Source: Adineta ricciae
Lineage: Eukaryota > Rotifera > Eurotatoria > Adinetida > Adinetidae
Reading direction: 5' to 3'
Assembly: GCA_905250025.1 (NCBI GenBank)
Contig: CAJNOJ010000184.1
Location: 124,001 to 188,000 of the forward strand
Length of the DNA: 64,000 bases
Shown one piece after another: positions 1 through 64,000 of the stretch (position 1 is the first letter of the stretch; each line of letters opens with the position of its first letter). A model generated the notes under the pieces. That model was not told where the DNA came from. It ran no database searches and saw only the letters and a program-made list of their open reading frames with translations. The translations under genes were made by a program, and so were the position numbers.

Positions 1-761
1 GTTTGAAGTCCTGTCACTGAGCCACAACGATAACCACCGTTGTTAGTAGTAATCCAACACATACGTTCACTTGGATTTGTAGTAGATATATCACATGGAT
101 TACGATTCACTGTGTCTGTTCCACTAGCAAAGCCCCACGAGAGCATATTTGAATAGTACCATGACACGCCATTAGCTACTCTCTTACAAGACGATGTAAC
201 ACCACAATTGTATAGAACATCACTTCTGTCACCCATCGCAGCAACAAGTAAATTAGAACTACCGATTGCACGACAGCCAAGCAATAATCGAGATTTATTG
301 CAAGTTGCTAATGTAGTTAGAAGAGTACTCGAACTCATCAATGTGGAATACGTTCTGGAATAACACAAGGTCCAACTATTACCTAAGGATGAAGATATAA
401 GATTTTTACGCATACCGTATAATAAAACTCCTATTGTACAACAACGAAAGAAACTTGTAATAAAATTAAATGAATACAAGAAATAATACGATACCTGAGC
501 TACTCGAACCACCTATGCATAATAAGAAACAACTTATAGAACTAATGAACGTAAGATTTCATAGAATGTTTACCTGAAGTACTACTAGTTGAATTGCTAC
601 TACTAACTGTAAAACAAATCTTACATTAGTATCGTCAAATGTTCAAATGATTAGAAGAATTAAATACCTGATGCAACTGTAACTCCAACTGGAATCACCA
701 CAATAGCAATAAGTACTGTTGCAATTCCAACACCAATTAGAATTTTGATAGCAACATGCAT
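1..761 (-). CDS. Type II membrane protein with Cys-rich extracellular repeat domain (3' part beyond window)
   Basis: The gene reads leftwards and leaves the window at base 1, so the C-terminus is missing. Exons are about 761-668, 606-574, 512-495 and 430-1, all joined at GT/AG in one frame; the exon holding the start begins at 780, so a 5' UTR intron is likely. The protein starts at ATG 761 with one hydrophobic segment (roughly residues 5-29, rich in I, V, G and A) and no cleavable signal. A Ser/Thr/Gly linker encoded by two micro-exons follows, then a domain with regularly spaced Cys and Trp residues and motifs such as LLLGCRAIGS, VLYNC and RCGS. I recall similar Ser-linker and Cys/Trp domains from large bdelloid families but know no function. 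A short-stalked type II surface or secreted protein is inferred. Confidence 0.6.
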
Positions 762-780
762 ATTTTCTGAATATGATGTT

Positions 781-1706
781 CTATAAACAATGAAAATTCG
801 CAGTTTAGAGAAAATACAAAGAATAATTGAGTAGAAATCGATGTATGCCGATTGTTATCACCATCTATTTTCAAAGCAAAAGAGTACAGCAGTAATGATT
901 GCTGTTACGTCAGATTTATACAAACAACTATTTTCCGTACGCCTACCGCTTGATCGATAAAACATTAATCTAGGCTTTTTTTCGGGCGAACAGATCATAT
1001 ATTTACGTCATTTCGAGAATTTTTTAGCCAGAAAGTTTACTTTCTTTCAAAAGTAAACGACGACGTCACATATTAAAATCGATTTCAGTTACTTTGAATG
1101 ACGTATAACAAAGCGAAGAAACAAAAATCTTGTACTTCAAATTCACAATACATCGAAATAGTTATACAAACATAAATCTGTGCATAAACATACAGTCGTC
1201 ATTGTAAATATTTTACATTAAGATCAAGAATTTGATAATTCAATCAACTGTCAATGCATAGATTCGGAAATATTTTTATACTTCGGTATTTTTGAGCTAG
1301 GTCACCCAAAAGGGCAAGAAATCACTTATTGATTAACCTTTCCTATTGACAATCTTCGATATTTCTGTGCTTTACTGCATATAAACAGTTGTATTAGTCT
1401 GAATTTGTCGTGCTGGCCTATATTGTCGTACGAGAATTTCTCATGTTATTCTCTATTATCTCCAACTAAGAATGAAGGAGAACAGAACAAGCACGTTATC
1501 GTATTCTCTTTTCTTCTCTTCGATCTTTCCATTTCATGTCTTGACGTTCGTAGCAACTTTCTGACCGTAATTGCATACTTGGAAAACGAAGGAGAATCGA
1601 GGAAAAATATCCATCATCTCAGTCGTATGTATTTTGTCATATATAATATTACAGAAGAAGAAGACGGAGATAAAGAAGAATTCACGTCATACATAAACAA
1701 CTAGAG
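781..1706. other. Intergenic, no gene seen
   Basis: This is the divergent spacer between the membrane-protein gene on the left and the coiled-coil gene on the right. It should contain both promoters and the 5' leader of the first gene. A 99-residue open frame at 1405-1704 has no recognisable features and ends just before the ATG at 1707, so I treat it as leader sequence. No RNA gene or repeat was recognised. Confidence 0.4.
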
Positions 1707-2231
1707 ATGCCCGGATCTTCAAAGAAAATCACACGACTAGAAAAAGAAGCTTTTCTACGAGTTAAAGTGAGTGTTTTTGTCTTGGAATTGTATGTAATTA
1801 TATATATATATCATTCTGATAATAACAGGATTCGGAATATAAACGTGAACAATCTGCGTATTTATTAACAAATGATTACGATGACGATGAAGCATTTGAG
1901 AACGAACGTCATCGACGTTTCACAAAAATCCGACAAACGCATCAAATCGAACGAGAAATCGACCATCAAGTAGGTCTGATTGACAAAATGAAAGACCGAC
2001 GAGAAGCTGAAGCACACAAAAAGCAAGTTGCAACAAGTAAATCATCTATACTCGAATGAAAAGAAATCTTTTCAACGTTTCATTTCAGCTCGAAGTTTCA
2101 TTGCAACTTTACCTCCGCCATCAAAACCATCACCATCGGCATCATCATCGTCGTCATTGGCACCTGCAGCAAAAACCGAACGAATACGTCGTAGCGTGCA
2201 AATAAAAGAAAAATATTCTACTGAAAAGTAG
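1707..2231 (+). CDS. Small charged coiled-coil protein, unknown function
   Basis: Three exons (1707-1766, 1829-2036, 2089-2231) join in frame to a protein of 136 residues. I chose ATG 1707 because it opens exon 1 with no earlier in-frame ATG in the exon and all three exons then share one frame. The N-terminal two thirds is highly charged, with an acidic run (NDYDDDEAFENE), and is predicted helical and coiled-coil around residues 45-85. The C-terminal third is a Pro/Ser/Ala-rich tail ending in basic residues. There is no signal peptide or membrane segment, so it is probably cytosolic or nuclear. The heptad stretch loosely recalls SNARE-like helices, but this is too weak to name a family. Confidence 0.6.
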
Positions 2232-3381
2232 ATTCAAATCAACCAAATCTGGCTGAACTTTTCTCTCTCTCTCGCTCGCTCGCTTATATTCACACTGCGA
2301 AAAAAACAAACAATCTGATTGCTTTACTGCCACATATTTGCTGATAAATATACATTAGTCAAAAAGAAGATAATTCTAATTCATCTAAATTTTCATTGAT
2401 TTGATCCATGTTTCGAGCACAACAAAAGATTGATATGACATCATCAAATCAGACAACAACAACAACAAACATCGAGAAACTTTAGACAAATTCTCGTTGT
2501 ATTTTCCTAATTAGTTTCTACATGCTCTAATCAAAATAACTAAAGAAAACACTTCGCTCAGGAAAACACAACAATCTATATCAGGTTTTTCTCTTCTCTT
2601 ATTCACAACGATAATAAAAAAATCAATTAGATCATTTCAGTGATCATTTTTATAAACATTCCAATCATCACACATACCATCGTTGCCCAGTAAACGACAG
2701 ATTTTAGCTCGAAGGACTTCATATTTTCACAGATGGTTTTAATCAGTCCTTATATATAAACAAGTCTACGGTCGTGAAGCTTATTTTAATTTTTGTTTTA
2801 GCTTAAATTCTGTAGGCGTAGATCAAATCGCGTCCATTTGATGCGATTCGTAGGTTGTAAAACATCGTTTTATGATTATTAAATAGAAAAAAAATGTCTC
2901 ACAACTGATTCATTACGACTATAAAGATAAACGAAAACGAAAATATTTTTCTTTTCGAAAGATATTATATCTATTTGGTTTTTATCAGTAGTTGCAGAAG
3001 TTCGTCAAACCGAAAAAAACATTCTGTGTTATTTTTCTTTCTTGCATGTGTTGAAATACATAAAAGACGACGAAGAATTTGAAAGTTTCTTTTGTGATAA
3101 GATGTTCGACAAGGGTTTTGTGTACGTGGGACTTTTTTTAGTGAGTAACTAAATAAAAACGTACATCAATTAACGATGACAACGGTTTTCTGTTTTTATT
3201 TTTTGGTTGAATATTCATATCTGAATAAATAGAGTAATCATGACACTTTTGACCTTTACTTTGTACAGGTTTATTGCGGTTATTAAATATGTCGTTATAA
3301 AAAAATCATCGAGCAGAGTTAATTCAATCTTTTGGTTTATTTTAGAAGACGAATTTTTCATTAAAATAAAAGCACAACACG
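2232..3381. other. Intergenic, no gene seen
   Basis: The stretch is AT-rich. A CT/CG microsatellite (about 2265-2283) lies just after the upstream stop codon. The rest presumably holds the 3' UTR of the coiled-coil gene and the promoter and leader of the LIM gene. A short open frame at 3240-3425 overlaps the first LIM exon in another frame and is not coding. Confidence 0.4.
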
Positions 3382-4776
3382 ATGAATCCGTATCGGAATG
3401 TTCGAGTAAGTTTCATTCGGAATAATAAGATATGTGCAATAAGAAATCGTCTCTTAGCAAAGTGTATTGGAAGCACAAGCATATCAGGAAGATGTAATTA
3501 CATCTAGTTGGGTACCTGCTCCACCTAGAATGAGTGAACGACGATCGTCGAATCATACATTTACTCATCCAACTGATAGAGTCTATAAATCAGAACTTAC
3601 CATCGCACCATCAAATTCAATATCAACAAAAGTAAGTGAAATTGATGTACTAGATTCATGTTTCAATGTTTTATCTAGAATCCTGTTGATAAGTGTTACA
3701 AATGTAGTGGTATCATCAGTCGACAAACTGATAATGACATTAAATTCAACAATCGAATTTATCATACTTATTGTTTTTCATGTTCGATTTGTCGTGTCAA
3801 TCTGGGTTTAAGTGATGAAAAAACATTTTTACTAGACAATAACGGTGAACCAATTTGTAAAAGTTGTTCATCAAGTAAAATCAAGCAGTGTCAAACGTGT
3901 CGACAAGCAGTTATATCCGAACGATATATCCATTTCGATGCGAATGATTATCATCGGGAATGTTTCAATTGTTATCAATGCCGTCGACCTTTAGTTGATC
4001 AAGTAAATATTCGTGTTCAGAATAGTCGACCATGTTGCGATCGATGTTATGACGAAAAATTTGCATCGCGATGCTACGTATGCAATCAGACAATTCCAGC
4101 AGGTCAATATACAACGTACAAAGGCAATAAATATCATTTAGATTGTTTCAAATGTTCGTTTTGTCAAAGTGTTATTCGAGAAATGGAATTTCCAGCGTAT
4201 AATAACAAACCTTGTTGTGAACGATGTTATCAGGACAAATTTGCACCGAAATGCATGCAATGTTCCAAATCGATTGTTGGAGAAAAAGCGGTGATTTTCA
4301 ATGACAATAAATATCATGCCGATTGTTTTCGTTGCAGTCAATGTTATCAACCAATCACGGAAAGCAAATTTCATATGCATAATTCTAAACCATGTTGTAA
4401 TGAATGTTTTGACAAAAATATTGCACCGCAATGTCAACAATGTTTACGAGCGATTTCAGTGGGTAAATCAGTAATTTACAATGGAAAAAGTTATCATCCC
4501 GATTGCTTTCGTTGTGGTCAATGTCGAAAGATTATGTACGAAAGTAGATTTTATCAAGTTGATAACAAACCTTGCTGCAGTGAATGTCATGAGAAAAACT
4601 TCACCTCGAGATGTGCAAAATGCGATCGATCTATTGTTGATTTTTATACAACATATAAAGGCAAACATTATCATACTCATTGCTTTGTTTGTTCCAAATG
4701 TCGCCGTATTATTGAGGAAAATGAGAAATTTTATGATGATAGGTATGGAATTTTATGTTCGCGATGTGGTCTTTAA
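3382..4776 (+). CDS. Six-LIM-domain protein (FHL-like)
   Basis: Exons 3382-3405, 3458-3631 and 3679-4776 give 431 residues. After a Ser/Pro-rich N-terminus of about 66 residues come six consecutive LIM zinc-binding modules, each about 60 residues with two zinc fingers. The first begins with CYKC and the sixth ends with CSRC. The repeated signature is CxxC, then CFxCxxC, then a C-terminal CCxxC (shortened to CxxC in domains 1 and 6). Proteins built only of LIM domains (FHL, PINCH families) act as scaffolds at actin-based adhesions and in transcription. FHL proteins have four and a half LIM domains and PINCH has five, so six is a lineage variant; orthology is unclear. A polyadenylation signal AATAAA lies at 4834-4839. 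The gene converges on the GH55 gene with only 116 bases between stop codons. Confidence 0.85.
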
Positions 4777-4892
4777 TATTCTTGAGTGATTCATTCATTC
4801 CAGAGATTTTTTGCTATTCGATGATTTTTTATCAATAAATATAACTTTATTTCAGAATAAAAATTTACGAAAAAGGTATGGAAGTAAACTTC

Positions 4893-7541
4893 TCAGTTGA
4901 TTGGTAGATAGGCAAGTATGCCATCAGCAAAAACACCAATATTATCTTTGCTTTTAACTTTAATATTCCCATCAGCCACAACCATGTTTTCTACTCCGAC
5001 TGTTTCAAGATTCCAAAGATAGACTTTATCTGAATTACCACGAATTCGAAAGATTCCATCTTGACAGTATTTGTTTTCAGGAGTTCCTATACAAGCTGTA
5101 CTCCAATTCTGAAAGAAACTGTATAAACCTGCATTATAAACATAAATATTGCTTCCATTGATAATGTCCAAACCCCATCCTTTTGTACAGCCACTATCAC
5201 CTATTGCGCATCCGTCGAAAACAGGATCCGACCAAGCAGCGAGAGATGTAAATGGTTCGGGCGCTGGTGGTTCACTCTGAAAATAACCTGATTCGGTTTG
5301 TGCTTGTCCTAAGAAGACATTTTTCGCATTGAGAAATTGATATTGATATAGCACAGAGTGTTCAGCTGATGTTCCATACATCCACAATGGTCCTTCACTT
5401 TCGACTAGAATTGTTCGAGCATTGAAAATATCGATTTGGGAGTGATCGGGATAATCTAAATTATGATCAGCCACCCAAAGCCAAACATTTTCCATGTATA
5501 GAGATGTTTGAGAACTGATATGAAGTTGAAGAAATGCACCTTGACATTCTGGTCGATTATATGCACCGGTTAATTTCACACAGTTGAGCGGTGATTGATT
5601 GGTACCTTTAGCTCCACCAGTTCGAAAGTGGGTTGACCAAAGACCTGATTTACCGTGACACGTTGACTTCAAATTCCATTGCATCATAATCGCACCTGGT
5701 ACTGGTCCTTTGTGTGAGAAGAGCATATCAACTATTTGAACGTTACCTGTTTGACCTTTTTGACCAACTGACCATACTGGTTTAGGATTTTTTGCATCAC
5801 CGAAAAATGAACCTGTGGCCATAATTGTTGATTCAACTTCACCAACAATAACTGCATATGGTGGAATGACAACGGTGCTTGTGTGAATATAAGCACCAGC
5901 ATCAAAGAAGATGATTTTCGTAGCTGCATATGTATTGATAATCTGTTGAATAATTGCCGTATCATCAGTTACACCATCACCTTTAGCACCTAGACTTTTC
6001 ACTGTCACGAATTTCTCCGCCGAGTATTCAAAAAATTCAGGTCGAGAATGTTCAAGAAATCTTGAACCATCGAGTAGAACAGCTGCCTTTTCAGGTGGTG
6101 TCAGCGAACCTTGAACATACGTGTATGTATTTGACGATCGTGTGTAAACGTGACCTTGGCCCCAGGAACGAATTCGTTGGTTTCCTTGTAGTATAACTTG
6201 ACCTGATGTACTTTGCACAGCGACAGAAGTCTTTTCAAAATTCACATTATCTAAAAGAATCTGTCCGGCACTAGCAGGTACTGATTGTGCACTAGCTGAT
6301 GTAATGATTCCTACTGTAGTATTGTAGAAATGTGAGTCTAATATAGTCATTCCTCCTACTGCTTCTTTGTCTCCTGCTTTTACCGAAAGACTAATTCCAA
6401 CGCCGCAATTGTTAATCGAAAGTGATTTGTATAACCAGTTCCAGTTCCATATTTGACTGATAGCAGTTTGACATCCGAAGAATGCTAAATTTCTCGAAGT
6501 GAATTGTTGATTACCTAGGAATGCACCAATTTTTCCACCTTGAAAAGTAATATCGCTCATAAAACCACCGCTACCACTTTCGATGAATAAACCTTGATGT
6601 TGCGTATTGGCTACTGAGGACATTTCAATAACGATATTCTGTAAAGCAGTTGCCTGTCCTACTGGCCAATGAATTGCACTCGTACCAAGTGTTGGACTCA
6701 TACTAGTCATATCAATTCGTAGATTTCGAATTTCTCGAAAGAAATTATTTGTTGAACCCCATGCTAGATTTCCCCATGCATTGTATGGATCACCATCGAG
6801 TACATAACCATTGTTAAAATTACTTGAACATTTGATTGTTGGAAGTCGATCTCCAGATGGATCTCCAACTAGTTGTGTATAATAGTCTAATTGAAGACTC
6901 GAACTAATCAAATATGTTCCAAGTGGAAAATAGATCAGACCAGGTTCTGAAGTTGAACCTTCACAGGCCGAAACAGCCGAACAACGATTATTACTAGAAA
7001 TAGCATTTTGAATAGCTCGTGTATCATCTGTTATACCATCACCTTTAGCACCAAAATCTTTTACATTACGGTAGACTTTGTAATCAAGACTATCGGTGAA
7101 TGGATTAGTGCCACTTGTTTTTAGAGTTTCACGCCAAAATTGTTTTGGATGATCAGGAACGATATGCGTCGGACATTGGCATGAATAACAAGAAGAATTG
7201 GATGCTAAATGACATAAATCGATAATTCTTAGTTTTTTCCTTCTCGATAGTTTACGTGTCAGTGGAGGACAAAGTGTGTGAGTTATCATTGTTTTTGGAT
7301 AACAAACAGGATGAAGATGGCAACGATGCTTGACACAAACTGTATTTGGACGTGCACATGTATTGTCATCTGTACAAGCAACTAAACTGCTACATGTCGC
7401 ATAATTATAAGCGCAGACAACTGACGTTCCATCACCAGTTGGAAGATTAACACACTGACTATTTGTTGAGCATATATCTTCTGCTTTTCCAATTGAACAT
7501 AAGTAAAATACAGTAGTTATCACTAACAAGTGTCTCTTCAT
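4893..7541 (-). CDS. Secreted GH55 exo-beta-1,3-glucanase-like protein
   Basis: A single uninterrupted frame encodes 882 residues. Residues 1-20 form a signal peptide ending at GKA. Residues 21 to about 125 form an extra Cys-rich module with some 14 cysteines. Two pectate-lyase-3-type beta-helix halves follow, each opening with the GAKGDG...TDDT motif (near residues 164 and 516). This two-helix arrangement is the hallmark of glycoside hydrolase family 55, known mainly from fungi and some bacteria, which releases glucose from the ends of beta-1,3-glucan. The stretch SLYMENVWLWVADHNLD resembles fungal members. The expected role is extracellular digestion of fungal or algal glucan. Absence of introns in an intron-rich neighbourhood, together with the fungal-type family, points to horizontal transfer (inference). 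Substrate and activity are unproven. Confidence 0.85.
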   Translation of the reverse strand: MKRHLLVITTVFYLCSIGKAEDICSTNSQCVNLPTGDGTSVVCAYNYATCSSLVACTDDNTCARPNTVCVKHRCHLHPVCYPKTMITHTLCPPLTRKLSRRKKLRIIDLCHLASNSSCYSCQCPTHIVPDHPKQFWRETLKTSGTNPFTDSLDYKVYRNVKDFGAKGDGITDDTRAIQNAISSNNRCSAVSACEGSTSEPGLIYFPLGTYLISSSLQLDYYTQLVGDPSGDRLPTIKCSSNFNNGYVLDGDPYNAWGNLAWGSTNNFFREIRNLRIDMTSMSPTLGTSAIHWPVGQATALQNIVIEMSSVANTQHQGLFIESGSGGFMSDITFQGGKIGAFLGNQQFTSRNLAFFGCQTAISQIWNWNWLYKSLSINNCGVGISLSVKAGDKEAVGGMTILDSHFYNTTVGIITSASAQSVPASAGQILLDNVNFEKTSVAVQSTSGQVILQGNQRIRSWGQGHVYTRSSNTYTYVQGSLTPPEKAAVLLDGSRFLEHSRPEFFEYSAEKFVTVKSLGAKGDGVTDDTAIIQQIINTYAATKIIFFDAGAYIHTSTVVIPPYAVIVGEVESTIMATGSFFGDAKNPKPVWSVGQKGQTGNVQIVDMLFSHKGPVPGAIMMQWNLKSTCHGKSGLWSTHFRTGGAKGTNQSPLNCVKLTGAYNRPECQGAFLQLHISSQTSLYMENVWLWVADHNLDYPDHSQIDIFNARTILVESEGPLWMYGTSAEHSVLYQYQFLNAKNVFLGQAQTESGYFQSEPPAPEPFTSLAAWSDPVFDGCAIGDSGCTKGWGLDIINGSNIYVYNAGLYSFFQNWSTACIGTPENKYCQDGIFRIRGNSDKVYLWNLETVGVENMVVADGNIKVKSKDNIGVFADGILAYLPIN

Positions 7542-7931
7542 GACGACAAAATTTCAAATGAATGGGTAAGCGTTGCATAAATATCAAATGGGTATTTTGA
7601 TATTATACATGGGAATAAATTGACATCTGTCAGCGTAATCCAGTCCATGATGAGATAAGATTGATTATACGTGTTTTTTTTCGAGAGATCAATGCACTTT
7701 TCATTGAGATAAAAGTGCGCAAACACTACCATCTTCGGTGTGTGCGTGGAATTAAATCAGTTTTCAAATCAATTGTGTAAAACCTTCGTTATTGAGCGAA
7801 ATTTATTCAAATAGAAAATATTCAACAAAAAGTGAATAAACAATGACATGTTCGTTTTTCGCGTCTACACATATGAAATATTGATTGGATCAGCATGAAT
7901 GACGATGACGACAACGACGGATATACACAAT
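7542..7931. other. Intergenic, no gene seen
   Basis: This lies upstream of the glucanase (reading leftwards) and downstream of the two-domain Ly6 gene, and should hold the glucanase promoter. A 64-codon frame at 7538-7732 on the minus strand has no features and overlaps the glucanase start by four bases; I do not call it. Confidence 0.35.
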
Positions 7932-8902
7932 TCAATTGCTCGGTAATGAATCATCTGCTAATAATAGACCTAAAAAAGACGTACGTCATCAAAGGTACTT
8001 GTTAACGAAGTATTTTTACATATATACATACCTCTTGTCGATGGGAGTGCATTTTCAGAACCTATACCATTACAGAGATTAGATGCGCAAAAATACGTTT
8101 GTCGACCTTCGTATTGTTGCACCGTATTTGCCGGTCCACAATTACTATAGCAACAACGTCGAACGATCGTGTCTAAAATATAGTATAGTATTTGTTGAGT
8201 GATTCGTTTATCGGATGAACGAGAAAACCGGAGTAGAATTTTCAAGCGTTAAAATGAAAAAAGTCTAACTTACTTCCGTCCCACACGTTTTTATAGACCA
8301 TACACATTCGACAATTGTTTATAATCGTATGTGGAGAAGTTCCGCATCCGGAATAATGACCAGTACATTCATGACAACTAACCGTTGTCGTTTGACTTGT
8401 TTTTATGGTTACTAAAAGGAAGAGTTCATGATATAATTTGATTTTCCTCACTCTGTCACATTACTTGTCGTTGATATCACAAACACTGGCGTTGTTGTTG
8501 ATTGAATTTCTTCTCCGCTTCCTTCTTCTACTGTTGTAGTAGTAATACTACCACCTGACAAAAACGGGTCAGCTTGATCACCATTACACATATCCGTTGA
8601 ACAAACATATGCATCTCGTCCTTCGAACTTATTCAATCCTTCACTTCCACAGTTACTGTAGCAACACCGTCGGACGATCATTCCTTAGAAACAAAGTTAC
8701 TCTTCAATTGAGAAACTTTAAGACAATACTAACCTTGATCGAATTGATTCTTATAAACGACACATTTGCCAGGGCAGTTGACCAACAGGTTAGTTTGACC
8801 ACTGCCACACGGAACATAGCCTGTGCATTCATAACATTTCAAAGTCAAACTGAGTTTATTCAAAAAGATTAAGTAAAAAAGAATTACAGCTAATACGCAC
8901 AT
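7932..8902 (-). CDS. Secreted protein with two Ly6/uPAR-like (three-finger) domains
   Basis: Five exons (8902-8734, 8683-8465, 8411-8274, 8172-8032, 7969-7932) join in phase to 234 residues. An N-terminal signal segment (about residues 1-22) is followed by two copies of one Cys-rich module. Each has an opening CxxC (CYEC, CHEC), then KCVVYKN or MCMVYKN, then RRCCYSNCG, and a closing C-N pair (DMCNG, NLCNG). This spacing matches the Ly6/uPAR three-finger fold, whose members are mostly GPI-anchored or secreted receptors and modulators. A Thr/Ser/Glu-rich linker (about residues 98-130) separates the modules. Each module is split by an intron at the same place, so the second arose by exon-pair duplication. 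The last 12 residues are not clearly hydrophobic, so a GPI anchor is doubtful. An alternative is two genes, with a stop at 8448 ending the first. Confidence 0.65.
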
Positions 8903-10166
8903 AATTTCCTTCGCGACTGAAAAAAACGACGATTTTGACTATCGAATAAGTATAGAATTGCAAAGCAAAAATATCATCAATTCTTGACGTCATTTTTGGT
9001 ATTCGATAACGATTTAGTTACACAATGTAATGCGCAAATTTTTATATTCTCTCGCGTTTATTTAACTTTTCTCAAATTTAAAGCAACTCTGTCTGAGAAT
9101 TTCGTCTTTATCGACACGAAAATCCTTTTAACAAAGTATTTTACAATTTTCTAATTATATCGCAAAGAAATCTTTCGCATAATAACGCGATTTCCTAGAG
9201 AATAATATTATGACGAAAGAATATTTTTCGATCGTACCCGCTTACATCTTTATTGACCCCTGGAAAGTAGGGAAGTGAATCACATGATCCATACAGACGC
9301 CATTTGCAGTCGAACGGAGATTAATTAATTTGCCTGCAAACTACAAAAGGTGTGTTATGTGTGACTTAGTCACACATGTGCTCCTTTAGATATGCCTAAG
9401 AGTATCTGTTAAACAAAATAGGAGAAATTGAAGAGTAATCTTTTTAAGAGACAAAATGCTGTTAGTGAAAATAGACATGTGATAATGAAGTCATCCGTTA
9501 TTTCATATGAACAGGCATTGAAACCTATTCAGTATGAAGTTTAGTTCAGCAACTTCAATAAAATGAAATGATGAAGTTTCAAGACAATTGAGTTTGGTGT
9601 ATTATAATTTTACAATTGTTTTCACTTTTGTATTATTATAATTAGTTCAAAAGTTCATTTCATAAATGAGATAAACCATTTCGGCTTCTGTTTTATAGAC
9701 ATCTTGACAGAAATCATTGGTAAAGGTATTATTATTATTATCAATCTTTGTGTAATGAATGAGAATGATGTACGCCTGAACCCCTTCCTTCCTCCTCTCA
9801 ACGATATCAGCTACATTTTGAAAGATTGAAGTGTCGCGTACTCATATTGAGAAGATATTTTTAAACATTTCCTAATTATATCAAATGTTATGAAAGGATG
9901 CATGGAAACTTGAAATACAAAAGGACATCCTTTAAGCTAGATGATGTCAAATTAAAGATTTTTTTCTTCGTTCGACGACTTGAAAATAATATACTTGATC
10001 ATGCTTAATCTATCTTTCTCTCTCCAAGTATAAGTAGACGAATTTCATCTATGTGTACTGTGTCACAAGTTTACTGACTAAAGCAAGTTGATTTGTGGCT
10101 GCTTATTGAAATATTCGATAACTTTTCATCTTCTGTAATTACTGTGCATTATATTTACGTAAGAAA
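8903..10166. other. Intergenic spacer
   Basis: This is the spacer between the Ly6 gene and the first GPCR gene, which are divergent, so promoters of both are expected. It contains a perfect 21-base palindrome at 9357-9377 and a short ATT microsatellite near 9729. No exon with consistent splice sites was found. Confidence 0.4.
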
Positions 10167-11162
10167 ATGTCCTCATCCGACGCAATTCTCATCGCTTCTA
10201 TTAATAATACAACTATCCAAATGAATCGTTATTTACCATTGATAATTTTTATTTTTGGAATTGTTGGTAACATATTGAATACACTTGTATTGTCACGGCG
10301 TACCCTTCGTACAAATCCATGTGCATTACTTTTTCTTGTGTCTTCATTATCTGGTATAATAGCCATTATTTCCGGCTTAACTACACGACTTACTGCTGGT
10401 TGGGCCGTTGATTTGTCAGAAACAATTGGATGGTTGTGCAAACTTCGAATATTTGTTCTGTTCGTTTCTCGAACGATGGTCATTTGGTTTCTTGTCTTCG
10501 CATCTATTGATCGATGGTTATCATCATGTAAAGATGTTCAACTACGACATTTAAGTTCATTAAAAACTTCTTTTCGAAGTATTTTATTAGTAATACTCTT
10601 TTCCATTGCACTCAATGGTCCTCTGCTCTACTGCTATGAAGCTAATTTGGTTGGTACTCCAGCAAAATGCTATGGATTTACTGCACCATGCCGCCTGTAT
10701 ACGGACCTTGCATTTACTTGTGGAAACAATGTTGTACCTTCGTTGACGATGTTATTATTTGGCTTATTAACCATTCGTAATATCCATTCAATGCGCAGCC
10801 GTGTCAATAACAGACAAAATTCAGTATTAACTCAGAATAGTGGTGCTAAAACTCAACAACAACAACAGAAAAAAACTGATCGAAGTCTGTTTCGAATGCT
10901 CTGCGTACAAATTCTTTTCCTCATCTTATGCACTGCTCCATATACAATTTATCGATTATATTCAACTTTAACACCACCTGCCGCATCCAAACCTGCGTTA
11001 CAAAATGCCATTGAAGTTTTATTATTCAATTTTTGTACTAGTTTAACCTATTTAGCAACTGCCATGCCGTTCTACATTTATACATTATGTGGTGGAAAAG
11101 TTTTTCGCAAAGAATTCTATTCTGTAATTGCAGACACTTTTCAAAAACTAAAATGTGCTTAA
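10167..11162 (+). CDS. Rhodopsin-like (class A) GPCR, paralogue 1
   Basis: The intronless 331-residue protein has seven hydrophobic segments, at about residues 21-43, 52-74, 91-113, 138-157, 175-197, 242-264 and 280-302. Segment 1 carries the conserved GN, and segment 3 ends in IDRW where most class A receptors have DRY. The NPxxY of segment 7 is replaced by MPFYIYTL. Asn residues near the start (NNTT) could be glycosylated. The third intracellular loop is polar and Gln-rich. The shape and the C-terminal GGKVFRKEF motif recall invertebrate peptide (FMRFamide-type) receptors, but the ligand is unknown. Two paralogues lie about 45 kb away in this window with the same architecture. A polyadenylation signal AATAAA lies at 11186-11191. 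Confidence 0.8.
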   Translation: MSSSDAILIASINNTTIQMNRYLPLIIFIFGIVGNILNTLVLSRRTLRTNPCALLFLVSSLSGIIAIISGLTTRLTAGWAVDLSETIGWLCKLRIFVLFVSRTMVIWFLVFASIDRWLSSCKDVQLRHLSSLKTSFRSILLVILFSIALNGPLLYCYEANLVGTPAKCYGFTAPCRLYTDLAFTCGNNVVPSLTMLLFGLLTIRNIHSMRSRVNNRQNSVLTQNSGAKTQQQQQKKTDRSLFRMLCVQILFLILCTAPYTIYRLYSTLTPPAASKPALQNAIEVLLFNFCTSLTYLATAMPFYIYTLCGGKVFRKEFYSVIADTFQKLKCA

Positions 11163-12018
11163 AATCGATGATTGTGTTTATCTTCAATAAAACTAGAAAA
11201 TATATTATATTTGAAAATGTTGACGTCATCATTCGATGAATAGACATTATGACATATTCAGAACAATAGATGATTGAGATTGCAAACGTTTCGAAAACAT
11301 CTTCACATGAGAATCTTCCATCGAAAGCAATTAATGTCCTATAGAAAATTTTCCGACGATTAATACTTATAAGTGACATGCGGAAAAGTAGGTCGCCCAA
11401 ATACTTATCAGAATTTCTATTACGGATAAAGATAGCCGGTTTTAATCTTATTAATAAATATGTATTCAATTATTTATCAGCAAGATGCCATACCATGTCA
11501 GCAGTTGCCGTCTACACTCAAACGATCTCATGCTGTTCGTCGGAATAGAGAACAAAAATAGATCAAGTCCGTCTCATATATTTGTCTTCACTAAATTTTC
11601 TTATCGTATTGGCAACAACATTAGTGTGTTCTTCAAACATTTTCTCAAGTGTTCCTAATGAATTGTATAAACATAAATGACGAGTACTCGGCACTCAGAA
11701 TGAAATTCATCGTCAAAGAGCTATTTCCTACGTGCGCCGTTTGGGGGTATAGACTGTCGTAGTAATGTTTCCTTTGACAAGATCACGAATACCATTATCA
11801 TCAACAACGCTATCAGGTCGGATTAAGAACACACGTACTTTGTTTCTCTTTGAAGTTCAATGACAGAATAACTAGATGAATATTATTAGAAACGACAAAA
11901 CAAATCCGCAAATAGACATATGTATCTCTTTCTTGTTTATTAGTGATTATGATTAACAAATACATATGTAAAAACATTAACTAGAATAAGAAGTAAATCA
12001 ATAATTATGTATATATAT
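11163..12018. other. Intergenic, no gene seen
   Basis: This is the convergent spacer between the GPCR gene and the TRIM-like gene. A 143-codon minus-strand frame (11038-11469) runs back into the GPCR and has no domain features, so it was rejected. No repeats were recognised. Confidence 0.35.
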
Positions 12019-13574
12019 TTAAAATCGAAATACAGCTAATCCATGTTGATCTTTAACAACAAGTTGTTGTTTACTTTCTATCACACAAATATTGTATCCA
12101 TCATGTTGAATTTGTTGTCTTACACGTCCTTGTCCATCTACTAATGTAACTGTTTCTGGTTCCGATGTATTGTTCATAATTAACCAATAATTCGATCGAT
12201 ATGAAGTTAATAAACAACACCAATAATCTGGATGTACAGCCTGTCCAAGAATTTCACCTTGGATCAATCGTTGTAGTTGAAAATTAAATACATCAACACG
12301 CCATTGATGTGTTGTGGAATTTCTTATAGTCATTGCAAGATGATGATCATTTGTTCGAATGCATCGTGCAACTTCGATAGACGATGCCGTGTTTATTGAG
12401 AAAACTTGATCGCGAGTATACTTTTGAATTAAATGAAACGATGGTAGTGAACGATGTTCAATCAAAGGTGATTCACCCATAGCATACAATACATACAGAT
12501 TGGTCCTAGATAGGAGAATAATGCAATTGTTTTTTTTCTTTTGTGTATATTAAATTTATGAATAAAAACTATACTTATGTGTAGTGATTGACCAGATGTG
12601 AGGATTTTCTGGTGTGAAAATTTGTTTGATTTCATTGGTTTGAATGTCAAATGTATGTAGAGCAGCACCGGCAAGAAGAAAAATATTTAAATATTCACAC
12701 CAAAGAATATCGTGAATCGATATGAATGCTGGTTCAACATCAACACGCCTGGTCAATCCATATTCAGAATCGAAAATTAATAATGTACTTGGTTTCATCC
12801 ATGTAAGGATTATGGAATTAGAGTGATCGACCGTTCGAACAGCCAAGGCTGGTGTATTTGATGATAATATATCAAATCGTTTGGATAAAATGATTTGATC
12901 TAGTGACGGAACAGTTTCAATTGAATTCGATGGTAGTTTTGGTGATGGAAAATGACCACGTGAAATATTGATATCGCCAGCTAATGAACACGAATCAAAA
13001 TTAATTCGAAGAAGATCACGAAATGTCAATAGGTCTGTAATTTGACTTTGAATTGAAATAAATCGTCTATGAATATGCCGAACATCTTCAGGATGAATTT
13101 GCTTTGGAACTTGAAAACAACTCAACATGTATTTCACATCATATAAAACAAAATCCTACCTCGAAGTAATCGATCAATAGGTTCTTGTACGAAATTTTCT
13201 AACGATTGTAAATATTCACCTTTGGTGATATTCCATTGTTCATTCAATCGGTTTTGTGCATGTTCAATATGTGATCGAATTTGCTCGCTGTACTGATCAA
13301 TAAATTGAAACATTTTATCTTTCCATTCATATAGAGATTTATAAACTTGTTCGATAATTGCTTGCACTGGTTGATAGTTTTGAATTGTTTGTTCAAGATT
13401 GACGGCATGATTTTGTATAGAATGAATCTGATTTTGAATTTGTTGTTGATATTCTTGACCATGTTCAAAACATAAATGAAATGAACAGTGTGGACACATG
13501 AAATATTGACGAGCATGACGTGGAGATATTTGAAAAAGATTTTGGAAATAATCGATATCGTTAGATCCGTTCAT
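12019..13574 (-). CDS. TRIM-like protein: half B-box, coiled coil, propeller-like C-terminus
   Basis: Exons 13574-13160, 13109-12575 and 12505-12019 give 478 residues. Near the N-terminus a short zinc-binding motif (CPHCSFHLCFEH; C27, C30, C35, H38) resembles the C-terminal half of a B-box. A Gln-rich coiled coil follows at about residues 40-130. The remaining 300 residues are rich in beta-strand-like repeats with alternating W, D and hydrophobic residues, as in NHL or WD propellers. No RING is present in this gene. TRIM-type proteins are usually ubiquitin ligases or adaptors. The neighbouring gene upstream on the same strand, 184 bases away, supplies a RING and TRAF-type fingers. Whether the two products cooperate is speculation. 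Confidence 0.65.
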
Positions 13575-13758
13575 TTCTTATTGAAGTTTTATTTTAGATT
13601 ATTCGTTCATCGTCATTCGTGTTATTGTTGAAACAAAGGAAAAACAAACAACATTTCGACTGGTTCATCTTATTCGTACAAGTAGAGACATCTGATATAT
13701 TTATTAAGAAAAAGAATCGTATAGTCAATCTTATGATTAATCCATGAATATGTGATTA

Positions 13759-14848
13759 TTACTGTTCCACTTGGATCCAGGTTAAGATAAAGTATGAATT
13801 TTCAATAAATAATTCAAGTTTATTCACATCAATCCACGATGTGAACTGAATCACTTGGGAAATATCACGTTTCAATGAAATAGTCTTCGAATAAATGGGT
13901 AATTCATTTTTCCGACCTATGACGTTGAATGTGCAAGTTTCATTAGGATGATGAACGGACATGACTTCACAAGCATGAAGTGTGAAGTTTTGCGTCGTTG
14001 ATGAAATTATTAGAGGGTTTTTCCAATCGTTATAAATAATACATAGATAACCATGTAAAAATACACTCAATCGTTCAGTTCTTTTATGTGGACGAATAGC
14101 AAGAGCCTTTTCTTCATTTGTGTATCGAGCATTGTGCCAGTTTAATCCAGCAAAGCCATCTGGAACAGAACCGCATTTGTCTCGTTCAAGTAATGATGCG
14201 AAAACTATTGTTTGAACATGTGGGCGAACTAGAAGAGAGAGAGAGACAAAAAAGCATTTATTATCTACAACATCAATGATATTATCTACCTTCATTTCTT
14301 GTAGATCTCGTATCTCGTACTTGTTTTTCATTCGTATGTACTTTCTTCCCAAATTGTTCAGTTATTTCAGCAATTTGTTCTGTTAATTGTTGATTTTCTG
14401 CAAGAATCTTGCTAAGCACTGGACGTAATTGTTCATAAGGACATTGACTAAGATGCTCAGATAATTGATCTCTCAAACCAACCCATGGGCATCGAATATC
14501 TGCTGCTGCACACGAATAAGAATGCAGACTCTTTCGCTGACATACCTTCAAATGATCATCGAAATTGCCACGCTCAATATTTGTTGACCCGCATGTTTGA
14601 CATTTAACACGAAGACTATCGAGCATATTTAATATCAATCGTGTTTTGACTACTTGTAATTGTTGCATATTCGAAATTTTCGAACGGCAAGTTGGACAAG
14701 ATTTATTTGAACTAAGCCATGTTTCAATGCATGCATAGCAAAACGTATGATCACATTGAGTATTGACTGGTGTTTGGAAAGGATCATTACAAATAGAGCA
14801 TTTTAGATTTTCATTGATGGCCGTTTCGTTCACATATTCATAAGTCAT
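13759..14848 (-). CDS. RING finger E3 ligase with TRAF-type zinc fingers
   Basis: Two exons (14848-14290 and 14228-13759) give 342 residues. I start at ATG 14848, which places the RING 16 residues from the N-terminus; an in-frame ATG at 14923 would add 25 residues. A C3HC4 RING occupies about residues 17-57 (CSIC...HTFCYAC...CPTC). Cys/His pairs typical of TRAF-type zinc fingers follow at about 85-145, then a coiled coil. The C-terminal 150 residues contain beta-rich sequence resembling a TRAF/MATH-like or SIAH-like domain, which is uncertain. RING proteins bring E2 enzymes to substrates for ubiquitination. The intron between coiled coil and C-terminal domain contains a GA microsatellite (about 14232-14246). 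Confidence 0.75.
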
Positions 14849-15912
14849 TGTAAATGTAGTGAAAGAGATGTTGCGCAAGAATTTATTTTCAAAAAGTAAC
14901 AGAGAGCAAAATCCTATTGACAAAGATGACTAATTTCTTTTTCCTTTTTATTTCATCTCGTACCGACTACTTGTCTTGTTTTTCGACTATTTTTTCAAGC
15001 ACATGTCTGTTGAATAACTTGGAAAAAACCGTTTGAGAACAGAAAATCAGCTATTGAAAATTACTCGATAAATTGGCATTCCTCTATTATTTGTATATGA
15101 CCTAAGGTCTGTTATTTCACCTCTGATATCGGTAAATCAAATAACTTTCCGCTCGATAGACTTACCTGATATTTGATCGATCAGGACAAAAAAAAAGCGG
15201 AATTTCTCTTACCTTGTGTGATACATTTACATCAAATACAATTCATTTCTTTCATGTTCTTCTTTACTGGTCATAATTTATAGGTTTATTATGTTTTTCT
15301 CTTTATTCAAATTTCATACGAACAGTAGTAGAGTCGAACTATGCATGCATTTGATTCTATCAACGGAAATATAACTTGCTAGAAGGAATACTAGATTTTA
15401 TGTACCGTAATGTGTCAAGGTAAAGTTTGATTTGTATCAAAAATATTTGCTCTTATCATACATTTCGTCATCAAACGCTCAGTTTTCTCAAAGTCTTCTG
15501 TAAAAGAAGTTTCTATTTATATGTATCTTCATACATTCAGTTTGATAACGAATAATATATATTTAATGGTTTTTCTCTCTCTTTCTTCTTTTATTCTTGC
15601 ACTCCATCATCGTTGATTTCCACCTTGAAGAGAAGAATATATATGTACACTCAATCAAATAAATAACGACATTAAGAAAATGCGACGAGCTAGAAGGAAA
15701 ATGACAGAACGATCGAAAACATCGAATGATCATTACACTTGTAATTTTTATGATACATATATATGTGCATCATCATCACCAGTAGTTATACAGAAGAAAA
15801 AAAGTCAGTCAACCAGCACGCACTTTTTTCTTGTCAAGTAGTTTTACCTAATCGTACTTATTCTTTATTGTTCTTCTCAGATCATTTCTAATATTCTTGT
15901 ATAATTGTGCAT
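14849..15912. other. Intergenic, no gene seen
   Basis: This is a divergent spacer between the RING gene and the ClC gene. It is AT-rich with several polypyrimidine runs and no open frame longer than 60 codons. It should hold the promoters of both genes. Confidence 0.35.
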
Positions 15913-18900
15913 ATGGCATCCCCCAGTGGTGGTGGTAGCAGTAGTAATAACAATCCTAGTGAAAGAAAATTAACACGTATGTATTTATAATCATTTGTTT
16001 GTGCGATGAAGCGTGTACGTTTATCGATTTGTAGGTGACACTTCTCTAGATAGCCATGCACGATTTAATCTCTCTCCGGTTCCGAGTGTAGAAGATGATG
16101 AAGATGATGGAGTCGGACACGAAACTCACCGAGGCTTGAATCGCATCAATCAAGATGATAGTGGCGAAGAAGCTGATGTAGCGGGCAGTGGACCGAGTGG
16201 AGGAACAACGACGGTGACATTGTATGATAAAAATGATGGGATTAGTAGTCCACCACCAAGCAGACATCAAGAACAAGGTTTTTATTTTAATTAGTAGAGT
16301 GAATTGAACAAAAGAACTTCATGGATTTTTAGTAACGAATGTAACATATGTTGTTCGAAAACATTATGAAAATTTTGAAACAATCGACTGGTTGAAAGAT
16401 TTAATGCGAAATCGTATTCGTCATCGAAATACACGTGCTCACAGACGTGATGGTTGGAAAAAACGATTTGCATTTTGGTTTGATACATGGAGTGGTTGGA
16501 TTTGTGTACTATTAGTCGGAGTATCGGCAGGTACGATTATAAATTCTTTGATCAAATGCTTATTTTAATACTTATTGATTTCAAGGTCTCGTCGCTGGTT
16601 TTGTCGATATTGGTGCAAAATGGATGAGTCATTGGCGAACAGGTATTTGTGCACCTGCGTTTTGGCTTAACCGTGAACAATGTTGTTGGGGATCTCGACA
16701 TGTCGAATTTGATGATGTACATAATGAAATTTGCGAATATGTAATAGCGAATATCAGTCGTTTTTCAATCTTTATTTTGTGTTATTTTGATTATTTAGTG
16801 GAAGTCTTGGTCGGATTTATTTGGATTTAATGAATTATCAGCAAGTGCATGGTTTTTGCAATATTTTATGTTTATCTTTTGGTCGGTTGTGTATGCAGCA
16901 TTCATTGTGGTACTTGTTGTTGGCTCAGCACCATATGCAAGTGGATCAGGTATTCCAGAAATCAAGACAATTCTATCGGGTTTTATTATGTATGGCTACT
17001 TGGGCAAATGGACATTTATTATCAAAAGTATTGGTATGATCTTTGCGACTAGTGCAGGTCTTATCGTGGGTAAAGAAGGACCATTTGTACATATATCGTG
17101 TTGTTGTGGAAACCTATTCTCAAGTAAAAATAATGACAAGATATTCTTCTGATTTTGAGAAAAGAATTTAATAATTCATTTAGAACTCTTTCCTAAATAT
17201 GGACAAAATGAAGCACGTAAACGTGAAATCTTATCGGCAGCAGCAGCAACAGGTGTTTCTGTCGCATTTGGTGCACCAATTGGTGGCATTCTTTTCAGTT
17301 TAGAAGAGATTAGTTATTATTTTCCCTACAAAACTTTATGGCGAACATTTTTCTGTTGTATGATTGGAGCATTAGTCGTCCGCACAATAAATCCATATGG
17401 AAATGGACATGAAATTCAGTTTCCTGTAGAATACAACGTTCCATGGGCAACATTCGAAGTAGTACCATTCATTGGTCTTGGTGCACTCGGTGGATTATGG
17501 GGAACGCTATTCATTAAAACTAATATTCGGTGGTTAAAATACAAGAAAACTAGTCGAATTGGACAATATCCTCGAGCGGAAGTGATCCTTCTAACAATTA
17601 TTACAGCTTTGGTTTGTTTTCCTAATCATTATTTGAGATTAACTATGCCAGAGTTAATTCGACGATTAGTCGGACAATGTCATGTTGACGATCATATGGA
17701 CCTTTGGTAAGTAATCTTCATTATCATTTCAAATTCTATTTATTAAATTTGACCTATATACAGCGATTATGAACGAGAAATACCAATTGGAACAGCTTCA
17801 GCCAAATTATATGCAGCAGTTGCTGGACCGGGTATTCATCGTGCACTTTGGCAATTATTATGGGCTTTGATTGTACAAATCACATTGGTCATATTCACAA
17901 TTGGCACGAAGGTTCCATCTGGCCTAATCATTCCAAGTATTTCAATTGGAGCTATAGCGGGTCGTATCATTGGAATTATTACTGAACAAATTGCCTATCG
18001 CAATCAACATTTAGCTATATTAAGACATGAATGTGGTGTTTCAAATGAACATTGTGTCACACCTGGACTCTACGCCGTCGTGGGTGCATGTGCATTTCTA
18101 GGTGGTGTTAGTCGAATGACTGTTTCGTTAGTAGTAATTATGAGTGAAGTGACAGGTGGATTATCCTATATTGTTCCACTGATGGTAGCAGCATTAACAG
18201 CCAAATGGGTTGGTGATGCATTCGGAGAAGGAATTTATGAAGAGAATGTTAAACTAAGCGGTTATCCATATCTCGGTAACGAAATGAATTACAAGTAGAT
18301 CAAATTGTGTGTTTTTATTTCTCTATAGAAAATCGTGAAAGTTATCGATTGACACGTAAGGCTGGTGAAGCAATAGTTGATAAACGTACTGGTGAAGTGA
18401 GACCGTTAATATGTATCGTTCAAGATGGAATGACTATTTATCAAATCGATAAATTGATTCGTCAGCATCCACATTCGATCTATCCTGTTGTTCTTAGTAC
18501 AGATTTTCCCTGCATTGTCGGTCAAATCCTACGACGAGATTTACTAGCGGTTTTGAAGTCACGTAAAACTCAATTAACTTATGAACAATCGAAACCGGTC
18601 TTAAATCGAAAAATCTCCGTAGTGTCAATGTCAAATTTATTGAATAAATCAGGTCAACCATCTTCGTTAGGAATGCGTCGAGCATCATTAGCATTACAAG
18701 CATCACGAGTTTTGCAATTACATAAACTAGTCGATCGAGCGCCGATTCTCGTAACTGATCAAACACCAATGGAGGCGGTTATTGATATATTTAGAAAACT
18801 GGGTTGTCGACAATTATTCGTTACAAAAAATGGGTAAGTTTATTCATTATTCGAGTATGTAACATCACAATTCTTTTTATTTCAGTCGTCTACAAGGAAT

Positions 18901-18967
18901 TTTAACACGAAAAGATATTATTCGATTGATGCACGAAGCGAACGTTTCAGAGAAGATGGAACACTGA
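15913..18967 (+). CDS. ClC-type Cl-/H+ exchanger of the ClC-3/4/5 group
   Basis: Nine exons (15913-15976, 16035-16277, 16333-16530, 16586-16740, 16799-17123, 17184-17706, 17764-18275, 18329-18833, 18886-18967) give 868 residues. The signature GSGIPE is at about residue 269 and GKEGPFVHI at about 311. The latter contains the gating glutamate E313 that couples proton transport. The second exchanger glutamate is kept in [10 protein letters not shown]. Two cytoplasmic CBS domains close the protein (about 690-745 and 805-860). Together these mark the intracellular ClC-3/4/5 group, which exchanges chloride for protons to help acidify endosomes and lysosomes. The acidic N-terminus of about 100 residues is longer than in vertebrate ClC-5. 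In exon 7 the donor at 18276 is preferred to one 23 bases further on because only it keeps the frame. The 3' AATAAA is at 19085-19090. Confidence 0.93.
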
Positions 18968-19117
18968 AATAACAAACTATGTATACCTGTATAGTACATG
19001 TTGTCTTTCAGTTAGCGAACTTTCTTTTTTTTTTGTAAGCTTAGAAATCTTTTTGAATATTTATGTACAAAGTTCATAGTTCAAAATAAACAATGATATT
19101 CACATTCTGTTTTTGTC

Positions 19118-19516
19118 TTAATTTGCATGTGTTTTCAACATCATTTGTCGGTATCGATTCGATTTTGTTATCCCATCAGGTATTTCAAAAAGACGACCTG
19201 TTATCGTGTCGCGCCGGCAACATTTTTCTCCACAACAGTAAGAACCTGACGAACAACATTGCGTTGAACAGCAGACAGGATATCGTTTTGGACAACAACC
19301 TTTTCTAGTCGCACAACAAACAGGAAAATCCTTCGTACAACAATTTGTTGGGTCATTCGGACAACATACATTACTTTTGGCTGGACAACAACCGAGATTA
19401 TAACAACATGTTGAACCGATTTCCGCCAAAGTACATTGAAATTGAATACAACTACCGTTTAGTGAGGAAATAAAGAAGATAAACATAAGATTTATACACA
19501 AAACACGTAACATCAT
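19118..19516 (-). CDS. Secreted cysteine-rich protein, granulin-like
   Basis: A single exon encodes 132 residues if translation starts at ATG 19516, which leaves a clean signal peptide (about residues 1-22). An upstream in-frame ATG at 19546 would add ten polar residues. The mature part contains repeated CC pairs spaced about 7-10 residues apart (GCCP, NCCT, VCCA, GCCP, VCCS, QCCS, YCCG, KCCR). That is the pattern of granulin/epithelin modules stacked by disulfides. Granulins are secreted growth and lysosomal factors, but small animal proteins of this look also serve as defence or structural peptides, so function is open. The 3' end overlaps the ClC 3' region on the other strand. Confidence 0.7.
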   Translation of the reverse strand: MMLRVLCINLMFIFFISSLNGSCIQFQCTLAEIGSTCCYNLGCCPAKSNVCCPNDPTNCCTKDFPVCCATRKGCCPKRYPVCCSTQCCSSGSYCCGEKCCRRDTITGRLFEIPDGITKSNRYRQMMLKTHAN

Positions 19517-19552
19517 CGTTGGTTTAGTTTTTGAAACAGTGTACACAGCTAT

Positions 19553-21363
19553 TTATAAAACAAAGAATGAATCATTGTCAAAGATAAGATGTATCACGTT
19601 TATAAAAACAAAAGACGTAGTTAGTCGACTAATTCCAAGCAATACGACGACGACCATGGAACTAAGAATAAAAAGAAAATGTGGAGAAAAAGAGAACAGG
19701 TTTTGTTTTACTTGTGAATCGGTTGTTGGTATCAATGGAGGTTGTTCGAAAGTTTGTTTTGATTCTTCGTATTCAATCGGTTGTTCTGGTTCCTTACGGA
19801 CGATGAATATCTGAGAAAAATGATTTAGATAGACAACAACAACAACAACAAAGTCATTTTACTTGTGGCTTTTGTTCGATTGGTGTCGTTTGCTTTTGTT
19901 TTTCGATCAAATCGTATTTTCGTGCTTGTTCCATTTCTTCAATTAAAGTTCGTTGTTTTTCGTAGATTTCCTTTTGTTTTTCTTTGAAAAGATGTAATTG
20001 TTTAATTAATTGATTTTGTCTTTCAGTTAGTATCGGTCGGAGTAATTTCATACGTGTTTTTTGTTCATCATTCCATTGTTGATCATATCGAGACCATTGT
20101 TTGGCAGCATCTTCTCTTCAATATTCATTTTTAGAAAGACGAATGGAAATTTTCGAAAGAAAAACATACGGATACATGTCATCAACTTCTTTTTCTTTGT
20201 TTTTCTCAACTCTCATCTGTTGTTGAAATTGCTGAAGAACATTGGAGACATTTTCCTTTAATTGTTTTTGTTCATCGAATTGTTCCAAACGAGATTCGTA
20301 TTCGGGATGCACAATTGATGTAAGAATGTCAATGTCCATATCCTAACAATCGAGCATAAGCGAATATGTAAGTTTCAAGGATATGTTACCAGTCGTTGTT
20401 GAACTTCTTTTGATCGTTTATGCAATTTTGCTTTATGTTGACGAAGAAGTTGACGTCTGAGAAAGAAAATATTGAATATATTTCATACTCATATGCTTAT
20501 ACCCTTGATCTTGTTGAATAGGAAAGTTTTCTGTTTGTCTTCTAATTTCTTGAAATTCTTCTAATCTTATTTGTTCTTTATACCAATGTTCTTCTTCCTG
20601 TTTGAAAAGTTCCGCCTAAATATAAATTCGTTTAGAATAAGATGGATATACATGTGACATACCTGTTTCTCTAATTGATTGAATTCTTCCATTTGTTGTT
20701 GAAGAATCAACTTCAATTGTTGGTGTCGTCGTTTCCGTTCGTTTTGTTTGTCATCTCGTTGTTCGAAAGACAAATCTTGCAATTTATGGATTTCCATTGT
20801 TTGTAAATCGAAATTATTCGTTGTTTCAGGTTGCGGCGAATGTTCGGATGCTGACTGAAAGAAATCGATTGGCATGTTCATTGGAGGTATCGCTTCATGC
20901 GAAGATCGACGATATGAAAGCAATTCTGACTGAACAAATTCAATAAAATACTGAACTAGAAGATCAGAGGTTATAGATTAAACCTGGTATTTATTTTTAT
21001 CTGCTTCAAGTATAGCAGATAAATGGTTACGACGTTGTTCAAGACGTTTTGATTTTTCTGCTTTTTTTTGTTCGAGACGAAGTTCTTCATCACTAATCAA
21101 AATAGTAAATTGAATAGAAGATGCGTTGATTGTCAATTTAAACTTCTATTACTTGAGAATACCGGAAATAGGTGATGCCCATTTACTATTAGCAGCACTG
21201 TAACGATTTTGATTTATGTTATGAGTGACTGTCTGTGACTTTTCACTTCTAGAAAGAAATATTCCAGTAGAATACTTGAAGAACATCATACAGTCTGGTA
21301 CTTTTTTTCGTTGCTAATATCTGTCGCATTTAGCAGTTCTTTAACTGTTGATTGAGAATGCAT
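19553..21363 (-). CDS. Long coiled-coil protein, unknown (possibly ciliary or centrosomal)
   Basis: Nine exons (21363-21302, 21248-21153, 21092-20984, 20929-20663, 20615-20503, 20456-20390, 20342-20170, 20115-19863, 19810-19553) join in frame to 465 residues. Nearly the whole chain from residue 50 to 380 is charged alpha-helix, rich in Glu, Lys, Gln and Arg with heptads. A Pro-rich break occurs near residues 100-130. This composition is typical of cytoskeletal or centrosomal rods, but I cannot assign a family. The last exon adds an unexpected hydrophobic tail (about residues 420-450). Either it is a C-terminal membrane anchor, or the true last exon differs, since a possible donor (CAA followed by GTAAAAC) lies just before the hydrophobic part. 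The stop codon is only 36 bases from the start of the granulin-like gene. Confidence 0.6.
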
Positions 21364-22380
21364 TTTCGAAATTGAAAGGGCACACATTAACGTTCATTTG
21401 CTTGCAAAACTATACAGCCATTAGGAATCACTTAGCCATGGTGAAATTACCGTATAGGATATTTTTTCGTAAGATTTCTCGATAAATATTCAACAAAATC
21501 ATTAGTTGGTTCCGTCTGATTACTTTTCTAATTGATAAGATAAATCCTGATTATGTACTCCTGTGTTCGATAGATGTCAGAAGTCTATTTATCACAGAAA
21601 AACAACTGTACGTTTATAACTAGAAAGCTCCCGTGGAAACTACACGGCGATTTTTCTCAAAAACAATTGTAGTTCTTCTATAACCGTACGTTAATCGAGA
21701 CAGTTGTGGTAACCGATTAATAGGCTTTTAACCGTTTAAGGGAAAACATGGAATTCATGGCGGAGGCGCGAATTCTGGAAATCTATTGGTTAAAAATAAA
21801 ACGTATAGAAATTATTCATTTTAATTTGAGTATTATGGTTATTCTTGTTACTTTCACGAAAAAAAATCTATCACGTCAATTCAGCTGAGAGCTGCAAAGC
21901 GAAAGTAAATCTTGCTTGATTCAAGATAAAAATATCACGGGAAAAAAGCAAGTTGTCTGATGGGTCAAGTCGACTTGTCTCATTCACATGAATCTTCAAC
22001 TGCTCGGAATGCAAATAACACGGAAAGCGAGTTATCCCACAGGACAATTCGAGTTGTCTCATTCATATGGATTTTCATCTATTATACATTTGAAACAGCA
22101 TGTAAAGCGATTTTTCTCTTTAACACGGGTCTTCATCTTTTCATGACGCATATAATACGTAAAGCGAGTTATCTCAGAGGAAAATAATACAGGTTTTATG
22201 ATCATTACGTTTTTCTAAATAATTTTGTTATATATTTATTATTAAACAGTGTTCCATGCACTAAATTTAGCTGAATTATCATTAACCGACGTGCGTCACG
22301 ATCGACGTTCAATGATACCGCGGATGATACACGAATATCGAGTCATTTCTAAATGTAAGGTACGAAGTAAATTAAATGGC
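21364..22380. other. Intergenic with degenerate short repeats
   Basis: This is noncoding sequence upstream of the coiled-coil gene. Between about 21890 and 22180 a degenerate unit recurs at roughly 60-90-base spacing, built around AAAGCGAGTTATC or AAGCGATTTTTCTC preceded by a short CAT/CGTAA segment. No coding frame was found. Confidence 0.35.
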
Positions 22381-22564
22381 TTCAGCATTTGTTTAGTTTT
22401 TTGAATTGTTTTCGTGTAAGTTGAACTTGTTCTTCAATCTTCTTTTGTGTCAATGCTTATTCATCAACGAGTTCTGCACATTTTTTCATATATAGACTTC
22501 GTAGGTCAACATTTTTCATATGTATTTGATTCATTTTTCCTATATAACGCTGTTCGATTTCCAG

Positions 22565-22582
<18 letters not shown>
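22381..22582 (-). pseudogene. Broken coiled-coil gene fragment antisense to KAT-like 5' end
   Basis: Reading leftwards from 22582, an open frame of about 41 charged residues (including [12 protein letters not shown] and LYMKKCAELVDE) meets a TAA near 22458-22460. It then continues in the same frame for about 24 more charged residues (including TQKKIEEQVQLTRKQF) to a second stop near 22381. Composition and heptad pattern suggest it once encoded a coiled coil. The fragment overlaps the presumed first KAT exon by about 18 bases on the opposite strand. I cannot name the parent gene. It may instead be a real exon whose end is spliced. Confidence 0.3.
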
Positions 22583-23710
<1,128 letters not shown>

Positions 23711-23867
23711 ATATCGAGATTTTATTGTTTATTTTACATATTGTACAGAATATTGTTCTTCTGTTAGATTGAATTCTTCTTTTCTTTTGTTCCTCTACAT
23801 AGTTCAATATTGTCGAAGTATGAATGAAATAAATGATCGTTCAAATTCTAACGTTAGTGTTAGGTTG

Positions 23868-23990
23868 AAGTCCAAGTTGGACATTAGAGTTGGAACTGGC
23901 CCAGCGATCCGGCTCCGGACCGAACGAAACCGGATGAAAAAAATTCGTCCGGTTCTAACTCTGTTGGACAGACTTCTTGATGATATGTCG
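23868..23990. repeat. Imperfect hairpin within inserted DNA
   Basis: A GC-richer stretch holds two inverted pairs: GAAGTC...AGAGTTGGAACTGG (about 23875-23905) against its imperfect complement near 23955-23982, and an inner CCGGATGAA/TTCGTCCGG pair around 23929-23952. It lies left of the inverted-repeat transposon and is absent from array units 2 and 3, so it belongs to the extra DNA of unit 1. It may be part of a composite mobile element. Confidence 0.4.
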
Positions 23991-24047
23991 TTTGTTGGGG
24001 AAACGGACAGTTGCTCGTATGGACAGTTAGGCGCGGACACTTGCGCG

Positions 24048-24589
24048 CTAGGACAGTTGCTCGCAGAATAAACTATTATTAGAATTATGAATAAAATAAT
24101 GGAATCAAGATTAGTTAAATAAATCAGGAAGATTTCGACTAGATTCAGTGAAAATAGGGCTTTTAAAAGTCTCATATCTCGGTCATAATGATTTGGTAAC
24201 AAGAATGTTTTGAAAGTTGTACTACTCGAGTAAGGCTGTAAACTCAGAGTGATCCATTGATAAACATGTTCTTCCACAGTTCCATGCACAACTGAGTACG
24301 CTAAAATAGTGACTACGACCAAGCTACATATACCTGTAATCTGAGTAAAACTCAATCGACCAGTATAGCTTCAGTGAGCTTGATGCCATTAGAATTACTG
24401 GTGTCACAGGCTTAGTGAGACCGTATCAGCTCCGTCCTCTATCCACGCTACGCATAGCCAGTATTAAAATTTCGTAAAAAATTTCGCTCAGAAGTCGGTC
24501 AAAATCTTCCTGATTTACTTAACTAATCTTGATTCCATTATTTTATTCATAATTCTAATAATAGTTTATTCTGTGAGCAACTGTCCTAG
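24048..24589. mobile_element. MITE-like non-autonomous DNA transposon with 92-bp terminal inverted repeats
   Basis: The two ends, 24048-24139 and 24498-24589, are inverted copies over 92 bases with only three mismatches. Both begin CTAGGACAGTTGCTC. The 358-base interior has no coding potential. Short length, long near-identical inverted ends and no transposase are features of miniature inverted-repeat transposable elements. TA (or CTAG) flanks both ends, compatible with a Tc1/mariner-type TA target duplication, though the target site cannot be fixed from one copy. The high similarity of the ends suggests recent activity. The element is present in array unit 1 and absent from units 2 and 3. 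Confidence 0.75.
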
Positions 24590-24733
24590 ACTCTTCATTG
24601 GGAACGGACGTATCGGACGTGTAAATTGTACATGTGTGTGAATGAGAAAGAGAAGAAGCAGAATAAATATGGGTGAAAACAATTGTTTTCCATTTCATTG
24701 TCCTCCATTCACTTAGTCTAACCAAATAGATCA

Positions 24734-24979
24734 ATGTCACGAAGCGATTTGGCAGATTTAGCACGGTTGACTGTCGAAGTATGCGGTATTTTGAACTATG
24801 AATTGATAGATATTTGTAATTGTAGATCAGCCAACACACGGAGAGAAAGGCGACGATTTGTGCGGCTATTGCTAGTCGCACATAACTCGGTCTCACGCAT
24901 TGGGATTTATCGGTACAGTTACATTTCTGCGAGAGATCACTGCAACATGCGATCGACTAGAAAAGTAAGGAATAGATGA
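24734..24979 (+). other. Repeated small open frame, copy 1 (81 codons)
   Basis: This frame begins MSRSDLADLARL and shares the core ILNYELIDICNCRSANTRRE with two further copies at 25921 and 26915. Copy 1 diverges after the shared core and runs on to a later stop, so it looks frame-damaged relative to the other two. No known domain was recognised. It may be an exon remnant duplicated with the array. Confidence 0.35.
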
Positions 24980-25410
24980 ATATTCGCTTTAAGCCATTTT
25001 GAAAATCCTTTCAGATTTAATCCTAATGTACATGCGTGAGGCTCGAGCGGAAAACTAAATCAATATTGTAAAATAAAATTAATTTCTTTGTAAATAAATT
25101 GAATTAATCAGTAGAGAATTCGGTTCTGGTGAAGGTGGTGATCAGTGTTCGCTGAATACTGTTTCGATATTCTTTTACCTTAACAGACAAGCGCATTTCA
25201 CATGTCGTCTTGTGAATCACATAGAGAACGCAAAAGATGTTTCATTCATTCATTCTGTCGTTCTATGATATTCGATCGATCAAGTTATAACACGTCTTTC
25301 GTCTTTTACTTCTCCTTGCGCATTCTTATTGGTGTCAAGAGATTCCAATACTGCACATTGAATACGAAAAGAGAAATGTTCTCTATTTTTCATGCCTCTT
25401 CTGAAAGGCN

Positions 25411-25588
25411 TGCTGCACTTCAAAATTTGAATATCATCCGTTATCAACAAGGTTCATATGTTCTGTCAATAACAAAAGATCTGTTCGATAGTTATCAAGA
25501 TAAACGTCGTTTACGCGTCGATTCGAAATGTTTGTTTTGGACACCGAAACTGTCAACTAGACAAATTAATCAACTTCAAAACAAATAA
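25411..25588 (+). pseudogene. Partial copy of the KAT-like last exon
   Basis: This is a near-identical copy of 23533-23710, the last 58 codons of the acetyltransferase including the stop. It starts immediately after the single N at 25410. The upstream exons are not repeated, so this is a truncated gene fragment or the end of a second locus cut by an assembly gap. One silent change (TGT CTG to TGT TTG) was noticed. Confidence 0.7.
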
Positions 25589-25920
25589 ATATCGAGATTT
25601 TATTGTTTATTTTACATATTGTACAGAATATTGTTCTTCTGTTAGATGAATTTCTTTTTCTTTTGTCTCTTTACGTGGTTCAATACTGTCAAAGTTTGAA
25701 TAAAATAAATGATCGTTCGAATTCTAGCGTTGATGTTATCGTGGACGCTTTTTATTACAATTCATTGGAAACGGACATATCGAACGTGTAAACGGTACGT
25801 CTGTGTACGTATGTATGTGTGTGAATGAAAGACAGAGAGGCAGACTGAGAAAGAAAAAGAATGAAAACAATCGGTTTTCATTTCACTGCCCTGCATTCAC
25901 TTAGTTAACCTCAAACATCA

Positions 25921-26109
25921 ATGTCACAAAGCGATCTCGCCGATTTGGAACGGTTGACTACTGAAGTATGCAGTATTTTGAACTATGAATTGATAGATAT
26001 TTGTAATTGTAGATCAGCCAACACATGGAGAAAAAAGTGGCCATTTGTGCGGCTATTGCTAGCCGCATATCAGTTGGTCCTAGCTATTCTGATCTATCGT
26101 GGTGTTTAA
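25921..26109 (+). other. Repeated small open frame, copy 2 (62 codons)
   Basis: This frame begins MSQSDLADLERL and ends AILIYRGV. It shares the central ELIDICNCRSANT block with copies 1 and 3. Several differences among copies fall at third positions of Leu and Ala codons, which suggests past selection on the protein. Function is unknown; it may be an exon of an unrecognised gene. Confidence 0.4.
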
Positions 26110-26914
26110 CTAAGTGTGAGGAATCACTTCAAGATGCCATCGATCAGAAAAGTAGAGAATAGATGAAAACTCGATGTAAACTATATTGCAAGTTCTTTTA
26201 GACTTGGTATTAATGTACATACAACAGGCACAATAGGGAAATCAATGAATATTTAAGAAAAATAATCTAATTTTTTGTTTTGTGAATAAATTTGATCAAA
26301 TAGTAGAAAATTCATTTTCGATGACGATGGTGAACAGTGTTCGCCGAATACTGTTTCGATATTCTTTTACCTTAACAGATAAGCGCATTTCACATGTCGT
26401 CTTGTGAATCACATAGAGAACGCAAAAGATGTTTCATTCATTCATTCTGTCGTTCTATGATATTCGATCGATCAAGTTATAACACGTCTTTCGTCTTTTA
26501 CTTCTCCTTGCGCATTCTTATTGGTGTCAAGAGATTCCAATACTGCACATTGAATATGAAAAGAGAAATGTTCTCTATTTTTNAAATAAATATCGAGATT
26601 TTATTGTTTATTTTACATATTGTACAGAATATTGTTCTTCTGTTAGATTGAATTTCTTTTTCTTTTGTCTCTTCACGTGATTCAATATTGTCAAAGTCTG
26701 AATAAAATTAATGATCGTTCGAAATCTAACGTTGATGCTATCTTGGACGTTTTTTATTACAATTCTCATTGGAAACGGACATATCGGACGTGTAAACGGT
26801 ACGTATGCATGTGTGTGAATGAAAGACAGAGAGGCAGACTGAGAAAGAAAAAGGATGAAAACAATCATTTTTCATTTCACTGCCCTGCATTCACTTAGTT
26901 CACCTCAAACATCA

Positions 26915-27103
26915 ATGTCACGAAGCGATCTGGCGGATTTAGTACGATTGGCTACTGAAGTATGCGATATTTTGAACTATGAATTGATAGACATTTGTAA
27001 TTGTAGATCAGCCAACACACGGAGAGAAAGGCGGCGCTTTGTGCGGCTATTGCTAGCCGCATATCCGCCGGTCTTAGCTATTCAGATTTATCGTGGTATT
27101 TAA
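26915..27103 (+). other. Repeated small open frame, copy 3 (62 codons)
   Basis: This frame begins MSRSDLADLVRL and ends AIQIYRGI. It is the best match to copy 2 in length and ending. The C-terminal third is hydrophobic (VRLLLAAYPPVLAI), which could be a short membrane segment. No start context or splice evidence proves that it is translated. Confidence 0.4.
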
Positions 27104-27659
27104 CTCAGTGTGAGGAATCACTTAAATGTGCCATCGACCAGAAAAGTAGAGAACAGATGAAAACTCGATGTAAACTATATTGCAAGTTCTTTTAGAGTTG
27201 GTATTGAAGTACATGCGTGAGGCACGAAAGGAAAATCAATGAATGTTTAAGAAAAATAATCTAATTTTTTTTTGTGAATAAATTTTATCAAATAGTAGGA
27301 AATTCATTTTCGATGACGATGGTGAACAGTGTTCGCCGAATACTGTTTCGATATTCTTTTACCTTAACAGATAAGCGCATTTCACACGTCGTCTTGTGAA
27401 TCACATAGAGAACGCAAAAGATGTTTCATTCATTCATTCTGTCGTTCTATGATATTCGATCAAGTTATAACACGTCTTTCGTCTTTTACTTCTCCTTGCG
27501 CATTCTTATTGGTGTCAATCGATTCCAATACTGCACGTTGAATACGAAAAGAGAAATGTTCTCTATTTTTCATGCCTCTTCTGAAAGGCAAATTCTCGAG
27601 GTCGAGAAATAAAGTTCAATTCGAGAAAACAGATTAGTCAAAATGAAAATGTTTACTTT

Positions 27660-28442
27660 GACAATAATTACCGTTGATATGACTTGTTGATAATGATTTA
27701 GACTTTTCTTCTAACGAATCTTTTCATGAAACGGCATTGTTTTGTTCCACTTCCGTGAAATATTCTCAGCGAATATTTCATTTTTATCCGATGAAGTTAC
27801 AAACTAGAAGAACAGTCAAAAGTCGTGGATGGATGAATGTGAAAATGAAAGAAAATGAGTTTTTCAACTCGATATCGTTCAATCATCTATCTAAAAAAAG
27901 TTTTGCTCGTCGACGAGTTTTCCAACAGATTGAATATGAAACAATAATCATAAGAAAACAGTTCCATTTGAATATGTTCAGAACTTTTCTACTGACAACT
28001 ATTTCACATCATGACATTAGAAAATTGAGCAGGTCGAGGAAAAAACGTTTAAATGGTTCTTGATCGACTGAATTTAATTAATTCAAATCTAGCTATTACA
28101 ATTACACCTTCCTCTGAAACGAGCACAATCTTGCACATTTTCTCTTGTTTCGATGAATCTAACAGATTGATATGTTTGACGAACTTCCACAATCCTGATA
28201 TTATTACGAAAGAGAAACGTGGGACGAGAACAGATGACCATTTTGACTTTGATTAGTCCCGACACGACGATGAGATAAGGGTGTTTGTATGGTGCGACAT
28301 TGGCTTACAAAAGATTCTATGCGACGACTTTTGAATGACAAACTTTGTCGATCATATTTTACTTCTATGGTTAACGATTGAGTTTGAAGTCACCATGCGA
28401 GAGATTGTTTCCATTGTAGTGCTCAAATCTTTTCTAACGACA
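27660..28442. repeat. Truncated copy of the F-box duplication (3' flank only)
   Basis: This segment matches the left end of the duplicates at 28444 and 33691. It starts with the same GACAATAATTACCGTTGATA present at 33691 and stops at the single N at 28443, before any F-box coding sequence. It therefore represents a third copy cut in the region downstream of the gene, by deletion or by an assembly gap. Confidence 0.7.
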
Positions 28443-28443
28443 N

Positions 28444-31400
28444 TTTTCTTCTAACGAATCTTTTCATGAACGGCATTGTTTTGTTCCATTTCCGTGAAAT
28501 ATTCTCAGTGAAGATTTCATTTTTGTCCGATGAAGTTACAAACTAGAAGAATAGTCAAAAGTCGCGGATGGATGAATGTGAAAATGAAAGAAAAAGAGAT
28601 TTTCAACTCGATATCGTCCAGTCATCTATCTAACAAAAGTTTTGTTAATCGATGACGTTTCCAACAGATTGAATATGAAACAATAATCATAAAAAAACAG
28701 TTCCACTCAGATATTTTCAGAACTTTTCTACTGACAACTATTTCACATCATGACTTTAGAAAATTGAGCAGGCTGAGGAAAAAACGTTTAAATGGTTCTT
28801 GACCGACTGAATTTAATCAATTAAAATCTAGCTATTACAATTACCCCTTCCTCAGAAACGAGCACAATCTTGCATATTTTCTCTTGTTTCGATGAATCTA
28901 ACCGATTGATATGTTTGACGAACTTCCACAATCCTGATGTTATTACGAAAGAGAAACGTAGGACGAGAACAGATGACCATTTTGATTTTGATTATTCCCG
29001 ACACGACGATGAGATAAGGGTGTTTGTATGATGCGACATTGGAGAACGTCAGCTTACAAAAAAGATTCTATACGACTGTTTTGCAATGACAAACTTTGTC
29101 GATCATATTTTACTTCTACGGTTAAAGATTGAGGTTGAAGTCACCATGTGAGAGATTGTTTCCATTGTAATGCTCAAATCTTTTCTAACAATAGGAAGAA
29201 TCACATGTGAAAATGAGTCAGAAAACATATAATTTTTGATAATAATCGACTCCTTCGACAGTTCATGAGCTGATTTATTGTTTGTTTTTCCTAGTTTTAT
29301 TGAAACAAAAAGAAGATTACAAAAGAGGGAAATAAACATAGAAATTGGCAGAATGTACAAGTGACTTTTCAGTAATTAGTTCTTTTACTTTAGCACAATT
29401 GAGTCGTGTTGCATCTCTTGTGAAATTATTTGTTACACTGGTTAAATAATCATAATTGACTTCTAATTTTGTTAGACAAGGGAGAACTATTTTCTCTTGA
29501 TTCAGAAGCTGATCGACATAGTCAATATTTGCATATACCAAGGAAAGAGAAGTAAGGTAAGGATATTCAATGGGGGGAAAGGATTGAGTTTCTTGAGAGT
29601 TCAATTGATCTGACACATTTGATTGTGACTCACGGTTTATTACGCTCAATTCTTTAAGTGAAGGAAAATGGCGAGCGAGTCGGACGAAAAATTCGTGTTC
29701 GAATGGAACTTCATCAGATACCGATAAAGAAGTAACACGATCGAAGACAATAGATGGAAATGAATTGCCAAGAAATTCGAAATTTTCGAACATAAATGGT
29801 AGCGAAAAAACATGACATACAGCCATGTACGGAAAGTCGTACCGAATACAATCCATATGTGGATATCCAATATTAGCAAAAGTTCGTCGAATTTCATCAC
29901 TAGATAAACGAATTGAATCGTTGCGATAACTTCCAGTATGAATGTAGAAATTAAACTTTTGAAGTAACGGCATATGAATAAAGATTTCATTATTAATTTG
30001 GGTACCGTCGACAAGTTTGAATCGATTTTGAATAAAAATATTCAAAGTTAATTCTTGAAGATTTAGCATACGACGAAGAAGTGGTACAATTTGAGTATCA
30101 TACTCATCAGACATACAAAGGCATTTTAGTGAGAAACACTTCAAATTAGGTAAATTATCCTAAAAGAACAAACTAGTATTTTCAAATATAGAATTATCAT
30201 GCATCGAACTCGAACATTTGGGTGCAGCATATAGCATAACTTATTTGCAATTGTTAAATAAGAACAACTCAAAACTCAAACCTTATAATTGTGAGTTTCT
30301 TTACATCTTCTAATACTCAGAAAATACTTTGAAAACCTTCTGAATACTCAGTTGCAACTTAACTTGAGGAATAAGACTGAACTCGAACCCGAGCTTGAAC
30401 TATAGTTCGGCTTGGATGCATGTCTAGGCGGCACAATTGCAATGAAAAAAAAGTGAAAGAAAAGCTGACCTTCTCGTTCCTACGCTTTACGCTGATAACT
30501 GAAAGAAGTGCTACTGTAAAATGATGTTGGTGAAGAAAGCGCAAACATTTCAAATCACGTTCATAACTATCGGAAAACAATGAAGATGGTTGGAAAGACA
30601 TGAGTGAGAAAGTGTTTCTAATTATAATGTTACAAGCTTAGTTTGTCGTTCAGTATTCAGATAAGAAACTATCTGATCAAAAACACCTCATAAATTACAA
30701 ATTCTACATGTCATAAAATCGTATTCGACTAAAGACAGATAATCTCGAGTGGATAAATACATTCAATACGCATTAGAACTTCATAATTTGTTTATTTTGA
30801 ATGAAACACATTCATTCATTTCAGTCGCTCAAAACAACTTATCCGAAGTACAAACTAAGAGATACTCATCAATCGTCTTCGCTTCATTTTCTCATGTAAT
30901 ATTATTTACCGTGTTATACTTTGACAGTCAATTAAAAGCATAGATATTCTTACCATATTATAAGTTGATGAATGTAAACGTGTACTATCAAGAATAACAA
31001 TCAATGTGGTTAACCCTGCGAGACGGCCATCAAGTAAAGCGAGACATTCTCCGAAACCATTCAAAAACACACATAATTTTGAAAGAGTTGATGAAGAGCA
31101 AGTGGTTAAAGGTGAATCAAAAAGTGTTAAAAGTGAAGGTAAGCCAGTAATAGATAAATCTTGCAGACTTTTAAAGAATGTCAAAACATGTCCGTGGACA
31201 CCATTTCGATACAATCGTTCTGCAAGAATATCAATGCCATGCTTGTATACAAGACTAAGATCAATAATCTGTTCTTGAAAAATTCGTCGAAAAGGAGATG
31301 TATCTATATAGTTATCTTGTGAATTATATACGTTTAATTTACGTTTAGCCTTTTTACCTGTAAAATAAGACGCAGCAATTTTATCAAGGAAATTGTAGAT

Positions 31401-32301
31401 TTTCAACTTAGTTAAATTCGGATAATACGCAGCACGAAGAATACGTTCCATGGACTGTGATTCAATGATAAGTGATGTGATGTTATGGTCAATTTTAGGC
31501 AAAATACTCATGCAGAATCGGTCAAGTATCAGATCAGTAACCGGCAAAATATCATCAGTCGATGTTAGTAATACGAAGTTGAGAGCAGCAGTGAAGACTT
31601 TATGTTGTACTACTGTATTCAGTCGATGAGTATCAACATCGAATAAGGAATAGAGAGCATCCATATTATCAAGTCTTTTCAGAATAATAAATAATATTTC
31701 AGTAGGTAAATCAAGAAGTTTAACATTTGACCGATTCATGTTAATGATGATTGAACGTTAACTAAATGATGTGCAGAGTTTCAAAAATAAATACGAAAGA
31801 AATTATCCGTTGACACTCTCATCTAACTGGTTGAGCATTAAAAGCTTAGAATACACAAGTCTTTCGTAAAAGATCTTAGAAATTGTTTAGTTAAGGTCGT
31901 TTTTCTCCATACGGCGCTTCCGCATGGGCTAATTTGCAAGTATTGACTTTGTCACTTACTTTCGTTTTGCTTTGATGCTCAAACTGCTGGAAACGTGTAT
32001 CATATATTTCTACAGTTTGTTTGGATCTATTGTTCTCGTGAACAAAGAAAATGGCATCTCTGTTGAAGAAAGAATAACCAATCGATATATGGGTAGATAT
32101 GTATTGTTTTTATTTTTCGTCAATCTTTGATTGACTTTATTTCTTTTAGAAAACTATTATGTTGTGTAATTAAAGTCTGTGAGAAGTGAACTAGTACCCT
32201 ATCCGACAAAAATGTAACTAGGAATGCCGGTCACTAAGGAGTGGACTACACGTGGGGACACCTATTTTATCACACAAGGACTAAGAAATATAAGATATTA
32301 A
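28444..32301. repeat. Segmental duplicate A (~3.86 kb)
   Basis: This is colinear with 33735-37591 at an offset of about 5.29 kb, with scattered single-base differences and few indels (a few percent divergence by eye). It includes the whole F-box gene, its long intron and both flanks. Similarity ends abruptly after AAGAAATATAAGATA at about 32301 and 37591. The left border is a single N. Confidence 0.85.
29317..31739 (-). CDS. F-box protein with LRR-like C-terminus, copy A
   Basis: Two exons, 31739-30954 (262 codons) and 30159-29317 (280 codons plus stop), give 542 residues. The N-terminus carries an F-box (LLDLPTEILFIILKRLDNMD, about residues 8-48), the domain that binds Skp1 in SCF ubiquitin ligases. 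The remainder has degenerate leucine-rich-repeat spacing (LQDLSITGLPSL, LTSLSLVYANI, LTKLEV), which would present substrate. The donor (ATG followed by GTAAGAA) and acceptor (TTTTAG before GAT) are in phase 0. The intron of 794 bases is more than ten times the local norm. It contains noncoding sequence also present in copy B, so it predates the duplication. The frame is intact. Large F-box/LRR families are known from rotifers; the target is unknown. Confidence 0.75.
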
Positions 32302-33437
32302 CTAAAGGGACTACCCACTGCGAGTAAGAAATGTCTATGTCGAACATCTCACGTGTTGAAAAGCTATAACAGGTAGAGAATCAGTATAATTCAAATTTCT
32401 AAGCTTCCAGTCCTTATTTTCCGCGCCGTGCATCGCATAAAATGGCAGTTTCGGCTATATTTTTTTATGCAAAAGAGTTACCGAAGCTAATTTCTGCCTC
32501 AGAAATTATGAAAAGTTCCTCTTTCTCTGATATCCATTTTCTACTGCAGCTATTTATTCATCAAACTCTTTCTCACTCTCACGTCATTTCATACCTTATA
32601 TCCTTCGAATTCACCCACCCTCAACATTTAGATTAATCTTTTGAGATCCTGTAACGACATTAGTGAGTTTCGCAGATTATCTGTAGCATTCACCGAACTA
32701 TCATAGGCGTAGAGAACTCGTGGATTGATGTCTTTGCGCGCTCAGACGGCCTTCTCTATTGATTTCGCCCACTTTTGAAATCTTGCAATCCTATTGGTCA
32801 GTTTCATAGATTGCCTGTAGCAAACGGCTGGTTCCTTTGTTCTCGGGGAAAAGTAGATGTCGACCTTCTTCTAGGTCTCAGGAAGCATTGTGGAAAGTTT
32901 CACGCCGATAACTAATACAGGGATTGAATGCATAGCGAACAAACAGACAAACTTTCTTCTTTATATATATAGAAGATGAGTGGATAATCTGTACTTCATT
33001 TATCACGATTGGTTCAACGATGAGACCTGCGAAGATAATTTACTAGGAAAGGGAACTGTATCAGAAACGCACTATGAACAGCTTATCAGTAAAAAAAACA
33101 TAGAGCTTATTTGAATTGCTTTGTCTTTTATTTTCAAAATCATAGATTTCTTGCTGTCAATCTTATCTAGTAACGACTGGTTTAATTATTTTGAGAAAAG
33201 ATTCACATTTATGCCTGAATGATTTTCTAAAAGTAACTTTCGACGTCAAACAAATATTTTTTCTCATTTATTGTCCTCTAACCATGCGAGCAAATATACT
33301 GATTCATTCACTCAAACAAAAGATCAAGAAACGCTATACAGATTGTTTGTTTGCTTTTTCTTATTTGCGTCACTCATCATTAACTTTTATACGTAAGAAG
33401 TGGAGTGTTACTCGGTACAGTTTATCGAATAATCAAT
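32302..33437. other. Spacer between duplicates, partly old transposon sequence
   Basis: This sequence is unique to this position and separates the two F-box duplicates. Apart from the retrotransposon-like tail at about 32800-32975, no gene or RNA was recognised. Open frames at 32442 and 33191 lack features. Confidence 0.35.
32800..32975 (+). mobile_element. Possible degenerate 3' tail of a non-LTR retrotransposon
   Basis: The string GAACAAACAGACAAACTTTC followed by an AT-rich TATATATATAGAAG end, preceded by GTTTCACGCCGATAACTAA, resembles the 3' ends of RTE-type elements common in animal genomes. That resemblance rests on memory of the family, not on an alignment. No reverse-transcriptase frame is present nearby, so at most a 5'-truncated relic remains. 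Confidence 0.35.
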
Positions 33438-33689
33438 ATGGGACTGCGTAAACTCCTGCTAGTACATTTTCTCGTAATTCTTGTCTCTCGCAGCAATGCT
33501 GAATTATATTCCATAGAGATTCCGAAGAACATCACATTAACAATGAAAATTATCAAACTTGAACTTGAAAGTACGAAAAATGAACTTTTAACAACAATCG
33601 ACGATCTTGAACAACGCAGCGGTATCAGCGATATTACCAATCATCTGATTGAATTCCAATCAAATGTCAAACAAATTTTGTCTGGTAAT
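33438..33689 (+). CDS. Start of a secreted protein, cut by the N at 33690
   Basis: ATG 33438 opens a frame with a clear signal peptide (about residues 1-21, MGLRKLLLVHFLVILVSR then SNA). A helical segment follows with heptad-like Leu and Ile (about residues 30-80). The frame runs into the single N at 33690, after which sequence of the F-box duplicate begins, so the 3' part is lost. No family was recognised. Confidence 0.5.
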
Positions 33690-33690
33690 N

Positions 33691-36600
33691 GACAATAATT
33701 ACCGTTGATATGAATTGTTGATAATGATTTAGACTTTTCTTCTAACGAATCTTTTCATGAACGGCATTGTTTTGTTCCATTTCCGTGAAATATTCTCAGT
33801 GAAGATTTCATTTTTGTCCGATGAAGTTACAAACTAGAAGAATAGTCAAAAGTCGTGGATGGCTGAATGTGAAAATGAAAGAAAAAGAGATTTTCAACTT
33901 GATATCGTCCAGTCAGCTATCTAACAAAAGTTTTGCTCATCGATGACGTTTCCAACAGATTGAATATGAAACAATAATCATAAAAAAAAACAGTTCCACT
34001 CAAATATTTTCAGAACTTTTCTACTGAAAACTATTTCACGTCATGACTTTAGAAAATTGAGCAGGCTGAGGAAAAAACGTTTAAATGGTTCTTCACCGAT
34101 TGAATCTAATCAATTCAAATCTAGCTATTAAAATTACACCTTCCTCAGAAACGAGCACAATCTTGCATATTTTCTCTTGTTTCGATGAATCTAACCGATT
34201 GATATGTTTGACGAACTTCCACAATCCTGATGTTATTACGAAAGAGAAACATAGGACGAGAACAGATGACCATTTTGATTTTGATTATTCTCGACACGAC
34301 GATGAGATAAGGATGTTTGTATGATGCGACATTGGAGAACGTCAGCTTACAAAAAAGATTCTATACGACTGTTTTGCAATGACAAACTTTGTCGATCATA
34401 TTTTACTTCTACGGTTAAAGATTGAGTTTGAAGTCACCATGTGAGAGATTGTTTCCATTGTAATGTTCAAATCTTTTCTAACAATAGGAAGAATCACATG
34501 TGAAAATGAGTCAGAAAGCATATCATTTTTGATGATAATCGACTTCTTCGACAGTTCATGAGCTGATTTATTGTTTGTTTTTCCTAGTTTTATTGAAACA
34601 AAAAGAAGATTACAAAAGAGGGAAATAAACATAGAAATCGGCAGAATGTACAAGTGACTTTTCAGTAATTAGTTCTTTTACTTTAGCACAATTGAGTCGT
34701 GTTGCATCTCTTGTGAAATTATTTGTTACACTGGTTAAATAATCATAATCGACTTCTAATTTTGTTAGACAAGGGAGAACTATTTTCTCTTGATTCAGAA
34801 GCTGATCGACATAGTCAATATTTGCATATACTAAGGAAAGAGAAGTAAGGTAAGGATATTCAATGGGGGGAAAGGATTGAGTTTCTTGAGAATTCAATTG
34901 ATCTGACATATTTGATTGTGACATACGGTTTATTACGCTCAATTCTTTAAGTGAAGGAAAATGGCGGGCGAGTCGGACGAAAAATTCGTGTTCGAATGGA
35001 ACTTTATCGTATACCGATAAATGAGTAACACGACCAAAGACAATAGATGGAAATGAATTGCCAAGAAATTCGAAATTTTCGAACATAAATGGTAGCGAAA
35101 AAACATGACATCTAGCGATGTGCGGTAAGTCGTACCGAATACAATCCATATGTGGATATCCAATATTAGCAAAAGTTTGTCGAATTTCATCACTAGATAA
35201 ACGAATTGAATCGTTGCGATAACTTCCAGTATGAATGTAGAAATTAAACTTTTGAAGTAACGGCATATGAATAAAGATTTCATTATTAATTTGGGTACCG
35301 TCGACAAGTTTGAATCGATTTTGAATAAAAATATTCAAAGTTAATTCTTGAAGATTTAGCATACGACGAAGAAGTGGTACAATTTGAGTATCATACTCAT
35401 CAGACATACAAAGGCATTTTAGTGAGAAACACTTCAAATTAGGTAAATTATCCTAAAAGAACAAACTAGTATTTTCAAATATAGAATTATCATGCATCGA
35501 ACTCGAACATTTGGGTGCAGCATATAGCATAACTTATTTGCAATTGTTAAATAAGAACAAATCAAAACTCAAACCTTATAATTGTGAGTTTCTTTACATC
35601 TTCTAATACTCAGAAAATACTTTGAAAACCTTCTGAATACTCAGTTGCAACTTAACTTGAGGAATAAGACTGAACTCGAATCCGAACTTGAACTATAGTT
35701 CGGCTTGGATGCATGTCTAGGCGGCACAATTGCAATGAAAAAAAAGTGAAAGAAAAGCTGACCTTCTCGTTTCTACGCTTTACGCTGATGATTGAAAGAA
35801 GTGCTACTGTAAAATGATGTTGGTGAAGAAAGCGCAAACATTTCAAATCACATTCATAACTATCGGAAAACAATGAAAATGGTTGGAAAGACATGAGTGA
35901 GAAAGTGTTTCTAATTATAATGTTACAAGCTTAGTTTGTCGTTCAGTATTCAGATAAGAAACTATCTGATCAAAAATATCTCATAAATTACAAATTCTAC
36001 ATTTCATAAAATCATACTCGACTAAAGACAGGCAATCTCAGGTGGATAAATACATTGAATACGCATTAGAACTTCATAATTTGTTTATTTTGAATGAAAC
36101 ACATTCATTCATTTCAGTTGCTGAAAACAACTTATCCGAAGTACAAACTAAGAGATACTCATCAATCGTCTTCGCTTCATTTTCTCATGTAATATTATTT
36201 ACCGCATTATACTTTGACAGTCAATTAAAAGCATAGATATTCTTACCATATTATAAGTTGATGAATGTAAACGTGTACTATCAAGAATAACAATCAATGT
36301 GGTTAACCCTGCGAGACGGCCATCAAGTAAAGCGAGACATTCTCCGAAACCATTCAAAAACACACATAATTTTGAAAGAGTTGATGAAGAGCAAGTGGTT
36401 AAAGGTGAATCAAAAAGTGTTAAAAGTGAAGGTAAGCCAGTAATAGATAAATCTTGTAGACTTTTAAAGAATGTCAAAACATGTCCGTGGACACCATTTC
36501 GATACAATCGTTCTGCAAGAATATCAATACCATGCTTGTATACAAGACTAAGATCAATAATCTGTTCTTGAAAAATTCGTCGAAAAGGCGATGTATCTAT

Positions 36601-37591
36601 ATAGTTATCTTGTGAATTATATACGTTTAATTTACGTTTAGCTTTTTTACCTGTAAAATAAGACGAAGCAATTTTATCAAGGAAATTGTAGATTTTCAAC
36701 TTAGTTAAATTCGGATAATCAGCAGCACGAAGAATACGTTCCATGGACTGTGATTCAAGAATAAGTGATGTGATGTTATGGTCAATTTTAGGCAAAATAC
36801 TCATGTAGAATCGGTCAAGTATCAGATCAGTAACCGGTAAAATATCATCAGTCGATGTTAGTAATACGAAGTTGAGAGCAGTAGTGAAGGCTTTATGTTG
36901 TACTACTGTATTGAGTCGATGAGTATCAACATCGAATAAAGAATAGAGAGCATCCATATTATCAAGTCTTTGCAGAATAATAAATAATATTTCAGTAGGT
37001 AAATCAAGAAGTTTAATATTTGACCGATTCATGTTAATGATGGTGGAACGTTAACTAAATGATGTGCAGAGTTTCAAAAATAAATATGAAAAAAATTATC
37101 GGTTGACACTGTCATCTAATTGATTGAGCATTAAAAGCTTAGAATACACAAGTCTTTCGTAAAAGATCTTAGAAATTGTTTAGTTAAGGTCGTTTTTCTC
37201 CATACGGCGCTTCCGCATGGGCTAATTTGCGAGTATTGACTTTGTCACTTACTTTCGTCTTGTTTTGATGCTCAAACTGCTGGAAACGTGTATCATATAT
37301 TTCTACAGTTTGTTTGGATCCATTGTTCTCGTGAACAAAGAAAATGGCATCTCTGTTGAAGAAAGAATAATCAATCGATATATGAGTAGATATGTATTGT
37401 TTTTATTTTTCGTCAATCTTTGATTGACTTTATTTCTTTTAGAAAACTATTATGTTGTGTAATTAAAGTCTGTGAGAAGTGAACTAGTACGCTATCCGAC
37501 AAAAATTTAACTAGAAATGCCGGTCACTAATGAATGGACTACACGCGGGGACATCTATTTTATCACGCAAAGACTAAGAAATATAAGATAG
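33691..37591. repeat. Segmental duplicate B (~3.9 kb)
   Basis: This is the second full copy of the F-box segment, with about 45 extra bases at its left end that also match 27660 onward. It is bordered on the left by the single N at 33690. Both full copies keep intact coding frames. Confidence 0.85.
34610..37032 (-). CDS. F-box protein with LRR-like C-terminus, copy B
   Basis: Exons 37032-36247 and 35452-34610 give 542 residues, colinear with copy A. Only scattered substitutions were seen, for example KRLDNMD to QRLDNMD in the F-box, and a small cluster around residues 365-395 where FPYMAVCH reads LPHIARCH. Splice sites, the 794-base intron and both ends are conserved. Both copies being intact suggests a recent duplication, or two allelic or homoeologous copies joined in assembly. 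Confidence 0.75.
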
Positions 37592-38356
37592 ATAATGGTA
37601 TCTGTATTATGATGTGTACTCTGATCTACGATTGTTGTTTGAACTGAACTAATCTTATTTATCGCGAGTGTGAAAGTAAATGGAGATATTTTTCATCAAT
37701 AAACATCTCGGCTAAGATTACTTGATGAAAAGTTTTTCTGCAACGATTCCGAACATTTCAACTGACTAGTTTTGATCACAGTTCACGTACACGTAAGGAT
37801 AGAATCTATTTATTTATTTATCGTACGTATCTCTTATAGGTAGTATACCAAGAATCGATCAATAACTCTATTAGCAAGTAGAATTAATCTGACTAAATCT
37901 CGCTTTATAAATGCCAGTTTCAATCTTGACGTTGAAAGAGTATACTCAACGTGACTTTCGTATATGTAATTGTATAATTGACATTGACAAGTTTCCTTCC
38001 GTATGACATCGTGATTTAGAAATAATTAAACTCTCGAAAGACAAGAAATGTCTTAATATATGATCAAGCGGAACAGTGAATGAGTTGTAGATGTCGCTAA
38101 GCACCGATTTGCGGAACTCGTAAGTCAAACGATCATTGGTAAAAGAAGATTTTGCGTGAAGATATACTAATGCTGAATCATTCTACGCATAAGGCAAAGT
38201 TTTATTATTCTATCATATAGCCTAGTTCTGCAAGAGAACCGAAATTGCGTACTTTGTTAAGTTGACCGGAATGTCATTGTTCTTTTTTTTCACCCGTAAC
38301 TATCGTGTTTATATATTCTACTTTCAGATTTCATAGATTGATACGTTTACACAGTG
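37592..38356. other. Intergenic, no gene seen
   Basis: This AT-rich spacer lies between the F-box duplicate B and the AMPK gene and presumably holds the AMPK promoter. A 60-codon minus-strand frame at 37946-38128 shows no features. Confidence 0.35.
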
Positions 38357-41552
<3,196 letters not shown>

Positions 41553-42023
41553 AAGATGAATTCTTCTATCCCGTGTGTATATAAATATTTACTCATCCTC
41601 TTCTTCTTTCTAACCATCCCGTGTCTATTGGTCATTTTAATTCATTTATTTTCTTTACGTTCTTATCATTTTATTCATTTCTGTTCGAAATTCAATAACA
41701 TATATCATCACATCTTGAAAAGAAAACAAGAAATTTGTAATTTCAAGAGAATGTTTTATGTTAATTGTATGATTAGTTGAGTTAAGAGTATCAAATGCCT
41801 TTTTCTAAAAATAAATATTTGAGTTGTAGTATTGACAGATACAATTTGTTTCACTATTAACTTGATTGGATACAAGATTATCATTAACTATACAAAACTG
41901 TACTGTTTTATTTCATTTATTCGATCCATTGACACACGTTAATAATTCAAACAATCAAATACACTTATAACATAGGATCTCATTACATAAACACATTCGA
42001 ATATAATCTGATAAAAACGACTA
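41553..42023. other. Convergent 3' flanks
   Basis: The 3' ends of the AMPK and fucosyltransferase genes face each other here. An AATAAA for AMPK is visible near 41810. No other feature was seen. Confidence 0.4.
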
Positions 42024-43428
42024 TTAAGTTGGAGAGGCAGGTTTCCACATTAAACTCGAAGTATTATGTGGAAAAACAAACCACGGAGGAAAATAATGTT
42101 CTCTAGGACAATTTTGAAAAGGAACTGGATAATTCAGATCATGAACAACATCTCCACCAGCTAAATATGCAGCCCACCAACCATATGTTCCTGCTGTCAC
42201 AATTGTATGTTCACATAAAGCTAAGGCAGCCATATCTTCACCAGAGAAAAAACCGGACGGTGTTATAAAAACATCTGTGTATTGTCCCAGATGTGTCTGC
42301 ACGTACTTCTTATCGTCACTAGCGATTAAAAACCGGCAATTAACATATTTTCGTCGATAATAATTCATTGACCAAACGAGATATTCCACACTTGTGTCAA
42401 TTTTAAAAAATGTTAAGAAATCACCTCGACGAATATGAATTCCAATCCAAGTTACAGGCGTGAACGATGGTCCAGGATTCGCTAGTATGGATTTTAAATA
42501 GCGATGTGGTACCGTATCTTTCGTATAATTACGCAGATCCAATGAAATATTCCAAACAGCTAGAGATAGACAAAAAAGAAAGAAAAGAAAATGATTTCAA
42601 AGAACCAACAGCGTGACATTTACAAGTTTCAGTCTCATGAACAAGAAAAAACTAATTTAGTAAATTTTGAACGCTCGAAAAGATGAATTTTTTTACTATG
42701 ACTCAATATACTTCAAATGGTATTTTTTTTCTCGAACCTTTCATCAATTGTTCCACCATTGGTACATTTCTAACGATTGCTCCTTGATTAAACTGAAATA
42801 AGAAATTGATTTCTTCACGATACTTATCAAAATATCCATATGCTTGATAAAATCCATTTAATTCATATCGTTGGAATGTTTTATTGAATGGTACACGGAG
42901 TAAATCAGGATAAAACACACATGAACTATATCGACTAAAGTAATCTGTTCGATTAACAACCAGTCTATCATCTTTTGTCAATTGCACCTTAGTTTTCTCG
43001 ATCTCAATACGAAAGACTGATCGAAGATCGATTAAAATCCATGGTGCAACATAGAGTTGACATTGATGAAGACGAGCGAGACCATATGCACTTGCAAATA
43101 AAAACATTCGATTACCCAAAGCGCCATCCGCTGAACGAATAAACAGAAAACATGTTGGTGGTCCTTGAGCTTTGTCATGCATAGTCAAATTAGGATTCAT
43201 ATTTTCTAAAACCGATTGTCTTAATGAAGAAAAATAAATTTTCGTATCTAATACATTTGGAAATAATGACTTAGTAGGATAAAACCAGATCACATAGAGA
43301 ATAACTAATACAATCAATGAGATAAGAAACACGGGAACTTTCTTATTCATTAATCGTGATTGAGACCATCTTGAATAATCAAGAAGAACGTACCGATAAG
43401 ATTCAATGGAATTTATATTATCTGCCAT
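42024..43428 (-). CDS. GT11 alpha-1,2-fucosyltransferase-like protein
   Basis: Two exons (43428-42738 and 42559-42024) give 408 residues. A short cytoplasmic tail of about 30 residues, a single membrane anchor (about 31-50, VPVFLISLIVLVILYVIWFY) and a lumenal catalytic domain form the usual type II Golgi layout. The family motif GIHIRRGDF (about residues 270-278) binds GDP-fucose in alpha-1,2-fucosyltransferases (FUT1/FUT2 group). GNRMFLFASAYGLA earlier matches the family's first motif, and TAGTYGWWAAYLAGG the C-terminal one. It should add fucose to terminal galactose on glycans. Potential N-glycosylation sites occur (NLT, NRT, NKT, NTS). Length is slightly above the vertebrate enzymes (about 345-365). 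Confidence 0.88.
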
Positions 43429-44245
43429 AATAATAACTACAAGAGATTTCTTTCGTCATTCATTTGATCGGCTTGTTTTTTCATGTCTTATTTCAAAGTA
43501 TTATACATACAGCGACTTTTTTGTTACAAGAATGCATATATTGTAACCTACAAATTTATTTACCTGAGAAGAAACAGAACACCATGATACGCAGAACAAA
43601 TTTTACCTCCCTATGTGAAAACGACTTTAAAAAAAAGAGAAAAAGAAACATGGTGGCGCTATACAGCCAGCAGAATCAGAATAAAAACGGTTTTTTTTAT
43701 TCTTTCATAACAGTCGTGCTCTCCAATTAAATAAATTCCAGTTCTGTCAACAAAGAAATCTCGTATAGATTCGTTGTGAATATTTTGTGCGAGAAATTCA
43801 TCGAACAATGTCAATTGATTTTTCAATTGAGAGAACGTTATTTAAGTAAATTATAGATTTGAATATGAACAACAAACGTAATGTTTTTTTACTAAGAAAT
43901 TCTTGATACATTGATTTCTCTAATGATGACCTTTTCTTCTTTTTTCAATATTGATCATTCATACGAAGAAAATATCGAAATGATGTTGATTATCGATCGG
44001 ATAGAATATTCTTTGTCCCTCATCAGTCAAGCTTGACTACAGTGAAAAAAGCCACTACCATGAACGATTAATGAACAAGATACATATTATGAAGGCAAGA
44101 AGAAAATATATTTCAGTATCTTTTTTGATGATCTCCTTGAACATACATATATGAGTATATATCAAGGCTTTTTAGCCACATATATAGAGAATATTGAACT
44201 GAACCATAACCTTTCATTAATTTCATATACATATCTATTGAAATA
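43429..44245. other. Intergenic, no gene seen
   Basis: This is a divergent spacer that should carry promoters of the fucosyltransferase and the proline-rich gene. An 88-codon frame at 43464-43730 has no recognisable features. Confidence 0.35.
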
Positions 44246-45562
44246 ATGTCCGACCGTAGTGAACCATCCTCATCGTCAGATTATGAAGAGGAACCATCAT
44301 CATATACTGAAAATCTTCCACCACTACCAGCAGCAACAACCACGTCAACAACAACAACAACAACAACAACTACGACTACTACTAGTAGTACTGCTGCAGC
44401 GACTGGAACTGGAACAACAACCGTAACAGACAAGCAAGAATCACTTAAAAATTATGTAACTAATCTATTAGCTCGACATGTTCTACGTGATGATGAACAA
44501 TCTGATCTAACTGAAACTGAAATAAGAATTAATCCACGAGACAGTCCATACCATGATTATCATAATGTCTCAGCTTTTCGCCAGTATCATTCGAATGCCG
44601 AAGGAACTGTAAGAACAGGTGCTCAACGACGACAAGATACAACAAGTGATGAAGAAGGAGGATTAAGAGATGGAACATCAACAGAACAAGTTAGATTTTC
44701 TTTCATTGTCTCTTTAGTCGAAAACAACATTTCTTTTTTTTCATTCTTATGTAGTCCGATGAAACCGGTACAGAACTAAATTTAGATCCCGATCCGATTA
44801 TTGAAGAACGTGAAAGTGCTGAGCAACGATATAAACAAAAAGTTTATTTACGTCAATTACAACCACCGACTCCCCAACCAATTGAAATTCAAGTTCAAGA
44901 AGTTTTACTTCAAGGACAAACACCAAAACCACCAATACATGTTCGAGTTGCCAAACCTCAACCAAGAACTCCATCACCAATTGTGATTAAAAGTGCACCA
45001 CCACCACCTCCTCTAGTAGAATCTGATCAACCAATTGTCTATAATAAATATGTACCTCCTCCTAAACAGCCACCACAGCAGGTAGTAATCTTGTATCAGT
45101 TAGACAATATTTCGAATAAAAATTTCTAGATTATCATTCATCGACATCCAGATTTGCCGCCTAAACCACGTAAAATTTTCTCGTTTCAAATGATGAAATT
45201 TTCATTTAGTCGTTTTCACTTAAGGTCCGATCGTTGTTGAACAATGGTTGCCATATAAACCAGCTCCTAAACGTATCATAAAACACTCATTACCACCGGA
45301 AGCTCGTCAAACTCCACCTGCTCCACACAATATAGTTGTCTCCTATGCTAAACCACGTGCTCTAATTGAAGTCGAATTAGTTCGTTTGCCCATCGTTAAA
45401 ATTGACCCTTATACATATCAACAAATGACAACGGCTGGTCATGAACAATTAACACAACATCCATCATTTCAACATGAACAACATCTATTCTTTGGCAATC
45501 GAGACAGAAGCCGAATAGCACAAGGATCAGAATCATCTACTGATATTAATTGGCGAATTTAA
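44246..45562 (+). CDS. Low-complexity, proline/valine-rich protein with alveolin-like motifs
   Basis: Four exons (44246-44689, 44755-45081, 45130-45169, 45225-45562) give 382 residues. The N-terminus is acidic and Ser-rich, followed by a Thr run coded by an ACA/ACT microsatellite (about 44337-44393). The middle and C-terminus alternate hydrophobic, charged and Pro residues: PQPIEIQVQEV, PPIHVRVAKPQP, SPIVIKSAPPPP, PIVVEQWLPYKPAPKR. This V/I-polar-V/I plus P pattern recalls alveolin or epiplasmin repeats of cortical cytoskeleton proteins and some nematode proteins. The link is a visual resemblance only. There is no signal peptide or membrane segment. It could be a cytoskeletal or integumental scaffold, but its function is unknown. 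Confidence 0.6.
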
Positions 45563-47078
45563 ATCAAATTCATATTTGTTTTACTGTTAATAATTTGTAT
45601 TGAATTTAACCATGTTTGAATTGATTAAAATTATCTTTATTGAACATGTAGATAATCCAATCATCACGAAGGAGAACGTGCTATAAATATCTCGATGTAA
45701 TAATTATTAAATACTATTTTTTATATGCAAGATAAGTCAATATATCTCTTGTCAAATAAACGATAGATAATTTCAGTACAGAGAAAAAAAGAAAGAAACA
45801 TTTTATTTTGCGTTCTCTTCTTTTCTCATCTAATCAAAATGCTTACAAAAAAATATTTTGGCGCTTTCAACCATTGACTTTCTCGTATTTATCATCACAT
45901 CAAATATTCGCTTTCGTCTATGTGTTAATCGTTAACCACAATCCTCTTGTTTTAATACATTGGAAAAGTACAAAGGTAAAATAACTTTTGTTTAATTTGA
46001 TTTGTTCACATGAATGACAATGAGAAATTTAGACAAGACCTTGAAAATTCTACTTGTCAAGGTAATCTAAGAACGAAAAAGAAAAAGATGAGTAAATAAG
46101 CAACAAAAAATACAAAGATTCATAAACCTTGTTGGATTCAAATCGTTTCGATTTGTATCTAAAAGTGATTATTTGATAGGTTTTGTTAATGAGATCTGTA
46201 GAAATGGATTCTGAATCATTAAAATTGGATATTTGTGAAGATAAATTATCATGACTGAGATTAAAAATCATTTGCCTTGTTAAAATCTGTTCTGTATTGA
46301 ATTCATTATCAATCAGAAATATGAACATTCACTACAAACAAAAGTAATAATGAATAGTATAGTTAATTCTGTTATTTTGTTGATTTGCACAAAGGACAAC
46401 AAAGATCATAACATAAAAACAAGTTGTTTGACAAGAACGAAAATATAAGATTTAGATATATGAATTTGAAAATTGAATTTCAATGTTATTTAAAACAATG
46501 TACTTCGTATTATCTTTCGTAAATTCATATTAGACAAAAGCTAAATAAATTGTCCATGATACTACGTTTTATACTTTATAGTCGTAATAGTACGCTTATC
46601 ATAACAGTAACAGGACTGTTTTATCACATCGGTTACTTTCTCCTTGACAAAACCGCAGATGATTATCTTTGACTTATTTTTACTTTCTCAAACATATTTT
46701 ACAAAATATTTCCACGTATCTAACATTAACTAGCTTTCATTAATAATCATCATAATACATTCTTTTCTTTTCGATATCATTCGTACATTTCATATAATAT
46801 ACAAAGCGCTATATGTAAGTTTGCCTTCTGTTCATTTTATGTCTCTTAAGAGAAGAACAGATAAGGATATATATATATAATCCAATAGTATGATGTAACA
46901 TACTGTTCATTCACCGTTCTTTTTCTTCCAATGAGTACACGACAGAGAAGGTCAATGTATATAATATGTAGAAAATATTCTTCTATTGATGTATACGTAA
47001 AGGATTTTATGTTCGTTTCGATCGATGAAGAAAATGTCTAGTTTTTTGACTATGATGTATTTGATTTAGTTTGTAATA
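45563..47078. other. Intergenic, no gene seen
   Basis: This is the 1.5-kb AT-rich spacer between the proline-rich gene and the Argonaute, both on the plus strand. A 92-codon minus frame at 46050-46328 has no features. TA microsatellite-like sequence occurs around 46870-46882. The Argonaute promoter should be at the right end. Confidence 0.35.
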
Positions 47079-50000
47079 ATGTCATCGCATCGAGATCGGG
47101 ATTATCCGGATGGTATGATGAGAAATTCGGTATTTTTCTCTCTTGAAATGATGTATCCTTTTTTTTTGTTCTACACAGATGATGATCGTCGGTCATCAAA
47201 ACGCCGTATGTAATTTTTCTTTTCGTTTACTTTGAAAATCTCTTGTAATATTAATTGTTTACAATTTACATTAGATCGATCAGGTCGTAGTCATGAAAGA
47301 TTATCATCTCATCCTCAACGTCGATCGTATTCATCAGCAGATGTAGAAGAAAAGCCATCGAGTAGTCAGTTAAGTCGAACTGTTGAATCTGGTTCTACTT
47401 CCACCGTTCCGAAGACGACAACGGAAACAGAAAGTGGTTCAAAAGCACGTTCACGATCATTTGTTCGTCCGATAATTCGTTCTGCTGTTCCAGAATCACA
47501 ATTGATTTCACTTGCACGACGACCCGCTCAATCTGGACGAGGTAAATTCATTGTTTTCAAAATTTTCTTTCATTTTGCATTGATAATCACACTTACAGTT
47601 GGTCAACGAGTTGAACTTTATACCAATCATTTTAAAATCGAATTTGAGAACAACTCTCAATCATCAAATATTTATCAATTCGATGTCGATGTCGAAATTC
47701 TTATGCGTGATGGTTCATGGCGTTCATGTAAGCGAGACGAACGTTTTCAAGTTATAAAAACAATTATTGAACGGGAAAAATTTCCATTGGTATGGTATGA
47801 TCAAGGAAGAAGTTTATATGCCAAAGAAAATTTAACTGTGAACTTTAATAAAGAATACGAATGCGAGATAAAACATAAGAAAACTGATCGAACGAATCGC
47901 TTTCGATTTCTATTGATTAATTTAGTGAAGACATATGATTTAAAGATAATTTTTGATTTTATTCAACGAAAAATTCCACTAAGACCACATGATCCGGTGA
48001 GAATCTTAGAAATTTTATTAAAACAAACACAACGCCTTGATATGGTGAATATTAAAAATCGATCATATCCAAAACATCAAAAATTAGATGATCTTGGTAT
48101 AGGATTTGTTCGAGAAGATCAAACTTCATATCTCTTGAATTGTTGTTTAGGTGATGGACGTGGTTTAGCATCGGGATTTTATCAAGCAATTGTGTTAGGT
48201 GAACGTGGTCCAACATTAAATGTTAATAATACATTCTGTTGTTTTTATCAAAATTATAATTTAGTAGAATTTATTACATGTTATCTTGGTAGCGATATTC
48301 GCCGGTCGGGTGCGGTTTTTCAACGATGAGTTATTTGTAGGAAAACAGTTTGTTTTTTGTTCTTTCAGGTATATCATCAAAAGATCAACCATTGTTAGTA
48401 CGGAAAATTCTTAAATCGATATGGTTTGTCACAACTCATACTAATCAAATTCGTAAATATCGTTTAAAATCATTTGGTTCTCCAGCAAATCAACATACAT
48501 TTATAAAGGATCAAGGTTCAAAGATAAGTGTTGCTGATTATTTTTATGAGAAATGGAAAATTCGTTTGCGACATCCACATTTACCTGTTGTGGAACTGTT
48601 TAATCCAGTTGATAAGAATAAATCACATTTTTTACCGATGGAATTGGTTATTGTTGATGACTGGCAGAGAAGTTTAAAACCTCTTACAATAGAACAACGT
48701 GCAACGGTAACGAGGAAAACTGTTGTCAAGCCAGGCGAACGATATGGATTGATTCGACGTATTGTAGACGAACGTCAATATGATAAAGATTCATATTTAC
48801 AGAGTTTTGGTATGAAGATTCAAACGAATGATATGTTAGCAATTACCGGTCGACTTTTAACTCCACCTGAAATCAAATATAAATCACCACATGATGAAAG
48901 TCGAGATGTAATCGAAAGAGTCAGTATTGGTAAATGGTATTTAAATAATTATTTCAATAAAACGCGTGAAATACGTTCGTGGGCATTGGTTCTTGTCAGT
49001 CAAAGAGCACCCGACGAACGGCAAGTGGGTTTAGCAAAAGATTTTGCAAATAAACTTCCACAGGTTTTGATGAAACTTTTTCAAATGAAAATTATTCGAA
49101 ATACTACTCTTCTTTCTGTTATTAAGGCTATGTCAAAGTATGGAATTCGACTCAATTCATCAGCTATTGAAAAATCTGATGCAGCAAGTCCAGATATTAT
49201 CCTGGCACGAATGAATGAATTGAAAACACTTGGATGTGAAGTGATCATTTATATTCTGAATCAAGTTGGTGATGATATTTATCATGCAATTAAATTCTTT
49301 GGAAATGTTAAACTTGGTAAGATAAAAGTCTGTTAATCATTTTAAAGAATTGTTTTATTTTCGTAGGAATGGTAACACAATGTACACGATTTGATAAACT
49401 ACAAGCAAATAGTGAACCACGCAAGATGGATATGTACATTCAGGTATAGAAATTGACTTTAGTAGAATAATACTTTAGATTTTGACTTTCCATTCTGATA
49501 TTTTCAATAGAATTTATCTCAAAAATTCAATGCAAAATTAGGTGGCATTAACCAATTTGTTTCACTTATGCGAGCATTGACATCTCCATCAACTCGTTCA
49601 GATGTTTTCATGTTTTTTGGTATTGATTGTACTCATGTAATGTGCTCACGTGAACGACCATCAATTGCAGCAATCATTGGTTCCAAAGATTCAACAAGTT
49701 GACTATTGTGATAATGTATTCTCTCTTTGGAAACGAAATTCTATTATTGTAGGTACACAATATAGTGGCCGTGTTGTTCAACAATATTCACCAAAAGGAA
49801 AAATATCAGTTGAAATTATCAAAGATCTTCATATTTACGTTGGAGATTTAATACGAAAATTCTCGGAACATAATTCACGTTTACCAAATAAACTCGTCTT
49901 TTATCGAGCTGGAGTAGATGATGGAGCATTCCAGAAAGTCTTGGACAATGAAGTACAAGCTATTAAACAAGCATGTCAAGGTAATTCTTTCGTATCTTAT

Positions 50001-50741
50001 TTAATAGGAAAACTTCATTTTATTGTCTTACATAGAATTCTACGGTCATAATCAATTGCCAAAAATTTGCTTTACTGTGGTCAAGAAAAATCACAATACT
50101 CGTTTCTTTATCTATGACAAACAATCAAATCAAACGAATAATGTTCAACCTGGTATAACAATCCCTTCTTCTTTTTCTTAAATCGACACCTTTTTAAACA
50201 TCTTATATTATATTTATTTCTAGGTACAGTTATTGATACAGATATTGTATCACCCAATGGATTTGATTTTTATCTCAATTCTCATGCAGCCATTCAGGGT
50301 ACATCAAAACCAGCACTCTATCATGTCTTATATGATGATATCGGTTTTACATCGGACGAAATTCAACAATTAACGTAAGCTGGATATTTCAATTGAAAGA
50401 TTTTTCCTATAGATATACATTCAGATATTATCTTTGTCATACTGATGTTCGATGCACGAAAGCTATATCGATTCCATCACCTGTGCATTATGCATCAATC
50501 TGTGTGTCTCGTGGACTTAATCTTGACTATGAAGGACAAATGGCAAATGAACAACGAAGTATAGCAACGTAAGTCGTAGAATGATTTATATAAAAGAAAA
50601 AAGGAATGAAAGAATTCGAATTTTAGTTCTGATATGGAAGAAGGACTTGTTGATGAAAATATTGTCGTTACATTGGATGATGTTCAAACATTAAAAATTG
50701 ATTTCAATTCAATGATTGAAAATACAATGTGGTTCGCATGA
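47079..50741 (+). CDS. Argonaute (AGO subfamily) with degenerate slicer site
   Basis: Twelve exons (47079-47112, 47179-47205, 47275-47541, 47599-48309, 48369-49316, 49367-49443, 49511-49697, 49753-49980, 50036-50152, 50224-50374, 50425-50568, 50627-50741) give 1001 residues. Order: an Arg/Ser-rich N-terminus (about 1-115), the N domain, PAZ ([10 protein letters not shown] ... HFLPMELV, about 395-460), then MID and PIWI. PIWI is recognised from [43 protein letters not shown] and the C-terminal TMWFA. Argonautes bind small RNAs to silence RNA targets. Of the slicer tetrad, the first Asp (D727) and the Glu finger (E771, in VEIIKDL) are present. The second Asp is Ala (A803 in YRAGVDDG, normally RDG) and the final His is Ser (S940 in HYASI, normally YAH). 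RNA cleavage is therefore unlikely, leaving guide binding. Confidence 0.92.
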
Positions 50742-51453
50742 ATATTTTTCTTGTTAAAATTTTTTGTACAGAATCCGATTATATTTGATCAAATTGATCA
50801 AGCATCTTGATTATATTTTCGTGTGCCGTTTTTCTGTGGTTTTCAGATGTTTTATTTTATAGTCTATTATGAAACGAAACATGTTGAAGAATATATAAAT
50901 TGCATATAATCAATGAGTTACAAAATCATTTGATCAAGGACAAAGAAAAAACAATAATGACTTGATTTCGTGTTCTTATGTAGTTTACCATACCAAAAGT
51001 GTAAAGGAAGAGAAAGGAAATATATTCCTTTTAGTTTAGTTGGACTTATATTCACATATATCATCAAAAGATCCAGATATATAACTGAAAGAATTTTTTA
51101 AATATCATTTATATTAGGGGAAATTCGGTAAGTTAATCAATGAATTGACGTCCTTGTAGAATCTTCTACGAAATTGAAATCAATATGAGAGATAGACCTA
51201 TCCTTATACTGACTCATTGTTGATTTACTTGCTGGAGGAGAAAGTATTTCGTAGTAAAATATATTTATCGTCTCAGAGGAAGAAAGAGCATTGGTTGGAT
51301 TTATGTATGAGAACGAACACAAATGTGTGTAGTGCAACGTGGTCGGACAAAACGGGGTCATTGAGAATACTTTTCATATTTGAGAGGAAAGTTATTATTT
51401 AAAGACAGATAATAACCACAAATTAAACTAAGAAAGAAACAACAACAACGCAT
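50742..51453. other. Convergent 3' flanks, no gene seen
   Basis: The Argonaute 3' UTR and the phosphatase 3' UTR face each other here. Short overlapping frames at 51137-51402 on both strands lack features. Confidence 0.35.
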
Positions 51454-52746
51454 CTACGAGGAAGGTTTTGTTTGTGTTATTATAAGTTCTAATAAATGTT
51501 GAACATCTTTAATGCAATATTTTGGTAATAGATCTCTGTCGTTCGCTGTTTTCTCCGCTGATTGTTTAACCATATCTAATTTCTTTTCACTAGTTGCTCC
51601 ACTAAAAACAAGTAATGTTGTTAAACCTTGACGATTACCAAATAGTATATCTGTTTCTAATCTAAATGTAATCAAATCTCGTCAAATCATACAAGATGAA
51701 GATAATGATCTTACCGATCACCAATCATAATCGTTCGATTTGGTTTAACATCAGGAAAAGCTAAACGAATCGAATCAAACATAGGTGCTCGCGGTTTACC
51801 GAGAATTGTCGGTGAACGACCTGATGCTGCTACAATTGAAGCTAATATCGTTCCTTCACCTCGAATTAACAAGAGAAATGTTATACAATTTGATATTTTT
51901 GTCTATATTGTAAATTACCTGGTAGAATAGCTACATCATTTTGTGGAGTAGTAACATCATCATTTGTAGCTATGAAGAGAACATCAGGTCGACTCAGATA
52001 AGTTGCCGCTTTGATAATTTTTAAATAATTAACATGTATATCAAATGCTGAGATGACACAATTGATCTAAATTATGACAAGAAAAAGAATATTCTTTACA
52101 AAATTTAGCTATTTTTTTTTCTTACCTGATCATCAAATTTAATTGTATTAGTTTCAATCCAATCCGTTTCAGGAGATACAGGATCAGGCTAAACGAATAA
52201 ATTCAATAATATAAACAAAAATATAAATGGAAATAAATTGAACTTACACCAATACCATCTGAAATATGAAAACCTTCACGTGATAATTCTTCTACCATAG
52301 ATTGCATACCAATACAATAACAATGACCTTTATAATTAATTGATTTTAAATATTTCGCTGTAATCCATGCAGTCGAAATGACTTGTTCCTTCGAACAAAA
52401 CCACAATCGTATTGAATATGTAAGAAAAAGATAATCATACTGGTTTAGCTGGATATCCAATTTCATTGAGCCATTGTGAAAATCCTCGTTGAGTTTTCAA
52501 CGAATTATTAGTTACAAAAAGTACACGTTTACCCTATAAGAATATGTGTTACAAGATAAAATCATCATGATCAAACACTTCGACTCATACTAGTTGTGTC
52601 AAAAGGTTAAGTAATTCAATAGCACCCGGAAGAACGATTGGTGCACACCAAAGAACACCATCACAGTCAAATAGAAACGTATCATGATCATTTAAAACAA
52701 ATTCAATATGAATTTCGTTTAACCGAGTGCAAACTGCAGTCGACAT
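51454..52746 (-). CDS. HAD-superfamily phosphatase (PGP/PDXP type)
   Basis: Seven exons (52746-52591, 52533-52441, 52388-52248, 52188-52126, 52066-51919, 51859-51715, 51661-51454) give 317 residues, the usual length of phosphoglycolate and pyridoxal-phosphate phosphatases. HAD motif I is FDCDGVLW with nucleophile D27 and acid D29. Motif II is LFVTNNS, motif III likely the Lys in LGKPRAP, and motif IV is MIGDRLETDI. A C2 cap lies between motifs II and III. The family removes phosphate from small metabolites such as 2-phosphoglycolate (metabolite repair) or vitamin B6 phosphate. Sequence alone does not decide which. It is cytosolic, with no targeting signal. Confidence 0.9.
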
Positions 52747-53517
52747 CTGAAATATAAAAAAAGTATGGATTCAGTGTCGATGATATTTTCTTGACATTCG
52801 TTGAAGGAAAAAAAGTCAATTGATTGACAATGGATTTTTTCTTTCTTTCGTTACTTTGTACTTTCTCCTTTCGCTTTTCTCTTGTTGTGTACACGCATGT
52901 CTTCATGATTATTGCCTGATTCTCACCCATCATACTATCATTATTGTACTTAAAATCCAACGAGGGTGTAAGTCAATGTCATAATGAAGATTATTTTCAA
53001 CTGATAGTACATATTTCATATGCAAAATAAACAAAAAGTTATATGATGAGAGTATATAGTTTTTTTTGTTTGAACTCGTATAAAACTTTCATCATTTGAG
53101 CAATTAAGTTGAGTGAATTGTAACAACAGGTATCATACTGGATGTTCCATTACGTTGATCAAAAGAAAATTTTGTATTTAGGTCTTGAATAAAAACCTTA
53201 TAGAGTTGAAGAGTGATGATGAGAAGATTTGTATAATGTTCAGAACAAAAACAAATGCAAGAGCAATGTTATGAATGCGTATTGAATACTGATAATGGTT
53301 TTAAACTTCACTTTTTCATTCATCAGATGAGAAAAGAAATCAATCATCACTGATAACCATATATATAAACATTATTTTTATCTATTTTCTTTAACTAATA
53401 TAATTCTTTCATCGTTACAAATCTATTGAAGTTACTTTTACATTAACTAAAGATGAATCATATACGTTGTTCATTGTAAACAAAAATATATTTATTTGAG
53501 AAACAAAAATAACAATT
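52747..53517. other. Intergenic, no gene seen
   Basis: This lies upstream of the phosphatase and downstream of the DNLZ gene, both on the minus strand. An 85-codon frame at 52703-52960 overlaps the phosphatase start in another frame and is not supported. The sequence is AT-rich. Confidence 0.35.
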
Positions 53518-54083
53518 TTAAACGTTCGTTACTTTACTCTCATTTATTAATACTTTATCTGTTGTCGTTTTTTCTTCTAACGTGGAGGATTGATCATCAG
53601 TTGGAACGGCAGTGATGCGATGTATCGTTTCACCTTTAGCTTGCAACATCTGAGCGATATTTCTGAACAGAAAATCAAAAACATGAATAATTTCTTTTCA
53701 AATCAATACCAACAACGAATTTCTTACTTGAATTTTCCATTTTGTGTTATATCTTTAAACCAACCTAAATTATCGGCGATTAAATGGAGATTTGAACATG
53801 AATCACAGCGAATAATAACAACTCCGTGTTCATATGATTGACGAGTAAATGTTTTTTGTAAAGTATGATTACATACTTTACAACGAAATTGAATTCCCAT
53901 TCGTTTTGATGCTTCTCCTTGATGAATGCTCGCTAAAGGAATTTTTGTTGGTTGATGTTTGATATCATTCAATTCTGATGAGTGATTTCGAAGAAAACAA
54001 CGTGAATAATTGATGAGAACTTTCGAAGATTGAACTGAAATTCTCGTAGTTGATACGAGACGGGTTAGGGCAAGACGAAACAT
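53518..54083 (-). CDS. DNLZ: DNL-type zinc finger protein, mitochondrial Hsp70 escort
   Basis: Two exons (54083-53728 and 53662-53518) give 166 residues. The N-terminal 40 residues are rich in Arg, Ser and Leu with no acidic residue until about 37, a typical mitochondrial targeting sequence. The zf-DNL domain follows (about 63-110), with zinc ligands C68, C71, C93 and C96 and the family signature HLIADNLGWF. Zim17/Tim15/DNLZ keeps mitochondrial Hsp70 soluble and so supports protein import and Fe-S cluster assembly. The charged C-terminal tail of about 48 residues is not conserved. Confidence 0.92.
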
Positions 54084-55055
54084 TGATATTAAAGTTCTAG
54101 TAGAATGTAGAAGAAAAATTCACATGCAATGATCATTGTTGATTGGTTTCAAAGAACGAAACGAATCAGATTACTATACAGTTGATGTCGCTTTTGTTCG
54201 TTTCTTAGACTAACCATCGAGTTTCCACTTCTTTCTCTCTGTGAGAGGAAATATTGAATGGAAACACGTACAAGTTCAGCAGGTAAGATTCTTTTACTTT
54301 CGATTCTGATTTCACACGTTAAGTTTCTATAATAACGTAGATCGATTAAAAAAAAGAAATGCATATATGTGTGGTAGGACAAGTTGTTCTTAATTTTCTT
54401 TAATGATTGATCTAGATAGTGACGTGTTTTAATTTGCATAGAATACGGTCAATTATCTTAGTAAATATTCCCGTTCAGTAAATTGAGTTTCTGTAATCCG
54501 TTATAAGAAGGTATGTTTTCTTTCGACATAGATATTTGACTTACAGAACGGTATGTTAAAAAGCAAAGTGATATACAATCTAATCTAGTTCATGGTGATC
54601 AAATGTATTGAGTACATTCGTTACACTAAGAATAACTGGAAGAATTCGAGGTACCAAATTGTCATTTATAATTAACTAGTTAAGTGCCTTGTGTTAGTAC
54701 TCTTTATAACCTAGGAAACGTATTTTACGTCTTCTGTTTATTATGAGATAGACTTTTCTCAAAACTTCTTGAATAATCTATTTGAATCAATGACAGTTTT
54801 TTTTCGGATGTGAATAACACCACATCCAATTATTTTACATGAAAACTATTGTCTATGTCATATGTCAGCATTTTCATTCAATGTGATCGTGTACTTCAGA
54901 CACGACATCACGAATAGAAATTGCATTAATTATCATTGTATATATGTGTGCATGCGTGAAATGATGTAGCAAATAGTCACATTATGTGTATAAAGATCGA
55001 TGTTTTCCTTCTTTTCTCATAACATCTCTAGATATTCAATTGAAAAACTTCGGTA
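54084..55055. other. Intergenic, no gene seen
   Basis: This is a divergent spacer between DNLZ and GPCR paralogue 2. A 96-codon minus frame at 54149-54439 shows no domain or signal. Promoters of both genes are expected here. Confidence 0.35.
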
Positions 55056-56024
55056 ATGTCGGTAGCTGATGTTGTTACTCAAATTAATCGTTATTTCGCT
55101 TCGTGCATTTTCATTTTCGGTTGTGTGGGAAATATTTTGAATATTCTCGTTTTATCACAACGAACACTTCGGTCAAATTCATGTGCATCGTTATTTCTTG
55201 GTTCATCCATCGCTGGTCTATGCTCACTTATTGCTGGACTCACACCTCGAATGTTAAGTGGTATTGCTGTTGATCTTTCCGAAACAAATCAAATATTATG
55301 TAAATTTCGTGGTTTTACATTATTCACATCTCGTGCGATTGCATTCTGGTTGATTATGTTAGCCACTATTGACCGATGGCTTTTATCTTGTCCTGATGTA
55401 CATCGTCGACATCTTAGCACTATAAAGAACTCTAATCGAAGTACAGCCGTTGTTGTGTTTCTTTCAATTATACTTCACTCCGAATGTTTCTATTGTTACA
55501 ATTCAAATCTTGTTAATACTCCAGGCAAATGTTTTAGCAATGGAATCGTTTGTCGTTTGATAAATGATATGTTATTTGCTGCTTGTACTATTCTCATACC
55601 TCTATGTGTAATGACAACTTTTGGTTTTTTGACACTTGGAAATATTCGTCGAGCTCGAAATCAGATTCATTCGGGTCAAATTTCAGTTGCGAGTCAAAAT
55701 AAAGGCACTGCTGCTATACGCTCGAAAAGATCGAAGAAAACGGATCATCGCCTTTTAATAATGCTTTTAGTGCAAGTAGTGCTGCTTGCTATGTTAACAA
55801 TTCCGTCATCAATTGAAAAATTTTATTCAACGTTAACAGCAGATGTTGTTAAATCCACATCCCGTGCAGCAACGGAGAATTTAATCTACAATTCTGCTCT
55901 TCTGTTAACATATCTGGCAAATGGAATACCATTTTATGTATATACTCTCAGTGGTGGAAGTGTTTTTCGAAAAGCATTTTTCGATTTGATACGTACAATT
56001 ACTCGGAAGGTGATTGGACGTTAA
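55056..56024 (+). CDS. Rhodopsin-like GPCR, paralogue 2
   Basis: This is an intronless receptor of 322 residues with seven hydrophobic segments. It has the same landmarks as paralogue 1: GNILNILVLSQRTLR in segment 1, TIDRWLLSC after segment 3, a basic KRSKKTDHRLL before segment 6, and IPFYVYTLSGGSVFRK at the end of segment 7. As in paralogue 1, DRY is DRW and NPxxY is absent. It is closest to paralogue 3 (shared LSGGSVFRKA). The ligand is unknown, probably a peptide. A 250-base-arm hairpin lies 170 bases downstream. Confidence 0.8.
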   Translation: MSVADVVTQINRYFASCIFIFGCVGNILNILVLSQRTLRSNSCASLFLGSSIAGLCSLIAGLTPRMLSGIAVDLSETNQILCKFRGFTLFTSRAIAFWLIMLATIDRWLLSCPDVHRRHLSTIKNSNRSTAVVVFLSIILHSECFYCYNSNLVNTPGKCFSNGIVCRLINDMLFAACTILIPLCVMTTFGFLTLGNIRRARNQIHSGQISVASQNKGTAAIRSKRSKKTDHRLLIMLLVQVVLLAMLTIPSSIEKFYSTLTADVVKSTSRAATENLIYNSALLLTYLANGIPFYVYTLSGGSVFRKAFFDLIRTITRKVIGR

Positions 56025-56194
56025 AGAGAATTAACTGTCTTCTTTTATTTCAATCAAATTGCTCTACTTTGAAAATGTATTATATTACAAACAAATTTCT
56101 TTTTTTTTCGAACGACAAAATGTAATTTACAGAACTAGGAGACAATGAATATCCACTTTTTCTCAAGTTATGCATCTAGATTGTAACTTACGAA

Positions 56195-56758
56195 AGAACA
56201 TATTTTAGGCATTCAAACAGTTTAGATCCCATGTTTTGGTAGTAAGTAGTTCTCATTGAGGTATGAAAAACCTCAAAAGGATCTGTGTCCTTGTTCCTGA
56301 GTTGTGATCATTTTACTCGATTTTTGACTTGTTGCAAGGTGTTTCGATAAAATGCCAATGAGATTTTGTCTATAGATAGGGTTTTGTCGATACCAGATTG
56401 TTCTACAAATATCAACCCGAACGAACATTTTCTTCATGTGATAAGAATTTCCCAGGCAAATCAGTTTTTTTTCGAATGATTGATAAAATACAAGATGTTT
56501 TAAAATTCTGTTATCATATGAAGAAAATATTCGTTCGGGTTGATATTTATAGAACGATCTGGTATCGACAACACCCTATCTATAGACAAAATCTCATTGG
56601 CATTTTATCGAAACACCTTGCAACAAGTCAAAAATCGAGTAAAACGATCACAACTCAGGAACAAGGACACAGATCATTTGGAGGTTTTTCATACCTCAAT
56701 GAGAACTACTTACTACCAAAACATGGGATCTAAACTGTTTGAATGCTTAAATATGTTC
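56195..56758. repeat. Large inverted repeat (hairpin, ~250-bp arms)
   Basis: The left arm, about 56195-56450, is the reverse complement of the right arm, about 56513-56758, with roughly one mismatch per 15 bases and a spacer of about 62 bases. Landmarks are TAGATCCCATGTTTTGGTAG on the left and CTACCAAAACATGGGATCTA (as plus-strand complement) on the right. No coding capacity is convincing, although frames exist in the right arm. Transcripts across it would form a long RNA hairpin. It may be a foldback transposon or a locus that produces small RNAs. Confidence 0.85.
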
Positions 56759-57614
56759 CGTTGTTAGACATGTTTTTAGTAATTCACATTATACGACTTG
56801 TAAAAACATGTCAATTCAAATTTGTGTTTATTATATGTTTACAACGAGTTGTCTTCATTTTCTTGATTGAAAGATATGAAAATGTAAAAATAAATCCAAA
56901 AGATCTTCACTGATGAGTAAATCCTGTATATTATCAGCGACGAAGAGCCGTAGAATCAATGGTAAATGATGAAAATCTCTGAAATGGAAATATTTAGTGA
57001 TGATATATATTGTCCTTTAACATTGTTCAACTATTCGAAACGCAGTCCAGTCGAGAATGATTCTCAATAAATAATGACACACATAAGGAAGGATTAAATC
57101 CTGCAATGAATTCCGAGAGAACTTTATTTCTAAATAAATCAATGTTTATAAATCAGATAGAGTTTTGTTTTCTTCATAAGAGTCATACATTTTACGATTG
57201 ATTTTATTTAACAGACAACAATCATATCAGCTATACATTTGCATTATTTGAACATTTATTTTCGTTAAAATAACTTATATTCTGCGATGATTGTTTTTAA
57301 TTGTGTCTTATTTAAATTAACATAGGTGAACCCGTACGAAGTGCTCATAATATAATATACTGATATGTTCAGAATCAGAAGAAACCATACATATACGGTT
57401 GAAAATAGATCTTGTTTAATGTTATATCGATAGAAGCCTACCGAAAATAGTACGATAATTAGTTTTTTTTGGATGAGCAGAAAAAAGTAGATCACATTCA
57501 GTTGACTTTTGTTTTTAGTATATAAATATTGTTGCTTGATTTCAATGAGGATTTCTTATAATTTTCAAATCTTTTCTAGGTATCAATTAGTGGTCAATAT
57601 CCAAGAGAGAGAAA
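56759..57614. other. Intergenic, no gene seen
   Basis: This is the spacer between the large hairpin and GPCR paralogue 3. It is AT-rich. A 76-codon minus frame at 57265-57495 has hydrophobic stretches but no family resemblance. Confidence 0.35.
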
Positions 57615-58613
57615 ATGCATTCGCCATCGGCTGAGATCATAATCGTTAATTATATGAAAAGTATTCTTGCTCAAATCAATTTCTATTTTGGTTTATTTAT
57701 TTTTGTGTTTGGAATTTTTGGAAATATGTTGAACATTCTCGTTTTATCTCGAAGATCTCTTCGTTACAATCCATGTATTATTATTTTTATTGCATCATCC
57801 ACTACTGGTATCATTGCTATTCTCTCTGGTCTAACTTCACGTGTTATATCCGGAATTACTGTTGATCTATCTGCAACTGTCAATTGGATTTGCAAATTTC
57901 GTGGTTTTATTCTATTCACTTCTCGTGCAGCAACATTTTGGTTAATTATGTTAGCCACAATCGATCGATGGCTCTTGTCATCGACCGATGCTAATCGTAG
58001 ACACAAGAGTTCGAAGAAAAACTCCTTACGAGGTATATTGGCTATAACATTCATATCGATTCTGCTTCATGCTCAATTATTCTATTGTTATGAAGCTAAC
58101 CTGACCGATACACCATTGAAATGTTTCTCAAGAAATGTCGCGTGTCGTTTAGTAAACGATTTAACGTTTGCAATTATTGCTATTCTTTGTCCGTTAGTAT
58201 TGATATTAGTTTTTGGTTGGTTGACTATATTAAATACACACAAAACTCTTTTACGTGTTGGACCTGCAACTTTAACGGTTAATGCAAGAAATAGTCAAGT
58301 CATTCGAAATAAAAAACGATCAAGAAAAACCGATCAACATTTGTTAACAATGCTTTTCGTTCAGGTTATTTTTCTTGCCATATTCACACTTCCACTTGCT
58401 ATTCAAAAACTTTATGCGACGCTGACAACAAATGTACCAAAGTCATTGTTACAAACAACAATTGAAGATTTTATCTATCAAATTGCTTTAATTTGTACGT
58501 ATTTTGCAACGGCAATGCCCTTCTATGTCAATACACTCAGTGGTGGAAGTGTTTTTCGAAAGGCTATGATGAGCCTGAAAGAATCTGTTATTCAACAAAT
58601 CTTATGTCGTTGA
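57615..58613 (+). CDS. Rhodopsin-like GPCR, paralogue 3
   Basis: This is an intronless receptor of 332 residues. It shares with paralogue 2 the segments LFTSRAATFWLIMLATIDRW, KKRSRKTDQHLLTMLFVQV and NTLSGGSVFRKA. Seven hydrophobic segments span about residues 20-305, and DRW again replaces DRY. The two lie 1.6 kb apart in the same orientation, which indicates tandem duplication. Paralogue 1 is more distant in both position and sequence. Confidence 0.8.
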   Translation: MHSPSAEIIIVNYMKSILAQINFYFGLFIFVFGIFGNMLNILVLSRRSLRYNPCIIIFIASSTTGIIAILSGLTSRVISGITVDLSATVNWICKFRGFILFTSRAATFWLIMLATIDRWLLSSTDANRRHKSSKKNSLRGILAITFISILLHAQLFYCYEANLTDTPLKCFSRNVACRLVNDLTFAIIAILCPLVLILVFGWLTILNTHKTLLRVGPATLTVNARNSQVIRNKKRSRKTDQHLLTMLFVQVIFLAIFTLPLAIQKLYATLTTNVPKSLLQTTIEDFIYQIALICTYFATAMPFYVNTLSGGSVFRKAMMSLKESVIQQILCR

Positions 58614-59171
58614 ATAATAATTTTCGAATTTTTTTCTATCATTTGGTTGGAACTAAAAACACTCGTTCAAATACATATTCTCCAATTATTGCTGTTGTAT
58701 ATTTCATTCTAAATGTAAATATGTTTTAATCTACATATGTTCAACGTTCTAGTAGAAGGCTACGACGTGGTATCAATCATTTAGATTTTCTACTTTCATT
58801 AGTCTTCTAAATAAATTTCCGGCCATGTAACGCACTTCATTACTAAGAAGCTACTTGTTAACAGTAAATCCTTGTTCTGCCATTGAATATATAGATGTCC
58901 TGTTTTGATGATAAGTTTAACACATGAAATGACTATTTCTACGATGTTTTCAAATAAAATATGCATGACTACAATCTCTGCAGATTGTTAAATCACAATT
59001 TTAACTAGACAGATACTTGAAATTTTTAGATATTCTTCGAAAAAACCCAGGAGTTGTGCGTAGAGGACAAACAATATTCAACTCAATATGGCCTCACCAA
59101 TCGAATTTTACGTTGCTATATATCTATCAAAATCTTCTTCATTTTATAGAATATTTTGATTTTATTCAACC
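58614..59171. other. Intergenic, no gene seen
   Basis: The 3' flank of GPCR paralogue 3 and the promoter region of the peptidase gene lie here. No open frame or repeat is worth reporting. Confidence 0.35.
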
Positions 59172-61135
59172 ATGTTTCTTCGAAGTTTAGCTCAAAGAGC
59201 TGGTAGATTAACAACACGATCTTCAGTAAACTATTTAGCATTGTGTTTTAGTAAAATACAACATAATTTTTCTTAGTTTCGATGTCTGACAACTGCAATA
59301 AAAACAAATCCATCAGTAACACAGCAACAAACTCTTCTCAATGTTCCCGAAACGCGTGTAACTGCAATTAAAAGCGGTTTACGTATAGCATCGGAAGATT
59401 ATGGATTGCCTACATGTACTGTTGGTGTATGGATCGATGCTGGAAGTCGATTTGAAACAGCAGAAAATAACGGTACAGCTCATTTTCTTGAACATATGGC
59501 TTTCAAAGTATTAGATAAATCGATTTTGTCAAATGAAATACGAATTCAGTACTTAGGGAACCAATAAACGAACACAACGTGAACTTGAGCTTGAAGTAGA
59601 AAATCTTGGCGCTCATCTTAACGCGTACACGTCAAGAGAACAGACGGTATACTATGCGAAATGTTTTAGCAAAGATTTACCACAGAGTAAGTTCGAAATT
59701 TGATATGGTTTATCCTCAAAACGATGTATTTTATGATAGTTGTGGAATTGCTTTCTGATATTGTGCAAAATAGTCGATTTGGTGAAGAAGAAATTGAACT
59801 TGAACGTCATACAATCTTGCGCGAAATGCAAGAAATTGAAAATAATCTTCAAGAAGTTACTTTTGATCATTTGCATGCAACTGCTTTTCAAGGTACACCT
59901 TTGGGTCGAACTATTCTTGGTCCATCAGAAAATATCAAGTAAATTAACTTTCGCAAAAGTCTTTCTTTTAATATTCTTTCTTTTTCAAAAAATTCAAGAT
60001 CAATCAAAAAAGCTGATTTACTGAAATATGTTAAAACACATTACCGAGCACCACGTATTGTCTTGGCTGCTGCTGGTGGTGTTAATCATGAACAATTAGT
60101 TCGTTTGAGTGAAGAACATTTTGCCAAATTGAATGCCAATCAATCAGGAGAAACACTTGATCTTACACCATGCCGGTATATCTGTCAAGATATCTTTTGC
60201 GATGACAGAATATCAGTCATCTTTCATTTCTTTTAGTTTTACTGGAAGTGAGATTCGTATTCGAGACGATGATATGCCATTAGCTCATATTGGCATTGCT
60301 GTGGAAAGTACGGGTTGGGCTGATGCTGATACTATCCCATTGATGGTTGCATCGACAATTATTGGCAATTGGGACAGGTATAGATAGACACTCGAAAGTA
60401 TTTATTTTAAATTCGTTTCTTTAGATCGATGGCTGGCGGTGGTCATGTTGCAACACGTCTCGGTCAACAAGCAGTCAAATACAATCTATGTCACTCATAT
60501 CAAGCCTTTAATACATGCTATACTGATACTGGTCTATGGGGGACGTATTTAGTAACTGACCGAATGAAAATTGATGACGCTATGAGTGCCATACAAGATG
60601 AATGGTATTGTGCTCTAGATGTGATTCAAATTTGTTCAATAAGTTACGATTTTAGGTGTCGCATTGCAACAGCATGTACAGATATTGAAGTAACAAGAGC
60701 TAAGAATCTTTTGAAAACCAATATGTTACTAATGCTTGATGGATCAACACCAATTTGCGAAGATATCGGACGGTTCGTTTTCCACAAAACTGAACTATTA
60801 ATCAACGACATATTAACTTTGATCTTTTTCAGTCAACTACTATCTTACGGCCGACGTATTCCTCTCCACGAACTCGACGCGCGCATTGATGTAAGTGTCT
60901 CTTCGACAACAATGACAAAATCAGTTCAATTTCAAATCTAGGCCGTAAATGCAAACACAGTAATGGCGGTTATGAAACAATATGTTTATAATCATTGTCC
61001 AGCTATTGCTGCCGTCGGTTAGTTCAATCTATTATGAATGTCAGCATGAAAAAAGAAAGACTTTTTTTAGGTCCAATTGAACAATTACGTGAATATAATC
61101 GAACACGTAGTCGAATGTACACCGTGGCACATTAA
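59172..61135 (+). CDS. PMPCB: Mitochondrial-processing peptidase subunit beta
   Basis: Eleven exons (59172-59225, 59277-59507, 59557-59686, 59740-59938, 59999-60175, 60237-60377, 60425-60604, 60656-60772, 60833-60890, 60942-61017, 61071-61135) give 475 residues, against about 489 for the human subunit. The first exon encodes a basic, hydrophobic presequence ([17 protein letters not shown]). The inverted zinc motif HFLEH (residues 87-91), the following MAFKGT, and the downstream [13 protein letters not shown] helix that supplies the third ligand identify the catalytic M16 subunit. With the alpha subunit it removes presequences from imported matrix proteins. Introns are 45-66 bases and interrupt conserved sequence cleanly. 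Confidence 0.94.
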
Positions 61136-61530
61136 ACAAACAGTATCATAGATACTTTTGATGATATACGAGCACCGATCCTATTTATACAGACTCGATA
61201 ACAGATGGTTTTCTTTCTCGTTAATGTTAACAATAAATGTAGAGATTGATCTGTTACTTTGTTTATCGAATAAAAGAACGAAGTTTTTCATTCTCATCTC
61301 AATATGTCAATCTGAATTCTCTTCAACATGTCCAATCGATGCAGTCACTTGTTTTTTTATTGTGCGTTCTCTTTCTGCATCGCCATAAGAATACTTCACT
61401 GATGGAGGTAACCGTTCTTCAATTCCCATATGGTTGGCCGTTAGATGCATTGACTACCGTAATGGCAAGGCATTCTTCTTTTCTTTTGAAAGATTTACGT
61501 GGTCGATCATCTAATTAAATTTTCAAAAAA
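61136..61530. other. Intergenic or 5' leader, no gene seen
   Basis: The spacer before CCDC61 contains overlapping open frames on both strands between about 61246 and 61518. None has a recognisable domain or clear splice partners, so nothing is called. Confidence 0.35.
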
Positions 61531-63518
61531 ATGAAAGAGTCCGTTTATCTTCCAAGTCATTCACCACGTGTGTGTATAAATGAAGTAGTAATTCGTCATC
61601 GCTCATATATTATTTCAATGTCGATTGATAACAATTCTGACCGATCACGAATCAATATTCAAGTTGAAGCAAAAGAAACTGCTGAACAGTGGAGATCGAG
61701 TTTTGATGTTAATGGTAAATGTATTTCTGTATTGAAGTTTTTCTGTTAATCTTTGTTTCTTTCTTTGCAAACAGCAATCGAAACAATGACGGCGAAAACT
61801 GGCAATTATAAGCCATTTCTTGTTTTTATTGAAATGTTAGAAAATTCGATCAATAAAGTAAATTCTGTAGATTTCCTTTAGTTTCTAGTAAAATAATCTC
61901 TTTTCATTAGACAAGTCCTTCGGTTAGTCTTGATTTTTTAACTTCTGCTGACCTCGATATGATACGAAAAAAACGTAACGAAGAAACGAAACGATTGTCT
62001 ACTAAGCGTTATTTAATTTTGATATACAAAACTGAATATGATTCTACTAATTACGTTCTGTCACTTCGATACTTCGACAAAACAATTCCGATCAATCCAA
62101 CAGATCGAATCCATCAATTAACAATCGAAAACCAGTTGTTAAAATCTCAAGTAAAACTTCCCTGAACAAAAATCGTTCTGTGATATGATTCTTTGTTTAA
62201 TTTAGCTTCGTTCCGATACTGAACGATCTGATGTACAATTAGAGTAAGTTCAAATGATTTCATCGACTCATGTAAACTACTTTCGAATAGACGTTTGGAT
62301 TTGAGTAACATCTTTAATGATCATCACTATTTATCAATGAACCATTTAAAAGAAAAAGATGAACAAATTGATTTTCTACGTCAAATGGTTCGTAGAAATG
62401 AAGAAGCTTTGATCAAAGCACGAATTCGTTTACAACAAACAAAAACGATAAAAGATACTCGTTGTAAAACATTCTATGATCAAGTTCGTTTCGTTTTTAC
62501 GTGACAATCGACGAAAGGAAAACACTCACACTTCTATCATATAGATTGACTCTTTAAAGACATCAGAAAGACAATGGAAAGCAAAAGTGAAAGTTCTAAC
62601 AGATGAAATTTCTTTCTTGAAACGAAAGTGAGTTTGATCAATTGGAAAACTAAGTTTTCACTTGATTCTTAACCGCTTTAGTCATTCTTTGAACGATTCT
62701 CAACAACATCCCAAAAGATCATTTCGTTTGACATCGAATAATCAATCTCAACGTCGTTGTGTAACCAGCTGCCAACGATTACCATCAGCATACGGTACGT
62801 TTTCTACTCACATCTTTTCTTATCTAATCAAGTTTCTACAGACTCGTCAAATCGGTTCAACCCAACTGCCTATATCAATGCGAAAAATGAAAAACTACAA
62901 CAAATTGAACGACAAAAGTAGCAGCGCTATTTTACTATACTAAAGATGAAACAAATATTATACATTTCAGAAAAAAAGACACTCGTCGAGCACTGAGTGC
63001 CGGTCGTTCTCGTTCGGATCCCGATCTCAGTGGTAAAAACACGACGTTAGTATTTATCACATTCTCTTTCCTCTTTTCAAGATGTTACACTAAAACATGC
63101 AAACAATACTAAGAGTCAAAACTTAAGGTATTTCTACCATCGATATTTCATTCTCTTTACAAACTTATCTTTGTGTATCTACAGTCGAAAACATTCGAAC
63201 AATCGTGATTATTATCAATCAAACGATTCTTTTGATTCCGTATGCTAATTCGAATCGGAATTCATATCTTTTCAATGTTAATTATTTGTAAAGGATATTG
63301 AACGTTTATCATCGCCTCTCGTTTTACATGGACCTGCATCACATAACTCTACAATTCTTCATGTACCTGAACAAAGTATTGATCTAATTTTTGTAAATGT
63401 TAATCTTATTTTGGCTTTTGTAGATGAAATTTCCACAATTGTCAATCACATCACTGATATTGATCAACATTTGCACTCATTACAAAAGTTTTATTCACAA
63501 AATGTTTCTATTCGTTAA
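61531..63518 (+). CDS. CCDC61: CCDC61/VFL3 basal-body protein
   Basis: Twelve exons (61531-61714, 61775-61857, 61911-62150, 62206-62243, 62291-62483, 62545-62627, 62682-62794, 62842-62917, 62971-63032, 63082-63127, 63185-63239, 63294-63518) give 465 residues. The N-terminal 140 residues match the CCDC61 head, an XRCC4/SAS-6-like fold, with TAEQWRSSFD, TAKTGNYKPF and SVSLDFLTSADL. A coiled coil covers about residues 155-280. A basic Ser/Arg-rich linker (RRALSAGRSRSDPDLSG) and a short C-terminal helix follow. CCDC61 (VFL3 in algae) binds microtubules and sets basal-body and ciliary orientation, fitting a ciliated animal. In the last exon a 42-base stretch looks like a mini-intron (GTAAAT ... 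GTAG), but only reading through it keeps the frame. Confidence 0.9.
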
Positions 63519-63821
63519 TTGTTTCTTTAACAGATTGTACAGGAAAATCATACTAAAAATAATATATTTATTAAGACTTACAAAACGGAAATGAATTATT
63601 CAAATAAAGGAAATCATATCTCCGAACTTGAATTCATTTAATTGAAATTAAACAATATATCTATTTAAAAAAATAGGTTTATTCGTGTAGAAAATCAGTT
63701 AATATCTTTGATCTATACACCAGAAAGCGGGCGATGTTTTCATTCAAAAGAAACAAAGTAAAATACAAAAGACACCAAAATAAAACGAAATAACATAAGA
63801 TGGAATTGAGAAAATTTTTTT

Positions 63822-64000
63822 TTAAGATACTGGATATGGTTGGGATTGTTGTTGTTGTTGTTGACAATATTGTTCTTCCTCATCTTCATCTTCGCGAACA
63901 AGACGAATAGCTTCCGTTGCTAATCGAACAATTAACGGACCTAAGAGAGCGCCCCATGCACCAAGCAATTCTAATCCACCAAAAATGGTCAATAGTAATA
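63822..64000 (-). CDS. C-terminal end of TMEM245-like (AI-2E transporter family) membrane protein, partial
   Basis: The frame enters from the right edge and ends at the TAA at 63824-63822. The visible 58 residues include a hydrophobic helix with TIFGGLELLGAWGALLGPLI, then a charged tail with an acidic run (EDEDEEEQ) and a Gln run coded by the TTG microsatellite at about 63841-63862. The GGL...GxxGALLGPL pattern is that of the last membrane segment in the AI-2E transporter/TMEM245 family. With only one exon visible the assignment is tentative. Confidence 0.5.
   Translation of the reverse strand, partial: LLLTIFGGLELLGAWGALLGPLIVRLATEAIRLVREDEDEEEQYCQQQQQQSQPYPVS

Follow-up and report, generated by a model that had tools for sequence, protein, structure and literature searches.

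Argonautes that have lost slicing are a known kind, and human AGO4, whose tetrad reads D-E-G-R, is altered at the same two positions as the rotifer protein described here. Human AGO1 carries the tetrad DEDR, and the glutamate finger is retained in both of these inactive proteins (PMC9262622). In nematodes, a lineage-specific expansion of Argonautes took place in an animal with RNA-dependent RNA polymerases (RdRPs) (PMC3782831), and three Ascaris proteins, WAGO-1, WAGO-2 and NRDE-3, lack the tetrad and carry small RNAs against repeats (PMC8837657). The same loss has been engineered, with AGO2 D669A and AtAGO10 D795A being used to obtain structures with an uncut target (PMC11893014, PMC10772731). 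Bdelloid rotifers, which are thought to be long asexual, possess unusually many Argonaute and RdRP genes, and Adineta vaga was reported to lack a canonical ping-pong cycle (PMC7943196). Among the genes that respond to radiation in A. vaga is one named 'argonaute-2-like' (PMC12220480), which we do not equate with any copy discussed below. The description of the bdelloid expansion (Nowell 2021, PMC7943196) uses neither 'catalytic' nor 'slicer' in its main text, and in the bdelloid Argonaute papers that we consulted, mostly outside subscription journals, we found no report on the catalytic tetrad of these proteins.

Here we analyse an Argonaute gene in a 64,000-nucleotide stretch of the Adineta ricciae genome (contig CAJNOJ010000184.1, positions 124,001 to 188,000; the window). 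Like human AGO1 and AGO4, its product has the full Argonaute architecture, keeps the first Asp and the Glu finger, and has lost the last tetrad position; unlike them, vertebrate miRNA Argonautes close to AGO2, it carries the changes Ala and Ser or, in a related copy, Thr, and its nearest slicing-type relatives are divergent rotifer Argonautes of about 55% identity. It shares with the nematode WAGOs a lineage-specific expansion alongside RdRPs and loss of tetrad residues, a likeness of features, our tree comprising rows of this genome and human AGO2; RdRPs are far more numerous in this genome, however, and only one clade of its intact Argonaute genes has lost two tetrad residues. The closest named groups are BDAGO I and II, expanded divergent Argonautes that accompany an RdRP expansion in paleotetraploid rotifers (PMC7943196); one or other of the two probably includes the window gene. 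As in AGO2 D669A and AtAGO10 D795A, the same residue has become the same amino acid, but those are laboratory point mutants, whereas the change in the window gene arose naturally, is old and comes together with loss of the His. What is new here is an old, conserved bdelloid clade, predicted not to slice, with a D-to-A plus H-to-S/T signature, together with a genome-wide table of the tetrads of this genome's Argonautes.

Two residues of the catalytic tetrad are replaced

When the window protein was aligned with human AGO2 by phmmer, the DEDH tetrad of AGO2 corresponded to D-E-A-S (Table 1). An initial annotation, made from the sequence alone, had read the Asp of the RDG motif as Ala and the last His as Ser, with the first Asp and the Glu finger retained; the alignment bears out both substitutions and places the retained residues on AGO2 D597 and E637. 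The interval that it had marked, 49753-50568, does contain the Glu, the Ala and the Ser, but the first Asp sits one exon earlier. The three best PDB matches of the window protein are human AGO2 chains with the motif YRAGV, that is, chains carrying D669A. Since AGO2 D669A is catalytically dead and D669 normally binds the second Mg2+, with D597 and H807 binding the other (PMC11893014), the Ala alone should abolish slicing, and on the same comparison the Ser is predicted additionally to remove a ligand of the other metal. Neither DEDH nor DEDD, the tetrads of slicing Argonautes, is present in the window gene (C184), in its allelic copy (C103), which likewise reads DEAS, or in its homoeologue (C170), which reads DEAT.

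Gene model and domain architecture

The spliced gene model is set out in Table 1. Twelve exons had been proposed at first; the corrected model has 14, two short in-frame introns (A and B) having been read through. We regard both as real introns because the stops and the deletion found in C103 fall within them, while C170 lacks A and splices B. For the same reason C103 is not a broken allele with two stops and one frameshift, as both defects are intronic. Moving the exon 13 acceptor to 50425, 12 nt later than in the first model, removed a four-residue insert relative to AGO2. All splice sites are predictions from homology, and the models of distant genes used below, built with a spliced aligner of our own, are only approximate beyond the PIWI domain.

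Table 1 Features of the Argonaute gene and its neighbours, in window coordinates
Feature	Position	Strand	Remarks
Argonaute gene, 14 exons, 962 aa, slicer-dead D-E-A-S	47079..50741	+	spliced model without internal stop; C-terminus ENTMWFA
Exon 1, start codon	47079..47112	+	counterpart of this N-terminus present upstream of both the C103 and the C170 copy
Exon 2	47179..47205	+	
Exon 3, basic Ser/Arg-rich N-terminal extension	47275..47541	+	
Exon 4, N domain	47599..48096	+	
Intron A, 54 nt, GT-AG, open in frame	48097..48150	+	contains two stops in C103; missing in C170
Exon 5	48151..48309	+	donor shifted from 48288 to 48309 to agree with C170 and L028
Exon 6, PAZ and L2	48369..49063	+	
Intron B, 63 nt, GT-AG, open in frame	49064..49126	+	one nucleotide deleted in C103; C170 splices it
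Exon 7, MID	49127..49316	+	
Exon 8, MID	49367..49443	+	
Exon 9, MID/PIWI	49511..49697	+	
Tetrad residue 1, Asp688 (AGO2 D597), kept	49625..49627	+	GAT; FGIDCTH; exon 9
Exon 10, PIWI, Glu finger and RAG	49753..49980	+	
Tetrad residue 2, Glu732 (AGO2 E637), kept	49812..49814	+	GAA; VEIIKDL
Tetrad residue 3, Ala764 (AGO2 D669), lost	49908..49910	+	GCT; YRAGVDDG
Exon 11, PIWI	50036..50152	+	
Exon 12, PIWI	50224..50374	+	
Exon 13, PIWI, last tetrad position	50425..50568	+	acceptor by homology
Tetrad residue 4, Ser901 (AGO2 H807), lost	50495..50497	+	TCA; PVHYASI
Exon 14, C-terminus and stop	50627..50741	+	
Neighbour gene, synteny marker, adenylate-sensor domain (SNF1 type), PF16579	40610..41008	+	matches on C103 and C170 only
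Neighbour gene, synteny marker	42703..43455	-	best homologues on C103 (95%) and C170 (54%)
Proline-rich neighbour gene, synteny marker	44210..45562	+	extent estimated by eye from open reading frames

The first, 998-residue model gave Pfam matches to ArgoN, ArgoL1, PAZ, ArgoL2 and Piwi, all five scoring above their cut-offs, that to ArgoL1 barely so (22.4 against 22.0), and the gene thus has the N, L1, PAZ, L2 and MID-PIWI architecture of the Ago type. The TMxFA ending described earlier is present at the C-terminus. The basic Ser/Arg-rich stretch at the N-terminus, about 106 residues long, has been conserved in C103 and can still be recognised in C170; in two slicing-type relatives (L028 and L029), reading frames inspected by eye gave RG-rich N-termini instead.

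Allelic and homoeologous copies share the lost Asp

C103 and C170 both have open reading frames. C103 matches the window copy at 92.9% nucleotide identity over a 4-kb stretch and 96.3% protein identity, and has the same neighbours (5 of 5 tested); all the C184 splice sites that we examined are kept in it. C170 shows 77.6% protein identity and has three upstream neighbours in the order and on the strands seen at C184. Two downstream neighbours were also tested and gave no match on C170, so its collinearity is established on the upstream side only. The last exon of the proline-rich neighbour (45224-45562) finds its best matches next to the Argonaute on C103 (96%) and C170 (70%). The neighbour at 42703..43455 looks glycosyltransferase-like by eye, with no Pfam match.

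The question raised by the initial annotation, whether sister copies share the Ala and the Ser, was answered by these two loci, C103 having Ala and Ser, and C170 Ala and Thr. Because the D-to-A change is common to both homoeologues, the Asp would most simply have been lost once, before they split; gene conversion between homoeologues is a possible other route to the shared Ala. All bdelloids share a genome duplication, to which their homoeologues trace back (PMC7943196).

A genome-wide survey places the dead copies in one clade

In the source assembly (130 Mb, 1033 contigs), hand counts of exon matches, alleles and partial copies included, gave about 33 Piwi-domain clusters and about 32 RdRP clusters (75 scored of 105 candidates). 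We then read the tetrad in 33 stretches, some of them overlapping, around all the Piwi clusters, using a splice-aware profile aligner. The RDG position was D in 27 of the 33 and A in four (L023, L024, L036 and L041, L024 repeating the gene of L023); the fragment L030 gave an unreliable S, and the truncated L037 lacked a residue. The last position was H in 17, D in nine, S or T in four (the same rows that have A) and N in one (L033, degenerate and with a stop), and was missing from two (L037 and L038).

Several of these rows are mixtures, which does not touch the three dead genes: L011 combines the two copies on C10, L024 those on C170 and L016 two pieces on C14, and L015 largely repeats the gene of L014. 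When such copies were read separately, the tetrad was DEDH in each of the two on C10 and DEDN, without a stop, in the lower one on C95; the upper C14 piece has only the D and the E, and the second C170 piece only the last position, a T. Loss of two tetrad residues in an otherwise undamaged gene was found in this genome only at C184, C103 and C170, and most of the other Argonaute copies are DEDH or DEDD.

A maximum-likelihood tree was built from 28 of the 33 stretches and a human AGO2 fragment, leaving out L024, which overlaps L023, and L030, L033, L037 and L038, as overlapping, fragmentary or degenerate. The three dead copies form one clade (100/100). The rows nearest to it by path are L029 and L028, both DEDH, although the joining fork is open, and the clade sits in a group of 15 divergent Argonaute rows (87/90, not starred). 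Human AGO2 falls with the AGO1/2-like rows L017-L019 (99/97), whereas L026, L027, L032, L034 and L039, taken here to be of Piwi type, form a separate 100/100 group, with the window gene outside it. The suggestion of a lineage-specific branch agrees with this placement among divergent Argonautes, apart from both the AGO1/2-like and the Piwi rows. No relative was confirmed in one scan of viral contigs and one of genome contigs, which is what an animal gene would lead one to expect.

Guide-binding residues are kept in a protein predicted not to slice

All five residues of AGO2 that we take to form the 5'-phosphate pocket of MID (Y529, K533, Q545, K566 and K570) are identical in the window protein. 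In PAZ, H271, R277, K278, Y279, F294 and Y311 (AGO2 numbering) are identical while R315 and H316 differ; H271, R277, Y279, F294 and Y311 are presumably the residues that hold the guide 3' end. The Thr-His that follows the first Asp is kept; in plant AGO10 this pair touches the target at t10 (PMC10772731). Two of the six residues of the AGO2 basic loop 709-714 differ, R710 and H712 both being Asn. Guide binding, which the initial annotation had proposed, is thus a prediction that the retained MID and PAZ residues support.

Taken together with the tetrad, these features suggest that the gene very probably encodes a functional Argonaute unable to slice, silencing most likely by binding RNA and not by cutting it. 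The protein would load a small RNA with a 5' phosphate and, once loaded, pair with targets, which would then be silenced without cleavage, through the recruitment of other factors or through occupancy. The guides may be secondary small RNAs that the expanded RdRPs produce, giving a WAGO-like mode of action; this model, attractive because of the many RdRPs in the genome, is one that we put forward tentatively, as somewhat less probable than its alternatives combined. The canonical 5'-phosphate pocket would not favour a triphosphate guide, and the alternative is guides that resemble miRNAs or siRNAs, like those of human AGO1 and AGO4. More speculative still, and on balance unlikely, is the proposal that a non-slicing effector Argonaute fed by expanded RdRPs arose in bdelloids independently of nematodes, and with it a convergent WAGO-like amplification. 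If true, this effector would have been kept since before the genome duplication, and hence in all living bdelloids, and a WAGO-like pathway would guard an ancient asexual genome from transposons and foreign genes.

A protein that keeps its guide-holding residues and has lost its cutting residues, in a genome that also encodes slicing-type relatives, could also act as a guide sink or dominant-negative regulator, binding small RNAs and withholding them from slicing paralogues. We think this improbable; nothing specific speaks against it, but conservation of the N-terminal extension is a hint that the protein has its own partners or localisation. The preferred reading, a non-slicing silencing effector, provides a testable mechanism for one clade, in which the cutting site was lost relative to slicing-type kin and the result then conserved. 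Because the clade differs from Argonautes of the L028/L029 type by the lost cutting site, the mechanism can be tested by guide profiling or knock-down against them, and it bears on whether bdelloids, like nematodes, have split RNA silencing into cutters and non-cutters.

Residues beside the lost positions belong to the family background

Two kinds of residue within a few positions of the losses could in principle keep the site active, namely the acids of VDDG and the His three residues upstream of the lost one (VHYAS). Activity has been reported for some Argonautes with atypical triads, and absence of the DDH triad need not equal loss of activity, as in Drosophila Piwi, which has DDK (PMC8191739). 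Yet the identical DD and His are present in DEDH paralogues (L013, L025, L028, L029 and L035, which read RDGVDDG and PVHYAH) beside an intact Asp and His, and are therefore family background, on which ground we reject compensation by either. Human AGO2, moreover, has S672-E673 in place of the DD, and the D669A change by itself is enough to kill it (PMC11893014). We consequently hold an active site of this kind to be very unlikely. The initial annotation had named rescue by a neighbouring residue as one outcome that would overturn it, and a splice form restoring RDG or YAH as another; the paralogues dispose of the first and, as regards the second, a search of all six frames of 46501-51500 found no RDG or YAH-type motif, and hence no alternative exon restoring either in that interval.

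The dead copies are under purifying constraint

We estimated dN/dS by the Nei-Gojobori method with 500 codon bootstraps. The ratio was 0.099 [0.067-0.138] for C184/C103 at a dS of 0.17, 0.124 [0.099-0.154] for C184/C170 at a dS of 1.18, and 0.123 for C103/C170; within MID-PIWI the three pairs gave 0.098, 0.102 and 0.095, respectively. With two further open copies and values near 0.1, we reject a pseudogene, and the earlier description of an intact gene stands.

A gene that is no longer needed, and whose catalytic residues are drifting, might still look intact for a time. In keeping with this, a fourth related copy, C345, is truncated and has an in-frame stop in its model, a second, partial copy adjoins the C170 gene, and dN/dS lies somewhat above that of the slicing kin. 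Such decay is nevertheless highly unlikely: three copies are open, the ratio stays at about 0.1 at both levels of dS, and the N-terminus is kept along with the splice sites noted above. Among ten chosen slicing-type rows (seven divergent DEDH and three AGO1/2-like, without DEDD or Piwi rows), 73 PIWI columns are invariant, of which only seven are changed in all three dead rows: a V-to-C beside the first Asp, the catalytic D-to-A and H-to-S/T, and four others. Changes thus fall on two of the four tetrad columns against five of the 69 other columns (Fisher p 0.044, suggestive only).

An artefact of assembly or gene modelling is scarcely credible, for although the first model did span two introns and misplace one acceptor, the Ala codon begins 155 bases into exon 10, both it and the Ser codon are at least 70 bases from any exon border, and three intact loci agree on the Ala and have Ser or Thr at the last position.

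The dead clade is well constrained, yet less so than its slicing-type kin. The slicing-type pair L028/L029 has a dN/dS of 0.071 [0.049-0.095], falling to 0.035 in MID-PIWI, and the AGO1/2-like pairs L018/L019 and L018/L017 have 0.047 and 0.012; the constraint on the dead clade is the weaker because its homoeologue value of 0.124 exceeds that of L028/L029 and is far above that of L018/L017.

Other Argonaute copies in the genome

Departures from the DEDH tetrad of human AGO2 were also found elsewhere in this genome, where two separate groups of divergent Argonautes carry DEDD, with Asp rather than His at the last position. The bacterial TtAgo tetrad is likewise DEDD. In addition, the lower of the copies on contig C95 reads DEDN and is free of stops, and may represent another weakened slicer.

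Directly downstream of the Argonaute on C170, the homoeologue of the window gene, lies a partial second copy of the 3' half of PIWI, in which the last tetrad position is Thr, as in the adjoining gene. A truncated relative of the C170 copy, on C345, stops short soon past the first catalytic Asp, and an in-frame stop was present in two separate models of it. It may be the fourth copy that the quartet has lost; when the genome was searched with five neighbours of the window Argonaute, C345 gave no match. Two further copies, L033 (C100) and L040 (C99), have a degenerate look, with stops in the model, and the tetrad of L033 is A-N-D-N.

Features of the window and of the genome

Coordinates of Argonaute copies and window ORFs
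Feature	Position	Strand	Note
Divergent Argonautes	L009, L010, L014, L016, L020, L021, L022		DEDD, read from aligned stretches
Lower C95 copy (L015)	G000:C95:175160-177039		DEDN
Truncated relative (L037)	G000:C345:67500-75000
Partial PIWI copy (L024)	G000:C170:118129-118793
Long ORF	4893-7553	-	886 aa, open without introns
Three alike long ORFs	10122-11162, 55044-56024, 57591-58613	+
Duplication	28691-37050		spacing 5293 bases
Similar ORF pair, copy one	29317-30159, 30906-31757	-
Similar ORF pair, copy two	34610-35452, 36199-37050	-

The 886-aa ORF matched a rhamnogalacturonase/pectate-lyase-like domain (PF12708, Pfam) over two stretches and is a candidate horizontally acquired gene. Among the three alike plus-strand ORFs, the middle one matches 7tm_1 (PF00001), which the outer two appear by eye to resemble. 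The copies of the duplication are 97% identical across the 300 bases reported, and their ORFs look F-box/LRR-like by eye; the only one of the four put to Pfam, 30906-31757, had no match.

Across the whole genome we counted about 32 RdRP clusters by hand, alleles and partial copies included, with 75 of 105 candidates scored. Nowell 2021 (PMC7943196) gives an RdRP average of 38.9 in bdelloids versus 0.6 in a selection of eukaryotes.
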